64,000 nucleotides of DNA from Ruegeria sediminis (GTDB lineage Bacteria > Pseudomonadota > Alphaproteobacteria > Rhodobacterales > Rhodobacteraceae), in the NCBI RefSeq assembly GCF_005938215.1, contig NZ_VCPD01000008.1:62001-126000 (forward strand), written 5' to 3'. Shown piece after piece: positions 1 to 64,000 of the stretch; the stretch's first letter is position 1; each line of letters opens with the position of its first letter. Made by a program: the position numbers and the translations under genes. The notes beneath the pieces were generated by a model. That model saw only the letters and a program-made list of their open reading frames with translations, had not been told where the DNA came from and ran no database searches.

Positions 1-471
1 TTCGAGGATGTTGCCCATCATTGAGACCATATAGAGGTCTTCCTTGGCGAGTTCCTCGTTGATCAGGTCGAACAACGGTGTGCCAGCTGCCAGGCGGCCG
101 GGATTGCGGTGAAGTTCCTCGACGATGCCCGGCAGACCCGTGATGCCGAGGATCGGCGTAGAGCGCGTGATGTAGCTGCTGGTGTGGAACATGAAGTCGA
201 TCGTCCCGGACCGCAGCGCCGGCAGTTGCTCGTCCGCCTTCAGCAGTTTGCCGCTGTCGTAGTAGTCCACCGCCACGGCATCCGAAGCGTTGAGCCGGTC
301 GACGAACCCGGCCGACCCGAAGGAAAGCGCCTTGTAGCTGGGCGGCAGGTAGCTGACACCGGTCATCATCGTTTCGGCCCGCGCCGAGGTCGGGAAACCT
401 CCTAGACCGATGGTCGCGCCGCCCGCGAACACCGCGGAAGACATCAGGAAATTGCGTCGTGTCTGTTTCAT
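1..471 (-). CDS. TRAP transporter solute-binding protein (DctP family), 3' end outside window
   Basis: The N-terminal 157 codons of a periplasmic binding protein for a tripartite ATP-independent periplasmic (TRAP) uptake system. The start at 471 is preceded by GGAGGAAAAGAC. The first residues MKQTRRNFLMSSAVF carry a twin-arginine-like signal, followed by a hydrophobic stretch and an Ala-rich cleavage region (TSARAET). The mature part has features usual in DctP proteins: alternating beta-alpha character, a DYYDSGKL stretch and LRSGTIDFMF, matching the family pattern of a substrate-defining 'sG.iD' loop. It lies 27 bases downstream of the large permease gene in the same direction. The gene runs off the left edge. 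No small permease (DctQ) is seen, so it is either beyond the edge or encoded elsewhere. Substrate unknown, probably an organic acid. Confidence 0.85.
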   Translation of the reverse strand, partial: MKQTRRNFLMSSAVFAGGATIGLGGFPTSARAETMMTGVSYLPPSYKALSFGSAGFVDRLNASDAVAVDYYDSGKLLKADEQLPALRSGTIDFMFHTSSYITRSTPILGITGLPGIVEELHRNPGRLAAGTPLFDLINEELAKEDLYMVSMMGNILE

Positions 472-498
472 GTCTTTTCCTCCTTGGAAGACGTTTGA

Positions 499-1794
499 CT
501 ACAAGAGACCCGGCAGCCACAGGCTGATCTGGGGGAACAGGACGAAGAGCATCAGGATCGCGAATTGCACCACGACGAAGGGAACAACGGACTTGATGAT
601 TTCTTCCACTTCGAGCTGCGGGCACACACCCTTCAGCGCATAGAGATTGAGACCCACGGGCGGCGTCACCACCGCGATTTCGAGGTTCATCACCAGAACG
701 ATGCCGAACCACAGCGGGTCATAGCCAAGGGCCGTGACCAGCGGCAGCAGGATGGGCGTGGTCACGACGATCAGCGATACCGCATCGACCAGCATTCCCA
801 GCAAAACCAGCGCGATCATGACCAGTGTCAGGATTGCCCAGGGCGGCAGATCGGTCGCCGTCAGGGCCGCCGAAACGGATTCCGGCACACGCACGAGGTT
901 CAGGTAATCCCCGAATATCTTGGCGCAGCCCATGATCAGCAGGATCGCACCCGAGACCTTTACCGACGCGGTCAGGATCTCAAGCGTTTTCCGCCATGTC
1001 AGGCACCGAAAGATGAGCAAGGCGATCAGGAACGCACCCGCCGCGCCAAAAGCCGCCGCCTCGGATGGCGTCGCGATGCCGGTGTAGATCGACCCCAGCA
1101 CGATTGCGACCAGCAGAAGCGCATGCCAGATGCCCGCGAGCGCGCGAAACTTCTCGCCCAACGGGGCTTCGTCGGCGTCGCCCAAGGGAGCTTCTTCAGG
1201 TTTCAGCAAGACGCGGAAATAGATGAAGACCGACAGCGCCAGAGCAAGCACGATGCCAGGCAGAATGCCCCCGATGAAAAGGGCACCCACCGACACCCCC
1301 GAAACGGCTCCGTAGATGATGAATGGCACTGACGGAGGGATCAACATTGCCAGCGCGCCAGAGGACGCGACCGAGCCGGCGGCCAGCGTGCGCGAATAGC
1401 CCCGCTCAAGCATCTGAGGTACGGCAATGGAGCCGACGGCGGCCACCCCGGCGACCGATACGCCGGACACCGCACCGAAAATGGCGGAAGCGCCAACCGT
1501 TGCGATCGCAAGGCCGCCCCTGAGCCACTGCAGCCAAAGCGCTGCTGCGCGGAAAAGGTTCTGACCGACCGGCGTCGCCCCCAGAATGTTCCCCATCAGG
1601 ATGAAAAGGGGCAGCGCGATCAACTCGAAGGAATTGAGCTGACCGAAGAAGGAAGTGGGCGCAAAGAAGAACGCCATCGATCCTCGCGCCATCCACAGAC
1701 CGACCAGACCACTGGCCCCCAGCGCCAGAAAGATCGGCGCACCGGCGCCGATCATCCCCAGCAGCACAGCCACGACGATAATCGGCTCAATCAT
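499..1794 (-). CDS. dctM: TRAP transporter large permease (DctM family)
   Basis: Integral inner-membrane protein of 431 residues, the usual size for an unfused DctM. It forms the ion-coupled translocation channel of a TRAP transporter. The sequence is almost wholly hydrophobic with 11-12 predicted membrane segments. It carries the family's characteristic stretches LFILMGNILGATPVGQNLF near residues 62-80, GSVASSGALAMLIPPSVPF near 140-158 and TPPVGLNLYALKG near the C terminus. The binding-protein gene follows directly and the CaiB gene precedes it by 90 bases, so import and CoA activation of one organic acid may be linked (inference). No DctQ domain is fused at the N terminus. Confidence 0.92.
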   Translation of the reverse strand: MIEPIIVVAVLLGMIGAGAPIFLALGASGLVGLWMARGSMAFFFAPTSFFGQLNSFELIALPLFILMGNILGATPVGQNLFRAAALWLQWLRGGLAIATVGASAIFGAVSGVSVAGVAAVGSIAVPQMLERGYSRTLAAGSVASSGALAMLIPPSVPFIIYGAVSGVSVGALFIGGILPGIVLALALSVFIYFRVLLKPEEAPLGDADEAPLGEKFRALAGIWHALLLVAIVLGSIYTGIATPSEAAAFGAAGAFLIALLIFRCLTWRKTLEILTASVKVSGAILLIMGCAKIFGDYLNLVRVPESVSAALTATDLPPWAILTLVMIALVLLGMLVDAVSLIVVTTPILLPLVTALGYDPLWFGIVLVMNLEIAVVTPPVGLNLYALKGVCPQLEVEEIIKSVVPFVVVQFAILMLFVLFPQISLWLPGLL

Positions 1795-1884
1795 TGGCCC
1801 GACCGCACTTATTGGTCACAACTTGCATGTGTACGTCTCCTGGGCCACGCCATCCCTAATGTCCGCGTAAGCCATTGATGTTTT

Positions 1885-3075
1885 TCAGATGATGCCTGCC
1901 GTGCGTAGTTCTGCGATGCGTTCCGGCGCGTAGCCCAGTCCGTTAACAAGCACTTCTTCGTTGTGTTCACCAAGGTCCGGGCCAAGACGTGTCACCCGCC
2001 CCGGAGTTTCCGAAAGCTTGGGAAAGACGTTCTGCATCGCCAGTGTCCCACCCTTGGGCTCGTTCACACGGACGATGCTCTCGCGCGCCGCGAAATGAGG
2101 ATCCTCCAGCATCTCCTTCGCCGTGTAGGCCTGCCCGACCGGAACACCCGACGCGGCCATCAGATCCACGATGGTCTTGGCGTCCTGTGTTCTGGTCCAG
2201 TTGGCCACAATGCCGTCCAGGACTTCCTGGTTGACGCCGCGAGCGCGGTGATCCGAAAAACGAGGGTCGTTCACCAATTCGGACTGTCCCATCACCTCGC
2301 AGAGCCGGCCAAAGACACTGTCCTGATTTGCCCCGATGATGACTTCCTTGCCGTCCTTCGTGGGATAGGCGTTCGACGGCGCAATTCCCGGAAGCGCCGA
2401 GCCATATCGCTCGCGGATATGTCCACCCGCGTCGTACTCGGCCACCAACGACTCCGTCAGACCAAGGACGGCTTCGTAGATGGCGCTGTCGACGACTTGG
2501 CCTTTCCCGGACTTGTGACGATGCTGCAAGGCAAGCAGTACGCCTATTGCAGCGTTGATGCCTGCCATTGTGTCGCCAAGACTGAGCCCGATGCGCACCG
2601 GCGGCCGATCGGGATAGCCCGAGATGTAGCGCAGCCCCCCTGCGGCCTCGCAGACCGAGGCGAAACCAGCCCGTTCGCTGTACGGACCATCCTGGCCATA
2701 ACCGGAAATTCGCGCCATGATGAGGCGCGGATTGATCGCGCTGAGCGCGTCATAGCCGAGCCCCCACCGTTCCATCGTTCCGGGGCGGAAGTTTTCGATC
2801 AGGACGTCGGCATCGCGCACAAGGTCGCGCAGGATCTGTTGCCCCTCGCCGCGACGCAGATCCAGGGCAACGGATTTCTTGCCGCGCGCGATGACAGACC
2901 ACCAGACAGGTCTGCCGTTCCTACCGCTGCGCCCCCATTGGCGCATCGCATCACCCTGCTGAGGCGGTTCGATCTTGATAACCTCCGCCCCGAAGTCGGC
3001 TAGCAACTGACCACAATACGGCCCGGCAATGAACTGTCCCAGTTCGATGACACGAATACCCTCGAGCGGCGCCAT
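1885..3075 (-). CDS. CaiB/BaiF family (class III) CoA transferase
   Basis: A 396-residue cytosolic enzyme that would move CoA from an acyl-CoA donor to a carboxylic acid. The family-defining N terminus is present (PLEGIRVIELGQFIAGPYCGQ), as are IKIEPP and VLIENFRPG. Asp168 in RIGLSLGDTMAG sits where formyl-CoA transferase has its catalytic Asp169. The start at 3075 has AAGGA seven bases upstream. It faces away from the AceE-like gene and leads into the TRAP permease gene, suggesting activation of the acid that the TRAP system imports. The substrate cannot be read from the sequence. A second CaiB homologue is encoded at 26738-27883. Confidence 0.92.
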   Translation of the reverse strand: MAPLEGIRVIELGQFIAGPYCGQLLADFGAEVIKIEPPQQGDAMRQWGRSGRNGRPVWWSVIARGKKSVALDLRRGEGQQILRDLVRDADVLIENFRPGTMERWGLGYDALSAINPRLIMARISGYGQDGPYSERAGFASVCEAAGGLRYISGYPDRPPVRIGLSLGDTMAGINAAIGVLLALQHRHKSGKGQVVDSAIYEAVLGLTESLVAEYDAGGHIRERYGSALPGIAPSNAYPTKDGKEVIIGANQDSVFGRLCEVMGQSELVNDPRFSDHRARGVNQEVLDGIVANWTRTQDAKTIVDLMAASGVPVGQAYTAKEMLEDPHFAARESIVRVNEPKGGTLAMQNVFPKLSETPGRVTRLGPDLGEHNEEVLVNGLGYAPERIAELRTAGII

Positions 3076-3201
3076 GAATCAGTCCTTTCGTTTCGACCGC
3101 GCGAAATTAGTCGCGGTTGCGGTTTCACGGATTGCGAAAACATGCATCGAAAAGACTATTTTTAGCGCCTTCTGCCATCCATGAGCTTCATTCTGGAAAC
3201 T

Positions 3202-3230
3202 TGTGCCAATATCCTTCGGGATTGGGCACA
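3202..3230. promoter_or_regulatory. Inverted repeat in the 3076-3496 divergent intergenic region
   Basis: The 421-base gap between the CaiB gene and the AceE-like gene holds no convincing gene. It contains an imperfect palindrome, TGTGCCAAT (3202-3210) with ATTGGGCACA (3221-3230), separated by ten bases. The core TGCCAATAT (3204-3212) recurs at 3382-3390, nearer the AceE-like gene. The two copies could be sites for a regulator of the divergent genes. No regulator gene is adjacent to this gap, so the assignment is tentative. Confidence 0.3.
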
Positions 3231-3496
3231 GACCTGCGGCGCGCCATAACTGAACGATTCCGCGTTCTTTCGGACAACTTTATGGTTCCCGAATAGCTTC
3301 CAATGCGACTCATTCGCCCGCCACCACAGGCGGCGCAAACTGGGCATTTCCGCTTCCGTATCGAAAAATGTTGGAATCTTTTGCCAATATGGACCGAAAC
3401 TTTGAACAGTCATGGCCGAAACCGTGTTGCCCCATGATGTCTTTGGCGCAAAACGCCAATGACTTTGCGGTAAATCTCTTTGCGAAGGAGACAACC

Positions 3497-5863
3497 ATGC
3501 CAAAGACGACCAGCCACCTGAAAACCATCGAACAGCGCCTGCTTTGGCTGTCTCACTGGATGATCCACAATGCCAACCACCTGCGTGAAAACAAAGATGG
3601 CATCAAGGTAGGCGGCCACCAGGCGAGTTCGGCCTCGATGGTTTCAATCATGACGGCGCTATATTTTGCTGTTCTTCGGCCGCAAGACCGTGTCGCCGTC
3701 AAACCGCATGCCTCGCCGATCTTCCATGCGATCCAGTACCTGATGGGCAATCTGACCCGCGAAAAGATGGAAAACTTCCGCGGCTTTGGCGGCGTTCAAA
3801 GCTATCCCAGCCGTACGAAGGACATTAACGACGTCGATTTTTCGACCGGCTCCGTCGGGCTGGGCGTGGCGATCACCGCATTCGCGTCTCTTGTTCAGGA
3901 TTACCTGGGCGCCAAGGCTTGGGGCGCTGATGCGCCGCAGGGGCGGATGATCGCGCTGGTCGGCGACGCGGAACTGGATGAAGGCAACATCTATGAAGCC
4001 TTGCAGGAGGGGTGGAAAAACGATCTTCGCAATTGCTGGTGGATCATCGACTACAATCGTCAGTCGCTCGACGGAATCGTGAGAGAGGGTCTTTTTGGGC
4101 GGATCGAAAAGATCTTCGACGCCTTCGGCTGGGATATTGTCCGCGTCAAACATGGTGCCCTGCAGCGGGCCGCGTTCGAGGAACCGGGCGGAACGGCCCT
4201 GCGCGACTGGATCGACAATTGCCCGAACGCCGAATACTCGGCACTGACCTTCATGGGCGGCGCAGTCTGGCGCAAACGGTTGATGGATGATCTCGGCGAC
4301 CAAGGGGATGTGTCCGCCCTGATCGACCGCCGCTCGGACGCCCAACTTGCGGCGCTCATGGAGAACCTCGGCGGCAATTGCGTGGAAACGATGGCCGAGA
4401 CCTTCGCCTCCATCGACCATGACCGTCCGACCTGCTTTCTGGCCTACACCATCAAGGGTTGGGGCACGCCGATCGCTGGCCACAAGGACAACCACGGCGG
4501 CTTGATGAACAAGGCGCAGATGGCCCAGTGGCAGAAGCACATGGGCGTGCCGGAAGGACAGGAATGGGAACCGTTCGCCGCCGTCGAAAACCCGAAAGCA
4601 CTGCAAGAGTTCCTGAATACGGTTCCGTTCTTCGCTGACGGCCCGCGTCGATTTGGCGACGCCCGGCTGACTGTTCCCACCCTTTCGGCTCCGGTCGCGC
4701 GCGAGATCTCCACCCAAGCGGCCTTTGGCAAGATCCTCGATGACCTTGCGAAGGGCGACGGCGAATTCGAGCAGCGGATCGTGACCACCTCACCTGATGT
4801 TACGGGAACCACCAACCTCGGCCCGTGGGTCAACCGCCGCAAGCTATTCGCAAGAACCGAAATGTCGGACGCCTTCATCGAGAACCGGATTCCTTCAACG
4901 GCCAAGTGGGAGTTCACTCCCGAAGGCCAGCACATCGAACTGGGCATCGCCGAGATGAACCTGTTCCTGCTACTGGGCGCCGCAGGGCTGTCCCATCAGC
5001 TTTGGGGCAAGCGTCTCATTCCCATCGGCACCGTTTATGACCCTTTTGTCCACCGCGGTCTCGATGCGCTGAATTACGCCTGCTATCAGGACGCGCGCTT
5101 CATGATCGTCGGTACGCCCTCCGGCATCACACTCGCGCCGGAAGGCGGCGCCCATCAGTCGATCGGCACACCGCTGACAGGCATGAGCCAGGATGGTCTC
5201 GCCTCGTTCGAGCCGGCCTTTGCCGATGAACTAGCCGTCATCATGGAATGGGCCTTCGACTATCTGCAGCGGGATGGCAGCGACGAAGGCGAAAGCCCCA
5301 ACTGGCTGCGCGATCAGACGGGGGGCTCGGTCTATCTGCGCTTGACCACCAAACCGCTAGAGCAACCTGTTATCCGATCCGATGCGGCGTTCCGCGAGGG
5401 TACTATCAACGGCGCATATTGGCTGCGCGAGCCGGGACCGAACTGTTCCGTCGTGATTGCCTATCAGGGCGCCGTCGCGGACGAGGCGATTGCCGCTGCG
5501 GGTATGATGGGCGAATACCGCAGGGATATCGGCGTTCTGGCCGTCACATCCGCCGACCGCCTGAACGCCGGCTGGACCGCCGCTCAGACCGCGAGGGCAC
5601 AGGGCGACATGACGGCGCAGAGCCATGCAGAACACCTGCTGAGGCGGCTGCCATCGACCTGTACGCTGGTGACTGTCGTGGACGGGCACCCGACGACTCT
5701 CAGCTGGCTGGGATCGGTCATGGGGCACCGCACGCTCGCACATGGCGTCGAGCATTTCGGACAGACGGGCACCATCGGCGACCTTTATCGTCACTTCCGG
5801 ATCGACCGGGATTCACTTGCCCAGTCGATCAGCCGACTGACCCTGGGACGAACGGCCGCTTGA
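3497..5863 (+). CDS. AceE/transketolase-like thiamine-pyrophosphate enzyme
   Basis: A 788-residue TPP enzyme of the homodimeric pyruvate-dehydrogenase E1/transketolase superfamily. The start at 3497 is chosen over an in-frame ATG at 3368 because GAAGGAG lies just before it and the shorter protein begins at the conserved region. Residues 35-60 (DGIKVGGHQASSASM) and 69-100 (KPHASPIFHAI, FRGFGG) match AceE-type enzymes. The TPP/Mg motif is GDAELDEGN (156-164) with Asn187 in DYNRQSLDG. Downstream regions with HIELGIAEMN and APEGGAHQS form the pyrimidine-binding domain. No E2 lipoyl acyltransferase or E3 gene is nearby, so a free-standing transketolase or 2-oxoacid decarboxylating role is possible. 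It may be monocistronic: the next gene begins after a 323-base gap with its own promoter-like sequence. Confidence 0.82.
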   Translation: MPKTTSHLKTIEQRLLWLSHWMIHNANHLRENKDGIKVGGHQASSASMVSIMTALYFAVLRPQDRVAVKPHASPIFHAIQYLMGNLTREKMENFRGFGGVQSYPSRTKDINDVDFSTGSVGLGVAITAFASLVQDYLGAKAWGADAPQGRMIALVGDAELDEGNIYEALQEGWKNDLRNCWWIIDYNRQSLDGIVREGLFGRIEKIFDAFGWDIVRVKHGALQRAAFEEPGGTALRDWIDNCPNAEYSALTFMGGAVWRKRLMDDLGDQGDVSALIDRRSDAQLAALMENLGGNCVETMAETFASIDHDRPTCFLAYTIKGWGTPIAGHKDNHGGLMNKAQMAQWQKHMGVPEGQEWEPFAAVENPKALQEFLNTVPFFADGPRRFGDARLTVPTLSAPVAREISTQAAFGKILDDLAKGDGEFEQRIVTTSPDVTGTTNLGPWVNRRKLFARTEMSDAFIENRIPSTAKWEFTPEGQHIELGIAEMNLFLLLGAAGLSHQLWGKRLIPIGTVYDPFVHRGLDALNYACYQDARFMIVGTPSGITLAPEGGAHQSIGTPLTGMSQDGLASFEPAFADELAVIMEWAFDYLQRDGSDEGESPNWLRDQTGGSVYLRLTTKPLEQPVIRSDAAFREGTINGAYWLREPGPNCSVVIAYQGAVADEAIAAAGMMGEYRRDIGVLAVTSADRLNAGWTAAQTARAQGDMTAQSHAEHLLRRLPSTCTLVTVVDGHPTTLSWLGSVMGHRTLAHGVEHFGQTGTIGDLYRHFRIDRDSLAQSISRLTLGRTAA

Positions 5864-6123
5864 TAATGCTACGGGGTGGATTTTGGCAGATTTCGTTTTT
5901 CAGGAAAGCGAAGGAACTTAGGGGAGGCAGCGCCAAAACCGTTCGAGCAGAGTGGTGCTGATAACCTGGTCAAAATGGGGGGGGATAGTGACCACTGCCC
6001 CGACGTTTCGGCTCGTCGCTCGAAATGGCAACTATTGGACAGATCGCATTCGCGCGTGCGGAAGGTCGAAGATTCGCCTGGCCTCTTCATCCAGCTGCCC
6101 TTTGACCTCCCTTTCAAAACACC
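5864..6123. other. Non-coding gap before the GntR gene
   Basis: About 260 bases after the AceE-like gene with no supported reading frame. Short frames on both strands lack ribosome sites and recognisable protein similarity. The region contains a run of eight G residues near 5979-5986. It may be a decayed remnant, but I cannot identify of what. No clear intrinsic terminator was found behind the AceE-like stop codon. Confidence 0.4.
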
Positions 6124-6164
6124 TTGACCAAAAAACGGTCATGGGTTATTGAATTCTGAATTCA
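6124..6164 (+). promoter_or_regulatory. Putative promoter and GntR operator
   Basis: TTGACC (6124-6129) and TATTGA (6147-6152) are spaced by 17 bases and could act as -35 and weak -10 boxes. The -10 overlaps TGAATTCTGAATTCA (6150-6164), a 15-base near-perfect palindrome broken only at its centre. Its position 22 bases before the GntR start is what an autorepressor of the FCD type would need. The operator assignment is inference. Confidence 0.45.
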
Positions 6165-6186
6165 GTATTCCAATCCCCGAAGCGAA

Positions 6187-6879
6187 ATGAAGACACTCCG
6201 CCCACAACCCAGCATGACGGATCAGGTCTACGAGGCGATCGTGGAGGAGATCTGCAACGGAGAAATCACGCCCGGCGAGCACCTCGTTCAGGAGCAGCTG
6301 GCCGAAAAGCTTGGCGTTTCGCGTCAACCCGTTCAGCAGGCGATGTCCATGCTCAAGGCAGATGGGCTTGTCGAACAGATCGGGAGACGCGGCTTGCAGG
6401 TCGCTCCTCTGGACTTGGACAAGATGCAGCATCACTACGACATTCGGGCCGCTCTCGATGGCCTTGCGGCGCGCAGCGCAGCGCAGCAAGCAAAGAAATC
6501 CTCCACGACAGCCCAAGCGCTGGCGCACCGCGGCGGAGACATCCTGAAGCGCGGCGAAACAGCCGTTGCACGAGGCGCGGTCGGCGAACAAGTGCGCCAC
6601 GACGTGGCGCTGCACACCCTGATCTACGAATTTTCCGGCAATCCGCTGCTGGCCAAAACCGCCGAGCCCCATTGGCGGTTCCTACGCCGCGCAATGTCCG
6701 AAGTACTACGGTACGGAGAGCTGCCGAAAGAGATCTGGCGCCAGCATCGTGACATCCTAGACGCGATCATCGCGGGCGATGCCGACACTGCTGAACGCCT
6801 GATTGTCGCCCATGACCTCGATGCGGCCAAAGCCCTTTCGTCAGCTTTCGCCTCCAAGTCACAGGCCGCACCGTCATGA
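6187..6879 (+). CDS. GntR family transcriptional regulator, FCD (FadR-like) subgroup
   Basis: A 230-residue DNA-binding regulator. Residues about 10-75 form a winged helix-turn-helix with the GntR pattern: MTDQVYEAIVEEI, ITPGEHLVQEQLAEKLGVSR, then a recognition helix PVQQAMSMLKADGLVEQ. The rest is an all-helical FCD ligand domain containing YDIRAALDGLAARSA and the metal/ligand-type histidines HDVALHTLIYEF and HRDILDAI. Its stop codon overlaps the acyl-CoA synthetase start (ATGA), so it is co-transcribed with the catabolic genes it most likely controls. The ligand is probably an organic acid or acyl-CoA of this pathway. A palindrome at 6150-6164 is a candidate operator. Confidence 0.92.
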   Translation: MKTLRPQPSMTDQVYEAIVEEICNGEITPGEHLVQEQLAEKLGVSRQPVQQAMSMLKADGLVEQIGRRGLQVAPLDLDKMQHHYDIRAALDGLAARSAAQQAKKSSTTAQALAHRGGDILKRGETAVARGAVGEQVRHDVALHTLIYEFSGNPLLAKTAEPHWRFLRRAMSEVLRYGELPKEIWRQHRDILDAIIAGDADTAERLIVAHDLDAAKALSSAFASKSQAAPS

Positions 6880-8414
6880 CTATGTTGCTATCTGCCGGCC
6901 AAATGCTCGCAACGCAGGCAAGGCTGCAACCGGATCGCATCGGCGCCAGAGACCTGGAGCGCGAAATGAATTTCGCGAAATGGAACGAGCGCGCCTGCCA
7001 ACTTGCCAACGCGCTGCTGGAGTTGGGTCTTGAAAAGGGCGACCGCGTGGCTGTCTTGGCTTACAACCGCGTCGAGTGGGCTGAAATCTATGCCGCGGTT
7101 GCCAAAGCCGGATTGGTTGCGGTTCCCATCAATTTTCGACTCACCTCGCCTGAAGCATCGTTCATCTGTCAGGATTGCAGCGTTTCGGCGGTGATCGCAG
7201 AAGCCGCGCTCGCCGAAATCGCCGAGGAGATGCGGGGAAACCTTGGCCTTGATCCTTCGCGCTACCTGCTGATCGGCGGAGACGCGGTGGCCGGTTGGAC
7301 ATCCTACGAAGACATGATCGCCGGCGCCGCGTCGACCGAACCGGACGTAGCGGTTCTGCCCGAAGACACTTGGTGCCTGATGTACACATCCGGAACCACC
7401 GGCAACCCCAAAGGCGCCATCCGAAGCCATCGCGGAATGGCGATGCTGGCCTTGATGACGCAAGTTGAGCTGGGTCTCGGCCGGCACGACGATGCGCTGC
7501 TCGTGATGCCGATGTGCCATGCGAACTCGCTGAACTTCTTCACATCATTCCTGTCGATCGGCGCCACGGTGACGGTTTTTTCCCGCCAGAGCTTCGATCC
7601 GGTCTTGTGTCTGCGCACCATCGGCGAGACCGGCGTGACCTTTTCGTCCATGGTGCCGACGCATTACACGATGATGCTTGAAACCGAACGCAGCGGTGCC
7701 GAATTCGAGCGGGTAGAGAAATTGATGATCTCCTCGGCTCCAGCCCGAGTGGAGACCAAGCGCGCGATCATGCAGATGTTCCCGCGCTCCAAGCTTTTTG
7801 AACTATATGGCTCCACCGAGGCAGGCTGGGTTACTTTTTTGCATCCAGATGAACAATTCGACCACCTTGGCACCGTCGGCCGCGAGGTCGTGGGATCGGC
7901 GCCGATCAAGCTGCTGGATGATGACGGCAACGAAGTTCCTGACGGAGAACCCGGTGAACTTTTTTCCTGCTCACCCTATGCCTTCGAGGGCTATTGGAAC
8001 CTGCCGGAAAAGACAGCCGAAGCCTTCCGCGGGAACTACCTGAGCGTAGGCGACATGGCGTTGCGCGACTCCCACGGATTCATCCGCCTGATCGACCGCA
8101 AAAAGAACATGATCATCACAGGGGGCGAGAATGTCTACCCCTCCGAAGTCGAAGCCGTCCTGTCACAGCACCCGGCGATCCTCGACGTCGCGGTCGTGGG
8201 ACTGCCTGACGAAAAGTGGGGCGAGCGTGTTGTTGCCGCTGTCGTCCTGCGCAAGGGCGCCAGCGCCAGCGTCGAGGAGCTTCTGGATTGGTCCAAGACG
8301 CGGCTGGCAGGCTACAAGCGGCCTCGCACGATTTCATTCCTGTCCCCGGACGAGATGCCTCGCAACGCAACCGGAAAGATATTGCACCGAACGCTGCGCG
8401 AGATGTTCGCCTAA
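6876..8414 (+). CDS. AMP-forming acyl-CoA synthetase (class I adenylate-forming enzyme)
   Basis: A 512-residue cytosolic ligase that would activate a carboxylic acid with ATP and CoA to an acyl-CoA. The P-loop motif MYTSGTTGNPKG is at 169-180. The A5 region reads LYGSTEAG, the A7/A8 region SVGDMALRDSHGFIRLIDRKKNMIITGG (split across the domain hinge), and A10 is RNATGKILHR near the C terminus with the catalytic lysine. Its start overlaps the GntR stop (ATGA). With the downstream acyl-CoA dehydrogenase, kinase and TPP lyase it most likely provides the first step of a carboxylic acid degradation pathway. The substrate is not evident, but the length and motifs suit medium-chain or branched acids. 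Confidence 0.92.
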   Translation: MTMLLSAGQMLATQARLQPDRIGARDLEREMNFAKWNERACQLANALLELGLEKGDRVAVLAYNRVEWAEIYAAVAKAGLVAVPINFRLTSPEASFICQDCSVSAVIAEAALAEIAEEMRGNLGLDPSRYLLIGGDAVAGWTSYEDMIAGAASTEPDVAVLPEDTWCLMYTSGTTGNPKGAIRSHRGMAMLALMTQVELGLGRHDDALLVMPMCHANSLNFFTSFLSIGATVTVFSRQSFDPVLCLRTIGETGVTFSSMVPTHYTMMLETERSGAEFERVEKLMISSAPARVETKRAIMQMFPRSKLFELYGSTEAGWVTFLHPDEQFDHLGTVGREVVGSAPIKLLDDDGNEVPDGEPGELFSCSPYAFEGYWNLPEKTAEAFRGNYLSVGDMALRDSHGFIRLIDRKKNMIITGGENVYPSEVEAVLSQHPAILDVAVVGLPDEKWGERVVAAVVLRKGASASVEELLDWSKTRLAGYKRPRTISFLSPDEMPRNATGKILHRTLREMFA

Positions 8415-8450
8415 CCTGCCCGATGTTGACCAAGAAAATAGGAGCCGGCA

Positions 8451-10184
8451 ATGACCGAACGCCAAGACCTGAACACCGACGAGTTGAGCGTCGCCGCCTG
8501 GATTGCACGGACACTGAAAGCGCGGGGCGTTGACAGGATCTTCGGGCTGCAAGGCGGCCATATCCAACCGATCTGGGATCATGCGGCGCAGCTGGGGATC
8601 CGCATCATCGATGTTCGCGACGAGGGCGCGGCGGTGCACATGGCCCATGCCCACTCCGAGTTGACCGGGACTCTGGGCGTGGCAATGGCGACCGCCGGCC
8701 CCGGCGTCACCAACTGCGTAACCGGGATTGCGAATGCGTCGCTGGCCCGCGCGCCGGTTCTGCTGATCGGCGGCTGCACCTCGCGCCCGCAAGCCAACAT
8801 GGGACCGCTTCAGGACATTCCTCATGTGGACATCATGCGGCCCGTAACCCGCTATTCAAACACCGCGCGAGTGCCAGAACAGGTCATCCGCGAACTTGGC
8901 GACGCCATCGCTCACACCTTCGGCGACTTGAGCGAACCCGGTCCCAGCTACCTCGAGGTTCCCACGGACGTTCTGAGAACCCACGTGCCCGAGCACATGA
9001 TCCCAACTGACTGGATTGCGCCGCCGCAAACCCGCCGCGTGCGCCCGGAAACGGATCGAGTGGAAGAAGCGGTGGCGGCTATCCGTTCTGCCAAACGGCC
9101 GCTTGTCGTCAGCGGGCGCGGCGCACGCAATTGCGGCGATTCAATTGTAAGGTTCCTCGACACGATCAATGCGCTTTATCTGGACACGCAGGAAAGCCGC
9201 GGTTTGGTACCCTCTGATCATCCCTCGGTGGTTGGCGCGGTACGTGCCGCCGCAATGGGCCAGGCCGATTTGGTCATTACGCTGGGTCGAAAGCTTGACT
9301 ACCAGCTCGGCTTCGGTTCCCCCGCGGTTTTTCCCCAGGCACGTTTTCTGCGCGTCTCTGACACCACGGGCGAACTGATCGACAACCGCCGCGGCGCGCC
9401 TGAAATCCTTGCTCCGGTAGACATCGCGCTGGACGCGTTGACCGATGCGCTTGGCAATGATGTGGGCGCACGAGACGGCGACTGGCTTGACGGACTGCGT
9501 GGCAAGCATCGGGAACGGATCGCCAAAGGCGAAAACAACCCTGCCCCCAAAACCGGTAGTGACGGCAAGATACATCCTATGGCCGTGTTTGAGGCGATCA
9601 AGGCAGTCGCCGATCCGGATTACATCGCGGTCGCCGACGGTGGAGATCTTCTTAGTTTCGCGCGCGTTGGCCTTGCCGCCAGCACGTATCTCGACGCCGG
9701 AGCCTTCGGCTGCCTAGGTGTAGGCGTTCCCTTTGCCGTCGCCGCGGCGCTGGCCTGTCCCGACCGGCAGGTGATTTCCGTGAACGGCGACGGCGCCTAC
9801 GGGATCAACGCAATGGAAATCGACACGGCCGTACGTCACGGCGCCAAAGCCGTGTTCATCGTTTCGAACAATGCCGCGTGGAACATCGAACGCCACGACC
9901 AGGAATTCAACTATGGCGGTCGTGTCGTTGGAACGATGCTGCGCCACTCGGACTATGCCGCCATGGCGACGGCGCTGGGTGCCTATGGCGAGCGGGTCGA
10001 AGACCCGGCGGACCTGGCCGATGCGATCAAACGCGGACTGGAAAATGCTCCTGCTGTCATAGACGTCGTGACCTCCCAGCAGGCCGTTTCGTCGGATGCG
10101 CAGAAAGGGCTTGGCTTCGTGCCCGACTACCAGGCGCTGACCGCCTGGGACGATGCCGAGCGCAAGCGGCGCGAATTGGCGTGA
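8451..10184 (+). CDS. TPP-dependent lyase/decarboxylase, 2-hydroxyacyl-CoA lyase/acetolactate synthase-like
   Basis: A 577-residue enzyme with the three-domain architecture of the acetolactate synthase family. The N-terminal PYR domain has the cofactor-activating glutamate (Glu58 in DVRDEGAAVHMA) and TAGPGVTN. A central Rossmann-like domain follows. The C-terminal PP domain has NGDGAYG at about 445-451 and NN at about 475, the Mg/TPP motif. Family members include acetolactate synthase, oxalyl-CoA decarboxylase and 2-hydroxyacyl-CoA lyase. The company of an acyl-CoA synthetase and acyl-CoA dehydrogenase favours an acyl-CoA substrate, for example cleavage to formyl-CoA and an aldehyde, with the two aldehyde dehydrogenases at 12634-15601 as possible partners. 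This is inference. There is no small regulatory ALS subunit nearby. Confidence 0.8.
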   Translation: MTERQDLNTDELSVAAWIARTLKARGVDRIFGLQGGHIQPIWDHAAQLGIRIIDVRDEGAAVHMAHAHSELTGTLGVAMATAGPGVTNCVTGIANASLARAPVLLIGGCTSRPQANMGPLQDIPHVDIMRPVTRYSNTARVPEQVIRELGDAIAHTFGDLSEPGPSYLEVPTDVLRTHVPEHMIPTDWIAPPQTRRVRPETDRVEEAVAAIRSAKRPLVVSGRGARNCGDSIVRFLDTINALYLDTQESRGLVPSDHPSVVGAVRAAAMGQADLVITLGRKLDYQLGFGSPAVFPQARFLRVSDTTGELIDNRRGAPEILAPVDIALDALTDALGNDVGARDGDWLDGLRGKHRERIAKGENNPAPKTGSDGKIHPMAVFEAIKAVADPDYIAVADGGDLLSFARVGLAASTYLDAGAFGCLGVGVPFAVAAALACPDRQVISVNGDGAYGINAMEIDTAVRHGAKAVFIVSNNAAWNIERHDQEFNYGGRVVGTMLRHSDYAAMATALGAYGERVEDPADLADAIKRGLENAPAVIDVVTSQQAVSSDAQKGLGFVPDYQALTAWDDAERKRRELA

Positions 10185-10276
10185 AAACAGGCCCGGTCCA
10201 AAACGCACGTCAGAAACACAGGAGCGGATGCCGCTGTGTACCAGAGGCATTCTTTGTCGACCAGTGAGGTATTTTC

Positions 10277-11485
10277 ATGGATTTCACCATTTCCCCCCGT
10301 ATCGAAGACTATCGCGCCCGCATCGCCCGTTTCGTCGAAGACAATGTCTTACCCTTGGAAGAAGACCGGGCGCACTACGACGCCCATGAAAACATCCGCC
10401 TTGATGCGCTGGAGCACCTGCGAGAAAAGGCGCGCGCCGAAGGGTTGTGGTGTCTTCAGTTGAAAGAGGAAACCGGTGGTCAGGGGTTCGGCAAGGTCGG
10501 GATGGCCGTCTGTTACGAGGAAATGAACCGCTCGATCTTCGGCCCGGCGGTCTTCAACTCGGCCGCCCCGGATGATGGCAACATGATGGTGCTTGAACTG
10601 GCCGCGACCGACACACAAAAAGAACGTTGGCTGCAGCCCATCGTCCAGGGCAAGGTCCGCTCGGCCTTCGTGATGACCGAACCGCATCCCGGATCCGGCT
10701 CGGATCCCGCGGGCATGATGCTGACCACCGCTAAGAAAACAGGCGGCAAATATGTCATCCGGGGTCGCAAGTGGTTCATCACAGGAGCCGCTGAAGCAGA
10801 TCATTTCATTCTGGTTGCCCGCACGTCGGACGATCCGCGCAAGGGGCTGACGGCCTTTCTGCACCACCAAGACTCCCCTGGGTTTCGTATCGACCGGCGG
10901 ATTCCGATCATGGGACCGGAAGAGCATGGCGGTCATTGCGAGATCGTCTACGAAGGCATGGAGGTCCCGGCCGAAGATGTCCTGTTGGCAGAGGGCGACG
11001 GCTTGAAGCTGACCCAAATGCGCTTGGGTCCCGCGCGGTTGACCCATTGCATGCGCTGGCTCGGACTGTCAAAGCGGTGCGTCGAAATCGCCAACACATA
11101 TGCCCACGAGCGTTTCGCCTTTGGCACCCGGTTATCCAGCCGCGAAAGCATCCAGATGATGCTGGGCGATTTGGCCATGCAGATCGAAGTGGGCCGGCTT
11201 TTGGTGATGAAGGCCGCCTGGGCGCTTGATCAAGGCAGCTATGCCCGCAAGGAAGTCTCGATGGCCAAAGTCCACGTCGCCAACCTTTTGCACAATGCAG
11301 CGGACGTGGCCATCCAGATCAACGGTGCGCGGGGCTATTCCAAGGACACGGTGCTGGAATGGATCTACCGCTATGCAAGGCAGGCACGGCTGGTCGACGG
11401 CGCCGACGAGGTGCACAAGATGGTTCTGCACCGCAGCCTCGAAAAGGAAGGGCGTGGCTTCTGGACTTGGGAGGCCGGATCGTGA
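10277..11485 (+). CDS. Acyl-CoA dehydrogenase (ACAD10/11- or LvaC-like context)
   Basis: A 402-residue FAD flavoprotein of the acyl-CoA dehydrogenase family. It has the usual N-terminal helical domain, a beta domain with [17 protein letters not shown] (FAD/substrate contact) and [10 protein letters not shown], and a C-terminal helical domain ending in [19 protein letters not shown] and [12 protein letters not shown]. The GADEVHK ending resembles the ACAD10/11 subgroup. The start has GAGG eight bases upstream. The stop overlaps the GTG start of an APH-type kinase (GTGA). In vertebrate ACAD10/11 these two activities are fused, and in levulinate catabolism (LvaA/LvaC) they cooperate to phosphorylate and eliminate a 4-hydroxyl group from 4-hydroxyacyl-CoA. 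A similar reaction is proposed here. Confidence 0.9.
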
Positions 11486-12528
11486 CAGCGGCGGACGTCA
11501 CCGACAATCTGGATTTCGAGGCAGCAACACTGGGTCAGTTCCTGACACTCCGCCTTGGCCCCGATGGCGGCACCTTCAAATTGAACCGGATCGGCGGAGG
11601 GCAATCCAATCCGACCTATTTCCTCGACTGGAACGACCGCCGGTTGGTCCTGCGCAAGCAGCCCAAGGGTCCGATCCTGAATGGCGCCCACGCGATCGAT
11701 CGCGAGTATCGAGTGCTTGAGGCGCTTGTCGCTACGGATGTTCCGGTACCGACGCCCGTGCTTTTTAATGCGGACACCTCGCCCCTTGGCACGCCGTTCT
11801 ACCTGATGGATAGGGTCGAAGGCCGGATCTTCACCGACACGTCCCTCGCCGACGTCTCGCCCAACGAACGGCTGCTGATCTGGATGGCGGCAGCAGAAGC
11901 CATGGCCGCGATGCACGCGATCCGGCCCGAGTCGGTCGGCCTCGCTGATTTCGGGCGACCGGGCAATTATTTCGAACGTCAGATCGCACGATGGGATCGG
12001 CAATACCGTGCGTCGCCTTCCCGGCGAATTCAGCCAATCGAGCAACTGCATCGCTGGCTCGAGAACAATATTCCAGCCGACGACGGAGCCGTCGCACTTT
12101 GCCATGGGGACTTCCGGTTGGGAAACCTGATGTTCCACCCTACCGAGCCGCGTGTCGTCGCGATCCTTGATTGGGAACTCTCGACGCTCGGGCATCCCCT
12201 GGCAGATCTGGGTTTCTGCTGCATGCCCTGGCATTGCTCACCTGACGAGTATGGCGGACTGCTGGGGATTGATCTGGATGCGATGAAGCTTCCGACCGAG
12301 GCCGATTTCTTCGCGCGTTATCTTCGCGCACGTCCGGACTCCGCGCCACTTTTGCCCTTCCACAAAGCGTTCGCGCTTTATCGCTTTGCGGTCATCTTCG
12401 TCGGGATATCGGACCGGGCGCTTGCCGGAAGCGCTGCCGACCCCGACGCTGCCAAACTTGCTCCTCTGGCCGAGCGTTTCGCGATACGTGGTTTGGAAAT
12501 CGCAAATGCCCAGCCGCACGAGACCTGA
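11482..12528 (+). CDS. APH-family phosphotransferase, probable hydroxyacyl-CoA kinase
   Basis: A 348-residue kinase-like protein of the aminoglycoside phosphotransferase fold. The GTG at 11482, overlapping the ACAD stop, gives the family's normal length; an in-frame ATG at 11359 would lie deep inside the ACAD gene. Motifs: a glycine-rich nucleotide loop GGGQSNPTY, the lysine in LVLRKQPKG, the catalytic Brenner loop [12 protein letters not shown] (His, Asp, Asn) and the metal-binding Asp in [13 protein letters not shown]. The fusion partner logic of ACAD10/11 and the LvaA/LvaC system points to phosphorylation of a 4-hydroxyacyl-CoA ahead of elimination by the neighbouring dehydrogenase. Direct antibiotic phosphorylation is unlikely in this context. 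Confidence 0.88.
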
Positions 12529-12607
12529 GTTTGAGTTGACCGTTTCGCCCCCTCGGCTCCGAAGGCCAAACGCAAAAATACATTTGCCTGGCTAAGTTTG
12601 CGCAGTC

Positions 12608-12628
12608 AAAATCGCCAAAGGCGATTTT
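12608..12628. terminator. Bidirectional intrinsic terminator between convergent genes
   Basis: A perfect 9-base-pair hairpin, AAAATCGCC (12608-12616), loop AAA, GGCGATTTT (12620-12628). The A and T tracts are on opposite arms, so it can work for both the kinase gene ending at 12528 and the aldehyde dehydrogenase gene ending at 12634 on the other strand. Confidence 0.75.
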
Positions 12629-12633
12629 ACATG

Positions 12634-14112
12634 TCAGCCGTGTTTGACGACGAGAGTGCGCGTCGTGGAATAGTCGTAAAGTGCGGCAAAGCCCTTTTCG
12701 CGCCCGTGGCCGGACTTCTTCATCCCTCCGAAGGGCAGTTCGACACCGCCACCGGAGGCATAGTCATTCACAAAGACCTGCCCGGCACCGATGCGGCGGG
12801 CCACGCGGATCGCCCGCGACGCGTCGCCGGACCATACCCCGGCCATAAGGCCGTAGTCGGTGCCGTTTGCAAGCGTCACCGCGTCTTCTTCGTTTTCAAA
12901 AGTCATGAGCGCGAGGATGGGGCCGAAGATTTCCTCGCGCGCGATCGGGTGGTCACGTGGTACCGGGCCATAGACGCGGGGCGGCACGAAATAACCCTCG
13001 GGCGCCGCTCCTTCGTCGATGCGTCCCTCTGCAACCATCGGCACGCAGGCTTCTTCGGCTAGACCGCAGAACCGCTCGACCCGCCGTTTCTGCGTTGCGT
13101 TGATGACCGGTCCAAGGTCCCGGTCGCTCTCCGGTGGTCCGGCACGCAACACTGAAAAGGCGTCGCGCAGCCGCCCGGCCAGTTCCTCGGCCAATGCGAT
13201 TTCGACCAGCACCCGCGATCCGGCCGAGCAAGTCTGCCCCGCGTTCTGAACGATCGACGCCACGACAACCGGAACAACCGCGTCGAGGTCCGCGTCGGCG
13301 AAGATGATCTGCGGTGACTTGCCTCCGAGTTCCAAGATGCAACCCGAATGATTTCGAGCTGCCGCGATCTGCACCAACGTGCCGACCTCCGGACTGCCAG
13401 TGAAAGACAGGAAATCGACACCGCGATGCGCCGCAAGCGCGGCTCCCGCCGCCTCTCCCCTCCCCGGCACCACGTTGATCGCGCCGGCGGGAAAGCCAGC
13501 TTCACGCGCCAGCTCCGCCAGTTCCAGCACGGTCAGGCAGGCGTCCTCGGCCGGCTTCAACACGGTCGCGTTGCCCATGGCCAGTGCTGGCGCCAACGTC
13601 CTGCCGAACATCTGGGCCGGGTAGTTCCAGGGAATGATGTGACCGGTTACGCCATGCGGCACCCGTTCCGAAAGCGCGATCTGTCCGTTTGAATAAGGGA
13701 TGGTCTGGCCATGCACTTTGTCGGTGGCTCCGCCATAATATTCAAAGTAGCGCGCCGCGGCAGCGATGTCGCTCCTCGCCTGACCGATCGGCTTGCCTGT
13801 ATCGCGAGCTTCGAGTGCTGCAAGCGCCTCGGAGTCCTTGTTGATAAGGTGCGACAATCGGGTCAACAGCCTGCCCCTCTCCAACGCCGCCAGCTTTCCC
13901 CATTCGCCTGCGAGCGCACGCCTGGCTGCCGTGACGGCAGCTTCTATGTCGCGGGCGTCCCCGGCGGCTATGCGGGCAAAAACCTTTCCGGTCGCGGGCT
14001 CAACCAAGTCGAGCGACTTGCCCGACGCGGAAGGGCGCCACGCATTGTCGATGAACACCTGGCCTTGTGCGATCGTGGCTTTGGCCGCTGCTGAGCCGCC
14101 TCGCACGTTCAT
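12634..14112 (-). CDS. NAD(P)-dependent aldehyde dehydrogenase
   Basis: A 492-residue ALDH superfamily enzyme that would oxidise an aldehyde to its acid. The general base Glu261 lies in CILELGGKSPQ and the nucleophile Cys295 in NAGQTCSAGSR. The cofactor region IIPWNYPAQ (oxyanion Asn) and FTGSPEVG are also present. The C terminus PFGGMKKSGHGREKGFAAL matches betaine-aldehyde/aromatic-aldehyde type ALDHs. It is the last gene of a four-gene minus-strand unit (SDR, GST, ALDH, ALDH) and lies 28 bases after the second ALDH gene. The pair is not a recent tandem copy, since they differ throughout while keeping motif spacing. Confidence 0.93.
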   Translation of the reverse strand: MNVRGGSAAAKATIAQGQVFIDNAWRPSASGKSLDLVEPATGKVFARIAAGDARDIEAAVTAARRALAGEWGKLAALERGRLLTRLSHLINKDSEALAALEARDTGKPIGQARSDIAAAARYFEYYGGATDKVHGQTIPYSNGQIALSERVPHGVTGHIIPWNYPAQMFGRTLAPALAMGNATVLKPAEDACLTVLELAELAREAGFPAGAINVVPGRGEAAGAALAAHRGVDFLSFTGSPEVGTLVQIAAARNHSGCILELGGKSPQIIFADADLDAVVPVVVASIVQNAGQTCSAGSRVLVEIALAEELAGRLRDAFSVLRAGPPESDRDLGPVINATQKRRVERFCGLAEEACVPMVAEGRIDEGAAPEGYFVPPRVYGPVPRDHPIAREEIFGPILALMTFENEEDAVTLANGTDYGLMAGVWSGDASRAIRVARRIGAGQVFVNDYASGGGVELPFGGMKKSGHGREKGFAALYDYSTTRTLVVKHG

Positions 14113-14140
14113 GGTTGCCCTCCGGTCTTGCGGTTGAGTT

Positions 14141-15601
14141 TCAGATTTTCACGGTCACGGTCTTCAGGTGGGAATAGTGGTGAATCGCTTCGATCCCCTT
14201 CTCGCGCCCGTAGCCGCTGTTCTTGTGGCCACCGAAAGGCGTCTGAACCGACATTGTATTCCAGACGTTGACGAAGATTTGCCCGGCGTCGATCCGGTCG
14301 GCGACCCGCAGGGCGCGGCTGATGTCGCGGCTCCAGACGGTACCGATCAGTCCATAGTCGCTGTCGTTGGCAATTCGGACGGCGTCATCTTCGGTGTCGA
14401 AAGGGATCGCGACGCCGACCGGGCCAAAGATCTCTTCCTGAGCGATGCGCATGGTGTTTTCGACATCGGCATAGACGGTGGGCTTGACATAAAAGCCACC
14501 TTCCGAACCTTCGACCCGCGCCACTCCGCCGCCCGCGACAAGACGTGCGCCGTCTTCCTCGGCGACCTTGAAATAGCTTTGGACGCGTTGGTATTGAGCA
14601 GGCGTGATGATGGGTCCAAGGTTTTCGCCGGGCACGATCTTGTCAATCTCGGCGGCGACTTTCTCCATGAACGTCGCATAGATCGACCGCTGCACCAGAA
14701 TTCGCGTTCCGGCCGAGCAGACCTGACCCGCGTTCAGCGTGAAACCCTTTACGGCCTCGGCCGCGGCCGTGTCGAGATCGGCATCCTCGAACACGATATT
14801 GGCCGACTTGCCGCCCAGTTCCAGTGTCAGGGGGATGATCCGTTCTGCGGCGATCCGACCGATGGCGCGGCCCACGCCGACCGAACCGGTAAAGGCCACC
14901 TTGCGCACGTCGTCATGGCGGACAATGGCCTCGCCAACCTCAATACCTGTGCCCAGAACAATGTTAATGACGCCGTTCGGAAAGCCGACCTCTGACGCCA
15001 GGCGCGCCATTTCGACTGTCGTCTGCGAGGTGATCTCGGACGGTTTTGCGACCACGACGTTGCCGGCGACCAGCGCCGGCGCGATGGCGCGCGCCGCCTG
15101 GTTCAACGGCAGGTTCCACGGCGTGATAACGCCGATGACGCCGTATGGCTCGCGCTTGGTAAAGACGTGCTGATCGGGGGCCACGTCCAGAACGTCTCCG
15201 GTCGGCAAGTAGACGAGGCTGCCGTAGAACTCGAAATACTGTGCGCTGCCCTCGATCTCAGCTAGGGCGCCAGCCATCGGCTTGCCCGTGTCGGCGCGCT
15301 CCAGTTCCGCAAGTCGATCCTTGTTCGCACGGAGCGCCTGCGCAAGCGCCTGCATCAGCCTTCCACGTTCGGCAGCGGGAAAACGGCGCCATCCCTCCTT
15401 GGCCCGGCTTGCTGCCGAAACGGCGGCCGCCACGTCTTCGGCGTTGCCCGATGCCACCTTCAGCGCCGGCTCGCCCGTCATCGGATTGACCGTTTCAAGA
15501 TACTTGCCGCCTGACGACTTGACGGAAGCACCGTCGATCCAATGGTCGAGGTGACTGAGCTGCGTGTCGGTGTCCTTGCTGAGCGTCGCCTGGTTGGTCA
15601 T
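14141..15601 (-). CDS. NAD(P)-dependent aldehyde dehydrogenase
   Basis: A 486-residue aldehyde dehydrogenase. I take the ATG at 15601, which follows AAGAGG and gives normal length; an in-frame start at 15706 would add 35 residues and overlap the GST gene. Catalytic Glu261 is in LTLELGGKSAN and Cys295 in NAGQVCSAGTR, the same numbering as the neighbouring ALDH. VITPWNLPLNQ and FTGSVGVG form the cofactor site. The terminal PFGGHKNSGYGREKG is typical of broad ALDHs such as gamma-aminobutyraldehyde or aromatic aldehyde dehydrogenases. It is likely co-transcribed with the upstream SDR and GST genes, so alcohol -> aldehyde -> acid oxidation is a reasonable reading. Confidence 0.92.
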   Translation of the reverse strand: MTNQATLSKDTDTQLSHLDHWIDGASVKSSGGKYLETVNPMTGEPALKVASGNAEDVAAAVSAASRAKEGWRRFPAAERGRLMQALAQALRANKDRLAELERADTGKPMAGALAEIEGSAQYFEFYGSLVYLPTGDVLDVAPDQHVFTKREPYGVIGVITPWNLPLNQAARAIAPALVAGNVVVAKPSEITSQTTVEMARLASEVGFPNGVINIVLGTGIEVGEAIVRHDDVRKVAFTGSVGVGRAIGRIAAERIIPLTLELGGKSANIVFEDADLDTAAAEAVKGFTLNAGQVCSAGTRILVQRSIYATFMEKVAAEIDKIVPGENLGPIITPAQYQRVQSYFKVAEEDGARLVAGGGVARVEGSEGGFYVKPTVYADVENTMRIAQEEIFGPVGVAIPFDTEDDAVRIANDSDYGLIGTVWSRDISRALRVADRIDAGQIFVNVWNTMSVQTPFGGHKNSGYGREKGIEAIHHYSHLKTVTVKI

Positions 15602-15648
15602 GAGAAGCCTCTTGAATTCGGATCGGGTTGGTTGCTTGAGATATGCAA

Positions 15649-16245
15649 TCAAACGTAGGGCATGGTGGCCTCGACCGAAGGCCGGCCTTTCTGCCGTTCG
15701 CGCCACGCACGCAGGTTTGGCAGTTCGGCAAGCCAGTCGCGGTCGGTGAATCGGAAGGTGATGTAATCCAGTGCCGTGACGGCCGCGAAATTGGCGATGT
15801 CGGGCCGATCGTCGAAATCGCGAGGCAAGTTGGCGTCGAGCCGTGCAAGACCGTCAGCCATGGTGCGGTACCTTTTCGAGCCGACCATGTCAGTATCGAA
15901 ATTGTCGCTCGATTTACGCCCGATGATGATCGCCGTCGCGGCTTCCGTCGCGCCAAGCGCCGGCGCCGCGATGGCGAGCGTGGCGGCCAGATCCTCCGAC
16001 GGAAAGACCGACGGCTCCGCGATGTCGTCGAGATAACGCAAGATCAGGTGCGCCTCGGCGATGACATGTCCTTCGTCGGTCACGAGGGTTGGCACCCGAC
16101 CCGCCGGATTTGCCTTGAGAAACGCCTTGGGATCGGCCCATGGATCGACGATCTCCAGTTCGACCCTATCGCTCAGCCCCTTCTCTTCGATGGCGAGCCG
16201 TACCAGTCGAACAAAGGGCGAAGTGGTGTTGATGTAGAGATGCAT
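15649..16245 (-). CDS. Glutathione S-transferase family protein
   Basis: A 198-residue soluble protein with the two-domain GST fold. The N-terminal thioredoxin-like domain (1-80) starts MHLYINTTSPFVRLVRLA, where the Ser/Thr near residue 9 would contact glutathione. It contains the cis-proline segment NPAGRVPTLV and the gamma-Glu-binding IAEAHLILRYL. The C-terminal helical domain contains DRPDIANFAAVTALDY. It sits nine bases after the SDR gene in one operon with two ALDHs. GST with SDR and ALDH suggests detoxification or ether/thiol chemistry on an aromatic or aldehyde substrate, but the reaction is unknown. Confidence 0.85.
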   Translation of the reverse strand: MHLYINTTSPFVRLVRLAIEEKGLSDRVELEIVDPWADPKAFLKANPAGRVPTLVTDEGHVIAEAHLILRYLDDIAEPSVFPSEDLAATLAIAAPALGATEAATAIIIGRKSSDNFDTDMVGSKRYRTMADGLARLDANLPRDFDDRPDIANFAAVTALDYITFRFTDRDWLAELPNLRAWRERQKGRPSVEATMPYV

Positions 16246-16254
16246 GGAAAGCCC

Positions 16255-17052
16255 TCATTTCACCTTGAGCGTGATGCCGCCATCGACGACAAGTTCGATG
16301 CCGGTGATGAACTTTGCCTCGTCCGAGGCAAGGAAAACAGACGCCCAGGCCACGTCCCAAGCGTCGCCCATATGGCCAAGCGGCACCAGCGCGTCGCGCT
16401 GGCGAACCATTTCCTCGGTCGATCCGTATACGTCGGTGACATTTCCCATATGGATGAGCGGCGTGTTCATCAGCCCCGGAAGGATCGAGTTGCAACGAAT
16501 ACCCTTGGGACCGTAGTTCAGTGCTATGTCGCGGGTAAAGGCGTTCACCGCACCTTTCGACGCCGAATAGCTGATGCAGGAATATCCCAGCGAGTGGGTC
16601 GAGGCGATGGACGAGATGTTGATGATCGAACCGCCCCCCTGCCTGGTCATGATCGGCAGGATATGGCGGCAGGTCAGGTAGATCGACTTGACGTTGATCG
16701 CCATCAGCCGGTCCCATTGCGCCTCGGTCAGATCCTCGGGCCCGCCCGGATCGATGATGCCGACATTGTTGTGCAGCACGTCGATGCGTCCGAATTTCTC
16801 CATCGCCGATGCCACGGCGGCCTCAACCTGATCTGGCTTGGCTACGTCGCAGACGGCAGTTTCAACCGTGCCGCCTTCACTGCGGATGATCTCAGCGGTT
16901 TCCTCCAGGGCTTCCGGCTTCAGATCGAGTGCAAAGACCTTGGCGCCTTCGCGGGCAAAGGCCACCGCGGCCGCCTTGCCATTGCCCCAGCCCGGTCCGA
17001 TCGAACCAGCGCCCGTTACGAAAACCACCTTGTCCCTCAAGCGATCGCCCAT
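16255..17052 (-). CDS. Short-chain dehydrogenase/reductase (SDR), classical type
   Basis: A 265-residue NAD(P)-dependent oxidoreductase. The cofactor glycine motif is expanded (VTGAGSIGPGWGNGKA, about residues 12-27, instead of the usual TGxxxGIG), as seen in a minority of SDRs. HNNVG, the catalytic Ser in ISSIASTHS and YSASK (Tyr/Lys) are present. The C-terminal FITGIELVVDGG is standard. The gene is the first of a four-gene minus-strand operon and is read divergently from the LivJ-type gene at 17415. The substrate is unknown; the downstream aldehyde dehydrogenases suggest an alcohol. Confidence 0.92.
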   Translation of the reverse strand: MGDRLRDKVVFVTGAGSIGPGWGNGKAAAVAFAREGAKVFALDLKPEALEETAEIIRSEGGTVETAVCDVAKPDQVEAAVASAMEKFGRIDVLHNNVGIIDPGGPEDLTEAQWDRLMAINVKSIYLTCRHILPIMTRQGGGSIINISSIASTHSLGYSCISYSASKGAVNAFTRDIALNYGPKGIRCNSILPGLMNTPLIHMGNVTDVYGSTEEMVRQRDALVPLGHMGDAWDVAWASVFLASDEAKFITGIELVVDGGITLKVK

Positions 17053-17414
17053 CGCGACATTCCCTAATTTAATTGATCCGTTTCCGGGGAATACTCGCCG
17101 GGAAACCGCACCGGCGCAAATACCGGTGCAGTCTAAGCGTCATAGATTTTTTCTATATCGAAGCCGAGGAACCAATCGTCTCGCTCAATTCAAGGCAAGC
17201 AAGTTGGGATAATTAGCGGAACAGTTGGTCAGCGACCTTGTTATCGGGCGCGCGCCCGGCCCCGATATAGGGAAATCGTATAAGAGACATGGAAATTCGC
17301 TATTTGTTGGCTCCGCCTCAGCAATTGCATTCTGACGCCGCCGGATCATGGACGGACTAAAGACGTGCAAGACCCCGACCGTTCCGGACCATTGCAGTCA
17401 CCTGGAGGAGACCC
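17053..17414. promoter_or_regulatory. Divergent intergenic region between the SDR and ABC operons
   Basis: 362 bases without a gene separate two divergent operons, so promoters for both must lie here. The region is more A+T-rich than its surroundings around 17130-17160 and 17200-17330, with TTATACG on the minus strand near 17280 and TATATCG near 17155. I could not define -35/-10 pairs with confidence. The strong ribosome site CTGGAGGAGACCC directly precedes the binding-protein start at 17415. Confidence 0.45.
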
Positions 17415-18614
17415 ATGAAACTGAAATCATTCCTGGCGGCCGGGCTGGTCAGCGTCTCGGCGCTGGCGATGTCCACCGCGGCCATGGCAGAAGACAAGAC
17501 CGTACGCATTGTAGGCTTCGGTGCCAGTTCGGGCGTCGTCGGAATTTTCGGCCAGAACTCGAGCGCGGCAATGTCCGCGGCATTCGAAAAGATCAACGCC
17601 GAAGGCGGCGTCACGCTTGCCGACGGCAGCAAGGCGCAGATCGTCACCGAATACTACGACGATCGCTGCAATGCCGAGGAAGGGATTTCGGTCCTGCGCC
17701 GTATCGCCACCACCGACGCCCTGATCGCGATCGGCCCCACCTGTTCAAACGTCGCCGAACCCCTGTTTGGCATCCTGCAGGCCAAGGTCGACGATTCCGG
17801 CGACACCGGGCTGCAGTTCCCTGTTTTCACCGACGTGGCCATTAAGGGCGGGCTTGCCGGCATTTCGGAATGGGTGTTCCGCAACACGCCTTCCGAAGCA
17901 AAGATGTATGACGATCTGTTCGCATGGATCCGCGCGACCCATCCCGACCTGAAAACGATCTACGGCGGCGTCGAAGAGGATTTCGCCCACTCCCGCTTCA
18001 CCTGGTATGAGGTAATGAAAAAGGCGGCCGAACAGCACGGCTTTGAGGTTGTCGGCGAAGCCCAGTGGCTGCTGAGCGACACGAACTTTTCAAACCAGGC
18101 GCGCGGGATGCGCCGCGAAGAACCGGATATCGTCGCGATTTCCGCCCACCCCTTCACCACCTGCGGGATGCTGCGCGAGATGGCCCGGCAAAAGATCCAG
18201 CCGAAGGTTCTGGTCGGCTTGACCAGCTCGTCGAGCCTCGAGACTCTGTCGGGTTGCGCGGCCGAAGCACAGGGCCTGACCATCCCGACCAGCTTCGCGC
18301 CGGTCAATGACGATGCCCGCTCGGCCGCTGAAGCGGTGGTTGCCAAGGGCGGCCAGATGGACCTGCACAGCGCCTCGGCCTGGGAAAACGCGATGATCCT
18401 GCGCGACGTTATCAACGCCGCCGGCATCGAAGGAACCCCCGAGTCGCTGGACGCCGACCGCCGCAAGATCCGCGACGGTCTGTCCACCCTGACCGAAGCC
18501 CAGGGCCTGCTCGGCGTGAACCAGCGCCTTCCCGACGGTGAGGCCGTCAAGCCCTACGTCTTCGTGCACGCGAAGGATGCAGGCTGGGAAGTGCTGCACG
18601 ATCCGGGCAGCTGA
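17415..18614 (+). CDS. HAAT-type ABC transporter substrate-binding protein (LivJ-like)
   Basis: A 399-residue periplasmic binding protein. The signal peptide is clear: MKLKSFLAAGLVSVSALAMS followed by TAAMAED. The mature part begins with the type I periplasmic-binding fold (VRIVGFGASSGVVG), and DALIAIGPTCSNVAEPL matches the ligand-binding loop of the LivJ/receptor family. Such proteins bind branched amino acids but also aromatic acids, short amides and other carboxylates. It is the only binding protein in an operon that goes on to encode two full translocators (18734-25311). A hairpin follows its stop codon and could give it higher expression than the membrane genes. Confidence 0.9.
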   Translation: MKLKSFLAAGLVSVSALAMSTAAMAEDKTVRIVGFGASSGVVGIFGQNSSAAMSAAFEKINAEGGVTLADGSKAQIVTEYYDDRCNAEEGISVLRRIATTDALIAIGPTCSNVAEPLFGILQAKVDDSGDTGLQFPVFTDVAIKGGLAGISEWVFRNTPSEAKMYDDLFAWIRATHPDLKTIYGGVEEDFAHSRFTWYEVMKKAAEQHGFEVVGEAQWLLSDTNFSNQARGMRREEPDIVAISAHPFTTCGMLREMARQKIQPKVLVGLTSSSSLETLSGCAAEAQGLTIPTSFAPVNDDARSAAEAVVAKGGQMDLHSASAWENAMILRDVINAAGIEGTPESLDADRRKIRDGLSTLTEAQGLLGVNQRLPDGEAVKPYVFVHAKDAGWEVLHDPGS

Positions 18615-18625
18615 CCCTCACTTCG

Positions 18626-18650
18626 GGGCGCGTCCCATCGGCGCGCCCCA
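18626..18650 (+). promoter_or_regulatory. Intercistronic hairpin after the binding-protein gene
   Basis: GGGGCGCG (18626-18633) pairs perfectly with CGCGCCCC (18643-18650) over a nine-base loop, twelve bases after the stop codon. There is no T tract, so it is more likely an mRNA-stabilising or attenuating structure that sets a high binding-protein to permease ratio. Confidence 0.6.
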
Positions 18651-18733
18651 TATCCCGACCATCGACCCAACAAGACGCCGCCGCGCAAGTCTGAATGGCG
18701 GACGCGTCCGGGGCCAATGAGGCGACTGCCAAA

Positions 18734-19624
18734 ATGGACTATTTCTTCATCATCGACTTCGTCCAATCGCTCGTAGACGGGCTGCTGTTCGGAACGACCT
18801 ATGCGCTGATTGGTATCGGCTTCACGCTGATCTTCGGCGTGATGCGCAAGCTCAACCTCGCTTACGGCGCCGCTGCGCTGGCGGGCACCTATATCGGGCT
18901 TGCTGCCTTTCTGGCATTCGACGCGCCGCCGCCTGTCGTGTTTCTGGCTTCGGCCCTGGGTTCAGGCCTGATCGGGTTGGTCGTCTATTATTGCTGCTTC
19001 CGCTTCACGCCCACGAGCTATCCGATGGCTTCGCTTCTCGCGTCGGTAGGAATGCTGCTTTTCATCGATGAAGTGGTGATCCATCTCAGCCACGGCATGC
19101 CATTCCCCTACCCGTCCGTCTTCAGCGACGCGACGCTGGAACTAGGCGATATCTGGATCCGCGGCGACCTGCTGTTCGTCTTCGGCATGTGCGTTGTAGC
19201 GATGGCGGTGCTGTTCTGGCTGCTATACCGTACGCCCCTCGGCCTTGCCACGCGGGCCGTCTCGCAACAGCCGCGCGCCGCTCAGCTTTGCGGCATCGAC
19301 AGCACCCGCGTCAACGCGCTGACCTTCGTGATCGCCGGCATCTTGGGCGGGGTCGCCGGAGCGATGACGGCCGCCGCCGTGGGCGTACTGTCTCCGATCA
19401 TCGCGATGGGACTTACCGTCAAGGGACTGATTGTCGTGGTGATCGGTGGGTTGGGATCTATCCCCGGCGCCATCATCGGCGGGCTGCTCGTCGGAGCGGC
19501 CGAGAACGTTTTTCTGCTGCTGCGCGGCGTCACCGAGCGCGACATCTACGTGATGCTGCTGCTCTTCCTGTTTCTCACGCTGCGTCCCGGCGGGCTGTTC
19601 GGCTCGACCGCGGGCCGCGACTGA
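18734..19624 (+). CDS. HAAT ABC transporter permease, LivH type (first set)
   Basis: About 296 residues and eight membrane segments; part of the inner-membrane channel. I prefer the ATG at 18734 (GAGG eleven bases upstream, protein begins MDYFFIIDFVQSLVDGLLFG) over an in-frame ATG at 18695 that adds 13 hydrophilic residues with no ribosome site. LivH features: YALIGIGFTLIFGVMRKLNLAYGA near the N terminus, TPLGLATRAVSQQPRAAQLCGID (the cytoplasmic EAA-like loop) and VIGGLGSIPGAIIGGLLVG. It is followed after 12 bases by the LivM-type permease gene. Confidence 0.92.
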   Translation: MDYFFIIDFVQSLVDGLLFGTTYALIGIGFTLIFGVMRKLNLAYGAAALAGTYIGLAAFLAFDAPPPVVFLASALGSGLIGLVVYYCCFRFTPTSYPMASLLASVGMLLFIDEVVIHLSHGMPFPYPSVFSDATLELGDIWIRGDLLFVFGMCVVAMAVLFWLLYRTPLGLATRAVSQQPRAAQLCGIDSTRVNALTFVIAGILGGVAGAMTAAAVGVLSPIIAMGLTVKGLIVVVIGGLGSIPGAIIGGLLVGAAENVFLLLRGVTERDIYVMLLLFLFLTLRPGGLFGSTAGRD

Positions 19625-19636
19625 TCGGAGGTCAAG

Positions 19637-20569
19637 ATGGACTTCTATTTCGGACTTCTCCAGATCTTCGGCGTCCACACGCTGCTGGGACTTTCGGCCT
19701 ACGTGGTGCTGCTGACTGGCCAGGTCAGCATGGCCCAGGCCGGGTTTTACGCGATCGGCGCCTATGCCGCCGGGGCCTGCACCGCCATGTTCGGCATGCA
19801 TATCCTGCCCGCGGTTCTGATTGCCGGTCTGCTGACCGCCGTGGTCGCCTGTGTCGTGGGGTTCCCGGCGCTGCGGGTGAAAGGACTGATGCTCGTCGTC
19901 GCGACACTAGCCTTCGGCGAGATGGTGCGGCTGTTCTTCTTCAACCTCACCTGGCAGGTTGAGCGCGGCGGCGAAATGGTCGGGCCGAATGGCGCCGAGG
20001 GCTTTCGCTCGATCCGCTACTTCCCGGAAAACGGCTGGGAGATCTGGCAGGTCACCGGTTTCATATGGATCATCGTGGCAGTGATCATGGTGGCTTTGTG
20101 GTGGGTTGACCGCACCCGTGCTGGCGCCGTTCTGCGCGCCGTCGGCCACGATGAAACCGCAGCCCAGTCAATCGGTCTGAACCTGACCGCAGTCAAGGTC
20201 GGCGCGATGACCGCCGGAGGTTTCATCGCTGGAATCGGCGGAGGGATATATGCTCACACCGTCACTCATATCGAACACGGCGTCTTTGGTGTGCTGCTCG
20301 CCACCTTCGCCATCGCGTACCCGATCCTTGGCGGACTTGGTTCGATCTTCGGCACTCTGATCGCGGTTCTGTTCATTCAAGGTTTCCTGATCGAAGGGTT
20401 GCGGTTCATGGGAGACTGGCGGTCGCTGCTGTTCGGCGCGTTGATCGTGCTGGCAATGAACCTTCGGCCGACCGGCCTATTGGGTGAGCACGCTCCGCGC
20501 CTGTCACAGCTTTTCGGCCGCAAGACCAACGACCATGACAAATCCCTGGAACTGAAGGAAGCGGAGTGA
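19637..20569 (+). CDS. HAAT ABC transporter permease, LivM type (first set)
   Basis: A 310-residue inner-membrane permease partner of LivH. It has the LivM signature GQVSMAQAGFYAIGAYAAG near residues 31-49, the cytoplasmic loop RTRAGAVLRAVGHDETAAQSIGLN, and PILGGLGSIFGTLIAVLFIQ near the C terminus. A short charged tail follows the last membrane helix. Its TGA stop overlaps the ATG of the ATPase gene at 20569. The ribosome site GATCGGAGG precedes the start. Confidence 0.92.
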   Translation: MDFYFGLLQIFGVHTLLGLSAYVVLLTGQVSMAQAGFYAIGAYAAGACTAMFGMHILPAVLIAGLLTAVVACVVGFPALRVKGLMLVVATLAFGEMVRLFFFNLTWQVERGGEMVGPNGAEGFRSIRYFPENGWEIWQVTGFIWIIVAVIMVALWWVDRTRAGAVLRAVGHDETAAQSIGLNLTAVKVGAMTAGGFIAGIGGGIYAHTVTHIEHGVFGVLLATFAIAYPILGGLGSIFGTLIAVLFIQGFLIEGLRFMGDWRSLLFGALIVLAMNLRPTGLLGEHAPRLSQLFGRKTNDHDKSLELKEAE

Positions 20570-21336
20570 TGCTGACGCTCGAAAACCTTTCCAAGCACTT
20601 CGGCGGTGTCCGCGCCGTCGACGATGTCAGCCTGACCATCAGTGAAGGCGAAATCTTCGGGCTGATCGGCCCCAACGGATCGGGCAAGAGCACGATCATC
20701 AACCTGATAACCGGGCTCTACGTTCCGACCGCCGGCAAGGTCACGCTGGACGGATGGGACTTGACGGCCATGGCTCAGCACGAACGCACCTCGGTCGGCG
20801 TCGCCCGGACGTTCCAGAACATCCGGCTGTTCGGCAATCTGAGCGTCGCCCAGAACCTGTGGGTCGCGCAGAACGGGCACGAGCAGCGACGCGCGCATTT
20901 TCTGTCGCGCTGGTTCAAGGCCGGCGGTGAACACGCGCCCGATGTCGAGGAGTTGCTGCGGTTCTCGCAGCTCCACTCGAAACGCGACGTGCAGGCGAGC
21001 GCACTGTCGTTCGGCGAGATGCGGCGGCTGGAAATGGCCCGCGCCCTGGCGTCGAACCCGCGTGTCCTGCTGCTGGACGAACCCGCCGCCGGGGCAAGCC
21101 TCGAGGACGGACAGCTTCTGGCCGAACGCATCCGAGCCGTGCGTGACCGCGGCGTCACCGTTCTGCTGATCGAGCACATGATGGAACTGGTGATGGGCAT
21201 CACCGACCGGATCGCGGTGCTGAATTTCGGCCGCAAGATTGCCGAGGGCAGCCCAACCGAGGTTCAGGCCAACGAGGACGTCCGCGCCGCCTATCTCGGC
21301 AGTTCGCACAAGAAGGAGAAACTGATCCATGCTTGA
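20569..21336 (+). CDS. HAAT ABC transporter ATPase, LivG type (first set)
   Basis: A 255-residue cytoplasmic ATPase that drives the transporter. Walker A is GPNGSGKST (about 37-45), the signature is the atypical ALSFGEMRRLEMARAL and Walker B is RVLLLDEPAAG, followed by the switch His in LIEHMMELV. The ATG at 20569 overlaps the LivM stop; a GTG three bases upstream in frame is possible. The LivG-type loop VARTFQNIRLFGNLSVAQNL is present. It overlaps the LivF gene by eight bases. Confidence 0.92.
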   Translation: MLTLENLSKHFGGVRAVDDVSLTISEGEIFGLIGPNGSGKSTIINLITGLYVPTAGKVTLDGWDLTAMAQHERTSVGVARTFQNIRLFGNLSVAQNLWVAQNGHEQRRAHFLSRWFKAGGEHAPDVEELLRFSQLHSKRDVQASALSFGEMRRLEMARALASNPRVLLLDEPAAGASLEDGQLLAERIRAVRDRGVTVLLIEHMMELVMGITDRIAVLNFGRKIAEGSPTEVQANEDVRAAYLGSSHKKEKLIHA

Positions 21337-22048
21337 GATCCGCGACATCCGCACCTCCTACGGCAAGATCGCCGCGCTCAAGGGCGTTTCGCTCGACATC
21401 GCCGACGGCGGCCTGACCTGTCTTTTGGGGCCGAACGGCGCCGGAAAAACGACGTTGATCTGGACCATTGCCGGCATCCTGAAGGCGCATTCGGGATCGA
21501 TGAAACTCGACGGCGAGGAAATCTCGGGGATGCGCCCGCACAGCATCGTCAGCAAAGGTGTGGTGACGGTGCCGGAAAACCGATTGGTCTTTCCTGAAAT
21601 GACAGTGAAGGACAACCTGATTGCGGGCGCCTTCAGCCGCCGCAAGGAAAAAGGCGGCGGGCTCGATGACCTGGAAGAGGTGCTGGAGCGTTTCCCGCGT
21701 CTGCGCGAGCGCGCCAATCAAGAGGCCGGCACGCTTTCGGGCGGAGAGCAGCAGATGCTGGCGGTGGGACGGGCGCTGATGGCGCGGCCGAAGATCCTGT
21801 TGATGGACGAGCCTTCGACCGGCCTCGCGCCGATCATCGTCGAGGAGATATTCGAGATAATCGGCCGGTTGCGCGACGAAGGGCGCACCATTTTCCTTGT
21901 CGAACAGAACGCGCATCTGGCGCTCGATTATGCCGATCATTTCTACCTGCTCGAACAGGGGCATGTGACCTTCGGCGGTCGGCCCGGTGAAGTGGATCAC
22001 GACGAACTGATCCAGCGCGCCTATCTCGGCGCGCGCAAGGCAAGTTGA
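21329..22048 (+). CDS. HAAT ABC transporter ATPase, LivF type (first set)
   Basis: A 239-residue ATPase, the second nucleotide-binding subunit. Walker A is GPNGAGKTTL (about 32-41), the signature LSGGEQQMLAVGRALM, Walker B ILLMDEPSTGLAP and the switch region FLVEQNAHLAL. Length and motif spacing are normal for LivF. It closes the first translocator set; the second set begins 17 bases later with another LivH-type gene, without any intervening binding-protein gene. Confidence 0.93.
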   Translation: MLEIRDIRTSYGKIAALKGVSLDIADGGLTCLLGPNGAGKTTLIWTIAGILKAHSGSMKLDGEEISGMRPHSIVSKGVVTVPENRLVFPEMTVKDNLIAGAFSRRKEKGGGLDDLEEVLERFPRLRERANQEAGTLSGGEQQMLAVGRALMARPKILLMDEPSTGLAPIIVEEIFEIIGRLRDEGRTIFLVEQNAHLALDYADHFYLLEQGHVTFGGRPGEVDHDELIQRAYLGARKAS

Positions 22049-22064
22049 TCGACTGGCCGGGCCG

Positions 22065-22967
22065 ATGCTGCTCGATATCGTCCAGAACACCTTGGACGGT
22101 CTCGCCATCGGCTCGGCCTATGGCCTGCTTGCCATCGGTTTCACGCTGATCTTCGGAGTCATGCGGCGGCTCAACATCGCTTTCGGGCCATCGATCATGG
22201 TGGGCATATTCGCCGGGGCCTGGCTGCATTCGCAATGGTCGGCGGGGATGATCCCGGTGTTTCTGGCCACCCTTGCAGGCGCGGTTCTGGCCTCGGCCTA
22301 TGTGGAGCGCATTTCATTCGCCGCGATCCGAGGGGACGCGGCACTTGCTTCGATGGCGTCGAGCTTTGCAATCTGGATGCAGCTCGAAGAGGCGGTAGTG
22401 CATGTCTTTCCGGGCCGCACCTACGCTTTCCCGACCTTACAAACCATTCCAATGCTGGAGATCGGTCCGGTTTTCCTGCGCCCGGAATACCTCGCGATGT
22501 TTCTGACCGCCGCCGCGCTGATCCTGCTGCTGCAATGGATCCTGACCCGCACCCGGTTCGGACTGGAGGTCCGCACGCTGGCCGACAACCCCGAAGCCGC
22601 ACGCGTGTCGGGCGTCAATGTGGCGCAAGTCGCGTTCCTCACCTTTCTGCTGGCCGCCGTCATCGGCGGCGTTGCCGGGTTCTTGATCGCGGCGACGGAT
22701 GGCCAGATCACGCCAAAGATTGGCCTCTGGGCGACGATGAAGGGCCTCATCGCCATGGTGATCGGTGGCTTGGGTTCGCTGCGCGGGGCGCTTATCGGAG
22801 GGCTTGTCCTAGGCGTCGTCGAGGCGCAGGCGCAGTGGTTCCTCGGGGCTGCGGGACGCGAGATCGTGACCTACACCTTGTTGTTCCTCGCCCTCGTGAT
22901 GCTCCCGTCCGGGCTGGCAGGCCGCGCCGATGCCGGTGCGCGTACCGAAGCATTGCGGAGGCTCTGA
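22065..22967 (+). CDS. HAAT ABC transporter permease, LivH type (second set)
   Basis: A 300-residue membrane protein with the LivH pattern: LAIGSAYGLLAIGFTLIFGV near the N terminus, RTRFGLEVRTLADNPEAARVSGVN in the coupling loop and MVIGGLGSLRGALIGGLVLG. It is clearly diverged from the first LivH (18734-19624) along its whole length, so this is an old duplication or a separately acquired set, not a recent tandem repeat. It would pair with the LivM-type protein encoded directly downstream. Confidence 0.92.
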   Translation: MLLDIVQNTLDGLAIGSAYGLLAIGFTLIFGVMRRLNIAFGPSIMVGIFAGAWLHSQWSAGMIPVFLATLAGAVLASAYVERISFAAIRGDAALASMASSFAIWMQLEEAVVHVFPGRTYAFPTLQTIPMLEIGPVFLRPEYLAMFLTAAALILLLQWILTRTRFGLEVRTLADNPEAARVSGVNVAQVAFLTFLLAAVIGGVAGFLIAATDGQITPKIGLWATMKGLIAMVIGGLGSLRGALIGGLVLGVVEAQAQWFLGAAGREIVTYTLLFLALVMLPSGLAGRADAGARTEALRRL

Positions 22968-22970
22968 GTG

Positions 22971-23861
22971 ATGGATGCCTTCACCATCTCGGTCCTGTCC
23001 AATATCGGGCTTTTCTCCTTTCTGGCGATTTCCGCCTGGGTGCTGCTGATCTGCGGAGAAATCAGTTTCGGGCAGCAAGCCTATTTTGCCATAGGCGCCT
23101 ATGCGGGCGGCATCGCCACCGCGGTCTGGCAATGGCCCTTTGCCCTTGGCGTCGGCTTTGGCGTTGTACTGGGTGCTGTCATCGGCGGGCTGGTCGCCTG
23201 GCCGACAACCCGACTGTCGGGGATGCATTACGCCATCGCCACACTGGCTTTTGCCGAGTTCGTCCGCAGTTGCCTGAACGTGTTTTCCTACCAGCGCGAG
23301 GTCGACGGCTACCTGACCGGCCCCGATGGCGCCAACGGGTTCCGCGACATTCGCTGGGCCTATGAGGCCGGTGTGGAACCGCTGGGATACCTCGGGATCA
23401 TCGCCGCCGGTTTGGCGGCGGTGATCGGCCTCATCGCCTGCATGGCCCGCGGACGCGGTATGGCACAGCTTAGGATCGTTGGCGAAGATCCGATTCTGGC
23501 AGGCATGCAAGGGCTGAATGTGAACCGCATTAGGATCGCTGCCGCCACGCTGGCAGGCGGAATCGCCGCACTTGGCGGCGCGCTCTATGCCCATCTCGCC
23601 ACTTACGTCGAACCGGCGCAATTCGGCGTCATGATCGGCGTGCACTCCCTGGCTTATGGCTTGATCGGAGGACTCGGCACTGTGTTCGGGCCCATCTTGG
23701 GGGTGCTGGTGGATATCGGTCTTCTGGAATCGCTGCGCGTCTTCTCGAGCTACCGGATGATTGTGTTTGGCGGCCTGGTGGCGCTGGTGTTGATCCTGCG
23801 TCCGCGAGGAATTCTGGACGAGAAAACCGTTCGCAGGATTCAGGCATGGCTGCGGCGGTAG
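22971..23861 (+). CDS. HAAT ABC transporter permease, LivM type (second set)
   Basis: About 296 residues. The ATG at 22971 and an in-frame GTG at 22968 share the ribosome site GGAGG (22957-22961), so the start is uncertain by one codon. LivM signature GEISFGQQAYFAIGAYAGG (about residues 28-46), coupling loop ARGRGMAQLRIVGEDPILAGMQGLNVNR and C-terminal YGLIGGLGTVFGPILGVLVD. Its 3' end overlaps the next ATPase gene by 16 bases, which supports translational coupling. Confidence 0.92.
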   Translation: MDAFTISVLSNIGLFSFLAISAWVLLICGEISFGQQAYFAIGAYAGGIATAVWQWPFALGVGFGVVLGAVIGGLVAWPTTRLSGMHYAIATLAFAEFVRSCLNVFSYQREVDGYLTGPDGANGFRDIRWAYEAGVEPLGYLGIIAAGLAAVIGLIACMARGRGMAQLRIVGEDPILAGMQGLNVNRIRIAAATLAGGIAALGGALYAHLATYVEPAQFGVMIGVHSLAYGLIGGLGTVFGPILGVLVDIGLLESLRVFSSYRMIVFGGLVALVLILRPRGILDEKTVRRIQAWLRR

Positions 23862-24598
23862 AGATCCAAGGGTTGTCGTGCCGCTTTGGCGGCGTCAAGG
23901 CGCTCGACGCGGTGGACATCCGCCTTTCGCCCGGCGAGGTGCTTGGCCTCATCGGACCGAACGGATCCGGTAAGACGAGCCTCTTCAACCTGCTGACCGG
24001 ACATCACAATCCCGAAGCCGGAGCGATCCTGCTCGACGGGCTTGACCTGGCCGGTCAGTCGCCGTCGCAGATCGCGCGCTTCGGCATTGCACGAACCTTC
24101 CAGAACCTGCGCCTTCTTCGCAGGCTCTCGGTTTATGAAAACGTGCGGGCCGCCCGACACGCCTGCGCTCCGCTGCGCGATGCTTTCTGGCTATCCCCCG
24201 CGGCGCGACGGCAAGAGCGTGACTCGCTCATGAACCTGCTCGACATATTTGGGCTGTCGGAGAAAGCCCAAAAAACCCCTGCGGAATTGACTCTGGTGCA
24301 GATGCGGCACCTGGAAATCGCGCGACTGCTTGCGGCGGACCCGAAATTGGTTCTGCTCGACGAACCTGCGGCCGGCATGACCTCGGCCGAGACGCAAGCG
24401 ATCACCGAAGTGATCGCGACCCACGTCTTGCCCGGCCGCAGCGCCATAGTCATCGAGCACAAGATGCAGTTGGTGGCGGCGCTCTGCCCTCGGATCGCTG
24501 TGCTCAACGCGGGGCGCAAGATAGCGGACGGCCCGACCGGTCAGGTCCTGGCCGACAGCGCCGTACGGCAAAGCTATTTCGGAGCGAAACCATGCTAG
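23846..24598 (+). CDS. HAAT ABC transporter ATPase, LivG type (second set)
   Basis: A 250-residue ATPase. Walker A is GPNGSGKTSL (about 36-45), with IARTFQNLRLLRRLSVYENV in the LivG-specific region and Walker B KLVLLDEPAAGMTS. The signature is degenerate, ELTLVQMRHLEIARLL (usual LSxGQ), a common feature of LivG-type subunits. The switch His is in VIEHKMQLV. It overlaps the upstream permease gene by 16 and the downstream LivF gene by 7 bases. Confidence 0.91.
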   Translation: MAAAVEIQGLSCRFGGVKALDAVDIRLSPGEVLGLIGPNGSGKTSLFNLLTGHHNPEAGAILLDGLDLAGQSPSQIARFGIARTFQNLRLLRRLSVYENVRAARHACAPLRDAFWLSPAARRQERDSLMNLLDIFGLSEKAQKTPAELTLVQMRHLEIARLLAADPKLVLLDEPAAGMTSAETQAITEVIATHVLPGRSAIVIEHKMQLVAALCPRIAVLNAGRKIADGPTGQVLADSAVRQSYFGAKPC

Positions 24599-25311
24599 AG
24601 GTCGCGGCACTGAGCGTAAGCCATGGGCGCATCCGCGCCTTGCAGGACGTGTCGCTGACCATTTCTCCGGGCGAGGTTCTTGCCGTCGCGGGCATGAATG
24701 GCGCCGGAAAGTCGAGCCTCGTCAATGCCATCTGCGGCCTGGCTCAGGCACGATCCGGGCGTGTCACCTTTGACGGGCGCGATATCACCGGGCAGCCGCT
24801 TCATCGGATGGACGGAATTGCGCTGATGCCGGAAGGGCGGATTCTGGCGCCATCGCTGACAGTCGCCGAAACCTTGCGCCTGGGCGCAGGGCGGGTGAAC
24901 CGGCGAGAACATGACCAATGCCGGGCCAAGGTGCTTGCGCGGTTTCCCGAACTTGGCAGCAGGCTTGGTCAGCGCGCCGGTACGCTGAGTGGAGGAGAGG
25001 CAACGATGCTGGCGCTTGGACGGGCCTTGATGGCCTCGCCCCGTCTCCTTTTGCTCGACGAACCAACCCTTGGCCTTTCTCCGTCCGCCGCCGAACGTGT
25101 ATTTCACGTTTTGGAAGAGTTGCGGAACGACGGCCTCACGCTTCTGCTGGTCGAGCAGAACATCCACATGGCGCTGGGATTTGCGGATCGCTACCTGCTT
25201 CTCCGGCATGGCTTGGCCGTCGGCGCGGGCCGTACTCCCACGCGAGAGCAGGCGGAACGCTTCGAAGAAGTCCTTCTTGGCAACAACTCGACAGGAGAAA
25301 ACCCATGCTGA
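24592..25311 (+). CDS. HAAT ABC transporter ATPase, LivF type (second set)
   Basis: A 239-residue ATPase with Walker A GMNGAGKSSL (about 32-41), signature LSGGEATMLALGRALM, Walker B LLLLDEPTLGLSP and switch LLVEQNIHMAL. The GMNGAGKSS form differs from the more usual GxNGAGKTT but keeps the essential Lys and Ser. It completes the second translocator set. The stop codon overlaps the start of the small exported protein gene at 25305. Confidence 0.92.
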   Translation: MLEVAALSVSHGRIRALQDVSLTISPGEVLAVAGMNGAGKSSLVNAICGLAQARSGRVTFDGRDITGQPLHRMDGIALMPEGRILAPSLTVAETLRLGAGRVNRREHDQCRAKVLARFPELGSRLGQRAGTLSGGEATMLALGRALMASPRLLLLDEPTLGLSPSAAERVFHVLEELRNDGLTLLLVEQNIHMALGFADRYLLLRHGLAVGAGRTPTREQAERFEEVLLGNNSTGENPC

Positions 25312-25667
25312 AAACCATCGTCACTTTTGGCGCGCTCATCGCGGTAACAGGGCCGGCACTGGCCGACCGCCTGCAGGCCGAGGCCGATTGTAGCCCATCC
25401 GATGCCGACCTGACTTATGAGTGCGTCTTTCACCTGTCGCGCGGCGGCGAGCCGGTCGAAGATGCAGTCTTTACCGTCAAACCGGACATGCCAAGCATGC
25501 CGATGGCGCACAACATCGAACCGGTGGCGGCAAGTTTCGAAGACTCCACTGGTGCTTACCGGGCAAAGCTCAAGTTGGACATGCACGGCCAGTGGGCGCT
25601 ACGGCTGGACGTTTCCGCACCGGCCCGCGACGTGGTCATCATCGACAAGGAATTCCTTCCGCACTAG
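25305..25667 (+). CDS. Small exported YtkA-like domain protein
   Basis: A 120-residue protein with a signal peptide (MLKTIVTFGALIAVTGPALA, then DR). The mature domain resembles the YtkA/FixH-type beta-sandwich: KPDMPSMPMAHNIEPV, then GAYRAKLKLDMHGQWALRLDV. Two Cys (CSPSDADLTYEC) may form a disulfide in the periplasm. The Met/His-rich PDMPSMPMAH segment could bind a metal such as copper, as suggested for related domains. The start overlaps the LivF stop, with AGGAG upstream, so it belongs to the transporter operon. Its job there is unknown; it may assist the binding protein. The gene ends five bases before the convergent LysR gene. Confidence 0.75.
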   Translation: MLKTIVTFGALIAVTGPALADRLQAEADCSPSDADLTYECVFHLSRGGEPVEDAVFTVKPDMPSMPMAHNIEPVAASFEDSTGAYRAKLKLDMHGQWALRLDVSAPARDVVIIDKEFLPH

Positions 25668-25672
25668 GAGTT

Positions 25673-26623
25673 TCAGCCGCTGTCTTCATCGGACTGGTCC
25701 ATCGCCTGCCAGATGCCGCGCCGGACAAGGTCGTGTATGACCTCCAGAGTGATCCGTTCCACTTCCTGGCTGGCACGGGTCACGGGTTTCGCCGGGTTGC
25801 GCACAAGATAGACCGGACGTATCAGCCTGGGCTCGATAATCGGTGCCATGATCAATTCGCCGCGTTCCACAAAATCGTAGGCGGCCGCAGGAGCGAGAAT
25901 AGTGTAACCACTGCCGCGCGCCACCATGGTTTTGATCTGCGCCAAGGCGTCCATCTCGGTCGCGACATTCAGAGTCACACCGTGCGTGCGTGTGAATCGA
26001 TCGATCATGTTCCTAAGGCCATGATGCGGCGACGGAAGCACCAGTTCCACCCCCGCCAGATCAGCCAGCCGGACCGCAGTTCCGGCCCGGATCCGAAAGG
26101 GCCACGCGTCGGGCGCCGAAAAAAAATGCAGTTCTTCCGTCATCAGTTGCGTGTAGCTGAGGTGGCGCACCGAACTGACATCGTAGAGCATTCCAAGGTC
26201 GATGGATTGGTCTTCAAGCCAGGTCTTGATGAAGCCGCTCATTGCTTCGATCGCTGTCAGCCGAACCTTGGGCAGTTCAAGCCGCACTGTCTCGGCCAGC
26301 GGCACCGAAAGCACCATCGACACGGAACTTGGCAGGCCGAAACTGACGTCGCCCGCCGGTTCGGCTCCGGACTGACGTACCAACTCGACCGCATTTTCCA
26401 TCGCCCGGGTAATTTCCCGCGCGTGGCTCAGCAGGATCTCGCCCGACTGCGTCAGCGTCACCCCGCGCGGTGAACGTTCCAGCAACTTGACCTCGAGATC
26501 GCGTTCCAGCGACAGCACGTGCTGCGACAGAGACGGCTGCGCGACGTTGACACGCTGCGCGGCGGCCGAAAGCGAACCTTCTTCGGCGATCGCGATGAAA
26601 TAGCGTAGCTGCTTGATGTCCAT
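25673..26623 (-). CDS. LysR family transcriptional regulator
   Basis: A 316-residue regulator. The start at 26623 (GGGGGGAG upstream) gives the canonical LysR N terminus MDIKQLRYFIAIAEEGSLSA, with AAQRVNVAQPSLSQHVLSLE as the helix-turn-helix and LLERSPRGVTLTQSGE as the wing. An in-frame frame upstream (to 27013) overlaps the CaiB gene and is rejected. Residues 90-300 form the ligand-binding domain. It is read divergently from the CaiB gene (26738) and most likely activates that operon in response to a pathway acid. Confidence 0.93.
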   Translation of the reverse strand: MDIKQLRYFIAIAEEGSLSAAAQRVNVAQPSLSQHVLSLERDLEVKLLERSPRGVTLTQSGEILLSHAREITRAMENAVELVRQSGAEPAGDVSFGLPSSVSMVLSVPLAETVRLELPKVRLTAIEAMSGFIKTWLEDQSIDLGMLYDVSSVRHLSYTQLMTEELHFFSAPDAWPFRIRAGTAVRLADLAGVELVLPSPHHGLRNMIDRFTRTHGVTLNVATEMDALAQIKTMVARGSGYTILAPAAAYDFVERGELIMAPIIEPRLIRPVYLVRNPAKPVTRASQEVERITLEVIHDLVRRGIWQAMDQSDEDSG

Positions 26624-26737
26624 CCGCTCCCCCCTGACCCATAGTAGATTCTTATAGCCAACCGAGGAAAGCGATATTTCCAAGTGACTGCCCGCGCGTG
26701 GGATAGAAAAACGACACATCACGTATTGGAGCAAGTC
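26624..26737. promoter_or_regulatory. Divergent LysR/CaiB promoter region
   Basis: 114 bases between divergent starts. An A+T-rich patch, ATAGTAGATTCTTATAG (26641-26657 region), contains a T-N11-A spacing, the minimal LysR-type recognition pattern, but the arms are weakly symmetrical. Position and context favour LysR control of the CaiB operon; the exact site is uncertain. Confidence 0.35.
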
Positions 26738-27883
26738 ATGCAGGATCTCGATGGGATCACCGTCGTCGCTCTGGAACAGGCCGTTGCGGCTCCTTACGCC
26801 TCGGGTCGGCTGGCCGATGCCGGGGCGCGGGTGATCAAGATCGAACGACCCGAGGGTGATTTCGCGCGCGGTTATGACAGCCTGGTCAACGGCGAAAGCG
26901 CCTATTTCGTCTGGCTCAACCGCGGCAAGGAATCGATCCGGCTGGACCTCAAGACACCAGAAGACCAGGCGCTGGTGGGCGCAATGCTGGAACAGGCGGA
27001 TGTCTTCATCCAAAACCTAGCCCCGGGCGCAGCCGCCCGGTTGGGGCTTGGCGCGGCCGCGCTGCTGGCACGGCACCCAAGGCTGATCTGTTGCTCGATA
27101 TCCGGATATGGCGAGACCGGTCCCTATCGCGACCAAAAGGCCTATGACCTGCTGATTCAGGCTGAAAGCGGCTTGTGTGCGATCAATGGCACCGAGGATG
27201 GCGCCGCGCGCGTTGGCGTGTCGGTTTGCGACATCGCGGCTGGAATGACGGCCTTTCAGGCAATCCTGCAGGCGCTTTTTGCGCGCGAACGCACCGGGTG
27301 CGGCCGCGCTATAGAAGTTTCCCTGTTCCATGCGATGGCAGACTGGATGAATGTGCCTTACTTGCAGACCCGATACGGCGGCAAGCCACCGGGCCGTGTC
27401 GGCCTGAAGCATCCGACCATCGCTCCCTATGGCGCCTATACCTGTGCCGACGGCAAAGCGGTTCTGATCTCGATCCAGAACGAGCGCGAATGGGTCCGGC
27501 TGTGCTCCGAAGTTCTCGGCGATGCGGAATTGGCCAGAGATCCGCGCTTTGCCACCAACTCGCTAAGGGTGGCCAACCGTCCGGCATTGGAGCAGGTCGT
27601 TGCCCCCGCATTCGCTGCGCTAGGGCGCGAAGAGATGATCGAGCGGCTGACCCGAGCCAGGATAGCCTTTGGCCGGCTTTCCGACCTCTACGATTTGCTC
27701 AGCCATCCGCAAAACCGGCTGATCACCGTTCAGACCGACGCAGGTGAAATCGAAATGCTAGCGCCAGGCGCGGTGGTGGCCGGCCAGGCACAGCAGTTCC
27801 GCCCTGTTCCGGCGCTTGGCGCACAAGACGCGGCACTGCGTGCGGAATTCGCGCGGAAGCCAGCGACCCACGCCCAACGCTAG
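26738..27883 (+). CDS. CaiB/BaiF family (class III) CoA transferase
   Basis: A 381-residue CoA transferase. The ATG at 26738 is chosen because GGAG lies six bases upstream and the protein begins at the conserved segment LDGITVVALEQAVAAPY; an in-frame ATG at 26684 lacks such a site. Asp165 in VGVSVCDIAAGM is the predicted catalytic residue, and ISGYGETGPY and YLQTRYGGKPPGRVGLKHP follow the family pattern. It heads the operon with GST, SnoaL-like, SDR, CitE-, CitF- and fumarase-like genes. Known relatives act on itaconate, mesaconate, succinate/citramalate or malate, which would fit the downstream C5-dicarboxylate reading, but the substrate is inferred. Confidence 0.92.
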   Translation: MQDLDGITVVALEQAVAAPYASGRLADAGARVIKIERPEGDFARGYDSLVNGESAYFVWLNRGKESIRLDLKTPEDQALVGAMLEQADVFIQNLAPGAAARLGLGAAALLARHPRLICCSISGYGETGPYRDQKAYDLLIQAESGLCAINGTEDGAARVGVSVCDIAAGMTAFQAILQALFARERTGCGRAIEVSLFHAMADWMNVPYLQTRYGGKPPGRVGLKHPTIAPYGAYTCADGKAVLISIQNEREWVRLCSEVLGDAELARDPRFATNSLRVANRPALEQVVAPAFAALGREEMIERLTRARIAFGRLSDLYDLLSHPQNRLITVQTDAGEIEMLAPGAVVAGQAQQFRPVPALGAQDAALRAEFARKPATHAQR

Positions 27884-27996
27884 AGGGTATTCCTATACGG
27901 CCGGAACCGAAACGGTCTTACCGGTGCTTTCGGATCGCATGTTATTTTGGCCCGGAAACGCGACACGAACATTGCAGCGAAGGGAGCGCACGACAG

Positions 27997-28947
27997 ATGT
28001 CCGACGTCATTCTTCACCACTATGACCTCTCGCCATTTTCCGAAAAGATCCGGCTGGCACTCGGCTACAAGGGGCTGGCCTGGCGTTCCGTCAAGGTCGA
28101 AGCGGTGCCCCCTCGCCCTCAGCTCGACGCGCTGACCGGAGGTTACAGGCGTGTGCCGGTAATGCAGATCGGGGCCGACATCTACTGCGACACTCAGGTG
28201 ATCTTCCGGGCGCTCGAGCGGGTCCAGCCTGAACCTACGCTCTACCCCACAGGCGAAGGCATTTCAAAGGCGCTGTCGCAATGGTGGGACCGCTCCACCT
28301 GGAAACCGGCGATCGGAGTTCTTGTGGATCATATAGGCGAGCATCTGCCGGAGGAATTCATCAAGGACCGCAGAGATCACTACCTGGGCTACGACATCTC
28401 CAAGGAAGCTATGGCGCCGATGCTGCCGGTTTACGTGCAGCAAATGACGGCCTTCTCCGAGTGGCTGGAGTCGATACTGGCTGAAAACGGACCTTACCTG
28501 ACCGGCGACAGGCTCAGCGTCGCCGACCTGACCTGCTACCACTCGCTCTGGCTTCTGCGCGCCAACTGCGGCGCCGAGACGATCGACGCGCAACTGAAGC
28601 TCAGCGCCACCATTATCGCCTGGATGGACCGGATCGCCGCCATTGGCCACGGATCCGTAACGGACATGACTCCCGAAGAGGCGCTCGCGGTCGCTGCGAA
28701 TGCTACGCCTGCCGACAGTTTTGCGGCCGATGCAGATCCATCCGGACTGAAGCTCGGGACACGCGTCACCGTGACCCCGGACGACAACGCCAAGGTACCG
28801 GTCGAAGGTGTGCTGGTCGCCGCCGATGCGCAAGAGGTCGTCATCGCCCGCGACCACGCCGAGACCGGTACCATTCACATCCACTTCCCGCGCGCCGGTT
28901 TCGAAACGCTCGCCGCTGAAGGCTCGGCGGCGCAAACCGCGGCCTGA
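27997..28947 (+). CDS. Glutathione S-transferase family protein with C-terminal extension
   Basis: A 316-residue protein. Residues 1-80 are a thioredoxin-like GST domain (LHHYDLSPFSEKIRLALGYK, with YRRVPVMQIG supplying the cis-Pro and CDTQVIFRAL the gamma-Glu contact). Residues about 90-215 are the helical domain with YLTGDRLSVADLTCYHSL. Residues about 235-305 form an extra, probably beta-rich, module (LGTRVTVTPDDNAKVPVEG to IHIHFPRAGFETL) not found in ordinary GSTs. It follows the CaiB gene by 113 bases. A role in glutathione-dependent isomerisation or ether cleavage is possible; the operon gives no firm substrate. Confidence 0.85.
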   Translation: MSDVILHHYDLSPFSEKIRLALGYKGLAWRSVKVEAVPPRPQLDALTGGYRRVPVMQIGADIYCDTQVIFRALERVQPEPTLYPTGEGISKALSQWWDRSTWKPAIGVLVDHIGEHLPEEFIKDRRDHYLGYDISKEAMAPMLPVYVQQMTAFSEWLESILAENGPYLTGDRLSVADLTCYHSLWLLRANCGAETIDAQLKLSATIIAWMDRIAAIGHGSVTDMTPEEALAVAANATPADSFAADADPSGLKLGTRVTVTPDDNAKVPVEGVLVAADAQEVVIARDHAETGTIHIHFPRAGFETLAAEGSAAQTAA

Positions 28948-28966
28948 CGCAAGGAAAGCTCTTTAT

Positions 28967-29410
28967 ATGAAGGATATGCCCATGACCGACAAAGCGACCA
29001 TCGAGGCGAACCGCCAACGCGCCAAGGATTACTTCAAGGCATTCGCGACGAAGGACCGCGATTGGCTCGAAGCGAATGTCGCCAAGACCTATGTGCGCCG
29101 CGACACCACCCTGCCCTTCGAAGTCGTAGGTCCCGAAGGCGTGCTGCAGCTGGGCGACCTGCTGCTAGGCGCATTCTCGGAAATCGAACTCGACATTCAG
29201 GATACGGTGGCCGAGAACGACAAGGTTCTGGTCCGCCTGCAGTTCCGGGGCGTGCATTCCGGCCCCTTCGGAGACTACGCCGCAACCGGCAAGAGGTTCG
29301 ACGTGGCGGTGCTGGATCTTTTCCGCATGGAAAACGGCAAGATCGCCGAGCAATGGCCTGCCATCGACAATGTCGGTCTGCAGCAGCAGATCGGCTTGTT
29401 GCCAGCCTGA
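28967..29410 (+). CDS. SnoaL/NTF2-like small protein
   Basis: About 147 residues (142 if started at the third in-frame ATG, 28982; AAGGA sites precede both). The sequence shows the NTF2-like alpha+beta cone: a helical start with AKDYFKAFATKDRDWLEANVAKTYVRRD, then strands LDIQDTVAENDKVLVRLQFRG, SGPFGDYAATGKRFDVAVLDLF and FRMENGKIAEQW. These features match SnoaL-type polyketide-cyclase-like or ester-cyclase domains, small enzymes or binding proteins of the cytosol. It lies between the GST and SDR genes, 8 bases before the SDR start. Function unknown. Confidence 0.8.
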   Translation: MKDMPMTDKATIEANRQRAKDYFKAFATKDRDWLEANVAKTYVRRDTTLPFEVVGPEGVLQLGDLLLGAFSEIELDIQDTVAENDKVLVRLQFRGVHSGPFGDYAATGKRFDVAVLDLFRMENGKIAEQWPAIDNVGLQQQIGLLPA

Positions 29411-29418
29411 GGTTCGCA

Positions 29419-30168
29419 ATGCGTCTGAAAGGAAAGACCGCACTGGTGACCGGAGCCGCATCCGGCTTCGGCGCGGCCACCGCCGAGGCATTCGCCCGAG
29501 AAGGCGCGAAGGTGGTGATCTTGGACCTCAATGGAGACGGTGCCAATGCCACGGCGTCTCACATCGGCGCATCTGCCTTGGCCGTTCAGGGTGACGTGAC
29601 TTCGGCGACCGACGTTGTGAATGCGGTTGCCAGGACGCGCGACTTTGGCGGGCGGGTGGACATCGTGATCAACAATGCCGGATGGACCCATCGCAACAAA
29701 CCGATGCTGGAGGTCTCGGAAGAGGAATTCGACCGGGTCTACGCAATAAACGTGAAGTCGATCTACCAAATGACGAATGCCGCCGTTCCCGTGATGCGGG
29801 AGCAAGGCGGGGGCGTCATCCTCAACATCGGCTCCACCGCCGGTATCCGGCCGCGCCCGGGGCTGACCTGGTACAACTCGACCAAAGGGGCGGTGAACAT
29901 CCTGTCGCGTTCGATGGCGGCGGAACTGGCTCCGGACAAGATCCGCGTGAACTGCATTGCGCCGGTAATGGGCGCTACCGCGTTGTTGGAAAGCTTCATG
30001 GGTATGCCGGACACGCCCGAAAACCGGGCGAAATTCATCTCCACCGTGCCGCTGGGCCGGCTTGCGGAACCGTCGGACGTGGCCAGCGCCTGTCTCTATC
30101 TGGCCTCGGACGAAGCGGAGTTCATCACCGGCGTCGTTCTCGAAGTCGATGGCGGACGCACCATCTGA
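29419..30168 (+). CDS. Short-chain dehydrogenase/reductase (SDR)
   Basis: A 249-residue classical SDR. The start at 29419 gives MRLKGKTALVTGAASGFGAA, with the NAD(P)-binding TGAASGFG at 11-18. INNAG, the catalytic Ser in IGSTAGIRPRPG and YNSTK follow, then FITGVVLEVDGG at the C terminus. An acidic residue at the end of the second strand (VILDLN) favours NAD. It is in an operon between the SnoaL-like and CitE-like genes. It is expected to oxidise a hydroxy acid or alcohol, or reduce the keto form; the substrate is unknown. Confidence 0.93.
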   Translation: MRLKGKTALVTGAASGFGAATAEAFAREGAKVVILDLNGDGANATASHIGASALAVQGDVTSATDVVNAVARTRDFGGRVDIVINNAGWTHRNKPMLEVSEEEFDRVYAINVKSIYQMTNAAVPVMREQGGGVILNIGSTAGIRPRPGLTWYNSTKGAVNILSRSMAAELAPDKIRVNCIAPVMGATALLESFMGMPDTPENRAKFISTVPLGRLAEPSDVASACLYLASDEAEFITGVVLEVDGGRTI

Positions 30169-30207
30169 CCCCTCGACTTCGCCGTTGTCTTGTGTTGGAT
30201 GAGGCGT

Positions 30208-31032
30208 ATGAATTCTGCTGTCACCTACCTGTTCGTTCCGGGCGACCGTCCGGAACGTTTTGAAAAGGCGCTGGGTTCCGGCGCCGATCGGATCATCATC
30301 GACCTTGAGGACGCGGTGCGCCCGGAAAGGAAGGCCGAGGCGCGTGCGGGGTTGGTCGAAGCCGATATCGACTGGTCCCGCGTGGTTGTGCGCATCAACG
30401 ACGCGGCCTCGCCGCATTTCGCGGCCGACCTCGACTGCGTGGCAAGCGCGCCTGCGGCGGCCTTCATGCTGCCCAAGGCGGAAACGACGGAATCCCTGAC
30501 TGCGGTTCGCCAGGCAGCGGGCCGCAAGGTCGAACTGCTGCCGCAGATCGAAACCGCCCGGGGTCTCGACCGGCTGCAGACCTTGCTGGCCGTTCCCGAT
30601 GTGCGTCGCGCGGCTTTCGGGCATCTCGATTTCGCGCTCGACCTCGGAGCGGCCCCCGATTGGGATGCGCTGGCGCTGGTGCGCTCCGAACTGGTTCTGC
30701 GGTCCCGTCTGGCGGGCGCCGAGGCCCCGATCGACAGCGTGACCCCGGACATCAAGGACACGGACAAACTGCGCCTGGAATCCGAGACTGCACGGCGGTT
30801 CGGTTTTGGCGGCAAGCTTTTGATCCACCCGGCCCAGGTGGCGACGGTGGCGTTGGCCTTTGCGCCCTCGCCCGCCGAATGCGACTGGGCAGAACGTGTG
30901 CTGGCGGCCCTGGCCGAAGGCGGCGCGGGGGCTGTAGCGGTGGACGGCAAGATGGTCGACAAACCTGTCGAGGATGCGGCGCGGCGGATCCTCGCCCGGG
31001 CTGGCCGCACAACAGGGCTGGCCGATGCGTAA
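30208..31032 (+). CDS. CitE-like HpcH/HpaI lyase, candidate citramalyl-CoA or malyl-CoA lyase
   Basis: A 274-residue TIM-barrel lyase of the citrate lyase beta/malyl-CoA lyase family. ATG 30208 begins MNSAVTYLFVPGDRPERFEK, the usual family start; upstream in-frame codons at 30190 and 30199 lack ribosome sites. IIDLEDAVRPERK holds the Mg ligands, FMLPKAE, ELLPQIETARG (Glu ligand) and FGHLDFALDLG the remaining active-site loops, and KLLIHPAQV closes the barrel. The size fits CitE (about 290-300) slightly trimmed. It overlaps the CitF-like gene by 8 bases. Together with CitF and the hydratase, cleavage of (S)-citramalyl-CoA to acetyl-CoA and pyruvate is proposed. Confidence 0.87.
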   Translation: MNSAVTYLFVPGDRPERFEKALGSGADRIIIDLEDAVRPERKAEARAGLVEADIDWSRVVVRINDAASPHFAADLDCVASAPAAAFMLPKAETTESLTAVRQAAGRKVELLPQIETARGLDRLQTLLAVPDVRRAAFGHLDFALDLGAAPDWDALALVRSELVLRSRLAGAEAPIDSVTPDIKDTDKLRLESETARRFGFGGKLLIHPAQVATVALAFAPSPAECDWAERVLAALAEGGAGAVAVDGKMVDKPVEDAARRILARAGRTTGLADA

Positions 31033-32509
31033 ACTGCCCGAAAGCGTTGCCGGATTGGGACCTCTCCGAAAACATGAGGCGACCGGGCGCACCAGCGGCA
31101 CCAGCAAGCTGTTGAGCGGTATCGATGCCGCGATCTCGGCCTGTGGGCTGAAGAATGGCGACACGATCTCTTTCCATCACCACCTTCGCAATGGCGATGC
31201 GGTGCTCAATACGGTAGTGGCGGCGCTGGCGCGGCGGGGGCTGAAAGACCTGCATCTGGCGGTCTCTTCGATCTTTCCGGTCCATGCGCCTCTGGTCGAC
31301 CATATCCGCAACGGCACCGTCACACGCATTTCGGCAAGTTTCATCGCGGGGCCGGTCGGCGAAGCGGTCAGCCGCGGCGCCCTGCACCAGCCAGTAATCC
31401 TGCGTAGTCACGGCGGCCGCGCGCGTGCGCTCGACACCGGCGACCTGCCGGTCGATGTGGCCTTCGTCGCGGCATCCGCGGCGGATGAGCTGGGCAATCT
31501 CAGCGGCCGCATCGGACACTCGCCATTCGGAACGATGGGGTATCCCCTAGCCGACGTGGAAAGCGCCCGGCACGTGGTGGCGGTCACTGACAGCGTGGTT
31601 CCCTACCCGGCGGTTCCGATCGATATCCCGCAGCACAAGGTCGATTTCGTGGCGCCAGTGGACAGCATCGGCGACGCCGCCGGCATCGCCTCGGGCACGA
31701 CGCGCCCGGCTGCGGATTCCGTCAGCCTCGGCATTGCCGAACGCACCGCGGCGGTGATTGCCGCCAGCGGTCTTCTGGTGGAGGGGTTCTCGTTCCAGAC
31801 CGGCGCCGGCGGCATCTCTCTCGCCACCGCGGCGGCGGTCGGGCAGGAAATGACGCAGCGCGGGATATCCGGCAGCTTTGCCTCGGGCGGCATCACAGGA
31901 TTTCACGTCGAGATGCTGCGCGCCGGGCTGTTTCGCAACCTGATGGACGTCCAGTGCTTCGATCTGGACGCAGTGCGCTCGTACCAGAGCGATCCACGCC
32001 ACCAGTCCATGTCGGCGGCCGCCTATGCCGGGCCGCATGTGGGCGGCGCGGTGGTCGATCGGCTGAGTGCTGTGGTGCTTGGCGCCGCCGAAGTCGATCT
32101 GGATTTCAACGTCAACGTCACCACCCGGGCCGACGGGCTTATCATTGGCGGCGCGGGCGGCCATTCCGACACCGCGCAGGGCGCGCGGCTGACACTGATC
32201 ACCACCAGGCTGACCGCCGCCGGTCACGCCAAGATCGTTCCCGAGGTTGGGACACTGACGACCCCGGGCGAAACCGTGGATGCAGTGATCACCGAGGCCG
32301 GCATCGCCGTGAACCCGCTGCGCGAAGACCTGCGCGACCGCCTGGAAACCGCAGGTCTGCCGGTGTTGTCCATCCAGGACATGCAGGCCCGCGCGTCCGA
32401 GGCCGCAAGCCACCCGCCGGCCCGCCGATCGACAGGCCGCGTGGTCGCCGTATCCGAGTACCGCGACGGCAGCGTCACGGACGTGATACGACAGGTCGAG
32501 GAGGACTGA
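31025..32509 (+). CDS. Citrate lyase alpha (CitF)-like CoA transferase
   Basis: A 494-residue protein, close to the 500-510 of CitF. ATG 31025 overlaps the CitE-like stop and starts at the conserved LPESVAGLGPL. Two Rossmann-like halves are visible: KNGDTISFHHHLRNGDAVLN early and QTGAGGISLATAAAVGQEM, then FNVNVTTRADGLIIGGAGGHSD and a terminal PVLSIQDMQ segment. In citrate and citramalate lyases the alpha subunit transfers the acyl carrier thioester from acetyl to citrate or citramalate. No gamma (CitD) or ligase/prosthetic-group genes (CitC, CitX, CitG) are present here, so it probably works with free acetyl-CoA. Expected reaction: acetyl-CoA + citramalate -> citramalyl-CoA + acetate. Confidence 0.88.
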   Translation: MRKLPESVAGLGPLRKHEATGRTSGTSKLLSGIDAAISACGLKNGDTISFHHHLRNGDAVLNTVVAALARRGLKDLHLAVSSIFPVHAPLVDHIRNGTVTRISASFIAGPVGEAVSRGALHQPVILRSHGGRARALDTGDLPVDVAFVAASAADELGNLSGRIGHSPFGTMGYPLADVESARHVVAVTDSVVPYPAVPIDIPQHKVDFVAPVDSIGDAAGIASGTTRPAADSVSLGIAERTAAVIAASGLLVEGFSFQTGAGGISLATAAAVGQEMTQRGISGSFASGGITGFHVEMLRAGLFRNLMDVQCFDLDAVRSYQSDPRHQSMSAAAYAGPHVGGAVVDRLSAVVLGAAEVDLDFNVNVTTRADGLIIGGAGGHSDTAQGARLTLITTRLTAAGHAKIVPEVGTLTTPGETVDAVITEAGIAVNPLREDLRDRLETAGLPVLSIQDMQARASEAASHPPARRSTGRVVAVSEYRDGSVTDVIRQVEED

Positions 32510-32510
32510 C

Positions 32511-34016
32511 ATGAAGGTGATCCGCGAAGCCGATCTGATCGACAGCATCGCCGAGGCGCTGCAATACATCTCCTACTACCACCCACCCGACTTCATCCGG
32601 GCGCTGGCCGCCGCGTGGGAGCGCGAGGAAAGCCCCGGCGCGAAAGACGCAATGGCGCAGATCCTGGTCAATTCCCGGATGTGCGCGCTTGGCCGCCGTC
32701 CCATCTGCCAGGACACGGGTACCGCCAATATCACGATCCGCGTCGGGGCGGGCGCCCGGCTGGATCTGTCCGCGGGACTGCAGGAGGCGGTGGACGAAGC
32801 GGTGCGACGGGCCTACCGCCTGGATACCAACCCGCTGCGGGCCTCGGTGGTCATCGACCCGTTCGGTGCGCGCAGGAATTCGGGAGACAACACGCCCGCG
32901 ATGCTGACGACCGAAATCGTGGCCGGGGATACGGTCGACATCCATGTTTCGGCCAAGGGCGGCGGGTCCGAGAACAAGGCCAGGTTCAATGTCCTGAACC
33001 CGTCTGCCTCGGTCGCCGACTGGGTGGTGCAGACCGTCGAGACGCTCGGCGCGGGATGGTGCCCGCCAGGAATCCTCGGCATCGGTGTCGGCGGCACGTC
33101 CGACAAGGCAATGATGTTGGCCAAGCAGGCGCTGAACGATCCCATCGACATGTTCGAGTTGCAGCGGCGGGGTCCGCGCGACAGGACCGAGGAACTGCGT
33201 CTGGAGATCCACGACCGGGTCAATGCGCTTGGCATCGGGGCCCAGGGGCTGGGCGGTTTGACTACCGTTCTCGACGTCAAGATCCGCAGCTTCCCGACCC
33301 ATGCCGCCTCGCTGCCCGTGGGCCTCATCCCCAACTGCGCGGCGACGCGGCACGTGCATTTTGTCCTCGACGGCAGCGGCCCGGCGGTCTTTGCGCCTCC
33401 GGAGCTGGCGGACTGGCCCGAGATCCTGCTGGACAAGGCGAACGCCAATGCCCGCCGCATCGATCTCGACGCGCTTACCGACGAGGTGATTGCCTCGCTG
33501 ACCCCCGGGGAAACGCTGCTGCTGTCCGGTACGCTTTTGACCGGGCGCGACGCCGCGCACAAGCGGATGGTCGAGATCCTTGACCACGGCGGCGCCCTGC
33601 CCGTCGACCTCAAGGGGCGCGCCATCTATTATGTCGGGCCGGTCGACGCGGTGGGGGACGAGGTCATCGGCCCGGCGGGACCGACCACCTCGACCCGGAT
33701 GGACAAATTCGCCGACCGCATTCTGGCGGCCACCGGCTTGAGGCTGATGATCGGAAAGGCCGAGCGTGGCCCAGCGGCGATCGAGGCCATCAAGCGCCAC
33801 GGCGCTGCCTACCTCATCGCCGTGGGCGGGGCCGCCTACCTGGTCTCCAAGGCGATCAAGGCGGCGCGACCCGTGGCGTTCGAAGACCTCGGCATGGAGG
33901 CGATCTATGAGTTGAAGGTCGAGGACATGCCGGTCACGGTGGCGGTGGACAGCGAAGGCAATTCGATCCACGCCACAGGCCCCGCCAAATGGCGCCGGAA
34001 GTCCGGTTCGACCTAG
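32511..34016 (+). CDS. Fused class I fumarase/tartrate dehydratase-type [4Fe-4S] hydratase, candidate mesaconase
   Basis: A 501-residue enzyme with alpha and beta parts fused, as in class I fumarases. Three cysteines for the iron-sulfur cluster are seen: Cys66 (ICQDTGTA), Cys184 (GWCPPGILGIGVGGTSD) and Cys276 (LIPNCAATRHVHF); their spacing is very close to tartrate dehydratase alpha. The beta part starts near residue 315 (ITSLTPGETLLLSGTL-type region) and contains GRAIYYVGPVDA, PTTSTRMD and KGAA-like YLIAVGGAAYL. Class I fumarases also hydrate mesaconate to (S)-citramalate. Its place directly behind CitE and CitF homologues makes mesaconase the most economical role; tartrate or malate/fumarate are alternatives. 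Confidence 0.88.
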   Translation: MKVIREADLIDSIAEALQYISYYHPPDFIRALAAAWEREESPGAKDAMAQILVNSRMCALGRRPICQDTGTANITIRVGAGARLDLSAGLQEAVDEAVRRAYRLDTNPLRASVVIDPFGARRNSGDNTPAMLTTEIVAGDTVDIHVSAKGGGSENKARFNVLNPSASVADWVVQTVETLGAGWCPPGILGIGVGGTSDKAMMLAKQALNDPIDMFELQRRGPRDRTEELRLEIHDRVNALGIGAQGLGGLTTVLDVKIRSFPTHAASLPVGLIPNCAATRHVHFVLDGSGPAVFAPPELADWPEILLDKANANARRIDLDALTDEVIASLTPGETLLLSGTLLTGRDAAHKRMVEILDHGGALPVDLKGRAIYYVGPVDAVGDEVIGPAGPTTSTRMDKFADRILAATGLRLMIGKAERGPAAIEAIKRHGAAYLIAVGGAAYLVSKAIKAARPVAFEDLGMEAIYELKVEDMPVTVAVDSEGNSIHATGPAKWRRKSGST

Positions 34017-34136
34017 CAAGCAATTTACCCGCCGACGGTGAGCACCTGATATAGGGCAAATCTATGCCTGCGATCATCGATCAGACCTGCCCGGGCCATG
34101 CGACCGATGGTAGTTTGCTCCGCAATGGAGACCTGA

Positions 34137-35294
34137 ATGACCACTATCGAACACCATGATGACATCCGCAGCGCGGTCGCCAAGCTGTGCGAGGCATTTC
34201 CCGGCGACTACTGGCGCAAGCTCGATCAGGAGCGCGGCTATCCCAGCGACTTTGTCCGGGCGCTGACAGACCAGGGTTACCTCGCTGCGTTGATCCCCGA
34301 AGAGTATGGTGGAGCGGGCCTCACGCTTTCAGCGGGCTGCGCCATACTCGAGGAAATCCATCGCGCCGGCTGCAACGCGGGCGCCTGCCATGCCCAGATG
34401 TACACGATGGGCACCCTGCTCCGGCATGGGTCGGACGACCAGAAGGCGCGTTATTTGCCCCGGATCGCAGATGGCTCGCTTCGGCTCCAAGCCTTCGGCG
34501 TCACCGAACCGACTAGTGGCACCAACACCCCTGCCCTGCGCACGACGGCGCGGCGGGAAGGCGACAAATACATCGTCAACGGGCAGAAGATCTGGATCAG
34601 CCGCGCGGAACATTCCGACCTTATGATCTTGCTCTGCCGCACGACCCCCGCCGACAAAGTCACCAAGAAGACTGACGGTTTGTCCGTTCTGATCGTGGAA
34701 ATGAACGACGCTCTCAAGAACGGTCTGTCGATCCGTCCGATCAGGACGATGATGAACCACAACACGACCGAACTGTTCTTCGATGACGTTCCAGTACCTG
34801 CCGAGAACCTGATCGGCGATGAGGGCAAGGGCTTTCGCTACATCCTGTCCGGCATGAATGCCGAGCGGATCCTGATTGCTTCGGAATGCATCGGCGACGC
34901 CAAGTGGTTCATCCAGACCGCGTCAAAATACGCCTCCGAGCGCGAGGTTTTCGGCCGGCCCATCGGTCAGAACCAAGGCGTTCAGTTCCCCATCGCCAAG
35001 GCCTATGCCCGGATGCGGGCGGCGGAGCTGATGCTGCGTGAAGCCATCCGCCTTTACGAGGCAGGCGGCAATCCCGGAGCAGAGGCCAACATGGCCAAGA
35101 TGCTGGCCGCCGAAGCCAGTTGGGAAGCCGCCGAGGCGTGCGTCCAGACCCACGGCGGCTTCGGTTTTGCCGAGGAATATGACGTTGAACGCAAGTTCAG
35201 GGAAACGCGCTTGTATCAGGTCGCACCGATCTCGACCAACCTCATCCTATCCTATCTGGCCGAGCATGTCCTGGGCATGCCGCGCAGTTATTGA
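34137..35294 (+). CDS. Acyl-CoA dehydrogenase
   Basis: A 385-residue flavoenzyme of the acyl-CoA dehydrogenase family. N-terminal helices include YLAALIPEEYGGAGL. The beta domain has LQAFGVTEPTSGTNTPALRT and VNGQKIWISRAEHSD. The C-terminal domain has ASEREVFGRPIGQNQGVQFP, QTHGGFGFAEEYDVERKFRE and RLYQVAPISTNLI, the last conserved in short/branched-chain types. It starts after a 120-base gap from the hydratase gene with GGAGACCTGA before the ATG, so it may belong to the same operon or have its own promoter. An acyl-CoA feeding into the C5 pathway is a possible substrate. Confidence 0.9.
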   Translation: MTTIEHHDDIRSAVAKLCEAFPGDYWRKLDQERGYPSDFVRALTDQGYLAALIPEEYGGAGLTLSAGCAILEEIHRAGCNAGACHAQMYTMGTLLRHGSDDQKARYLPRIADGSLRLQAFGVTEPTSGTNTPALRTTARREGDKYIVNGQKIWISRAEHSDLMILLCRTTPADKVTKKTDGLSVLIVEMNDALKNGLSIRPIRTMMNHNTTELFFDDVPVPAENLIGDEGKGFRYILSGMNAERILIASECIGDAKWFIQTASKYASEREVFGRPIGQNQGVQFPIAKAYARMRAAELMLREAIRLYEAGGNPGAEANMAKMLAAEASWEAAEACVQTHGGFGFAEEYDVERKFRETRLYQVAPISTNLILSYLAEHVLGMPRSY

Positions 35295-35471
35295 TCCGAC
35301 CAACACTCCCCGCACCCGAATTGGACAGGGGCGCTGCACCACGACCTGGCAGCCGACCGTGACACCGAGCGACGGGAAGCCAGCCGCAATCATCGTACAG
35401 AACAAGATGACGCCGGAACTGTCGGGAGCCAACTGAGAACCGGCGGTCGTCAGCTGCCAAACACCAGGTAT

Positions 35472-37397
35472 CTACCCGCTTCGTTCGGCACGCTTGGCAT
35501 ACCCTTTCGCTGGCTCGGCAGAATACCTCCGCGCGCCAAGGCGGGCGGGCCGTTCTGCCACCCGGGCCAGCCCCGCGGCCAACCAGTCCGGCGTCCGCTT
35601 TGCGCGGGCCTCGCCCAATTGAATGGGTTTTATCCCGTCCTCGGACGTCTGCCCGAACCCGACACGGTAGGCTAGCCACCAAACCAGCACCACTCCAAAC
35701 AGCCAGAACAATATCTGCCAGACCCATAGCGAGGGAACTCCCAGCCCAGCCTCGACCTTGGTGAAAATTGGGCGGCTGAAAAACGTGTTTCCCAGAATTG
35801 CCCCGGGACCATAGGCAAGAAATCCCCACAGCAGCATCAAGGTCCACAGCAGGCCGCGCCCACCCGCATTGTTCATCTGATGGGTCGCCATCGCATCGTG
35901 CAGCCGGTCACGTTCCAAGCGATCGGGCGCCCGCAGGGTGACGCCGGACGCAAGAAGTACGAACGAGACATTGAACGCAAGGCCCCAGACTGCCGAATGT
36001 ATCGTCAAGGGCCAACGCCCCCAAGGCAGTTCCACGAACAACGCCTCGAAAAGGATCAATCCAAGCGGTTCGGTGAAAACCACGATCAGCACACCGATCG
36101 TCATCCCGGCCAGGACCGCGCCCCGGCTGATCCAGCGAAAGAATGTCAGGCCAAGAATGGCCGGCAACATCTGCACCGAGAGAGGTAGAGCAACGCTCGC
36201 GGCAACAGCTGAAACGAAGGGAGAAAAAGCAGCCATCAGCGCCATAATGAAGTAAGCAAAACCCAACGCAATGCGCGCCGCCAGCCGTTGTTGCCGATCC
36301 GACAGGCTGGGCAAAAGATAGGCGAATAGCAACTCGCGGGTTACGAGAACTGCGCCGCCGGTCACGAAGAAGCTCACCGCCAGAAGCGCACCGACCAGGT
36401 TGAGCAGCAGCAGACCCACTCCGGCAAGGGGTTCGATTGCAAAAAGATCATCAGCCAGCGCAACCGATCCATCCGGCATTCGCGCCACCAGCAACGGAAC
36501 CGCCAGCACCATTGCTCCGGTGGCGAAACCGCCGGTCATCCAAACGGTGGAAACCCCGAACGCGCGCCCGGCACGCACGGTTTGCCCCAGATACAGCGTC
36601 GCCGGGCTGAAAATGATTCCGATCGCCGCGATCACAGTCGAAGCTATCCCAACCGCCGTGAAGATCCCGCCGGACGGAACGCTTTTGCCGATACCCGCGG
36701 AATTCTGCAGCACGCCGGGGATGCGGTCCCATAACACTCCGTCAGCGACCTGTATGGGCAGCGACGGAAATCCGTCACCCTGCGACGTCATCTCGGTAAA
36801 GACGGCAACACCCGGCAACAACACAGCCAGCAGGATGGATTCCATCGCCAGCACCAAGACGGTTGCACGCCAACCTCCGACGATCGCGGGTATCGCAAGC
36901 GAGAAGGCGATCAGCCAGACACCTGCGACCCGCGGGATGATCCCGTCGGTCGCCGCCTCGAGAATGCGGGCGGCTGAGGATAGAAGATCGGCGGCGAATG
37001 GCAGCGCGAACAAGAGGCCAAGCGCCATGACCGCAACCCGCAAGGCAACGCTGCCGTAGTACCTGCCAAGCGCCTCGCCGGGGGTGTACAGATTTGCAAC
37101 CCGGGTCGCCAGCCAAAGCCGATTGAAGACGAGAAGTGCTGCAATGGCGACCAACACGAAGCCGACCGTCACATGAGTTGCCTGAAGGCCGAACCGCCCG
37201 ACGAGGAACAGATGGCGGTCGATCCCGTACCCCGCCATGACGATACCCGGCAGCAAAAACATCACCGACCAGCCCGGAAGCGCCTGCCCGGCATCCAGAA
37301 AGGTGCCCGGATCCGCATCGGTCCGCGCCACGCGTGCTGCGAAGTACAGCCCGTAAAGCGCGAGCAGAACCAGCGTGATGAGGAGAGGCGTTGTCAC
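35472..37397 (-). CDS. Sodium:solute symporter (SSS/SLC5) family protein
   Basis: A 641-residue inner-membrane transporter with about 13 hydrophobic helices and a 60-residue basic cytoplasmic tail. It begins with a GTG at 37397 that overlaps the stop of the small membrane protein gene (GTGA). SSS features include PGWSVMFLLPGIVMAGYGIDR in the first helices, LYTPGEALGRYYGS, and a broken-helix region with AGIGKSVPSGGIFTAVG. It is long for the family and its final third (after residue 480) is poorly conserved. The preceding small protein resembles the YjcH-ActP arrangement, in which a small membrane subunit precedes the symporter. Last gene of the 35-48 kb operon; substrate unknown. Confidence 0.8.
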   Translation of the reverse strand: MTTPLLITLVLLALYGLYFAARVARTDADPGTFLDAGQALPGWSVMFLLPGIVMAGYGIDRHLFLVGRFGLQATHVTVGFVLVAIAALLVFNRLWLATRVANLYTPGEALGRYYGSVALRVAVMALGLLFALPFAADLLSSAARILEAATDGIIPRVAGVWLIAFSLAIPAIVGGWRATVLVLAMESILLAVLLPGVAVFTEMTSQGDGFPSLPIQVADGVLWDRIPGVLQNSAGIGKSVPSGGIFTAVGIASTVIAAIGIIFSPATLYLGQTVRAGRAFGVSTVWMTGGFATGAMVLAVPLLVARMPDGSVALADDLFAIEPLAGVGLLLLNLVGALLAVSFFVTGGAVLVTRELLFAYLLPSLSDRQQRLAARIALGFAYFIMALMAAFSPFVSAVAASVALPLSVQMLPAILGLTFFRWISRGAVLAGMTIGVLIVVFTEPLGLILFEALFVELPWGRWPLTIHSAVWGLAFNVSFVLLASGVTLRAPDRLERDRLHDAMATHQMNNAGGRGLLWTLMLLWGFLAYGPGAILGNTFFSRPIFTKVEAGLGVPSLWVWQILFWLFGVVLVWWLAYRVGFGQTSEDGIKPIQLGEARAKRTPDWLAAGLARVAERPARLGARRYSAEPAKGYAKRAERSG

Positions 37398-37861
37398 CTG
37401 CGACCCCCGCGATGTGGCAGACGGGACGCCGGGCGAAGGTTGTTGTCGCGGATCACGTCGAACTTTTCGAAGGCTTTGCGCGGCCCGAAGGCGATCACCA
37501 TGTAAACGACCACCGCAATCACCAACGATACCAGCCCCAATCCGACAGGTATGAAGACGCGATCGACGACATCCGGCGAGGCCAGAAGCGCCGTCAGGAG
37601 TAGCGCGACCAGCGCGACGGCGAAGGCGAACACGCCTAGCGCCGTTTCACCCGCCGTGAAACCCGTCTTGAGAACCGTGTTGACGATGACGTGGCCGGCG
37701 AAAGCTGAGATAATCCCGGCAAAACCCGCGGCGATCCACCACCCGCCGCCTCCAGTCATTCCCATGTGCAACAGGGCAATCACGACGAAGGCGGCCGGGG
37801 TCCAGATCGCCATGACAAGCGCATGCCGGTCCAAACGATCGGTGAGGTTGGGATTTGCCAT
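37394..37861 (-). CDS. Four-helix membrane protein, putative small partner of the symporter
   Basis: A 155-residue protein I do not recognise. It has four hydrophobic segments (about residues 15-35, 42-62, 75-95 and 103-125) and a basic C-terminal tail with RPASRLPHRGGRR. It lies between the flotillin gene (20 bases upstream) and the symporter gene, with which it overlaps by four bases. Translational overlap suggests a fixed stoichiometry, as for small accessory subunits that precede SSS transporters. It could equally serve the flotillin. Confidence 0.65.
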   Translation of the reverse strand: MANPNLTDRLDRHALVMAIWTPAAFVVIALLHMGMTGGGGWWIAAGFAGIISAFAGHVIVNTVLKTGFTAGETALGVFAFAVALVALLLTALLASPDVVDRVFIPVGLGLVSLVIAVVVYMVIAFGPRKAFEKFDVIRDNNLRPASRLPHRGGRR

Positions 37862-37881
37862 CGTCGCACGCCCCTATTCTG

Positions 37882-40086
37882 TCAATCGTCTTTGCCGTCA
37901 GGTTTGCCGGACGAAGGGAAGTTGCGGAACGACATGCCGCCGGCGGAACCAAGGTTCTTCAGGGGCAGCCCGATCTCTTCCATGAGCCCATCGACGAATG
38001 CGACCTGCGTCCGGTATTTCATGGCAGAGTTGACCACCTGATCAGACACGCTGCCGCCGCCACCGGTGCCGCCCCCCGTACCGCCGACGCCACCGCCTTC
38101 GGACGGGCTGTTGAGACCGGGCAAACCATCGACCTGCAGGATCTTGATCGACTCGATGTTCTCCATCGGTTTGACCTGTTCGCGGATGATCTCGGGCAGT
38201 CGGGTGACGACGCCCTCGAGAATGGCACTGCGGCGGCTTTCGTCATTTCGCAGGTTTTCCGCCTCGTTGAGCTTCCGACGACCCTCGGAATCCACGCCAT
38301 AGCGGAATTCGGCGGCCTTGGCTTCGGCCATTTCGCCCTCGGCTTTTTGCTCGCTTGCGGCCTTCTCAGCCTCGGCCATCTTGACGACGCGGATTGTCTC
38401 GCGTTCCGCGCGGGCTTGTGCTTCGATGACTTCGACAACCTTGGCGCGGTTGGCTTTTTCCTCCGCCCGGGTGGATTCGACCCGCTCTTCCGTAAGGGCC
38501 AACTTCTTGCGTGCCTCGGCCTCGTTGGTGCGAGCGACTGCTTCGTCAATGGCTTTGTTGACGACCGCGATCAGGCGCTCCTTGTCGGCAAGTTCGATTT
38601 CCATCTGCTGTTCGATTTCGAACCGTTCGACGTATTTCCGGGCAGCAACTCGCAGTTCCTCGATCTCGCGATCGGCAACGATACGTTTGTCCTCGACCTC
38701 GCGCATGCTGGAAGTTTCGGCCAGCTTGATCTTGTGCTGCCGCGCGATGTCGCGTTCTTGAAGCGCCTCTTCGGTCTGAAGCCGATCGCTTTCGACGGCC
38801 AGTTTCTTGGCCAGTGCGGCGCGCTCTTTCTCGGCCTGAGCCTGTTCGGCAGAGACGCGAATAACCTTCTCGCGTTCAACGCCAAGCAATTCGATGGCTT
38901 TTTCAGTCGCAATCCGCGCCTTTTCAACCTCCTGCTGGGTGATGTAGCGCGTGTTCTCGATCTCGCCGTCGCTCTTTGTCTCGAAGGTGGCAACATCAAG
39001 CCGTGACTTGATCTCGGCCTCGCGGATCTCGCGTTCGCGGGCGATGCGTTCGGCTTCGATCTGCTGGCGGGTCTGGATGCGCTCGGTCTCGATGCGGGTC
39101 CTCGAGGTGATCTCGGTCAGTTCGGTATCGCGATGGCGCTCGATCTCCAGGGCCTTGACTTCGTTCTCGCTGGTAATTCTTGCCTCGTCGATGGCGCGGG
39201 CCTTGGCAATCTTGACGCGTTCTGCCTCCTCCTCTGCCCTGGTGCGAGCCTGGGTCACCGCGATCTGCGAACTGGCGCGCTCGGCTTCGACGGCCGCCGT
39301 TTGCTGGGCCTTTTTCGCCTCGATGTCGCGGGCCTGGTCAATGCGGACGAATTCCAGATCGCGGTCAATCTCGATGACCCTCTGTTCGGCTTCAAAGTCG
39401 CGCGTCTTGATCTGAACCTTGGTTTCGTTTTCGATCTGGTTGCGCAGTTTGCGGCGCTCTTCGGTTTCGCGGACGATCAGCGTCAGACCTTCGGCGTCGA
39501 AATGGTTGGTCGGATCAAAATATGAAATGTCGGCCTGGTTCAGTGTCGTCAAAGCGGCGGTCTCCAACTCGAGCCCGTTCTTCGCCAGAACGCCCGAGAC
39601 AATGCTGGACACCTTCTGAACGTAGGCTGCGCGGTCCTGGTGGATTTCCTCCATCGTCATCGACGCCGCTACCGAGGACATGGCGTCCACCAGTCGCCCC
39701 TGAACGACCTCTTTCAGCGACATCGGATCCTGGGTCCGGGCGCCAAGCGTCCGGGCGGCGGTCGAAACGCCTTCCTCGGTGGCCACGACGCGCACGAAAA
39801 ACTCTGTGGTAATATCAATGCGCATTTTGTTGCGCGTGATGAGCGACTGTTCGCCTTGCCGCCGGATTTCGATCGGGATGGCGTTCATGTTCACGACCGT
39901 GATGTCGTGAATGATCGGGATCACCAGCGCACCGCCGCCCATGACCACGCGCTCTCCTCCCGAACCTGTTCGGACAAAGCTCTGGTCCTTGGATGAGTGG
40001 CGATAGAGCCAGTGCAGCAGATAGACGCCCACTGCGATCAGGATCGTTATCAGAATGATGATTGCGATGATGTCGGCACCGGTCAT
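37882..40086 (-). CDS. Flotillin-like SPFH/band 7 protein (YqiK type)
   Basis: A 734-residue membrane scaffold protein. One N-terminal transmembrane helix (IIAIIILITILIAVGVYLLH, residues about 5-25) is followed by an SPFH domain of about 40-205 with RTGSGGERVVMGGGALVIP and TLGARTQDPMSLKEVVQ. Residues about 210-600 are an extremely charged coiled coil with many EA(E/K)R repeats, longer than in E. coli YqiK (about 550 residues in all). A Gly/Ser-rich linker lies near 665-680 and a short conserved tail follows. Such proteins organise membrane microdomains and recruit partners. Its place directly behind the rhodopsin-like gene suggests that the two proteins work together. No NfeD-type partner gene is seen. 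Confidence 0.9.
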   Translation of the reverse strand: MTGADIIAIIILITILIAVGVYLLHWLYRHSSKDQSFVRTGSGGERVVMGGGALVIPIIHDITVVNMNAIPIEIRRQGEQSLITRNKMRIDITTEFFVRVVATEEGVSTAARTLGARTQDPMSLKEVVQGRLVDAMSSVAASMTMEEIHQDRAAYVQKVSSIVSGVLAKNGLELETAALTTLNQADISYFDPTNHFDAEGLTLIVRETEERRKLRNQIENETKVQIKTRDFEAEQRVIEIDRDLEFVRIDQARDIEAKKAQQTAAVEAERASSQIAVTQARTRAEEEAERVKIAKARAIDEARITSENEVKALEIERHRDTELTEITSRTRIETERIQTRQQIEAERIAREREIREAEIKSRLDVATFETKSDGEIENTRYITQQEVEKARIATEKAIELLGVEREKVIRVSAEQAQAEKERAALAKKLAVESDRLQTEEALQERDIARQHKIKLAETSSMREVEDKRIVADREIEELRVAARKYVERFEIEQQMEIELADKERLIAVVNKAIDEAVARTNEAEARKKLALTEERVESTRAEEKANRAKVVEVIEAQARAERETIRVVKMAEAEKAASEQKAEGEMAEAKAAEFRYGVDSEGRRKLNEAENLRNDESRRSAILEGVVTRLPEIIREQVKPMENIESIKILQVDGLPGLNSPSEGGGVGGTGGGTGGGGSVSDQVVNSAMKYRTQVAFVDGLMEEIGLPLKNLGSAGGMSFRNFPSSGKPDGKDD

Positions 40087-40118
40087 GACGTTTTTCCTTC
40101 GTTAGCGCCGGAGGGCGG

Positions 40119-40808
40119 TCAGTAGCGGTCCTGGCCGGCAACGGCCACGACGATGAGGGACGGAATGATGAGGTTTACGATGTCAAACGCGCTGTACAGC
40201 ACGATGACGCCGCTCGACTGTCCGACACCGATGACGATGTCGACGAAGTGCAGGATCGGGTAGATCGCCCAACCGACGGTCATCAGCAGACGGATCCAGA
40301 AGTATCCCAGCGTCACGGCCCGCCCGGATTTGCGGATGGCCTCGGCCATGGCGCCGAAATACATCTCGCCCAGGATGTAGAGCCAGAATGCGATCGACAG
40401 CAGCGCGCCGAGTGTAGGGTTGAAAAACGACGCATCGCCCAACCAGCGGCCAAAGACCATCAGCAACGCGGCACAGATAAGCCGCCAGAAGACGCCCACC
40501 GGAACCGGCCCTTGGGTTCGGGCGAAGAAATAGACTGCCGCAACCTGCAGCGGGTGAACGCTGTACCATGCCGAGAACCGCACACCGGCGCTGGCCTCCC
40601 CGGCGCTATTCCAGTAACCCGCTGCGCCGGCATAGTAGATCGATGTCACGAGGCAGGCCGCCCCGACCAGTGCCGACGGTACCCGCCAGCGTTCGTTTGA
40701 CCAACTGAGGCCGAGAAAGCAGATGAGCGCCGCGGCGAGGCTCATGACGGCAAGGCCGGTCAGGGTACTCGCGACCACATCCGAAGAGGTATAGAGAGAA
40801 GTGAACAT
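40119..40808 (-). CDS. Microbial rhodopsin-family seven-helix protein lacking the retinal lysine
   Basis: A 229-residue protein with seven hydrophobic helices that aligns by eye with proteorhodopsin over helices C-G. Shared: Arg77-x3-Trp81 and Pro86 in RFSAWYSVHPL (proteorhodopsin RYIDWLLTVPL); LMVFGRWLGDA in helix D; LYILGEMYFG in helix E; GWAIYP (179-184) in helix F, identical to proteorhodopsin; and YSAFDIVN (205-212) in helix G. Lost: the Schiff-base Lys is Leu213 (codon CTC at 40170-40172), the proton acceptor Asp is Ala80 and the donor Glu is Ala91. It therefore cannot bind retinal covalently or pump protons in the usual way. AGGA precedes the start. The gene begins 9 bases after the ABC permease stop and is followed by the flotillin gene. 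Its function is unknown; sensing, ligand binding or regulating the transporter are possibilities. Confidence 0.85.
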   Translation of the reverse strand: MFTSLYTSSDVVASTLTGLAVMSLAAALICFLGLSWSNERWRVPSALVGAACLVTSIYYAGAAGYWNSAGEASAGVRFSAWYSVHPLQVAAVYFFARTQGPVPVGVFWRLICAALLMVFGRWLGDASFFNPTLGALLSIAFWLYILGEMYFGAMAEAIRKSGRAVTLGYFWIRLLMTVGWAIYPILHFVDIVIGVGQSSGVIVLYSAFDIVNLIIPSLIVVAVAGQDRY

Positions 40809-40817
40809 CGGGGTTCC

Positions 40818-42239
40818 TCAGACAGTGGCCCGGATATGCGGTGAACGGCCGTAAAGCGCGACCATGGGCAGGATCAGCAGGCCGAAGATGAATTGTTGCC
40901 ACTCGTATTCGAGGCCAATGCCCAGCAGAAATGAGGTCAGAACCTGCAGGACAAGGACACCGATTACGGTGAAGCCGTAGCCGCCGTTGCCACCTAGAAG
41001 CGAGGTGCCTCCGATAACGACAGCCGCCAGCGTGGTGAAAAGGTAGGGGTCGCCGACGCCGATGAAGGCTCCGCCCGACCAGCCCAGTAGAAGGCAGCCC
41101 GCCAGCGCAGCGAACACGCCAGAGATGACGTAGCAGCCCACCCAGTACTTGAACTCGCTGATGCCGATCAGGCTGGCCGAACGGCGATTGCCGCCGAGTG
41201 CGTAAAGGTTCCGCCCCCAGGACGTGGTGCGAAGCCCGACGATCAATACGATCGCGATCACGATCCAGATGACGATTGTCGGCGGAAAAGCGAGCCCAAG
41301 AAAACGCCCGTTCATCGCGGCGAGGTTGGATAGCCAGCCAGGCACTGTGCCAAAGACGTTGCCGGCGAATTGCGAGCCAATGGAGGTCATTATCTGGGTG
41401 AAACCAGCCACAGCGAACCCGGTTCCCAGCGTCACGATCAGCGCCTGTCCCTGTAGCCGGAAACTGATGATCCCGTTCAACAGCCCGATGACGCCGCCCA
41501 GCACCAGGATGAAGCCGAAAGCGACATAGGACGGTACTCCCACGGTAATAAGGAATAGCAGCGCGATGTTGGACGAGCCGATCACAAACGGGATCGACAG
41601 ATCGAGTCCGCCCAGCAGAGCAACCATGGTCTGGCCTACGCTGGCTATTCCAAGGAAGGCGGCAAAAAGCAGGATCGCCTTGATGTTGGGACCAGACAGG
41701 AACCCTTCGATCGAAAAGGCCGAAATCAGGATCAGCGCGAACAACACGATCAGGCCGATGAACGCGCTTCGTCCGTTCGCGAATTGCCCTGAGATCTTGA
41801 CGGCGAAGAGCAGGATCAGTTCCAGCACCAGAAACGCGATAAGGTTCTTGATCGAGCGGAACTCCGGGATCGACGCGGTCAGCAGCAGATAGAGTACCAG
41901 CAATGCCGCCATTGCCAGAACAAGCAGGCGGTTGTCCCGCCACGCCCGGCGGGCGCTGCGCCCCCTTTCCTCCTGCTCTTCCTCGGTCTCGGCGGCCCGA
42001 AGTTCGGCGCGCGTCTCGAAAACCACGGCCACATAGTTCAGCAGCAGAAACAACACCGCCGCAGTGACAATCGTGAACAGGATCACCTGTTGCGCGGGAA
42101 GAACTTCCTGCGCGAAACCGACGCCGAGGCCGATCGCGGCAACCACCAGCGAAACGGCGACATTGACCCAAGTCACCAGACGGGATTTCGAGATCGGCAA
42201 CGCGCTTGGCCACCTGGCGGTTTTCCGAGCTTCATTCAT
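40818..42239 (-). CDS. Sugar-type ABC transporter permease (RbsC/CUT2 family)
   Basis: A 473-residue inner-membrane permease. The ATG at 42239 overlaps the stop of the preceding permease gene (ATGA); the longer open frame reaching 42749 lies inside that gene and is rejected. A hydrophilic, charged stretch near residues 75-95 (RAAETEEEQEERGRSARR) separates two N-terminal helices from the conserved permease core. The core shows VGQTMVALLGGLDLSIPFVIG (RbsC-type), LVTLGTGFAVAGFTQI-like and GRNLYALGGNRRSASLIGI, the EAA-like coupling loop. It is longer than RbsC (about 320) because of the N-terminal extension. The rhodopsin-like gene follows after nine bases. Confidence 0.88.
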   Translation of the reverse strand: MNEARKTARWPSALPISKSRLVTWVNVAVSLVVAAIGLGVGFAQEVLPAQQVILFTIVTAAVLFLLLNYVAVVFETRAELRAAETEEEQEERGRSARRAWRDNRLLVLAMAALLVLYLLLTASIPEFRSIKNLIAFLVLELILLFAVKISGQFANGRSAFIGLIVLFALILISAFSIEGFLSGPNIKAILLFAAFLGIASVGQTMVALLGGLDLSIPFVIGSSNIALLFLITVGVPSYVAFGFILVLGGVIGLLNGIISFRLQGQALIVTLGTGFAVAGFTQIMTSIGSQFAGNVFGTVPGWLSNLAAMNGRFLGLAFPPTIVIWIVIAIVLIVGLRTTSWGRNLYALGGNRRSASLIGISEFKYWVGCYVISGVFAALAGCLLLGWSGGAFIGVGDPYLFTTLAAVVIGGTSLLGGNGGYGFTVIGVLVLQVLTSFLLGIGLEYEWQQFIFGLLILPMVALYGRSPHIRATV

Positions 42240-43573
42240 CGTGGCGCTCCGAAAAGCTGACTTTCCGGCTGGACGATGATCGCAACGAACAAGGCGACGA
42301 GCAGGACCGCCACGAAGAGATAAAGAAAAAGCCCCATACGACGTGCGCCGGCCTCGGCATCCGTCAGCCGCGCCACAAGCACGAAGGCGATGGCGGCCAG
42401 CCCGGCCATCAGCGCAAAGGCCTGAACCTGGGAAATTGCGAAACCATCGCCCGAAACACGGGCGGGTTCGAGCAGGAAGTACCGCGATGCCAGCGGCGCC
42501 TCGACATGCTGCACAGGTAATTCGGCATAGGTCCCGTAGGTCGCGACCTGCAGCATGATTCCGATCACGACGACGCCCAGAATCAGGAACGCGCTCCAGG
42601 GTGAGATGAAGCTGACGTAGCGGCCAATCACCGGGACCAGCAGCGTCAGCAGCAGCGACAGCACCAGTATGATCCCATAGACCATCTGCGTCATGAAGGC
42701 TTGAATGGCGCCGAAATTGAATGTCGCCAGCACGTAGCCAATCAGCCAAAGGCTTACGGCGCCCAGCAGCGCACCTGTAACTCCGCCACGCCCACCGGAC
42801 AGCGCCACGCCCCCAAGTACCAGGGCCGTGACGGCAGTAAGCGTCATGTTCTGCCCTTGGGTGGGGTCGCCCGACGAGATCAGCGCGGTATAGCAGATGG
42901 CGCCAAGCCCCACATAGATCCCGGCGATCAAATGCGCACCGATCCGGACCAGGTCAGTCTTCACACCCGAGGTCCACGCGGCGCGTTCGTCATAACCCAT
43001 CATCTTGAGATTGGCGTAAATGGTCGACGCGGTGAACAGATACCAGCCCAGCGTCGCAATCACGAGGATCAGAAGCACCGGCGAAAATATGGTGGTGCCA
43101 AGCCCCCAGTTCGCCATGAACTCGGGCGCGACCCCGCCGGGTCGCGGAAGGATGACCAGGTTGATGCCGGTCAGCGCAAGGAACCCCGACAATGCAACGA
43201 TTATGGGCTGCACCCGGACATAGATCACGATCAGCGCGAAAAGCAGTTGATAAAGCATCCCCAACCCCAGCGCGACGATGAAGGTCGCGATCGGGCTTGA
43301 GAGCAGCCCCGCGGTGCTCAGTTTCACGACGACCACGTTGATGAAAGCCAAAAGCGGCCCGACCGCCAGGTCGACAGTCCCTCTCCCCGCCACGGCCAGC
43401 ACCATGAGCGCGTAGGTGGCCAGGATCAGCGGGGCGGCCACGATTATCGCGCTGCCGATGCCCGATGGTGAAACCAGGCTCGGTCCCCGGATGACGGCCG
43501 TTCCCAGCAGCGCCGCCATCAGAACGATCGGCACCAACAGATAGGCATTGGGAGAGGATGATTGCGTCGTCAT
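42236..43573 (-). CDS. Sugar-type ABC transporter permease (RbsC/CUT2 family)
   Basis: A 445-residue permease, the heterodimer partner of the protein encoded next. Core features: LAVAGRGTVDLAVGPLLAFIN (RbsC-type motif near residue 60-80), VALSGFLALTGINLVILPRPGG, DERAAWTSGVKTDLVRIGAH in the coupling-loop position, and LVLGGVALSGGRGGVTGALLGA. Extra C-terminal helices beyond residue 330 make it longer than typical CUT2 permeases. It follows the alpha/beta hydrolase gene after 76 bases containing a strong hairpin (43600-43625). Confidence 0.88.
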   Translation of the reverse strand: MTTQSSSPNAYLLVPIVLMAALLGTAVIRGPSLVSPSGIGSAIIVAAPLILATYALMVLAVAGRGTVDLAVGPLLAFINVVVVKLSTAGLLSSPIATFIVALGLGMLYQLLFALIVIYVRVQPIIVALSGFLALTGINLVILPRPGGVAPEFMANWGLGTTIFSPVLLILVIATLGWYLFTASTIYANLKMMGYDERAAWTSGVKTDLVRIGAHLIAGIYVGLGAICYTALISSGDPTQGQNMTLTAVTALVLGGVALSGGRGGVTGALLGAVSLWLIGYVLATFNFGAIQAFMTQMVYGIILVLSLLLTLLVPVIGRYVSFISPWSAFLILGVVVIGIMLQVATYGTYAELPVQHVEAPLASRYFLLEPARVSGDGFAISQVQAFALMAGLAAIAFVLVARLTDAEAGARRMGLFLYLFVAVLLVALFVAIIVQPESQLFGAPR

Positions 43574-43599
43574 CGGGTCTAGCGTTCATTCTGGGTTTT

Positions 43600-43625
43600 G
43601 CTCCCCGCAAGGTTTTGCGGGGAGC
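43600..43625 (-). promoter_or_regulatory. Strong intercistronic hairpin
   Basis: A perfect 11-base-pair stem, GCTCCCCGCAA (43600-43610) with TTGCGGGGAGC (43615-43625), closed by a four-base loop. It lies between the hydrolase stop and the permease start. On the transcribed minus strand it is followed by A residues instead of a U tract, so it is not a standard terminator. It may be an mRNA-processing or stability element that lowers permease expression relative to upstream genes. Confidence 0.6.
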
Positions 43626-43649
43626 GGTTGGTTGATCACCCGTCGCAGG

Positions 43650-44603
43650 TCACAGGTCTACAACGCGGCGCGATGCCGGCCGCTCGGCCGAGCGGTTGCG
43701 CGCGCCGCCTTCCGAACCACGCGACGACCAGTCGCGTGTACTGGCCCCCCGGCGCTCGGGGTCGTTCTGGATGATCTTCTTCAGAACCGGCGTGATCACT
43801 TCCTTGAACTTGTCGGGGTCTTCCGCGGTCGGAAAGTGGCCGCCTCCGAAAATGATGCACTCGCTGTTCTTGACCTTCTCGGCCGTGCGCATGGTCATTT
43901 CCGGTGTGCAGGCGAAATCGTATTCGCCGGTCAAGAAATAGATCGGGACCCTGCCTGAAATCTTGTGAACCTTGTCGCGGTAGTCGGAATCCACCGAGTA
44001 GTAGTAGAGATCACCCTTGAAGATACCTGGACCGCCCTGGGCATAGTACCACCAGGTTTCCCAGCGGTACTCGTCGGGGCTGTCGGGCGCCATCAGGCCG
44101 AAGACAGAGGTCGCGACCGCCTCGCCGCCGTGGATGTGCGGGTGATGCAGCGGGTCGATCCACCAGCCCGGCGAGTGGTCGCAACCCTCGAGTGAGATCA
44201 GCGCCGAATACTCGTTCTCATAGCGCAACGCCAGCTCAAGACAGATGTTGCCGCCCATCGACTGCCCCATGATCACCGGCTTGTGCAGGTCGAGCGCGCG
44301 GCAGAATTCAAGGATGAATTCAGAATAAAAGCTGGTGGTCAGCTTGTATTCATCTTCCTCCAGATGCCAACCGGCCGGCGGTATCGATTTGCCATGACGC
44401 GGCAGATCGAACGCGATCACGCGAAAATTCGCGGTGATGTCCGGATCGCAAAGCTGATGGCGATACTCCCGCCCATCTGCTCCGGCGGTGTGTAGACAAA
44501 CCATGGGAATACCTTCCCCGGCTTCCTCGTAGTAGGTCCGATAAGTCTTGCCTTGGCAGGTCACATAGACATAGCGGCCAACGATCGGATCATGCTTGTT
44601 CAT
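43650..44603 (-). CDS. Alpha/beta hydrolase
   Basis: A 317-residue soluble hydrolase with the complete triad: nucleophile Ser115 in GQSMGG, Asp229 in GEYDFAC and His256 in GGGHFPT. The oxyanion-hole region reads VCLHTAGADGREYRHQ, where family members often have HG. No signal peptide is seen, so it acts in the cytosol, presumably on a compound imported by the surrounding ABC system (ester, lactone or C-C bond). The last 35 residues (SRGSEGGARNRSAERPASRR) are basic and not conserved in the fold. It is 12 bases after the SCP2-like gene. Confidence 0.88.
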   Translation of the reverse strand: MNKHDPIVGRYVYVTCQGKTYRTYYEEAGEGIPMVCLHTAGADGREYRHQLCDPDITANFRVIAFDLPRHGKSIPPAGWHLEEDEYKLTTSFYSEFILEFCRALDLHKPVIMGQSMGGNICLELALRYENEYSALISLEGCDHSPGWWIDPLHHPHIHGGEAVATSVFGLMAPDSPDEYRWETWWYYAQGGPGIFKGDLYYYSVDSDYRDKVHKISGRVPIYFLTGEYDFACTPEMTMRTAEKVKNSECIIFGGGHFPTAEDPDKFKEVITPVLKKIIQNDPERRGASTRDWSSRGSEGGARNRSAERPASRRVVDL

Positions 44604-44615
44604 CGCATCAACTCC

Positions 44616-45020
44616 TTAAACTTCGCGCATAAGCGCCAGCATCCAGGTCAGCGCACGCATGTTCTGCCAGAACGGCAGAGTGTTGCCGTCGATCCGAAGC
44701 TGCTTGTGCAGCGGATGGGCCATGGCCCAGATGTCGTTGAACATCGGCGGAGGCGTTTTCTGGCTGAATTTCGCCCAGGCCGATGAAGGAGCACGCAACG
44801 CGAATTCATATCCGAGATCCGAGGGTTCGAGCCCTTCCGAGATCTTCTCGATCCTGCCCTTGCGCACGTGGCAAAGATAGTCGGTATCGTCGATACCCAG
44901 TACAAAGCGCGCGGTGAAGAACCGGCCTGTAACAGGCAGAACCCGGTCCTCATTCACACGACGCGCCCAGCGTTCAACCCATTCGAGGTCGAAAGCCCTT
45001 CTGCCGCCTTGGTAGCTCAT
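44616..45020 (-). CDS. Small protein, possible SCP2-like sterol/lipid-binding domain
   Basis: A 134-residue soluble protein. The order of features resembles the SCP2 sterol-carrier fold: an initial helix DLEWVERWARRVNED, strands FTARFVLGIDDTDYLCHVRKGRIEKIS, then YEFALRAPSSAWAKF (family pattern 'dftl.gp..aw'), and a terminal QLRIDGNTLPFWQNMRALTWML like the closing helix of SCP2 proteins. This is a pattern match without a search and could be wrong. It lies 16 bases after the ATPase-PEBP gene and before the hydrolase gene. A carrier that binds a hydrophobic substrate of the system is a plausible role. Confidence 0.5.
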   Translation of the reverse strand: MSYQGGRRAFDLEWVERWARRVNEDRVLPVTGRFFTARFVLGIDDTDYLCHVRKGRIEKISEGLEPSDLGYEFALRAPSSAWAKFSQKTPPPMFNDIWAMAHPLHKQLRIDGNTLPFWQNMRALTWMLALMREV

Positions 45021-45036
45021 TTCATTCTCCTGTCTT

Positions 45037-47199
45037 TCAGGCCGCCGGCAGCGCCGTCTTGGCCGGACCGTAGGTTGCGGTGAAACTTGTCTGGTCGATC
45101 GTGACCGGCATTACCGCTTGCGCGAACGCGGTCAGGTCTGCGTCTCTTGGGATGTTCAGCGTCCGCGTCTTGAGCGCGTAAAGCGTGAAGACGTAGCGGT
45201 GCGCCCGGTCTGGAGGCCAAGGACCTCCGTATCCGCGCCCGAAGCCGGGAATGCCGAAGGTCACGAAATCCGAATTCAGTTCCTGCGATCCGGACGGCAT
45301 GGCCGAGCTCATCGACGCGCCCTCCGGCAACCTGCGCACATCGCCGGGAATGTCATGGACCAGCCAGTGTGCAAAGCTGCGATGGAAATTGAACTCGGCG
45401 GGAAGATCCGGGTCCGTGACCGCCAGCGCAAAACTCCGGGTGCCGTCGGGAATGCCTTCCCACTCCAGCGCCGGAGAAACCTTGCTGGTTTCGGCGAAAC
45501 GACCCGGGATCACGCTGCCCTGTGGGATGTCCGGAGCCATAAGCAAGAAGCCGGATTGGTTCATCGCAATTCTCCTGGGGATGTCGGGGCGCAGGCGGAC
45601 CGGGCGTGCATCGGGACGCCCATCCTCTGCGTGCGGGTGCCACCTCTCGATCCGCACGACGTTGTGCGGCTCTTCGCCCGGCAGGCGTGCGTCCGGCTTG
45701 CGCCCAAAGGTGGCGTTTAGGATGACATGGGTATCGAATGGAGGCTCGAAGGTTGAAGACACCACTCCTCCGCGGAACACGAGCACCCGATTGCAGAGAT
45801 CGAGGAATTCCTCGATTTCCGACGACAGAAAGACCACGGCGTTTCCTCGCCCCGCGAATTCCCGAAGGTTTCGGTAGAGGTCGAGCTTGGCGCCGACATC
45901 GATGCCGCGCGCCGGATCGTTGAGGATCAGAACTCGCGGGCGTTCCGCAAATGACCGCGCGATCAGAACTTTCTGCTGGTTTCCGCCGGAAAGAGAGGTG
46001 ATCAGGTTGCCGGGATCACCCATCTTCGTGGCCAATTGCCCGGTTTCATGTTCGAAAATCGGGTCGAGCTTGGTGCGATTGAGAAAACTGAATATCCCGC
46101 CGGCGGCATATTCCCGGTAGATCGACATGCACATGTTCTCGAAGATCGAGAGGTTCGGAAAGATCCCCTCTTTCTTCCGGTCGCCTGACACGTAGGAAAT
46201 ACCGTTATCGCGGGCGCTCCGCAGGTCTACGATGGGCTCGGCGACGTTGTCGCGCACCAGCCTGATGCTGCCGCTTTCCAAAGGTTGCACACCGGCGAGC
46301 GCACGCACGAAGTCGGCCTGGCCTTGACCGTCCAGACCAGTCACGCCAACGACTTCGCCGGGATATAGGTTGAAGTCGAACGGGGCCGTGTCAGGCCAAA
46401 CGCGAATATCGTCGGCCCGTAGAACCGGACGGTCGAGCAACCGCTTGACCGGTTCGGTTGCAGCTTGTGCGCGCTCTCTCTCCGGTCCGGCAATCAGGTG
46501 CAGGATGTTCTCCTCGGTGATCTCGTCCTTGCTCAGCGCCCCTACCGACACGCCGTCCCGCAGAACGGTCGCACGGTCGGCGATGCGGACCAGTTCAGCG
46601 ATCCTGTGAGTTACGATGAAGATCGCGCAGCCCTTGGCCTTCATCTCGCGCATCTTCTTGAACAGCCGCTCGGTCGCTTCGAAATCGAGCGCGGCTGAGC
46701 TTTCGTCGAGGATCAACAGTCGTGGATTGGTCAGCATTCCGCGCGCGATGGTGATCCACTGTTTGATCGAAAGCGGAAGTTCCCCGACGATCGCGTTGGG
46801 ATCGAGATCAAACCCCAATAGGTCGCTGAGAATCCGCTGCGCCTTCGCATATCGGTCCTCCCGCGGTTCGGCCGTGGCGAAAAGCCCGTCCGCACCAAGG
46901 AAAAGGTTGTCGAGAACCGAACATTCATCCGCAACCAGAACTTCCTGGTACACGTTCGCGATGCCCAGGGCCTTGGACTCGGACGGGTTCGTTGCCGTCT
47001 TGCCAAAGATGGAGACCTGCCCGGAGTCCGGAACAAGAACACCCGAAATCACCTTGGCAAGCGTTGATTTTCCCGATCCGTTGCCCCCGATGATCGCGTG
47101 AACTTCGCCCTCGTAGGCCCGCAGGCTGACGCGATCGAGCGCGACGGTCGGCCCGAAGGTCTTCCTGACGTCGATGAGTTCTGCGGCGACTGCGGACAC
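45037..47199 (-). CDS. Double-domain CUT2 ABC ATPase read in frame into a PEBP (YbhB-like) domain
   Basis: A 720-residue open frame starting at GTG 47199 (GGAG eight bases upstream). The first ATPase domain (about 1-240) has Walker A GGNGSGKST, an atypical signature ELPLSIKQWITIARGM and Walker B LLILDESSAAL. The second (about 250-500) has a degenerate Walker A GLDGQGQADF, signature LSGGNQQKVLIAR and Walker B VLILNDPARGID, the normal asymmetry of RbsA/XylG proteins. A 40-residue proline/arginine-rich linker leads into residues 546-720, a PEBP domain with SPALEWEGIP, VTDPDLP, FAHWLVHDIPG and GYGGPWPP. A strong ribosome site before Met546 could also give a separate 175-residue PEBP. The transported substrate is unknown. 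Confidence 0.87.
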   Translation of the reverse strand: MSAVAAELIDVRKTFGPTVALDRVSLRAYEGEVHAIIGGNGSGKSTLAKVISGVLVPDSGQVSIFGKTATNPSESKALGIANVYQEVLVADECSVLDNLFLGADGLFATAEPREDRYAKAQRILSDLLGFDLDPNAIVGELPLSIKQWITIARGMLTNPRLLILDESSAALDFEATERLFKKMREMKAKGCAIFIVTHRIAELVRIADRATVLRDGVSVGALSKDEITEENILHLIAGPERERAQAATEPVKRLLDRPVLRADDIRVWPDTAPFDFNLYPGEVVGVTGLDGQGQADFVRALAGVQPLESGSIRLVRDNVAEPIVDLRSARDNGISYVSGDRKKEGIFPNLSIFENMCMSIYREYAAGGIFSFLNRTKLDPIFEHETGQLATKMGDPGNLITSLSGGNQQKVLIARSFAERPRVLILNDPARGIDVGAKLDLYRNLREFAGRGNAVVFLSSEIEEFLDLCNRVLVFRGGVVSSTFEPPFDTHVILNATFGRKPDARLPGEEPHNVVRIERWHPHAEDGRPDARPVRLRPDIPRRIAMNQSGFLLMAPDIPQGSVIPGRFAETSKVSPALEWEGIPDGTRSFALAVTDPDLPAEFNFHRSFAHWLVHDIPGDVRRLPEGASMSSAMPSGSQELNSDFVTFGIPGFGRGYGGPWPPDRAHRYVFTLYALKTRTLNIPRDADLTAFAQAVMPVTIDQTSFTATYGPAKTALPAA
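45562..45576 (-). promoter_or_regulatory. Internal ribosome binding site and ATG for a stand-alone PEBP product
   Basis: On the minus strand AGGAG (45576-45572) lies seven bases before ATG (45564-45562), inside the ATPase-PEBP frame exactly at the start of the PEBP domain (MNQSGFLLM). This would allow a 175-residue PEBP to be made on its own, close to the 158 residues of E. coli YbhB. It suggests that the two genes were once separate and that the ATPase has lost its stop codon, or that both forms are made. Confidence 0.6.
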
Positions 47200-47245
47200 G
47201 ATCCTTGCTCCGGGCCAGTGGTTTGGATTGATTGGCTGGTTTGGG

Positions 47246-47272
47246 GATCGGCCGCGCACGTGGCGGCCGATC
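47246..47272 (-). promoter_or_regulatory. Intercistronic hairpin after the binding-protein gene
   Basis: GATCGGCCGC (47246-47255) and GCGGCCGATC (47263-47272) form a perfect 10-base-pair stem over a seven-base loop, in the 81 bases between the binding-protein stop and the ATPase start. No T tract follows. It parallels the hairpin behind the other binding-protein gene (18626-18650) and probably raises binding-protein expression over the membrane components. Confidence 0.6.
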
Positions 47273-47280
47273 ACTCTGTA

Positions 47281-48477
47281 TCAGTTCGACTTGGGATGGG
47301 ACGCCGGATCATAGGCTTCCGGATCAGCCGGACGCAGGAAGAAATTGTCCAGGAACTCCTTGCCGGCCCACGCTTCGATGCCGGGATGATACCACTGGTC
47401 GGACTGCTCCGAGCAATCCGCCGGAATGGCTTCCATCATCTCGTCGCGCGTCATCATCACCGGCTCGGTCAGGATCGACTGGACCTTGGGCCCCTGCCCC
47501 TGAAGCGTGCGGATCATGATGTTCCAGATCATCTCGAAATCGTCACCGGGAGGCCAGGCGTGGATTGCAGCGGACACGTAGTCGGGGTTGTTCCGCCAGT
47601 AGCAGAGCGCGCCAAGTTCGGAACCGATGGTGATCGGAATCATTTCGCGGCCGGATTGCTGGAGCGCACGCAAGGCGCCCAGTTCGGATGCCGACTGAAT
47701 GATGATGCCGTCCAGCTTGCCTGGATTGGTCGCCAGCCAGCGCTGAATCTCTGCCTGTGCGACCTGATCGGTCCACATGCCAGCCAGCGGACCCTTGACC
47801 TTGATGTCCGGGTTTTCAGCCATGGCGGCCTCGATCCCGACGTTCTGGCTGTCCGATGCCGAAGCACCGGGGATGCCCTCGACGTTCAGGACGGTGCCGT
47901 TGCCGCCGATCTCGTTCGCCATCCATTCGCCCATCATCCGGCCGCCGACGACGAAGTTCGCCGAAGAGTTGACGGAATAGGGGCTGGTCAAGTAGCCGAT
48001 GCCCGAAAACACGGCAACGCCGTTGTTGTAGGCGTATTCGACCGATGCGTTCAGCGCCGTTGGGTTCGAGCAACAGACGATGATCGCATCCACGCCCTGA
48101 TCGACAAGCTGACGGATCTGCTGGATCTGCGTAGCGTCATTCAGGTTCGACTGTGTTACGATCACCTCTTCGATCATGCCCAGCTCTTTCCATTTCGGAA
48201 TGAGCTCGTTCTGCAACCGGTCCATGACCGCCGCGCGCCAGGTGTTTCCCGCATAGGACGATGCGTAGCCGATCTTCCAGGGCGGTGGGTTTTTGGCAAC
48301 CCAGTCGCGATACGCGCTGTCGCCCAAGGGCTGGTTGGGATCCATCAGATCCGGGTTGTAAAGCTTTTCTTGGATTTCGGCCGGCAGTTCATCGACGCCG
48401 GCATTTGCAGCCGATGCGGCGACGACTGATGCTGTAACGACAGCGGCCCGCAGCATGTGCGAGATGGTATTTCTCAT
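47281..48477 (-). CDS. Sugar-type ABC transporter substrate-binding protein
   Basis: A 398-residue periplasmic protein. The ATG at 48477 is chosen for the strong GGAGGAGGGG site just before it and the signal peptide it exposes (RNTISHMLRAAVVTASVVAA, then SAANA-GVDE). The mature part is a type I periplasmic-binding fold: WKIGYASSYAGNTWRAAVMD, QIRQLVDQGVDAIIVCCSNP and NFVVGGRMMGEWMANEIGGNG follow the RbsB/XylF pattern, with a longer N-terminal segment and about 40 extra C-terminal residues. Ligand unknown; the operon's lipid- and hydrolase-type partners argue against a simple sugar. First gene of the long minus-strand operon. Confidence 0.88.
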   Translation of the reverse strand: MRNTISHMLRAAVVTASVVAASAANAGVDELPAEIQEKLYNPDLMDPNQPLGDSAYRDWVAKNPPPWKIGYASSYAGNTWRAAVMDRLQNELIPKWKELGMIEEVIVTQSNLNDATQIQQIRQLVDQGVDAIIVCCSNPTALNASVEYAYNNGVAVFSGIGYLTSPYSVNSSANFVVGGRMMGEWMANEIGGNGTVLNVEGIPGASASDSQNVGIEAAMAENPDIKVKGPLAGMWTDQVAQAEIQRWLATNPGKLDGIIIQSASELGALRALQQSGREMIPITIGSELGALCYWRNNPDYVSAAIHAWPPGDDFEMIWNIMIRTLQGQGPKVQSILTEPVMMTRDEMMEAIPADCSEQSDQWYHPGIEAWAGKEFLDNFFLRPADPEAYDPASHPKSN

Positions 48478-48874
48478 TTCCCCTCCTCCAGGATTGATCA
48501 ACACGATGGCAATCCCAGAGAAGTCCAGCATCGATCGAGGGGAATCGGAAATATCAATCACCGATACCTACTATCTGGAAAACTTATATTGGATGCGGGC
48601 TCCTTGGCTGCATTCCATTCCGACCTCCAGGTTGGCGGCCAAAATTCATATTTTTTGCATATAGTTAACTATCGCCGGATGCGTGCACCCAATACGGTTA
48701 GAAGAAAAACATTGAGGTCGACTTGCGAACGCACAGTTTGGTGCGACCGCCCAAGCAGGACGCGCTTGTCCTAAACTCCGAGGTCGATCGGCGAGTATTT
48801 GGATACACCAAATTACGATTTGCTGCAGAAACTGTTGAAGCAACAACCTCATGCACGCAGGTGTTGGACGCAGT

Positions 48875-49115
48875 TCCTTCGAAAATCGGCTGCATATTTC
48901 GGCGCAAACCGCCGCCACCAGCACCGCACCGTGTCACGGCTCGCGTCGATACCGCGCTCTTGCAAAAGATCCTCCACATTCGGGTGCGAAAGCGGAAGCC
49001 GATTTCTACGAAGTTCTGGAAACTGAGGTAATAGCCGTGGAACCAACGGAAACCAGCCTCCGGCAAACCCGGCGCTGTGCACTCCCAGTCTAATTTCGGT
49101 TTTCGCTAACAATGC
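48875..49115 (-). pseudogene. Remnant of an IS6-type transposase, N-terminal part
   Basis: Within the 803-base gap 48478-49280, minus-strand translation around 48878-49025 reads LPLSHPNVEDLLQERGID, then ASRDTVRCWWRRFAPKYAAD. This follows the N-terminal region of IS6-type transposases, remembered as PLSLRNVEDLLHERGID and VSHETVRFWWHRFGPMFAAE. The catalytic part is not recognisable. GGCATTGTTAGCGAAAA (minus strand, about 49115-49099) resembles the IS6 terminal repeat. The rest of the gap must hold the promoter of the binding-protein operon (the region 48540-48690 is A+T-rich) but no other gene was seen. A longer, also decayed copy in the same orientation lies at 60750-61425. Confidence 0.6.
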
Positions 49116-49280
49116 CAACCGGACCAATGACCGACGCATAAGGGGATCGTGGCGGCAGAAACTGACCAAAGGTTGGTCGGCGATCTCAATGATGCAAATC
49201 AAATCGTCATTTGTACCGGACCGTTAACATTCCAAAGACGCGGCGACGGACCGGGCAGTCCGCACATTTGCGAGGACGAT

Positions 49281-50546
49281 ATGGATGGAACCCCCAAACG
49301 CCCACCCGAGCGGATCAAGTCGCTGATCCGGCTGATCAAGAACTCCGGCCTCTATCCGCAGAACCCGATCGTCAACAGCGCGACAACCGAGCCTGTGATC
49401 TGGGTGGACGGGCGTGATCACCTGCTGTTCTGTTCCAACAACCTTCTGGGCTTGTCGAACCACCCCGACGTCAAGGAAGCGGCTGCCAAGGCCCTGAACA
49501 GATATGGCCTCGGCTCGGGTGGTTCGCGACAGATGGCGGCGAACATAGACGTGCACCGGGCGCTGGAGCGGCGCATTGCCGAATACGTCGGGCAGGAAGA
49601 CGCGATATGCTTTGCGGCGGGCTACATGGCCAATGTCGGCGCCATTCCCGCCGTTCTCAAGGTGGATTTCATCGAGGCTCTGGCAAAGGTACATCTGGGC
49701 TACGAAAGCACACTGCCGGAAGAGGCCTCGGTCACACCGGCCTGGGAGATCTTCAGCGAGGAACTCAATCATGCCAGCGTCGTTGACGGTGTCCGATTGG
49801 CGAAGGCGAAGATTTCAAAGTTTCCGCACAAGGATATGGAAACGCTCAAGGCCCAGTTGGCCGCATCCGACAGCGAGACCAAATTCATCATCAGCGATGG
49901 CGTGTTCAGCATGGATGGCGACATCGCGCCTATCCCGCGGCTTGTGGACCTGGCCAAGGATCACGACGCGCTGTTGATGATCGACGATGCACATGGCGTC
50001 GGGATGCTTGGACCAAACGGGCGTGGGAGCCTTGAACATCTCGGAGTTTCTACGTCGCAGGTCGATCTTCAGATGGGCACCTTCACCAAGGCCTTTGGGG
50101 GCGTCGGAGGCTATATTGCAGGCGATCGCGAGATTATTGATTTCCTTCGCATCTCGGCCCGGACCTATATTTTCTCGGCTCCGTTGCCGCCTGCGGTCGC
50201 GGCGGGAGTGGCCGAGGCCATCGACATAGCTGAACGCGAGCCTTGGCGGCGCGAAAAGGCAATGGAAAACGCACGTTATTTCCGGCGCGAGGTTCAGGCG
50301 ATGGGATTCGATACCTTGGGCAGCGAGGCGCATATCGTGCCGGTCCTGATCGGAAACGAGATGGATGCCGCCGAATTCACCCGCCTCTTGCGGCATCGCG
50401 GCATTGTTGCACCGCATGCGCGATTTCCTGCGGTTGCACTGGGTCAGGCTCGGATCCGCTTTGTCATGACCTGTGAACATGAGCGCGACCAGATCGATTT
50501 CCTGCTGAAGTGCCTCGGCGAGGCGCGCGAAACCCTGAATTTGTGA
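49281..50546 (+). CDS. Alpha-oxoamine synthase family PLP enzyme
   Basis: A 421-residue PLP-dependent acyltransferase of the family that includes KBL, BioF, serine palmitoyltransferase, CqsA and cysteate acyltransferase. It would condense an acyl thioester with an amino acid, losing CO2, to give an alpha-aminoketone. The ATG at 49281 is preceded by GAGGA; an in-frame GTG at 49149 would extend it into the upstream remnant. LFCSNNLLGLSNHP (49-62), GSGGSRQMAAN (78-88), DDAHGVGMLG (235-244) and PLP-binding Lys270 in GTFTKAFGGVGGYIAG are present. An insertion of about 20 residues lies before ELNHAS (161-166). The SDR gene 10 bases downstream suggests reduction of the ketone, as in sphingoid-base or sulfonolipid synthesis. 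Confidence 0.88.
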   Translation: MDGTPKRPPERIKSLIRLIKNSGLYPQNPIVNSATTEPVIWVDGRDHLLFCSNNLLGLSNHPDVKEAAAKALNRYGLGSGGSRQMAANIDVHRALERRIAEYVGQEDAICFAAGYMANVGAIPAVLKVDFIEALAKVHLGYESTLPEEASVTPAWEIFSEELNHASVVDGVRLAKAKISKFPHKDMETLKAQLAASDSETKFIISDGVFSMDGDIAPIPRLVDLAKDHDALLMIDDAHGVGMLGPNGRGSLEHLGVSTSQVDLQMGTFTKAFGGVGGYIAGDREIIDFLRISARTYIFSAPLPPAVAAGVAEAIDIAEREPWRREKAMENARYFRREVQAMGFDTLGSEAHIVPVLIGNEMDAAEFTRLLRHRGIVAPHARFPAVALGQARIRFVMTCEHERDQIDFLLKCLGEARETLNL

Positions 50547-50556
50547 AAGGCATTGA

Positions 50557-51339
50557 TTGTCCGGGGAGGCACCACAAATAACAGCCCTGATCACCGGGGC
50601 GTCGTCCGGGATCGGAAGGTCCTTCGCCCATGCATATGCGGCACGCGGCGTAAATATCGTTGCGGTGGCACGGCGCATCGGCCCTCTGGAGGCGCTGGCG
50701 GCGGACCTGTCGGAACGTTACGGAGTGAAGAGCACGGTCCTGCCCATGGATCTTTCGGAGGCCGAAGCGCCACAGGATATCTTTGACGCTCTGCGCACAG
50801 CAGGCAAGCGGGTCGACATTTTGGTCAACAACGCAGGCTTCGGAGTGCCGGGAGAATTGTGTGAGGTCGCCTGGAAACGACACCGGTCCTGTATCGAAGT
50901 CATGGCCGTCGCGCCGGTGCGGCTCGCCTATCTCTTTGCGCCATCCATGTTCGAGCGCGGATATGGCCGGATAATCAACGTTTCATCCTTGTCCGCCCTG
51001 CTGCCGCCCCATGCGGGAGGAACACTCTATTACCCTGTGAAATCCTTCCTCTACCAGTTCTCGCTGGCCTTCCGCGAAGAGATGCGTGAGGGCGGCGTTC
51101 ACGTGGCCGCGGTTTGTCCCGGCTTCACCGAGACGAATTTCCAGGCGGCCGCGGGCGGAACGGTGGAATCCGTTTCGGTGCCGCGCTGGCTTTGGACCTC
51201 GCCGGCGCAAGTGGCCGAGGCCGCCATCCGCGCGGTCGAGGCCAACAAGGCAGTCGTGATCCCCGGGCTTGTCAACAAAACGGTAGCGGCTGCCTTCAAG
51301 CTCTTGCCGGCGGCCCTGGCCCGCCGCTTGGTGCGTTAG
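50557..51339 (+). CDS. Short-chain dehydrogenase/reductase, probable ketone reductase partner of the synthase
   Basis: A 260-residue SDR with a TTG start at 50557 (GAAAGG seven bases upstream). NADP motif TGASSGIG (14-21) with basic residues after strand 2 (VAVARRIGPLEAL), LVNNAGFG, Ser in NVSSLSALLPP and YYPVK as the catalytic pair. The C-terminal part (WLWTSPAQVAEAAIRAVEAN, then PGLVNKTVAAAFKLLP) resembles SDRs that act on long-chain acyl substrates and may associate with the membrane. The gene lies 10 bases after the oxoamine synthase and ends five bases before the convergent GNAT-like gene. Reduction of the aminoketone to an amino alcohol is inferred. Confidence 0.88.
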   Translation: MSGEAPQITALITGASSGIGRSFAHAYAARGVNIVAVARRIGPLEALAADLSERYGVKSTVLPMDLSEAEAPQDIFDALRTAGKRVDILVNNAGFGVPGELCEVAWKRHRSCIEVMAVAPVRLAYLFAPSMFERGYGRIINVSSLSALLPPHAGGTLYYPVKSFLYQFSLAFREEMREGGVHVAAVCPGFTETNFQAAAGGTVESVSVPRWLWTSPAQVAEAAIRAVEANKAVVIPGLVNKTVAAAFKLLPAALARRLVR

Positions 51340-51344
51340 CACCA

Positions 51345-52400
51345 TCAGAAAACGTCGGCTGCACTCACATGAAGCGGCCTGTTGGCCAGGCGAGCAGCCA
51401 GACTTGCCTCGAGCCCTACCGTGTCAATGCAGAGTTTGACGGATCCCTTGACTGCCTTTGACAGCAGGCCAAACCTCCCGCAACTCTGCAGCCGGGCCAA
51501 GACCGGACTGCGCCTGTCCAGCATGACCAGACCGATGTGAGCGTCGTGGCGAGCAAGACAGGCCGAGAGCAATGCAAAGAACTCGGTTTCGGACCCGATC
51601 GGGACCAGCAGGTTTCCAAACCGCAAGATCCGCAAGTTGCGCAGATCGATCAGCCGATTCAAGCCGCACATTCTGGGCAACGCACCCAGCAGGATAGCGC
51701 CGATCATTCCCGGCAGGGCGTCGATGGACCAAGTCAGCACCTCGGCCTGAACACCCGCCAAGACGGCACCGTCGCGGCGATAAACGAAGCATTCATTCGC
51801 GTTCAGGGACTTGTCGATATCCACCAATTCGTGATCGCCATAGAGCCTTTTAAGGCCGCTGAGAAGCTCGTCGACCTCGCCTTCAGCGATCATCCGGACA
51901 TGCGAGTCCTCCCGCGGAAATAGGCGTGTGAAAAGCAGCAGCGGAATGTCAGCCTCGATGCCGTGGCCCACATGTTCCGACAACCTGAGTGAAAACTCGG
52001 TGGTTGCCTCGACATAGCCGAACCCGAAACCAGGCTTGGCCATTGTCGCCTCGCAATACCTGCGGATGTGTTTGATGAGGATGCTGGCGAGTCCTTCGTT
52101 CCGGCGGTGCCCGACCGTCGCGGCCATCGCGAAATGATACGCTTCGCACATCGTTGACCCGACCGGCTTGCTGCACCTGTCCAGCACAAAGACACACAAT
52201 TCCTCATTCTCTTCGGATAGAACAAAGTAACTCGGTTCCCGCAACCGTTGCAGTTTGGATGAAACCCCGAGGATCCTGTATCTTGTATCCCTGCTGCCCC
52301 AGACGGTGGCATTCAACAGCGCAAGCGTCTGTTCGGACGGAACGTCAGAGCGGGTGATGACCCTGTCCTTTGCCGCATCGCGCCACAAAACCTCGGTCAT
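51345..52400 (-). CDS. GNAT-like acyltransferase or related two-domain protein
   Basis: A 351-residue protein. The first half has a possible acetyl-CoA-binding GNAT core: VLSEENEELCVFVLDRC, then HFAMAATVGHRRNEGLASILIKHIRRY, where RRNEGLASIL stands at the Q/RxxGxG/A position. The second half (about 180-351) has a second alpha/beta unit with RLIDLRNLRILRFGNLLVPIG and GLVMLDRRSPVLARL, perhaps a degenerate GNAT repeat. Its ATG overlaps the GH3 gene stop (ATGA), so the two are coupled. N-acylation of an amine made by the cluster is a plausible role, but the substrate is unknown. It is the last gene of the six-gene operon. Confidence 0.65.
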   Translation of the reverse strand: MTEVLWRDAAKDRVITRSDVPSEQTLALLNATVWGSRDTRYRILGVSSKLQRLREPSYFVLSEENEELCVFVLDRCSKPVGSTMCEAYHFAMAATVGHRRNEGLASILIKHIRRYCEATMAKPGFGFGYVEATTEFSLRLSEHVGHGIEADIPLLLFTRLFPREDSHVRMIAEGEVDELLSGLKRLYGDHELVDIDKSLNANECFVYRRDGAVLAGVQAEVLTWSIDALPGMIGAILLGALPRMCGLNRLIDLRNLRILRFGNLLVPIGSETEFFALLSACLARHDAHIGLVMLDRRSPVLARLQSCGRFGLLSKAVKGSVKLCIDTVGLEASLAARLANRPLHVSAADVF

Positions 52401-54010
52401 GGCCCTGCTTCTCCGTCATCCGCGACCGGAACGGTCGCCAGGATATCCTTGAACAGCGGCTCATCCGTGATGATCCGCGGCACCTTGTTCTGACCACCAA
52501 GTTTGCGTCGCAGCTCCATCCAGCGCACGAACCCGCCCGGTTGCGCGAACCGGACTTCGGGCGCGTCAAGTGCAAGATTCCTTCTCCTCAATTCGGAATA
52601 GTCTTCGTTCAGCGCGCAAAGATGCGCATCTATTCGTTCCGAAATCTTCGTCCGGACCTCGGCGGACGGGCGTTCGATCGTCTCCAGAAGGTAGAGATGA
52701 TGCCCGCCAGTTTCGGCAGTTATGGCACCAACACAATAGTCGAGCACCGAAAGCCCGAACGACGCGGTAGCCTTGGCAATGGCCTGCGCGATTTCGGCCT
52801 CGATGAGGTGCTCACCGAATACCGACAACCCGTTCTCGACCCGTCCAACCACGATCAGTCGCGGCGGCTGACGGTCAACCAGTCGCACCACGTCCCCCAC
52901 CAGATAGGCCCAAAGACCGGCCGAGGTCGATACGACTAACGCATAGTCCTGTCCGGTTTCGGCATTCGCCACCCAATGGCGGACCGGCGTTTCGGAAGGC
53001 AGGGTATCGACCGGGACAAACTCGAAGAAGACCCCGCCGTCGAGATGCAACCTCATGCCCTCGTTGTCTCCGCGGTCCGCAATCGCAAAAACGCCCTCGC
53101 TTGCCGAGTACATCTCCCGCGTCTCGGCGTGGCTTCCAACCAAAAGCTTGCGAAAGCGGTCCCGGTAGGGCTCGAAGTTGACCCCGCCGTGCATGATCAA
53201 CTCCAGATTCGGGAACCAACTGGAAAGGCGGGCCGAACGGTCCGGAAATCGCCTTGCGAGCGCCTCGAGAAATATCAGGAGCCAGTTGGGGGACCCGCCC
53301 AAAATGCGCACATCCCGATCGACGGAAAGATCCACCAAACGTTCAATCTTTTCCTGCCAATCCGGCAGATTTGCCACCTCGGGCGGGGGGAGCAAACGGT
53401 TGCGGAACGCGACAGGCAGGGCACCCAAGGCAATAGCGCTGACCGCTCCGGCATTCACACCTTCGAGTCGCGGTTCCAACTCGCTTGGCCCGGTCAGCGC
53501 CAGTGCCAATCCCCCGAACAATCGGCTTGAGAGTCGATTCATCAGGTGGAAACACAATAGATCCATGCCCCCCCTCGCTGCCGCCCTGCGCATGTCCGTT
53601 GTGTAGGGAACAAATTTCGACCGGCCTGTCGTCGTACCGGAAGTCATGGCAAAAAAAGGTATACGGCCCGGCCAAGTCACGTCGGTCAGGTCCGGGTACC
53701 CTTTTTGCCACCATTCATTCAAAAAATCGGAATATCGCCGTATCGGCACGCGCGCCTGGAACCCGCTCACATCCGGAATCTGCGAGAAACCGTAGTGTTC
53801 ACCGAACCGCGTGAACCTGGCCCGGTGCAGAAGCCGCAACAGCAATCGCTCCTGCACTGCGATAGGGTCCAACCCATTCAGCCTTGCAAGGCGAAAACGC
53901 GCATACAAGCGCGCAGCGCCGCTGAAATCCCGCAATTCAGATCGCTGCGCGGAAAGACCGATTTGACTGTTCAGCTTCAGCGGCAATCCCCCATTTGTCC
54001 TTTGACACAA
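52397..54010 (-). CDS. GH3 family adenylate-forming acyl-amido synthetase
   Basis: About 537 residues, similar to the plant GH3/JAR1 enzymes that join carboxylic acids to amino acids through acyl-AMP. The ATP-binding motif is TSGTTTGRSKFVPYT. Further family blocks: GGSPNWLLIFLEALA, LELIMHGGVNFEPYRDRF, MYSASEGVFAIAD and a terminal YSELRRRNLALDAPEVRF. No ATG suits the start: TTG at 54010 or 53986 are candidates, the latter just behind a GGGGGA stretch. The gene lies 283 bases behind the C45-like gene, a gap in which I see no gene. Bacterial GH3 genes are not rare but few have known substrates. Here it could form an amide between an acid and an amine or amino acid. Confidence 0.85.
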   Translation of the reverse strand: MCQRTNGGLPLKLNSQIGLSAQRSELRDFSGAARLYARFRLARLNGLDPIAVQERLLLRLLHRARFTRFGEHYGFSQIPDVSGFQARVPIRRYSDFLNEWWQKGYPDLTDVTWPGRIPFFAMTSGTTTGRSKFVPYTTDMRRAAARGGMDLLCFHLMNRLSSRLFGGLALALTGPSELEPRLEGVNAGAVSAIALGALPVAFRNRLLPPPEVANLPDWQEKIERLVDLSVDRDVRILGGSPNWLLIFLEALARRFPDRSARLSSWFPNLELIMHGGVNFEPYRDRFRKLLVGSHAETREMYSASEGVFAIADRGDNEGMRLHLDGGVFFEFVPVDTLPSETPVRHWVANAETGQDYALVVSTSAGLWAYLVGDVVRLVDRQPPRLIVVGRVENGLSVFGEHLIEAEIAQAIAKATASFGLSVLDYCVGAITAETGGHHLYLLETIERPSAEVRTKISERIDAHLCALNEDYSELRRRNLALDAPEVRFAQPGGFVRWMELRRKLGGQNKVPRIITDEPLFKDILATVPVADDGEAGP

Positions 54011-54293
54011 AGCCCGAGGGTATTCGTGCTTCTACCGGGGCTTTTTCGGGCCTTTTCGAAAGGAAACACTGCAAACCTGTTTTTCGACAATGATTCAGGT
54101 CATGTCTTGAGTCTTCTTCACCCGACCAAATGGGCGATGTACGAATTGCCTTCAGTACTGTCAGACGGCTGCGAACCAATCTCCACGACGACAGTTCAAT
54201 TGCCGTATTGAGTGCCGCCAAATTGGCGCCATTCGGCGAGTGCCGGGGGCGAGATCTTGCGCTTTGCGGCAACGACGCAAAACCCTTCGTGCG

Positions 54294-55292
54294 TCAGTAC
54301 CGCGAATCCGCGGGTAGGGTCACATCAGGATAACTGATGCTGACTGCATCCTCTTCAAATTGCTCCAGCCTTTTCTGCCAGATCCGATCAGGCCAGATCA
54401 CGTCGACCGCACCTCGGCGAGGATGGTAGGCTGCGGTGTAAAGCGTGCCAAATCCTCTGTCGTAGGCCAGTGAATACAGAGGGGGCTGCAGGAAGGACCG
54501 AATGAACTTTTCTTTGGTTTCCGGATGCAGCGTCAAACGCTGGAGCAGATAGCGTTCACGTTCCACTGTCGCTGTCATGCGAGCGTGGCTTTGCCATTCG
54601 ACGCTTTCCTGATGATTTGTCGCGACGGCGGCACGGGAAATGACAGTCGGTCGGTCGGGCGCGAGATAGGCTGTCAGATACCGCCGATCACGATCAAGCA
54701 CCGTCACGTTGTAACTCATGTGGCATGGAACACGCTGAAGAACCTCGGCGGCCTCAGCGGTGTTCGAGCAAATCTGCAGCAAGTATCTTAGGATAAGCGG
54801 AACGCCAAAACCTTCACCGACGGCACGGCGGCCTCCGAATGTCAGCGACACCGCGAGGCCGGCATCGTTCATCCCGTCGACGAGGCCGAAAAGCCCGTCG
54901 GACGTTCCGATCACCTGACGTCCCTTCCAACCGGTTTTCATGAGAACGGCGTCGAATGCATCGGGGCTGTAGTCGTAGTTGCGCACCAGCATCGGCTCGT
55001 CACCTGGCCAGATGGCCTGACTGCAACCAGCCAGGTATTTCGGCGGGCAGTAGAAACTCAGAAACCGGGCTTCCAGGTCACCGCCGCCGGCAAGGTCGCA
55101 AAGCCCGTCATACAATCCGACGATCTCGGGCATGTGCGTTTGCAGGGCTTTCCTGCACTCCAGATAAGTCGGCCGATCGGACAGGCCTTCGCGCGACCAC
55201 CAATTCAGGTAGGCTTGCCTGTATTCAGCGAAAAGCCCGGACCATTTCGGTCCAGGCTCGGCTTCATCGAAGGCACGGAACGTGAGTTTCAT
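54294..55292 (-). CDS. C45-type (penicillin acyltransferase-like) Ntn hydrolase
   Basis: A 332-residue protein of the isopenicillin N acyltransferase/peptidase C45 family. Gly89-Cys90 in YLAGCSQAIWP is the expected autocatalytic cleavage point; Cys90 would become the N-terminal nucleophile. MLVRNYDYSP, DGLFGLVDGMNDAGLAVSLT and PLILRYLLQICSNTAEAAEVL match family blocks. Such enzymes form or cleave amide bonds, often with acyl-CoA as donor. The gene starts five bases after the ATP-grasp stop. In the cluster it could transfer an acyl group to an amine or trim a protective group; which of these is unknown. Confidence 0.85.
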   Translation of the reverse strand: MKLTFRAFDEAEPGPKWSGLFAEYRQAYLNWWSREGLSDRPTYLECRKALQTHMPEIVGLYDGLCDLAGGGDLEARFLSFYCPPKYLAGCSQAIWPGDEPMLVRNYDYSPDAFDAVLMKTGWKGRQVIGTSDGLFGLVDGMNDAGLAVSLTFGGRRAVGEGFGVPLILRYLLQICSNTAEAAEVLQRVPCHMSYNVTVLDRDRRYLTAYLAPDRPTVISRAAVATNHQESVEWQSHARMTATVERERYLLQRLTLHPETKEKFIRSFLQPPLYSLAYDRGFGTLYTAAYHPRRGAVDVIWPDRIWQKRLEQFEEDAVSISYPDVTLPADSRY

Positions 55293-55297
55293 GCGCT

Positions 55298-56749
55298 CTA
55301 CATAATCTTGAACGCGGGATCTTCAAACGCGTGAGCCGAAGGGAGCGGACGCGCCGAATACGCGTTCTTGATACCGGCGATCCAGCGTTTGGACTTTTCG
55401 GTAAGCTGGAATCCCTTGGTCATGGAGCGGCCCCGGGTCACGAGAATACCTAAGTCTGCGCCTTCGTACCTATAATCTCCGACATTTGAAATTCGCAGGA
55501 AGAATGCCTCGTCTTCGCTTTCCACCGCGCGGCGGTGGTAGTCGAACCTGTCGAACACGACCTGCCCATCGGCCTGCATCCTGTAGATGCCCGACTGAGG
55601 GGCGGAGGTGATGATGTCGACAGTGTCTTCGGTGTGTTTGATCACCATCTGCGACCACGAGTCGATCATGTCCGGATCGGCCCAACGGGCATTCAACTCC
55701 TCCACGTCCAGTTTGAAAGGCTTCTTCGAGAACTCCAGCAGATGGAAGAGGAACAAAGGGGCATCCGCATGGGCGAAGGCCGCATGGTTGGTCATCGACG
55801 AGGCGCCTGTGATACGTGGATTCAATTCGCCGAGCCAGATTTCACCGGTCTTCTTGTCGACCAGGAAATCAAGTTCGAAATACCCGCGATAGCCTTCTTT
55901 TCTGAGCTGCTCGCCGAATTTGAACGTCAATTCCCTGGCCTGTTGCCGGGTGTTCGGGGGGAATGCTGTCGAGAAGATTTCGTTGCCGCACCAGCCCCCA
56001 CGATAGGGGGTAAGCTCCTTGAACCCGACGAGTTCGGTCATCAACGGACCGACGATAGTGCCTTGCGATGTGGCGCAGGCCTCGATCGCAGAGCCGCGAC
56101 AATCGATCCGCTTCATGATCTTGATCTCGCCCTGACCGACGATTTCGTGTTCATGCTTGCGGAAATCGGACTCGGACTTGATGAAAAACGTCGTGTGCCC
56201 GGAATCACCAAACGCCGACTGCAACACCAGGTCATGTCCAAGCCCGGCCTTGTCCGACAGCTTCTTGAGGTGATCATAGCTGTCGACCTTGGCAAGTGTG
56301 TTGGGAACGGAGGGAACGCCCGCCTTGTTGCCGACGCGCACGGTTTCGATCTTGTTGTCCATCGCCGTGCGCAGCTTGGCCTTCGGAAACCAGACTTCGC
56401 CGCCAAGGTCTTTGACCAGCTTCTCGGATTTTTCGTCGAACATCAGAAAGACGAACTTGGGCTTTCCCCCGCGCGCCTTCACGTAATCGACCACTTCCTT
56501 GTGCTGCAGGAGGTAGTTGTTGATGTCCTCGATGGACTGGAACTCGTCATGCGGCAGTTCGGAAGGCACAAGGACATTCGGGTGCCGCCCGTCGAAGCAG
56601 TCCATATAGCAAATGTACTTGAAGTTTTTTACCCACTCGTCGAGGCCGAGCAGATTGAAGTTCGTTGCGGAGACAAAGTAGATCGGATCGGTGTTCGTGT
56701 GAAAATACCGACGAATTTCCGAGATGTTGTTGAGCGTCTTTTTCGGCAT
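55298..56749 (-). CDS. ATP-grasp ligase
   Basis: A 483-residue enzyme with an ATP-grasp domain in the carboxylate-amine ligase style. The central domain runs from about 125 (RTAMDNKIETVRVGNKAGVP) through LVLQSAFGDSGHTTFFI (glycine-rich ATP loop) and MKRIDCRGSAIEAC to YFELDFLVDKKTGEIWLGEL and NPRITGASSMTNHA (Mg-binding Glu and Asn). The N-terminal 110 residues form a pre-ATP-grasp Rossmann-like domain and the C-terminal 110 a beta-rich cap. Expected chemistry: acyl-phosphate formation and ligation to an amine. Start 56749 has AGGAAGTC before it; the gene lies 12 bases after the decarboxylase stop. Confidence 0.87.
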   Translation of the reverse strand: MPKKTLNNISEIRRYFHTNTDPIYFVSATNFNLLGLDEWVKNFKYICYMDCFDGRHPNVLVPSELPHDEFQSIEDINNYLLQHKEVVDYVKARGGKPKFVFLMFDEKSEKLVKDLGGEVWFPKAKLRTAMDNKIETVRVGNKAGVPSVPNTLAKVDSYDHLKKLSDKAGLGHDLVLQSAFGDSGHTTFFIKSESDFRKHEHEIVGQGEIKIMKRIDCRGSAIEACATSQGTIVGPLMTELVGFKELTPYRGGWCGNEIFSTAFPPNTRQQARELTFKFGEQLRKEGYRGYFELDFLVDKKTGEIWLGELNPRITGASSMTNHAAFAHADAPLFLFHLLEFSKKPFKLDVEELNARWADPDMIDSWSQMVIKHTEDTVDIITSAPQSGIYRMQADGQVVFDRFDYHRRAVESEDEAFFLRISNVGDYRYEGADLGILVTRGRSMTKGFQLTEKSKRWIAGIKNAYSARPLPSAHAFEDPAFKIM

Positions 56750-56761
56750 GACTTCCTCCCC

Positions 56762-59515
56762 CTAGGACTTCTTCTTTGAAATGGACTTCAAGGCGTCATT
56801 GGTGAAAACGCGCAAACCAAGGTCTGAGCGGTATCCATGGATTTCGCTGACGTCCAACATTCTCATGAAGGACAGGATTTCCGGGCTTACGGCCTGGCCG
56901 GGCACGAGAATGGGAAAGCCGGGGGGATAGGGTATGATGAAACTGGCAGAGACCAGTTCCTCGCCCCTCTCCAAGCGCTCCATCAGTTTGTCATCCAACG
57001 GCAGATAGTCGCAGTTGTCTTCGTCGTATGCGAGGAAGAAGGCGCTGCGGATGTCACCTTCCGGAGTTTCCTTGCCAGCGCGGAACGCGTCGTGGAAACG
57101 GCTGAAATCCGGCAATGGCGGAAGATGCTCGACAAGGGCCGAAACACGGTTCTCGAACGAACGGCGTTCCATTTTCGAGGCGTCGTCGAGTTTCTCGTCC
57201 AACTCGTTTGCGATCTCGACCAGCACTTCGATCAGATAGGCGACCGACGATCGGGTGGTGCCTATGTTGGTCATGAACAGCACTGTATTTCGCGACGTCT
57301 TGTTGATCTGGATGCCGTATTTGTCCATCAGGATCTTCGTCTTGAACGTATCCCCGTCCCAACCCGTACCGCCAACGGCCAGCGTCACGCGCGTGGGGTC
57401 GAGGACGAATTCGTCCCTGCTCCACATCGACCATGTGTCGAACCAGCCGTGGTCGGGATCATAGTAGGCCTCCACACCGCTTTCGCGGAACTCTTCGGCA
57501 ATCATGTCTCCTGCGGTCAGGACCTTGAAGTATTTCCTGAGCAGCGTGTGGTCCGAGACGGCCCGACGGATCGACATCGCGCTTTCGATCTGCCTCTGAA
57601 CGAACTCAAAGCCTTCCAGTTCGACCTGCCGCCGTCCGACATCCAGCGAGGCAATGATCTGATAGTTGGGCGACGTCGAAGTGTGCGTCATGTAGGCTTC
57701 ATGAAACGACTGCTCGACTTCGCCTTTGAAGTCCTGGTCGTTGATGTGGATCATCGAGCCCTGTCGCAATGAGGTCAGGGTCTTGTGGGTCGATTGCGTG
57801 GCATAGACCCGCACCCGCGCGTCCGGCGGCGGAACCAGCCGCGTCTTGAGCAAAACCTCTTCGCTTGCGCCCTTCAACTCTTCCTGTTGCGCTTCCCAGG
57901 TTGCCGCGGTTTCCGGTTTGCGCAACGATTCCCGCAGGTGGTTCGCGACGCCCATGGCGGTTCGCTGACGATAGGTCGGGTCGAACCGCGCGAAGGCGAA
58001 CCATGCTTCGTCCCAAAGGAAGATCAGGTCCTTCTTGATCGCCAGGCATTCCTCCATGACTCGCTGAACGTTGTAGACGACGCCGTCGAAGGTGCAGTTG
58101 GTCAAGAGAACCATCCGTACCCGGTCAAGCTTGCCGGCGGCCTTGAGGTTCAACAGCGCGTGCTTGATCTCGCGCAGCGGCACGGCACCGTACATCGAGT
58201 ATTGATGCAGCGGATAGCTGTCCATGTAGACGACGCTCGCGCCGGCCAGAACCATCCCGTAGTGATGGGATTTGTGGCAGTCGCGATCCACCAGAACGAT
58301 GTCGCCCGGTCGAACCAGCGACTGCACCACGATCTTGTTGCAGGTCGACGTGCCATTTGTGGCAAAGAAAGTATGCTTTGCGCCAAAGGCCCGTGCGGCC
58401 ATGTCCTGCGCTTCCTTGATCGGCCCGCGCGGTTCCAGAAGGCTGTCGAGTCCGCCGGACGTCGCCGATGTTTCGGCAAGGAAGATGTTCGGCCCGTAAA
58501 ACGCGCCCATGTCCTGGATCCAGTGCGACCGGCTGATCGACTTGCCCCGGCTGATCGGCATTGCATGGAACACACCCGTGGGCTGCCTCGAATACTCCTT
58601 GAGCGCAGTGAAGAAAGGGGTTTTGTACCGGCGGCCGACGCCGCGCAGGATGTTCAGGTGCAGTTCCAGAAAGTCTTCCTGGTTATAGAAGACCCGTCTG
58701 CACCGCCCCAGATCAAGCCCGGCAATATCCTCTGCGGAACGGTCCGTGACCAGATAGGCATCCAGTTCGGGTCTGATTTTCGCGATCAGCCGGCAGGCTT
58801 CGGGACCGTATTCATGAGGTTCGATCGCGTCCACGTCCTCTTCTTCGCTGACGCGGGTGAGGTATTGGCTGAGGATCGGCAAATCGATCTTGGATTTTAA
58901 GGTCAAGCCCGGCCGCACAACCACCGCCTGCACGTTGTAGTTGAACAGGACACCGATCAGGGCATCCTCGAGCGAAGGAACGATGACCGGTTCATAGATG
59001 AATGGATCCTCCGTCCGGCGCATACGCAACAGGTTCTGGCGCAGGAACCGCTCCTGCGGCTCGGACACGTCATCGACGATCAGGACCTCGAAATAGGGGC
59101 GGCCGAGGGCCCGAGCCTCGGGCGCGAGCGAGGCTTCGTCCTCGTAATCCTCGTTGTCGATTTCCTCGGACGACAGAGGGATGCTGCGGCGTCTGTAGGC
59201 GCCCGAAGTCAGCGCCCTGGCGATCCGGCGCACCGAGACCGACAAGTCCCCGGTGTGGCCATGGTGCAAAAGCCTGCGCAGGTGCTCGAAGGCATGTATT
59301 CCGGGAAACGCCCAGTAGCACTCGATCGGCGCAAGAACATCGAACAGATGCTCGGCCGTCGCGAGAAGCTTTTTGCCCTGCCGCCCCTCCGTACCATGGC
59401 GCGACAGCCCTTCGGCGGCCTCGCGAAGCGCGCTCCAGCGGTCGGCGCGCAATTGCGTCGCGCTGTAGTAGTCCCGGATCGACGGCAACTTGCCCTTCTG
59501 GGAATGCAAGTTCAT
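56762..59515 (-). CDS. Large Orn/Lys/Arg-type PLP decarboxylase (fold I)
   Basis: A 917-residue protein, longer than biodegradative Arg or Lys decarboxylases (about 715-755). ATG 59515 is chosen for AGGAGG seven bases upstream. Residues 1-130 are an extra N-terminal helical region; 140-270 form the receiver-like wing domain (YFEVLIVDDVSEPQERFLR); 330-700 the PLP domain with ATNGTSTCNK, DCHKSHHYG, WDEAWF (Asp502) and PLP-Lys578 in THKTLTSLRQGS; the remainder is the C-terminal domain with PPGFPILVPGQ. The acid-stress decarboxylase family is implied, but no antiporter or lysyl-tRNA-type partner is here. In this operon it probably supplies a diamine or amine (from arginine, lysine, ornithine or a derivative) to the ligases. 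Confidence 0.85.
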   Translation of the reverse strand: MNLHSQKGKLPSIRDYYSATQLRADRWSALREAAEGLSRHGTEGRQGKKLLATAEHLFDVLAPIECYWAFPGIHAFEHLRRLLHHGHTGDLSVSVRRIARALTSGAYRRRSIPLSSEEIDNEDYEDEASLAPEARALGRPYFEVLIVDDVSEPQERFLRQNLLRMRRTEDPFIYEPVIVPSLEDALIGVLFNYNVQAVVVRPGLTLKSKIDLPILSQYLTRVSEEEDVDAIEPHEYGPEACRLIAKIRPELDAYLVTDRSAEDIAGLDLGRCRRVFYNQEDFLELHLNILRGVGRRYKTPFFTALKEYSRQPTGVFHAMPISRGKSISRSHWIQDMGAFYGPNIFLAETSATSGGLDSLLEPRGPIKEAQDMAARAFGAKHTFFATNGTSTCNKIVVQSLVRPGDIVLVDRDCHKSHHYGMVLAGASVVYMDSYPLHQYSMYGAVPLREIKHALLNLKAAGKLDRVRMVLLTNCTFDGVVYNVQRVMEECLAIKKDLIFLWDEAWFAFARFDPTYRQRTAMGVANHLRESLRKPETAATWEAQQEELKGASEEVLLKTRLVPPPDARVRVYATQSTHKTLTSLRQGSMIHINDQDFKGEVEQSFHEAYMTHTSTSPNYQIIASLDVGRRQVELEGFEFVQRQIESAMSIRRAVSDHTLLRKYFKVLTAGDMIAEEFRESGVEAYYDPDHGWFDTWSMWSRDEFVLDPTRVTLAVGGTGWDGDTFKTKILMDKYGIQINKTSRNTVLFMTNIGTTRSSVAYLIEVLVEIANELDEKLDDASKMERRSFENRVSALVEHLPPLPDFSRFHDAFRAGKETPEGDIRSAFFLAYDEDNCDYLPLDDKLMERLERGEELVSASFIIPYPPGFPILVPGQAVSPEILSFMRMLDVSEIHGYRSDLGLRVFTNDALKSISKKKS

Positions 59516-59565
59516 GCATTGCCTCCTGTTCGTCGCGTCCGGACCGGTGCCACCCGCCAATCCGG

Positions 59566-60534
59566 TCAGTCTGATCCCGTTCTGCCCTGAAAGACAGAGA
59601 AGTTCAGTGGCGGAAAATCCGTATTCTCGGTGTATCCAAGGGCTGTTCTGGGATCCGTCGTTCGCACGCCACGAAGCGATCCTTGCGTAGGTGTTTCCAA
59701 TGGACCCAGTGTATTCAGGTATGCGTCAACGCCGCTTGTCCGGTCGTAGACGGAAAAATCCGCCTCGCGGTCGCGGAAGCTTTTCAGAACCTGCCCAAGC
59801 CCCTTGAGGCCGGTTTCCCGCTGCCGTCGAACCTGATCCAGGTCTATTTCGATCGGGAACATGTCCTCCTGCCCGGCGGATTGGTGCAGCACCGTAGCGG
59901 ACGGATCAACCACGACCGATCGGCCCACGCCGCCAGCGGCCAGCCCGTTGACGTCGAAGACGTAACACTGGAATTGTGCCGCCGTCGCCCTCGCGATGGC
60001 CAGTTCCGCGTCGCGGTCGGTGGTGCCGGTCAGCACCGGATGCAGCAGCACTTCGACGCCTTGGCTGGTCAATTGACGCGTCGTTTCAGGGAACCAGATG
60101 TCGTAGCAGATCGACAGACCGAAACGCCCAACTTCGGGCACGTCGAAGACGCAGAACTCCGTACCCGCCGAGATCCCGGCCTCATACGGACGGAACGGGA
60201 ACATCTTGGAGTATTTCGCGACGATCTCGCCGTCCGGATTTATGACGACGGATGTATTGAAGATCCGCCCATCTTCGGTTTTCTCGAACATCGAGCCGGG
60301 GATCAGCCAGATCCTGAAGCGGCGCGCGTCGTCTTGCAGTTGTTGCAAAGTATCGTTCGGGAAAGGCTGCGCGAAACGATCCAAGGGGCCAAAAGGCGCG
60401 AGTTCGGAAAACAACACCATCTGCGTCCACGGAAAGCGGGCCATCAGAATTTCGATCCGATGCCGCATCGCTTCGACATTTGAGTGCAGAGCCGCGACAT
60501 GCATCTGAACGCCGGCTATTGCGAATGGGGTCAT
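59566..60534 (-). CDS. Carbon-nitrogen hydrolase (nitrilase superfamily)
   Basis: A 322-residue amidase-type enzyme with the full triad: Glu44 (LFSELAPFG), Lys110 (KYSKMFPFRPYE) and Cys143 (LSICYDIWFPE). Length and motifs suit aliphatic amidases, N-carbamoylputrescine amidase or related enzymes. It precedes the decarboxylase gene by 50 bases and is the first gene of the six-gene operon. If the decarboxylase makes agmatine, a nitrilase of the carbamoylputrescine type could act on a product of its breakdown, but the needed agmatine deiminase is not encoded here. Alternatively it supplies ammonia or removes an amide in the biosynthetic route. Confidence 0.88.
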   Translation of the reverse strand: MTPFAIAGVQMHVAALHSNVEAMRHRIEILMARFPWTQMVLFSELAPFGPLDRFAQPFPNDTLQQLQDDARRFRIWLIPGSMFEKTEDGRIFNTSVVINPDGEIVAKYSKMFPFRPYEAGISAGTEFCVFDVPEVGRFGLSICYDIWFPETTRQLTSQGVEVLLHPVLTGTTDRDAELAIARATAAQFQCYVFDVNGLAAGGVGRSVVVDPSATVLHQSAGQEDMFPIEIDLDQVRRQRETGLKGLGQVLKSFRDREADFSVYDRTSGVDAYLNTLGPLETPTQGSLRGVRTTDPRTALGYTENTDFPPLNFSVFQGRTGSD

Positions 60535-60749
60535 TTCGAGTGTGTCTCCGTTTGTAGTGTCTTGAGTTCAGTGTATTTCGCGGTTGAGTGGCTGGCTAGC
60601 CGCAAACAGGCGTAGTCTTGTGAATTGATTTCTTGGCGCGGTGCACATTTAGTCAACCCGGCTTTGGAAACAGGCTTGGAATCAGGACTCATAGCGGTGC
60701 TGCCGGACCAATACGAACCGGTCTTTGCAAGGACAGCGTAGTTGCCCCA

Positions 60750-61425
60750 TATTCCGCGCAAAAGCCGCGCCACTCGGCGAGAGCGGCGATGCGGTTCTGC
60801 TCGAAGTGGCCTCGTGTTGAGGGGTGCGATCCTCATTGAAGTGGTTGAGGGCCGGAGCAAATATCTAAAGACTTCGCATACGGCGGTAGAAAAGCATGGC
60901 CCGCTCTCGTCGTCGAAACGTCAGGCTTGAATTCGCAGCGCGGTTGCACAACCAGCGTCCGGCTCCCCGCCGATTGCCGGTACCGAATGCTTTGAACGCC
61001 GCACCGTAGAACATAGGCAAGCTGGTCACGACCACTTGGAGCGGCCGCGCTTTCTCTTAGCTTTTCTCAAGAATTCCAATGCCGCCAACTTGTCTCTGAT
61101 CCTCGTGAAAAAGCTCTCCAATAACTCCGTTTAGCGATCCAAACCCCGCCTCAACTTGTATCGCTCGCCGTTGACCTTCACGCACATCTCGTCGAGATGT
61201 CACCGTCAGAGGCTTGATTTCATCTCCTTGATTTGGCGCTTACTGATCTCGGCGGCGAACATCGGTCCGAACCGGTGCCACTAGAAACGGATGGCTTCTT
61301 GGCTCTCGTCAATGCCGCACTCGTGGAACGGATCCTCGATGTTCCGAAACGAGAGCGGAAATCCGATCTACAGCGTCACCGCCAGATGAATGATCTCTAG
61401 GCTGGCTTTGAATTAGCGAAACGGG
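60750..61425 (-). pseudogene. Decayed IS6-type transposase
   Basis: The 989-base gap 60535-61523 has no intact gene. Minus-strand translation pieces match IS6-type transposases in order: near 61410-61190 the N-terminal region (degraded forms of PFRYFKTSPEIIRLAVML and WHRFGPMFAAEI), and near 61040-60870 AAFKAFGTGNRRGAGRWL with NRAANSSLTFRRRERAM and RRMRSL, the C-terminal region. Several frameshifts and stop codons separate them, so it is not functional. TAGCGTTGCACCAAGACC on the minus strand near 61447-61430 resembles the inner part of an IS6 end. It has the same orientation as the remnant at 48875-49115, so the two bracket the biosynthetic cluster. Confidence 0.72.
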
Positions 61426-61523
61426 GATCGTTTGGTCTTGGTGCAACGCTACGAAACCGCCCTCCCCGCCTCAAACGAGTTTACTCTGACAATGCCTGAA
61501 CTGGCTATGCCGCCCGAGGCCAT

Positions 61524-62414
61524 TCACGCTCCTTCAGGCGATAGAAACTCGAGCAGGGTTCGCGCTTGCTTTGTCAGCATCGACCGGTCGCGCATCGCGA
61601 TGCGAAGCTCACGATGCGCCCACGCCTCGTCGATCGGGATCATCGCAAGTTCGGAACTCCCCAGATATGGCTCGACGGCTCCCAACGGCAGTATCGCGAT
61701 GCCGAGTTTGGCCTGAACCATCCTGCGTACACCATCGAAACTCATGACTTCGACACGTGTGCGGATCTCGCTTCCCAACGCATGCGCTTGCCGCTCCAGA
61801 TAGTTCTTGATCGAGCTGCCCTGCTGCAAGGCGACGAAATCTTCGTCCAGTACGTCTCTAAAGGTGACGCAGTCCAGCGCCGCAAGCCGATGTTCCCGCG
61901 GTGCGGCAATGACGAGCGTATCACGTCGATACAACAGCGATTGCACGCCCGTTGAATCGGTAAAACCCGAGTAGATGCCGAGATCAGCGGCGCCGGATCT
62001 GACTGCGTCAAGAATATCCGGACTCATCTGCTCGACAAGCTGGATATGGAGGTTTGGGTGTTCCTTCACGAACGCCGCGAGATCCTCGGGCAGGAATTGC
62101 GTTATCGAAGAGGTATTGGCAGAGACCCTTATGGTTCCGCGAATGCCCTGGGCATGATTGCCCATCTCGGATTCCATGCGTTCGACCATCCGACCGATGG
62201 ACTTCGCATGCTCCAGCAATTCCTCACCAGCTGATGTCAGGCTCACCCCTCGCCTCTGGCGACGCAGGAGCGGTGTTCCGACCAGTCGCTCGAGATCGGA
62301 CAAACGCTTGCTCGCAGCCGATGCCGCGATGTTGTGACGCGCGGCGGCCCGGGCAATGCTGCCAAGCTCTGCAACGGTTTCAAAGATCGACAGTGAGAAG
62401 AGATCGAAACGCAT
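61524..62414 (-). CDS. LysR family transcriptional regulator
   Basis: A 296-residue regulator. The helix-turn-helix is in the first 60 residues (FDLFSLSIFETVAELGSIAR, then AAARHNIAASAASKRLSDLE), followed by LVGTPLLRRQRRGVSLTSAGEELLEHA and a ligand-binding domain (RGTIRVSANTSSITQFLPE). It is 27 bases behind the gluconolactonase gene in the same direction, so it would be co-transcribed with the pathway it may control; this differs from the usual divergent LysR arrangement. Confidence 0.93.
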   Translation of the reverse strand: MRFDLFSLSIFETVAELGSIARAAARHNIAASAASKRLSDLERLVGTPLLRRQRRGVSLTSAGEELLEHAKSIGRMVERMESEMGNHAQGIRGTIRVSANTSSITQFLPEDLAAFVKEHPNLHIQLVEQMSPDILDAVRSGAADLGIYSGFTDSTGVQSLLYRRDTLVIAAPREHRLAALDCVTFRDVLDEDFVALQQGSSIKNYLERQAHALGSEIRTRVEVMSFDGVRRMVQAKLGIAILPLGAVEPYLGSSELAMIPIDEAWAHRELRIAMRDRSMLTKQARTLLEFLSPEGA

Positions 62415-62441
62415 GATGAAGCCATCGTATTTCGCGATCCC

Positions 62442-63416
62442 TCAAAATGCATCCCCCCAAAACGGAACCTCGGTATGCCAATGCACCGGGGTACGCCCCG
62501 GCACGGTCGCAGCCGTGCACGGCAATTTGTCGTCAAGCAGATTGCCGCAGACGATCTGATCCAGATTCGCACCGTGATAGGCCAAGCTGGCGATGTTTCG
62601 CAGGCCTGTGGTCGGCGAGGTATCAAGATGGTGGCGCCCCATGTCTCCTGCATCGAACGCATCCTCGACTTGGTTCACCCAAGCATCCATGCGTTCGCCC
62701 ATGATGACGGTTTGCCCACCATCGGGATCAATGCGGATCAGCTCCGACGAAATGATGCAGGCCGCCAGTACACCCCCCTCACTGTCGATTTCCATGCCGT
62801 CCAAGAAGGCGCCGCGGGGCAACTGGGCGAAAACTTCGGGTGCCCCATGCAAGCCTTTTTCGTCCAATCGCACACGACTGATGCGCTGTGCCATCGTCTC
62901 GGCTATGTAAAGCCAGCCGCCCTCGTAATCCGGCCGCACCTCGTTGGTGTAGGCCAGACCTTCGAGCACGACGCGGAACTTGCCGCCTTCGATCATGGCG
63001 ACATAACCATTCGCCGTATGCTTATTATAGGCTAGGCATCGGGGTGAATAGGTCGAAGACACGGTAATCCATATTCGCCCCATCTCGTCGAGCGCGACGA
63101 AGTTCACTGGCGGAGATGTCTCACCATCAGTGCAAGGATGGAAGAGGCGCACGCCATCTGCGTCGAGTTCCAACGAACCGCCGGCATCCGAAATATTGGC
63201 AACGAGAAAGCTGCCGTCCGGACGCAGGGCAATGCCATTGGGCACAATCGGCAGGCCACCGATCTGCGTGGCCGGCGCCAACAGAAGCTGCGCGCCATCG
63301 GGCCTGATGCGAGCAACGCCATGACCGTTGTGCGAGCAATAGATATCGCCCGAAGCGGTCGCGAGCACCGATTCAGGCCGGCGCAGTCCGCGCCCCACAT
63401 AGGAAAGACCCGTCAT
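62442..63416 (-). CDS. SMP-30/gluconolactonase family protein
   Basis: A 324-residue six-bladed beta-propeller lactonase. Blades are marked by repeated strands such as IYCSHNGHGVARIRPDG, PNGIALRPDGSFLVANISD, NFVALDEMGRIWITVSS and FLDGMEIDSEGGVLAACI; the acidic and Asn residues in these loops are the usual divalent-metal ligands. It would open a sugar- or aldonate-derived lactone. The ATG overlaps the stop of the SAF-domain gene (ATGA). A cytosolic pathway of sugar acids is indicated, but the substrate is not evident. Confidence 0.88.
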   Translation of the reverse strand: MTGLSYVGRGLRRPESVLATASGDIYCSHNGHGVARIRPDGAQLLLAPATQIGGLPIVPNGIALRPDGSFLVANISDAGGSLELDADGVRLFHPCTDGETSPPVNFVALDEMGRIWITVSSTYSPRCLAYNKHTANGYVAMIEGGKFRVVLEGLAYTNEVRPDYEGGWLYIAETMAQRISRVRLDEKGLHGAPEVFAQLPRGAFLDGMEIDSEGGVLAACIISSELIRIDPDGGQTVIMGERMDAWVNQVEDAFDAGDMGRHHLDTSPTTGLRNIASLAYHGANLDQIVCGNLLDDKLPCTAATVPGRTPVHWHTEVPFWGDAF

Positions 63417-64000
63417 GCCGCACAGGCCTTGACCGCCAGCGCCTCGACGTCCTTGCGCAAGCGATAGGCATCCGAGGTTGTGTCGATGTCCACATCATCC
63501 CAGGTGACAGCGGCGCCTTCGGCGACATCCCTGCGCAGCGTCACGTTGTGGGCCAGGCCCAGCGGCAGATACCCTTGGGCAACGGAGGTCGCGGCAGGAC
63601 GCAACCCGCCCGATACGGTATACCCACCCTCCCCGTCCAGCAGTTCGCCCGCTTTCAGGGCCCGTTTGGCAATCGCCGCGACATCCCCGCGGAATTCGGT
63701 GGCCACGCCGGTCGGCTCTCGACGAATGCCGATGGATGCGACCGAATATGGCAACTCCAACCCGATAAGGTGCCAGCGGCGGCTTTCGCACATGTACCGG
63801 CCCGACGGATCAGTCACGACCTTGTACTCTTCGAAGCAATTCTTGAGGTAGTCGGTATCGGCCTCGAAACAGACCCAGACGCCTTTGCGAATGTCGTGCG
63901 GGATCGGGGTGCCGTCCTCGCGCAGGCACGAGATTACCTCGACCATGCCCTTGTGTTCCAGCACGCCGCCCTCCGATGCAGGCCGGGCAAGCGTGGGGAC
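63413..64000 (-). CDS. SAF-domain NAD(P)-dependent oxidoreductase, 5' end outside window
   Basis: The C-terminal 195 residues of a protein whose start lies beyond the right edge; the frame is open to base 64000. GMVEVISCLREDGTPIPHDI, VWVCFEADTDYLKNCFEEY and SRRWHLIGLELPYSVASIGI are followed by an SAF-type module (AKRALKAGELLDGEGGYTVSG, YLPLGLAHNVTLRRDVAEG, VTWDDVDID). This matches homoserine-dehydrogenase-like oxidoreductases with a C-terminal SAF domain that act in sugar-acid catabolism. Its stop overlaps the gluconolactonase start. The NAD(P)-binding part is not visible here. Confidence 0.8.
   Translation of the reverse strand, partial: VPTLARPASEGGVLEHKGMVEVISCLREDGTPIPHDIRKGVWVCFEADTDYLKNCFEEYKVVTDPSGRYMCESRRWHLIGLELPYSVASIGIRREPTGVATEFRGDVAAIAKRALKAGELLDGEGGYTVSGGLRPAATSVAQGYLPLGLAHNVTLRRDVAEGAAVTWDDVDIDTTSDAYRLRKDVEALAVKACAA

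What the first reader, a model, noticed from the sequence alone, without database searches (positions are those of the whole stretch)
40119..40808. Microbial rhodopsin homologue without the retinal-binding lysine
Seen: seven helices; helix F GWAIYP (179-184) identical to proteorhodopsin, helix E LYILGEMYFG, helix D LMVFGRWLGDA, helix C R-x3-W-x4-P and helix G YSAFDIVN. The Schiff-base lysine is Leu213 (CTC), the acceptor Asp is Ala80 and the donor Glu is Ala91. CTC to a Lys codon needs at least two base changes, so a sequencing error is unlikely. Known: type 1 opsins lacking this lysine have been described, with no settled function. Inference: the fold here has been repurposed as a non-photochemical sensor or as a partner of the transporter. 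No retinal or carotenoid synthesis gene is in the window.
Basis: partly seen in the sequence, partly recalled or inferred. Interest (0 to 1): 0.92.

Follow-up and report, generated by a model that had tools for sequence, protein, structure and literature searches.

The report
Blind rhodopsin in a transporter operon
A bacterial relative of light-harvesting rhodopsins has lost its retinal-binding lysine and sits in a conserved operon between a membrane importer and a flotillin (membrane-scaffold) gene, which suggests that the fold now does a light-independent job in nutrient uptake.

Summary
In detail: window 40808-40119 (minus strand) encodes a 229-aa type-1 rhodopsin homologue (PF01036 4.4e-9; AlphaFold model matches PsFAR 9r21, TM 0.92) with Leu213 at the retinal-lysine site. 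Lysine-less FArhodopsins, Leu forms included, were already reported from freshwater metagenomes (PMC10308929), so this is a new member of a known kind. Added here: Leu213 and a pocket-filling Arg121 in 21 of 21 sequences; a sister clade with Arg at the site (5 of 5); isolates among the carriers; no second PF01036 match in 24 of 24 genomes; no known retinal-forming oxygenase found in the window's genome. Permease A, permease B, opsin, flotillin stand in this order in 29 of 29 loci with reach. Clusters of the Lys and Arg clades also carry an AttM-like lactonase (10 of 10). Best reading: a light-independent seven-helix part of a flotillin-scaffolded importer (identity near certain, mechanism about 0.5). 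The published idea of a helper for a proton-pumping rhodopsin fits these genomes poorly.

The parts
40119..40808 (-). Lysine-less flotillin-associated rhodopsin homologue, 229 aa, seven helices
   Evidence: PF01036 4.4e-9; PDB 9r21 5.8e-35; model m2e26649c71d6, TM 0.92 to 9r21
40170..40172 (-). Codon 213 (CTC, Leu) at the retinal-lysine position (bacteriorhodopsin K216)
   Evidence: Leu in 21 of 21 sequences of the clade, window included
40446..40448 (-). Codon 121 (Arg) at bacteriorhodopsin G122 / PsFAR E120, a retinal-pocket position
   Evidence: Arg in 21 of 21 Leu-clade and 5 of 5 Arg-clade sequences; pairing with PsFAR E120 from the alignment
40554..40556 (-). Codon 85 (His) at PsFAR H84
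   Evidence: His in 18 of 21 Leu-clade sequences
37882..40086 (-). Flotillin, 734 aa, 32 bp after the opsin; the only match of this protein in the genome
   Evidence: PF15975 1.5e-30, Band_7 2.3e-14; 1 match in G000; next to the opsin in 31 of 31 loci
40818..42239 (-). ABC importer permease B, 473 aa, with N-terminal extension; stop 9 bp before the opsin
   Evidence: PF02653 1.4e-28; start ATG 42239
42236..43573 (-). ABC importer permease A, 445 aa, with C-terminal extension
   Evidence: PF02653 6.1e-10; lengths in relatives
43650..44603 (-). alpha/beta hydrolase, 317 aa
   Evidence: PF00561 2.8e-20
44616..45020 (-). SCP2-like lipid-carrier fold, 134 aa
   Evidence: No significant Pfam match (SCP2 best 0.046 in 2 of 18 homologues); model pLDDT 70 matches SCP2 1wfr, TM 0.63, E 1e-5
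45037..47274 (-). ABC importer ATPase fused to a C-terminal phosphatidylethanolamine-binding-protein domain (start uncertain)
   Evidence: PF00005 2.6e-39, PF01161 7.2e-31 at residues 592-735
47281..48561 (-). Periplasmic sugar-type substrate-binding protein (start uncertain)
   Evidence: PF13407 5.7e-36; PDB CUT2 binding protein 4rs3 1.2e-19
37394..37861 (-). 155-aa hydrophobic protein, no family
   Evidence: no Pfam/NCBIfam match; present in Leu and Arg clades, not matched in the five Lys-bearing loci
35472..37397 (-). 641-aa membrane protein, probable solute:sodium symporter (weak label)
   Evidence: no Pfam match; NF046076 MctP 6.5e-4, far under its cut-off; paper PMC10308929 names a sodium symporter in marine FAR clusters

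Best explanation
It is a lysine-less flotillin-associated rhodopsin. Shown: the rhodopsin fold, the loss of the Schiff-base site, the fixed replacement residues, and the invariant gene order. Inferred: the protein is a light-independent membrane component of a CUT2-type ABC importer. It would bind the extended permeases A and B on one side and the flotillin on the other, so that importer, symporter and cytoplasmic hydrolase form one uptake unit in a flotillin microdomain. The old retinal pocket is filled by side chains (Leu213, Arg121, His187, often His85) and serves structure, not light. In the Lys and Arg clades the imported compound is probably a small lactone or hydroxy acid; in the window's own clade the substrate is open.
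For: Fold and family. Leu213, Arg121, His187, Asp190 in 21 of 21 sequences with low dN/dS. Order permease A > permease B > opsin > flotillin in 29 of 29 loci with reach, although the other cluster genes change place between the three clades; 6-12 bp between permease B and opsin in 19 of 20 Leu-clade loci. All ten window genes in 18 of 18 Leu-clade loci with full reach and 5 of 5 Arg-clade loci; nine of ten in 5 of 5 Lys-bearing loci. Permease A is 440-797 aa in these loci against 324 aa in the one close relative of the importer found without opsin and flotillin, G247/L100. No second PF01036 match in 24 of 24 genomes and no retinal-forming oxygenase found in the window's genome. AttM-like lactonase in 10 of 10 Lys- and Arg-clade loci, over the NCBIfam cut-off in the two of three tested (L113, L082; L083 under it).
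Against: No physical interaction was tested. Gene order alone would also fit a sensor or a lipid-handling role. G247 shows that an importer about 50% identical can exist without the opsin; its contig ends just after permease B, so the comparison is one case with a caveat. tblastn carries the permease B match of G247 further upstream (from residue 90) than the other search (from 177), so the permease B extension is less clear than that of permease A. The AttM link is absent from the window and seen in 1 of 19 other database loci plus 0 of 1 (L111) of the Leu clade.
Confidence: 0.5

Rival explanations
1. A non-light receptor: the former retinal pocket binds a small or fatty ligand and the opsin signals through flotillin or the importer, as an analogue of a GPCR.
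For: Pocket positions are not neutral but fixed as charged or polar residues (Arg121, His187, Asp190, Asp209 in 21 of 21). A retinal-free proteo-opsin was solved with decanoate (title of 8cnk). Sensory use was proposed for haloarchaeal lysine-less opsins (abstract of PMC4915679).
Against: No transducer gene seen in the scanned cluster genes; PMC10308929 makes the same point for marine clusters (section 18).
Confidence: 0.22
2. A lipid scramblase or lipid organiser of the flotillin microdomain, needing no light.
For: Opsin and bacteriorhodopsin scramble phospholipids (passages of PMC5711885, which cites light-independent activity of bacteriorhodopsin); the cluster holds an SCP2-like protein and, in the Leu clade, a PEBP domain on the ATPase.
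Against: It does not explain the fixed place beside permease B or the fixed pocket residues.
Confidence: 0.1
3. It still serves light: it holds retinal or a carotenoid without a covalent bond, taken from outside.
For: Published FArhodopsins are linked to the photic zone (PMC10308929, sections 15 and 18); G357 (Lys clade) has a carotenoid oxygenase (PF03055 1.2e-105) and G391, a Leu-clade MAG, a PF15461 match.
Against: Leu213 and Arg121 are invariant; the window's genome has neither oxygenase family; carriers come also from petroleum soil and a cold seep.
Confidence: 0.07
4. It helps a proton-pumping proteorhodopsin in the same cell, as proposed for marine FArhodopsins.
For: Marine single-cell genomes with FArhodopsin also hold a proteorhodopsin (PMC10308929); here G337 and G259 have two matches each.
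Against: 24 of 24 other genomes with a FAR-type gene have at most one PF01036 match. Limits: completeness is not given for 19 of them, several are MAGs, and the model missed the divergent opsin itself in G395 and G400.
Confidence: 0.03
5. A decaying relic kept by its place in the operon.
For: Loss of the defining lysine.
Against: Intact frame in 21 of 21 sequences and dN/dS 0.10-0.30 in 16 pairs.
Confidence: 0.03

Closest known systems
FArhodopsins (Haro-Moreno et al. 2023, PMC10308929); PsFAR structures 9r21, 9r23
   Same: Fold, clade, flotillin next door, shared cluster genes (SCP2-like, hydrolase, inner-membrane permease, symporter); the paper reports freshwater forms with Q, T, L or R at the lysine site. 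H84 and E120, the positions changed in the PsFAR double mutant 9r23, match His85 and Arg121 here.
   Different: Marine members keep the lysine and a DTT/DTL/DNI motif and live beside a proteorhodopsin; here Ala80-Val84-Ala91, Leu213, and no second PF01036 match in the genome. Carriers here include named isolates and plasmids of Rhizobiaceae and Martelella.
Rh-noK of betaproteobacteria (Yamauchi 2019, as described in PMC10308929)
   Same: Type-1 opsin without the lysine.
   Different: Related to xanthorhodopsins and in tandem with a functional rhodopsin, per that paper; here the closest kin are FArhodopsins and no tandem rhodopsin is present.
Haloarchaeal opsin-related proteins (Becker 2016, PMC4915679, abstract seen)
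   Same: Opsin homologues without the canonical retinal site.
   Different: Different group and proposed taxis role; not compared by sequence here.
CUT2 sugar ABC importers (RbsABC, YtfQRT-YjfF)
   Same: Binding protein, double ATPase and two permeases.
   Different: All scores lie far under the equivalog cut-offs; permeases are longer, and opsin plus flotillin are added.
blcABC (attKLM) gamma-butyrolactone operon of Agrobacterium (passages of PMC3907764)
   Same: AttM-family lactonase, iron-type alcohol dehydrogenase and succinate-semialdehyde dehydrogenase beside the opsin cluster in L113 and L115.
   Different: Full set in 2 of 5 Arg-clade loci only; not in the window.

Membership tests
FArhodopsin | Type-1, proteorhodopsin-like seven-helix fold | tested here: met
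FArhodopsin | Falls with FArhodopsins and apart from proteorhodopsins in a tree | tested here: met
   26 FAR rows against 24 PR rows, 98/99; 99/94. A long stem (2.4 changes per column) and a long-branch warning apply.
FArhodopsin | Flotillin gene next to the opsin on the same strand | tested here: met
   31 of 31 loci
FArhodopsin | Other FAR-cluster genes (SCP2-like, permease, hydrolase, symporter) | tested here: met
   the symporter label is weak
FArhodopsin (marine subgroup) | DTT, DTL or DNI motif and retinal lysine | tested here: not met
   Ala80, Val84, Ala91, Leu213. The paper counts lysine-less freshwater sequences as FArhodopsins, so this places the protein outside the marine subgroup only.
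FArhodopsin (marine subgroup) | Bona fide proteorhodopsin elsewhere in the genome | tested here: not met
   one PF01036 match in the whole genome
Retinylidene (photoactive) microbial rhodopsin | Schiff-base lysine in helix G | tested here: not met
   Leu213, no other Lys in the pocket
Retinylidene (photoactive) microbial rhodopsin | Binds retinal and absorbs visible light | not testable with these tools
   needs purified protein
Rh-noK (betaproteobacterial) | Tandem with a functional rhodopsin | tested here: not met
CUT2 ABC importer (cluster) | Periplasmic binding protein, ATPase, permeases of the sugar class | tested here: met

The most novel reading that the evidence does not exclude
A type-1 rhodopsin fold has become an obligatory, light-independent subunit of an ABC importer, joined to it through extra transmembrane segments of the permeases and held in a flotillin microdomain; in its Lys- and Arg-type relatives the machine takes up small lactones or hydroxy acids, so that FArhodopsins as a whole are uptake parts and not photoreceptors.
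Probability: 0.35. Interest if true: 0.85.

Novelty: new member of a known kind. Interest (0 to 1): 0.6.

Why it matters
The function of FArhodopsins is open, and the published members are known from uncultured aquatic cells. Cultured carriers with this gene as the only detected rhodopsin, and a gene order that ties it to one importer, make the question testable by simple gene deletion. If the opsin is an importer part, a fold thought of as a light machine has been turned into a transport component, and the abundant marine forms would need a new reading too.

Tried and rejected
Proteorhodopsin helper: no second PF01036 match in 24 of 24 genomes. Pseudogene: dN/dS. Lysine one turn away: none.

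Led nowhere or limited: searches for the paper behind PsFAR and for decanoate-bound proteo-opsin gave nothing useful. The lycopene-cyclase family search is not specific: it also rang in 10 of 14 control genomes; full-length matches were seen only in G395, G337 and G259, and the window's genome had short matches only. A profile search of the PDB with the 134-aa protein found nothing. Co-evolution between opsin and permease was not attempted, as too few sequences are at hand. My first permease B start (42296) was wrong; the ATG at 42239 is used here, but the query proteins carried 19 extra residues. Several ORF lengths were misread for the same kind of reason and are replaced; L048 permease A (627) and L085 permease B (1115) remain of uncertain start. 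H3 was not opened.

Full report
What is there. The minus strand of 40119-40808 encodes 229 aa that match PF01036 over the cut-off. The sequence search of the PDB puts 9r21 and 9r23, 'flotillin-associated rhodopsin', first (5.8e-35 and 9.1e-33), ahead of proteorhodopsins (1.2e-18 and weaker). The AlphaFold model (pLDDT 85.9) matches 9r21 with TM 0.92 and rmsd 1.6 and Z 30.4 (proteorhodopsin 7b03 scores 30.0, so the structure alone does not separate the two families).

The site. Leu213 stands where bacteriorhodopsin has K216; Ala80, Val84 and Ala91 replace the acceptor, Thr and donor positions (bacteriorhodopsin numbering from my own knowledge). In 20 aligned sequences (window and 19 database relatives) and in the Shinella record L111, Leu213, Arg121, His187 and Asp190 are invariant: 21 of 21. 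Position 80 is Ala, Gly or Thr. Arg121 falls on PsFAR E120 and His85 on PsFAR H84 (alignment), the two residues changed in the entry 9r23 'double mutant H84V/E120G'. That these fill the retinal space is an inference: the paper describes four conserved residues that would clash with retinal in marine FArhodopsins (section 17), but I did not see which ones.

Relatives. The relatives were found with patterns from the window protein and are thus close kin (19 of 74 pattern hits). A search of plasmids found six records. Five sequences at about 34-41% identity (L112-L116) have Arg at the lysine site and also carry the Arg121 counterpart. Lys-bearing FArhodopsins were found in five genomes (L003-L007; fetched wider as L081-L085). 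In the tree the Leu clade is one side of a branch (100/100) and lies with the Lys-bearing forms and PsFAR against 24 proteorhodopsin rows (98/99). In one search Leu and Arg clades together are one side of a branch (100/100), in keeping with one loss of the lysine; the program warned of long branches meeting there, so the rooting of that event is open.

Neighbourhood. The gene is the seventh of ten on one strand: binding protein, ATPase with a PEBP domain, SCP2-like protein, hydrolase, permease A, permease B, opsin, flotillin, 155-aa protein, probable symporter. Over 31 loci (window, L032-L050, L111-L116, L081-L085) the flotillin follows the opsin in 31 of 31; permease B precedes it in 30 of 30 where the contig reaches; permease A, permease B, opsin and flotillin stand in that order in 29 of 29 where permease A is in reach. 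The binding protein and ATPase, the SCP2-like and hydrolase pair, and the symporter move around this block from clade to clade. The SCP2-like and hydrolase pair also occurs away from FAR clusters (7 of 7 such loci opened). Permease A is 440-457 aa in the Leu clade (L048 uncertain), 464-477 in the Arg clade and 757-797 in Lys-bearing loci, against profiles of 321-375 positions for the CUT2 permeases that match.

A FAR-less importer. Of 372 genomes of the class, seven have a permease B match at 1e-45 or better: six are FAR loci and one, G247, is not. G247 has binding protein, ATPase and both permeases at 49-52%, beside genes that I read by eye from the ORF translations as sugar-acid enzymes (no family search was run on them), and neither flotillin nor opsin match (not among the matches). 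Its permease A is 324 aa. The contig ends next to permease B, so this is one case with a caveat.

No light gear. The window's genome has one PF01036 match. Among 19 genomes of the Leu-clade loci, 17 have one match and two (G395, G400) none, their own opsin being too divergent for the model; three Lys-bearing genomes have one each and G575 has one. So 0 of 24 have a second. For comparison, G337 and G259 showed two matches each to the window protein. Completeness is not given for the 19 and several are MAGs. PF15461, the bacterial retinal-forming oxygenase, matched 3 of 25 genomes: G337, G259 and the Leu-clade MAG G391. PF03055 matched 1 of 13, G357. The window's genome matched neither. Some sources are hardly sunlit (petroleum soil, cold seep), though these are Arg-clade carriers.

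What the cluster feeds on. AttM-like lactonase genes lie in 5 of 5 Arg-clade and 5 of 5 Lys-bearing loci and in one Leu-clade locus, L037, but not in the window. Of three tested against NCBIfam, L113 and L082 pass the AttM cut-off and L083 does not. An iron-type alcohol dehydrogenase follows in 5 of 5 Arg-clade loci, over no NCBIfam cut-off; a succinate-semialdehyde dehydrogenase over its cut-off lies in L113, with a 99% twin in L115. PMC3907764 (passages) describes blcABC as turning gamma-butyrolactone into succinate. In PMC10308929 the words lactonase, butyrolactone and permease do not occur in the main text, and no held paper has rhodopsin, flotillin and lactonase together. In the Leu clade the flanks hold instead MmgE/PrpD (16 loci, two of them weak at 29-30%), LysR, CoA-transferase and MaoC-like genes, so the window's own substrate is unknown.

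Spread. The family is rare and patchy: 3 of 390 genomes of the order match the Leu-clade profile (the window's, G686 and the Arg-type G575), and the 20 same-genus genomes listed have none.

What is known. FArhodopsins, their flotillin, and lysine-less forms with Q, T, L or R are in PMC10308929 (abstract, sections 14, 15, 17, 18, parts 1-2 of the text, and passages read). Searches for other papers on FArhodopsin found only one further paper that mentions it (listing only). So the finding is a new member of a known kind; the added points are the isolates, the lack of a second rhodopsin, the fixed pocket residues, the fixed order with the permeases, and the lactonase link. Whether these points are in subscription papers or preprints could not be checked.

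Judgement. That this is a lysine-less FArhodopsin is near certain. That it is a light-independent part of a flotillin-scaffolded importer is my best reading at about 0.5; a ligand receptor in the same setting is the main rival.

Noticed in passing
window 45037-47274 (residues 592-735): The importer ATPase carries a fused C-terminal PEBP domain; tblastn coverage suggests the same in 16 of 17 Leu-clade relatives in reach (not L047) and in none of the ten Arg- and Lys-clade loci.
   Followed up: partly
L086-L092: The SCP2-like protein and the alpha/beta hydrolase form a two-gene pair also away from opsin clusters, in 7 of 7 loci opened.
   Followed up: partly
L082:3748-5250 and 15653-18007: Lys-bearing marine-type cluster with a biotin-carboxylase-like gene and an N,N-dimethylformamidase-like gene (PF20254 2e-91), as the FAR paper reports for its clusters.
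   Followed up: partly
window 30974-35294: Citrate-lyase alpha-like, class I fumarase-like and acyl-CoA dehydrogenase genes run convergent to the opsin operon; acyl-CoA dehydrogenase relatives also flank many Leu-clade clusters.
   Followed up: partly
window 25703-27817: LysR-type regulator and family III CoA-transferase relatives of genes that flank other Leu-clade clusters (48% and 56%).
   Followed up: no
window 52397-54010: GH3-family protein (PF03321 1.8e-28), best known from plants, in this bacterium.
   Followed up: no
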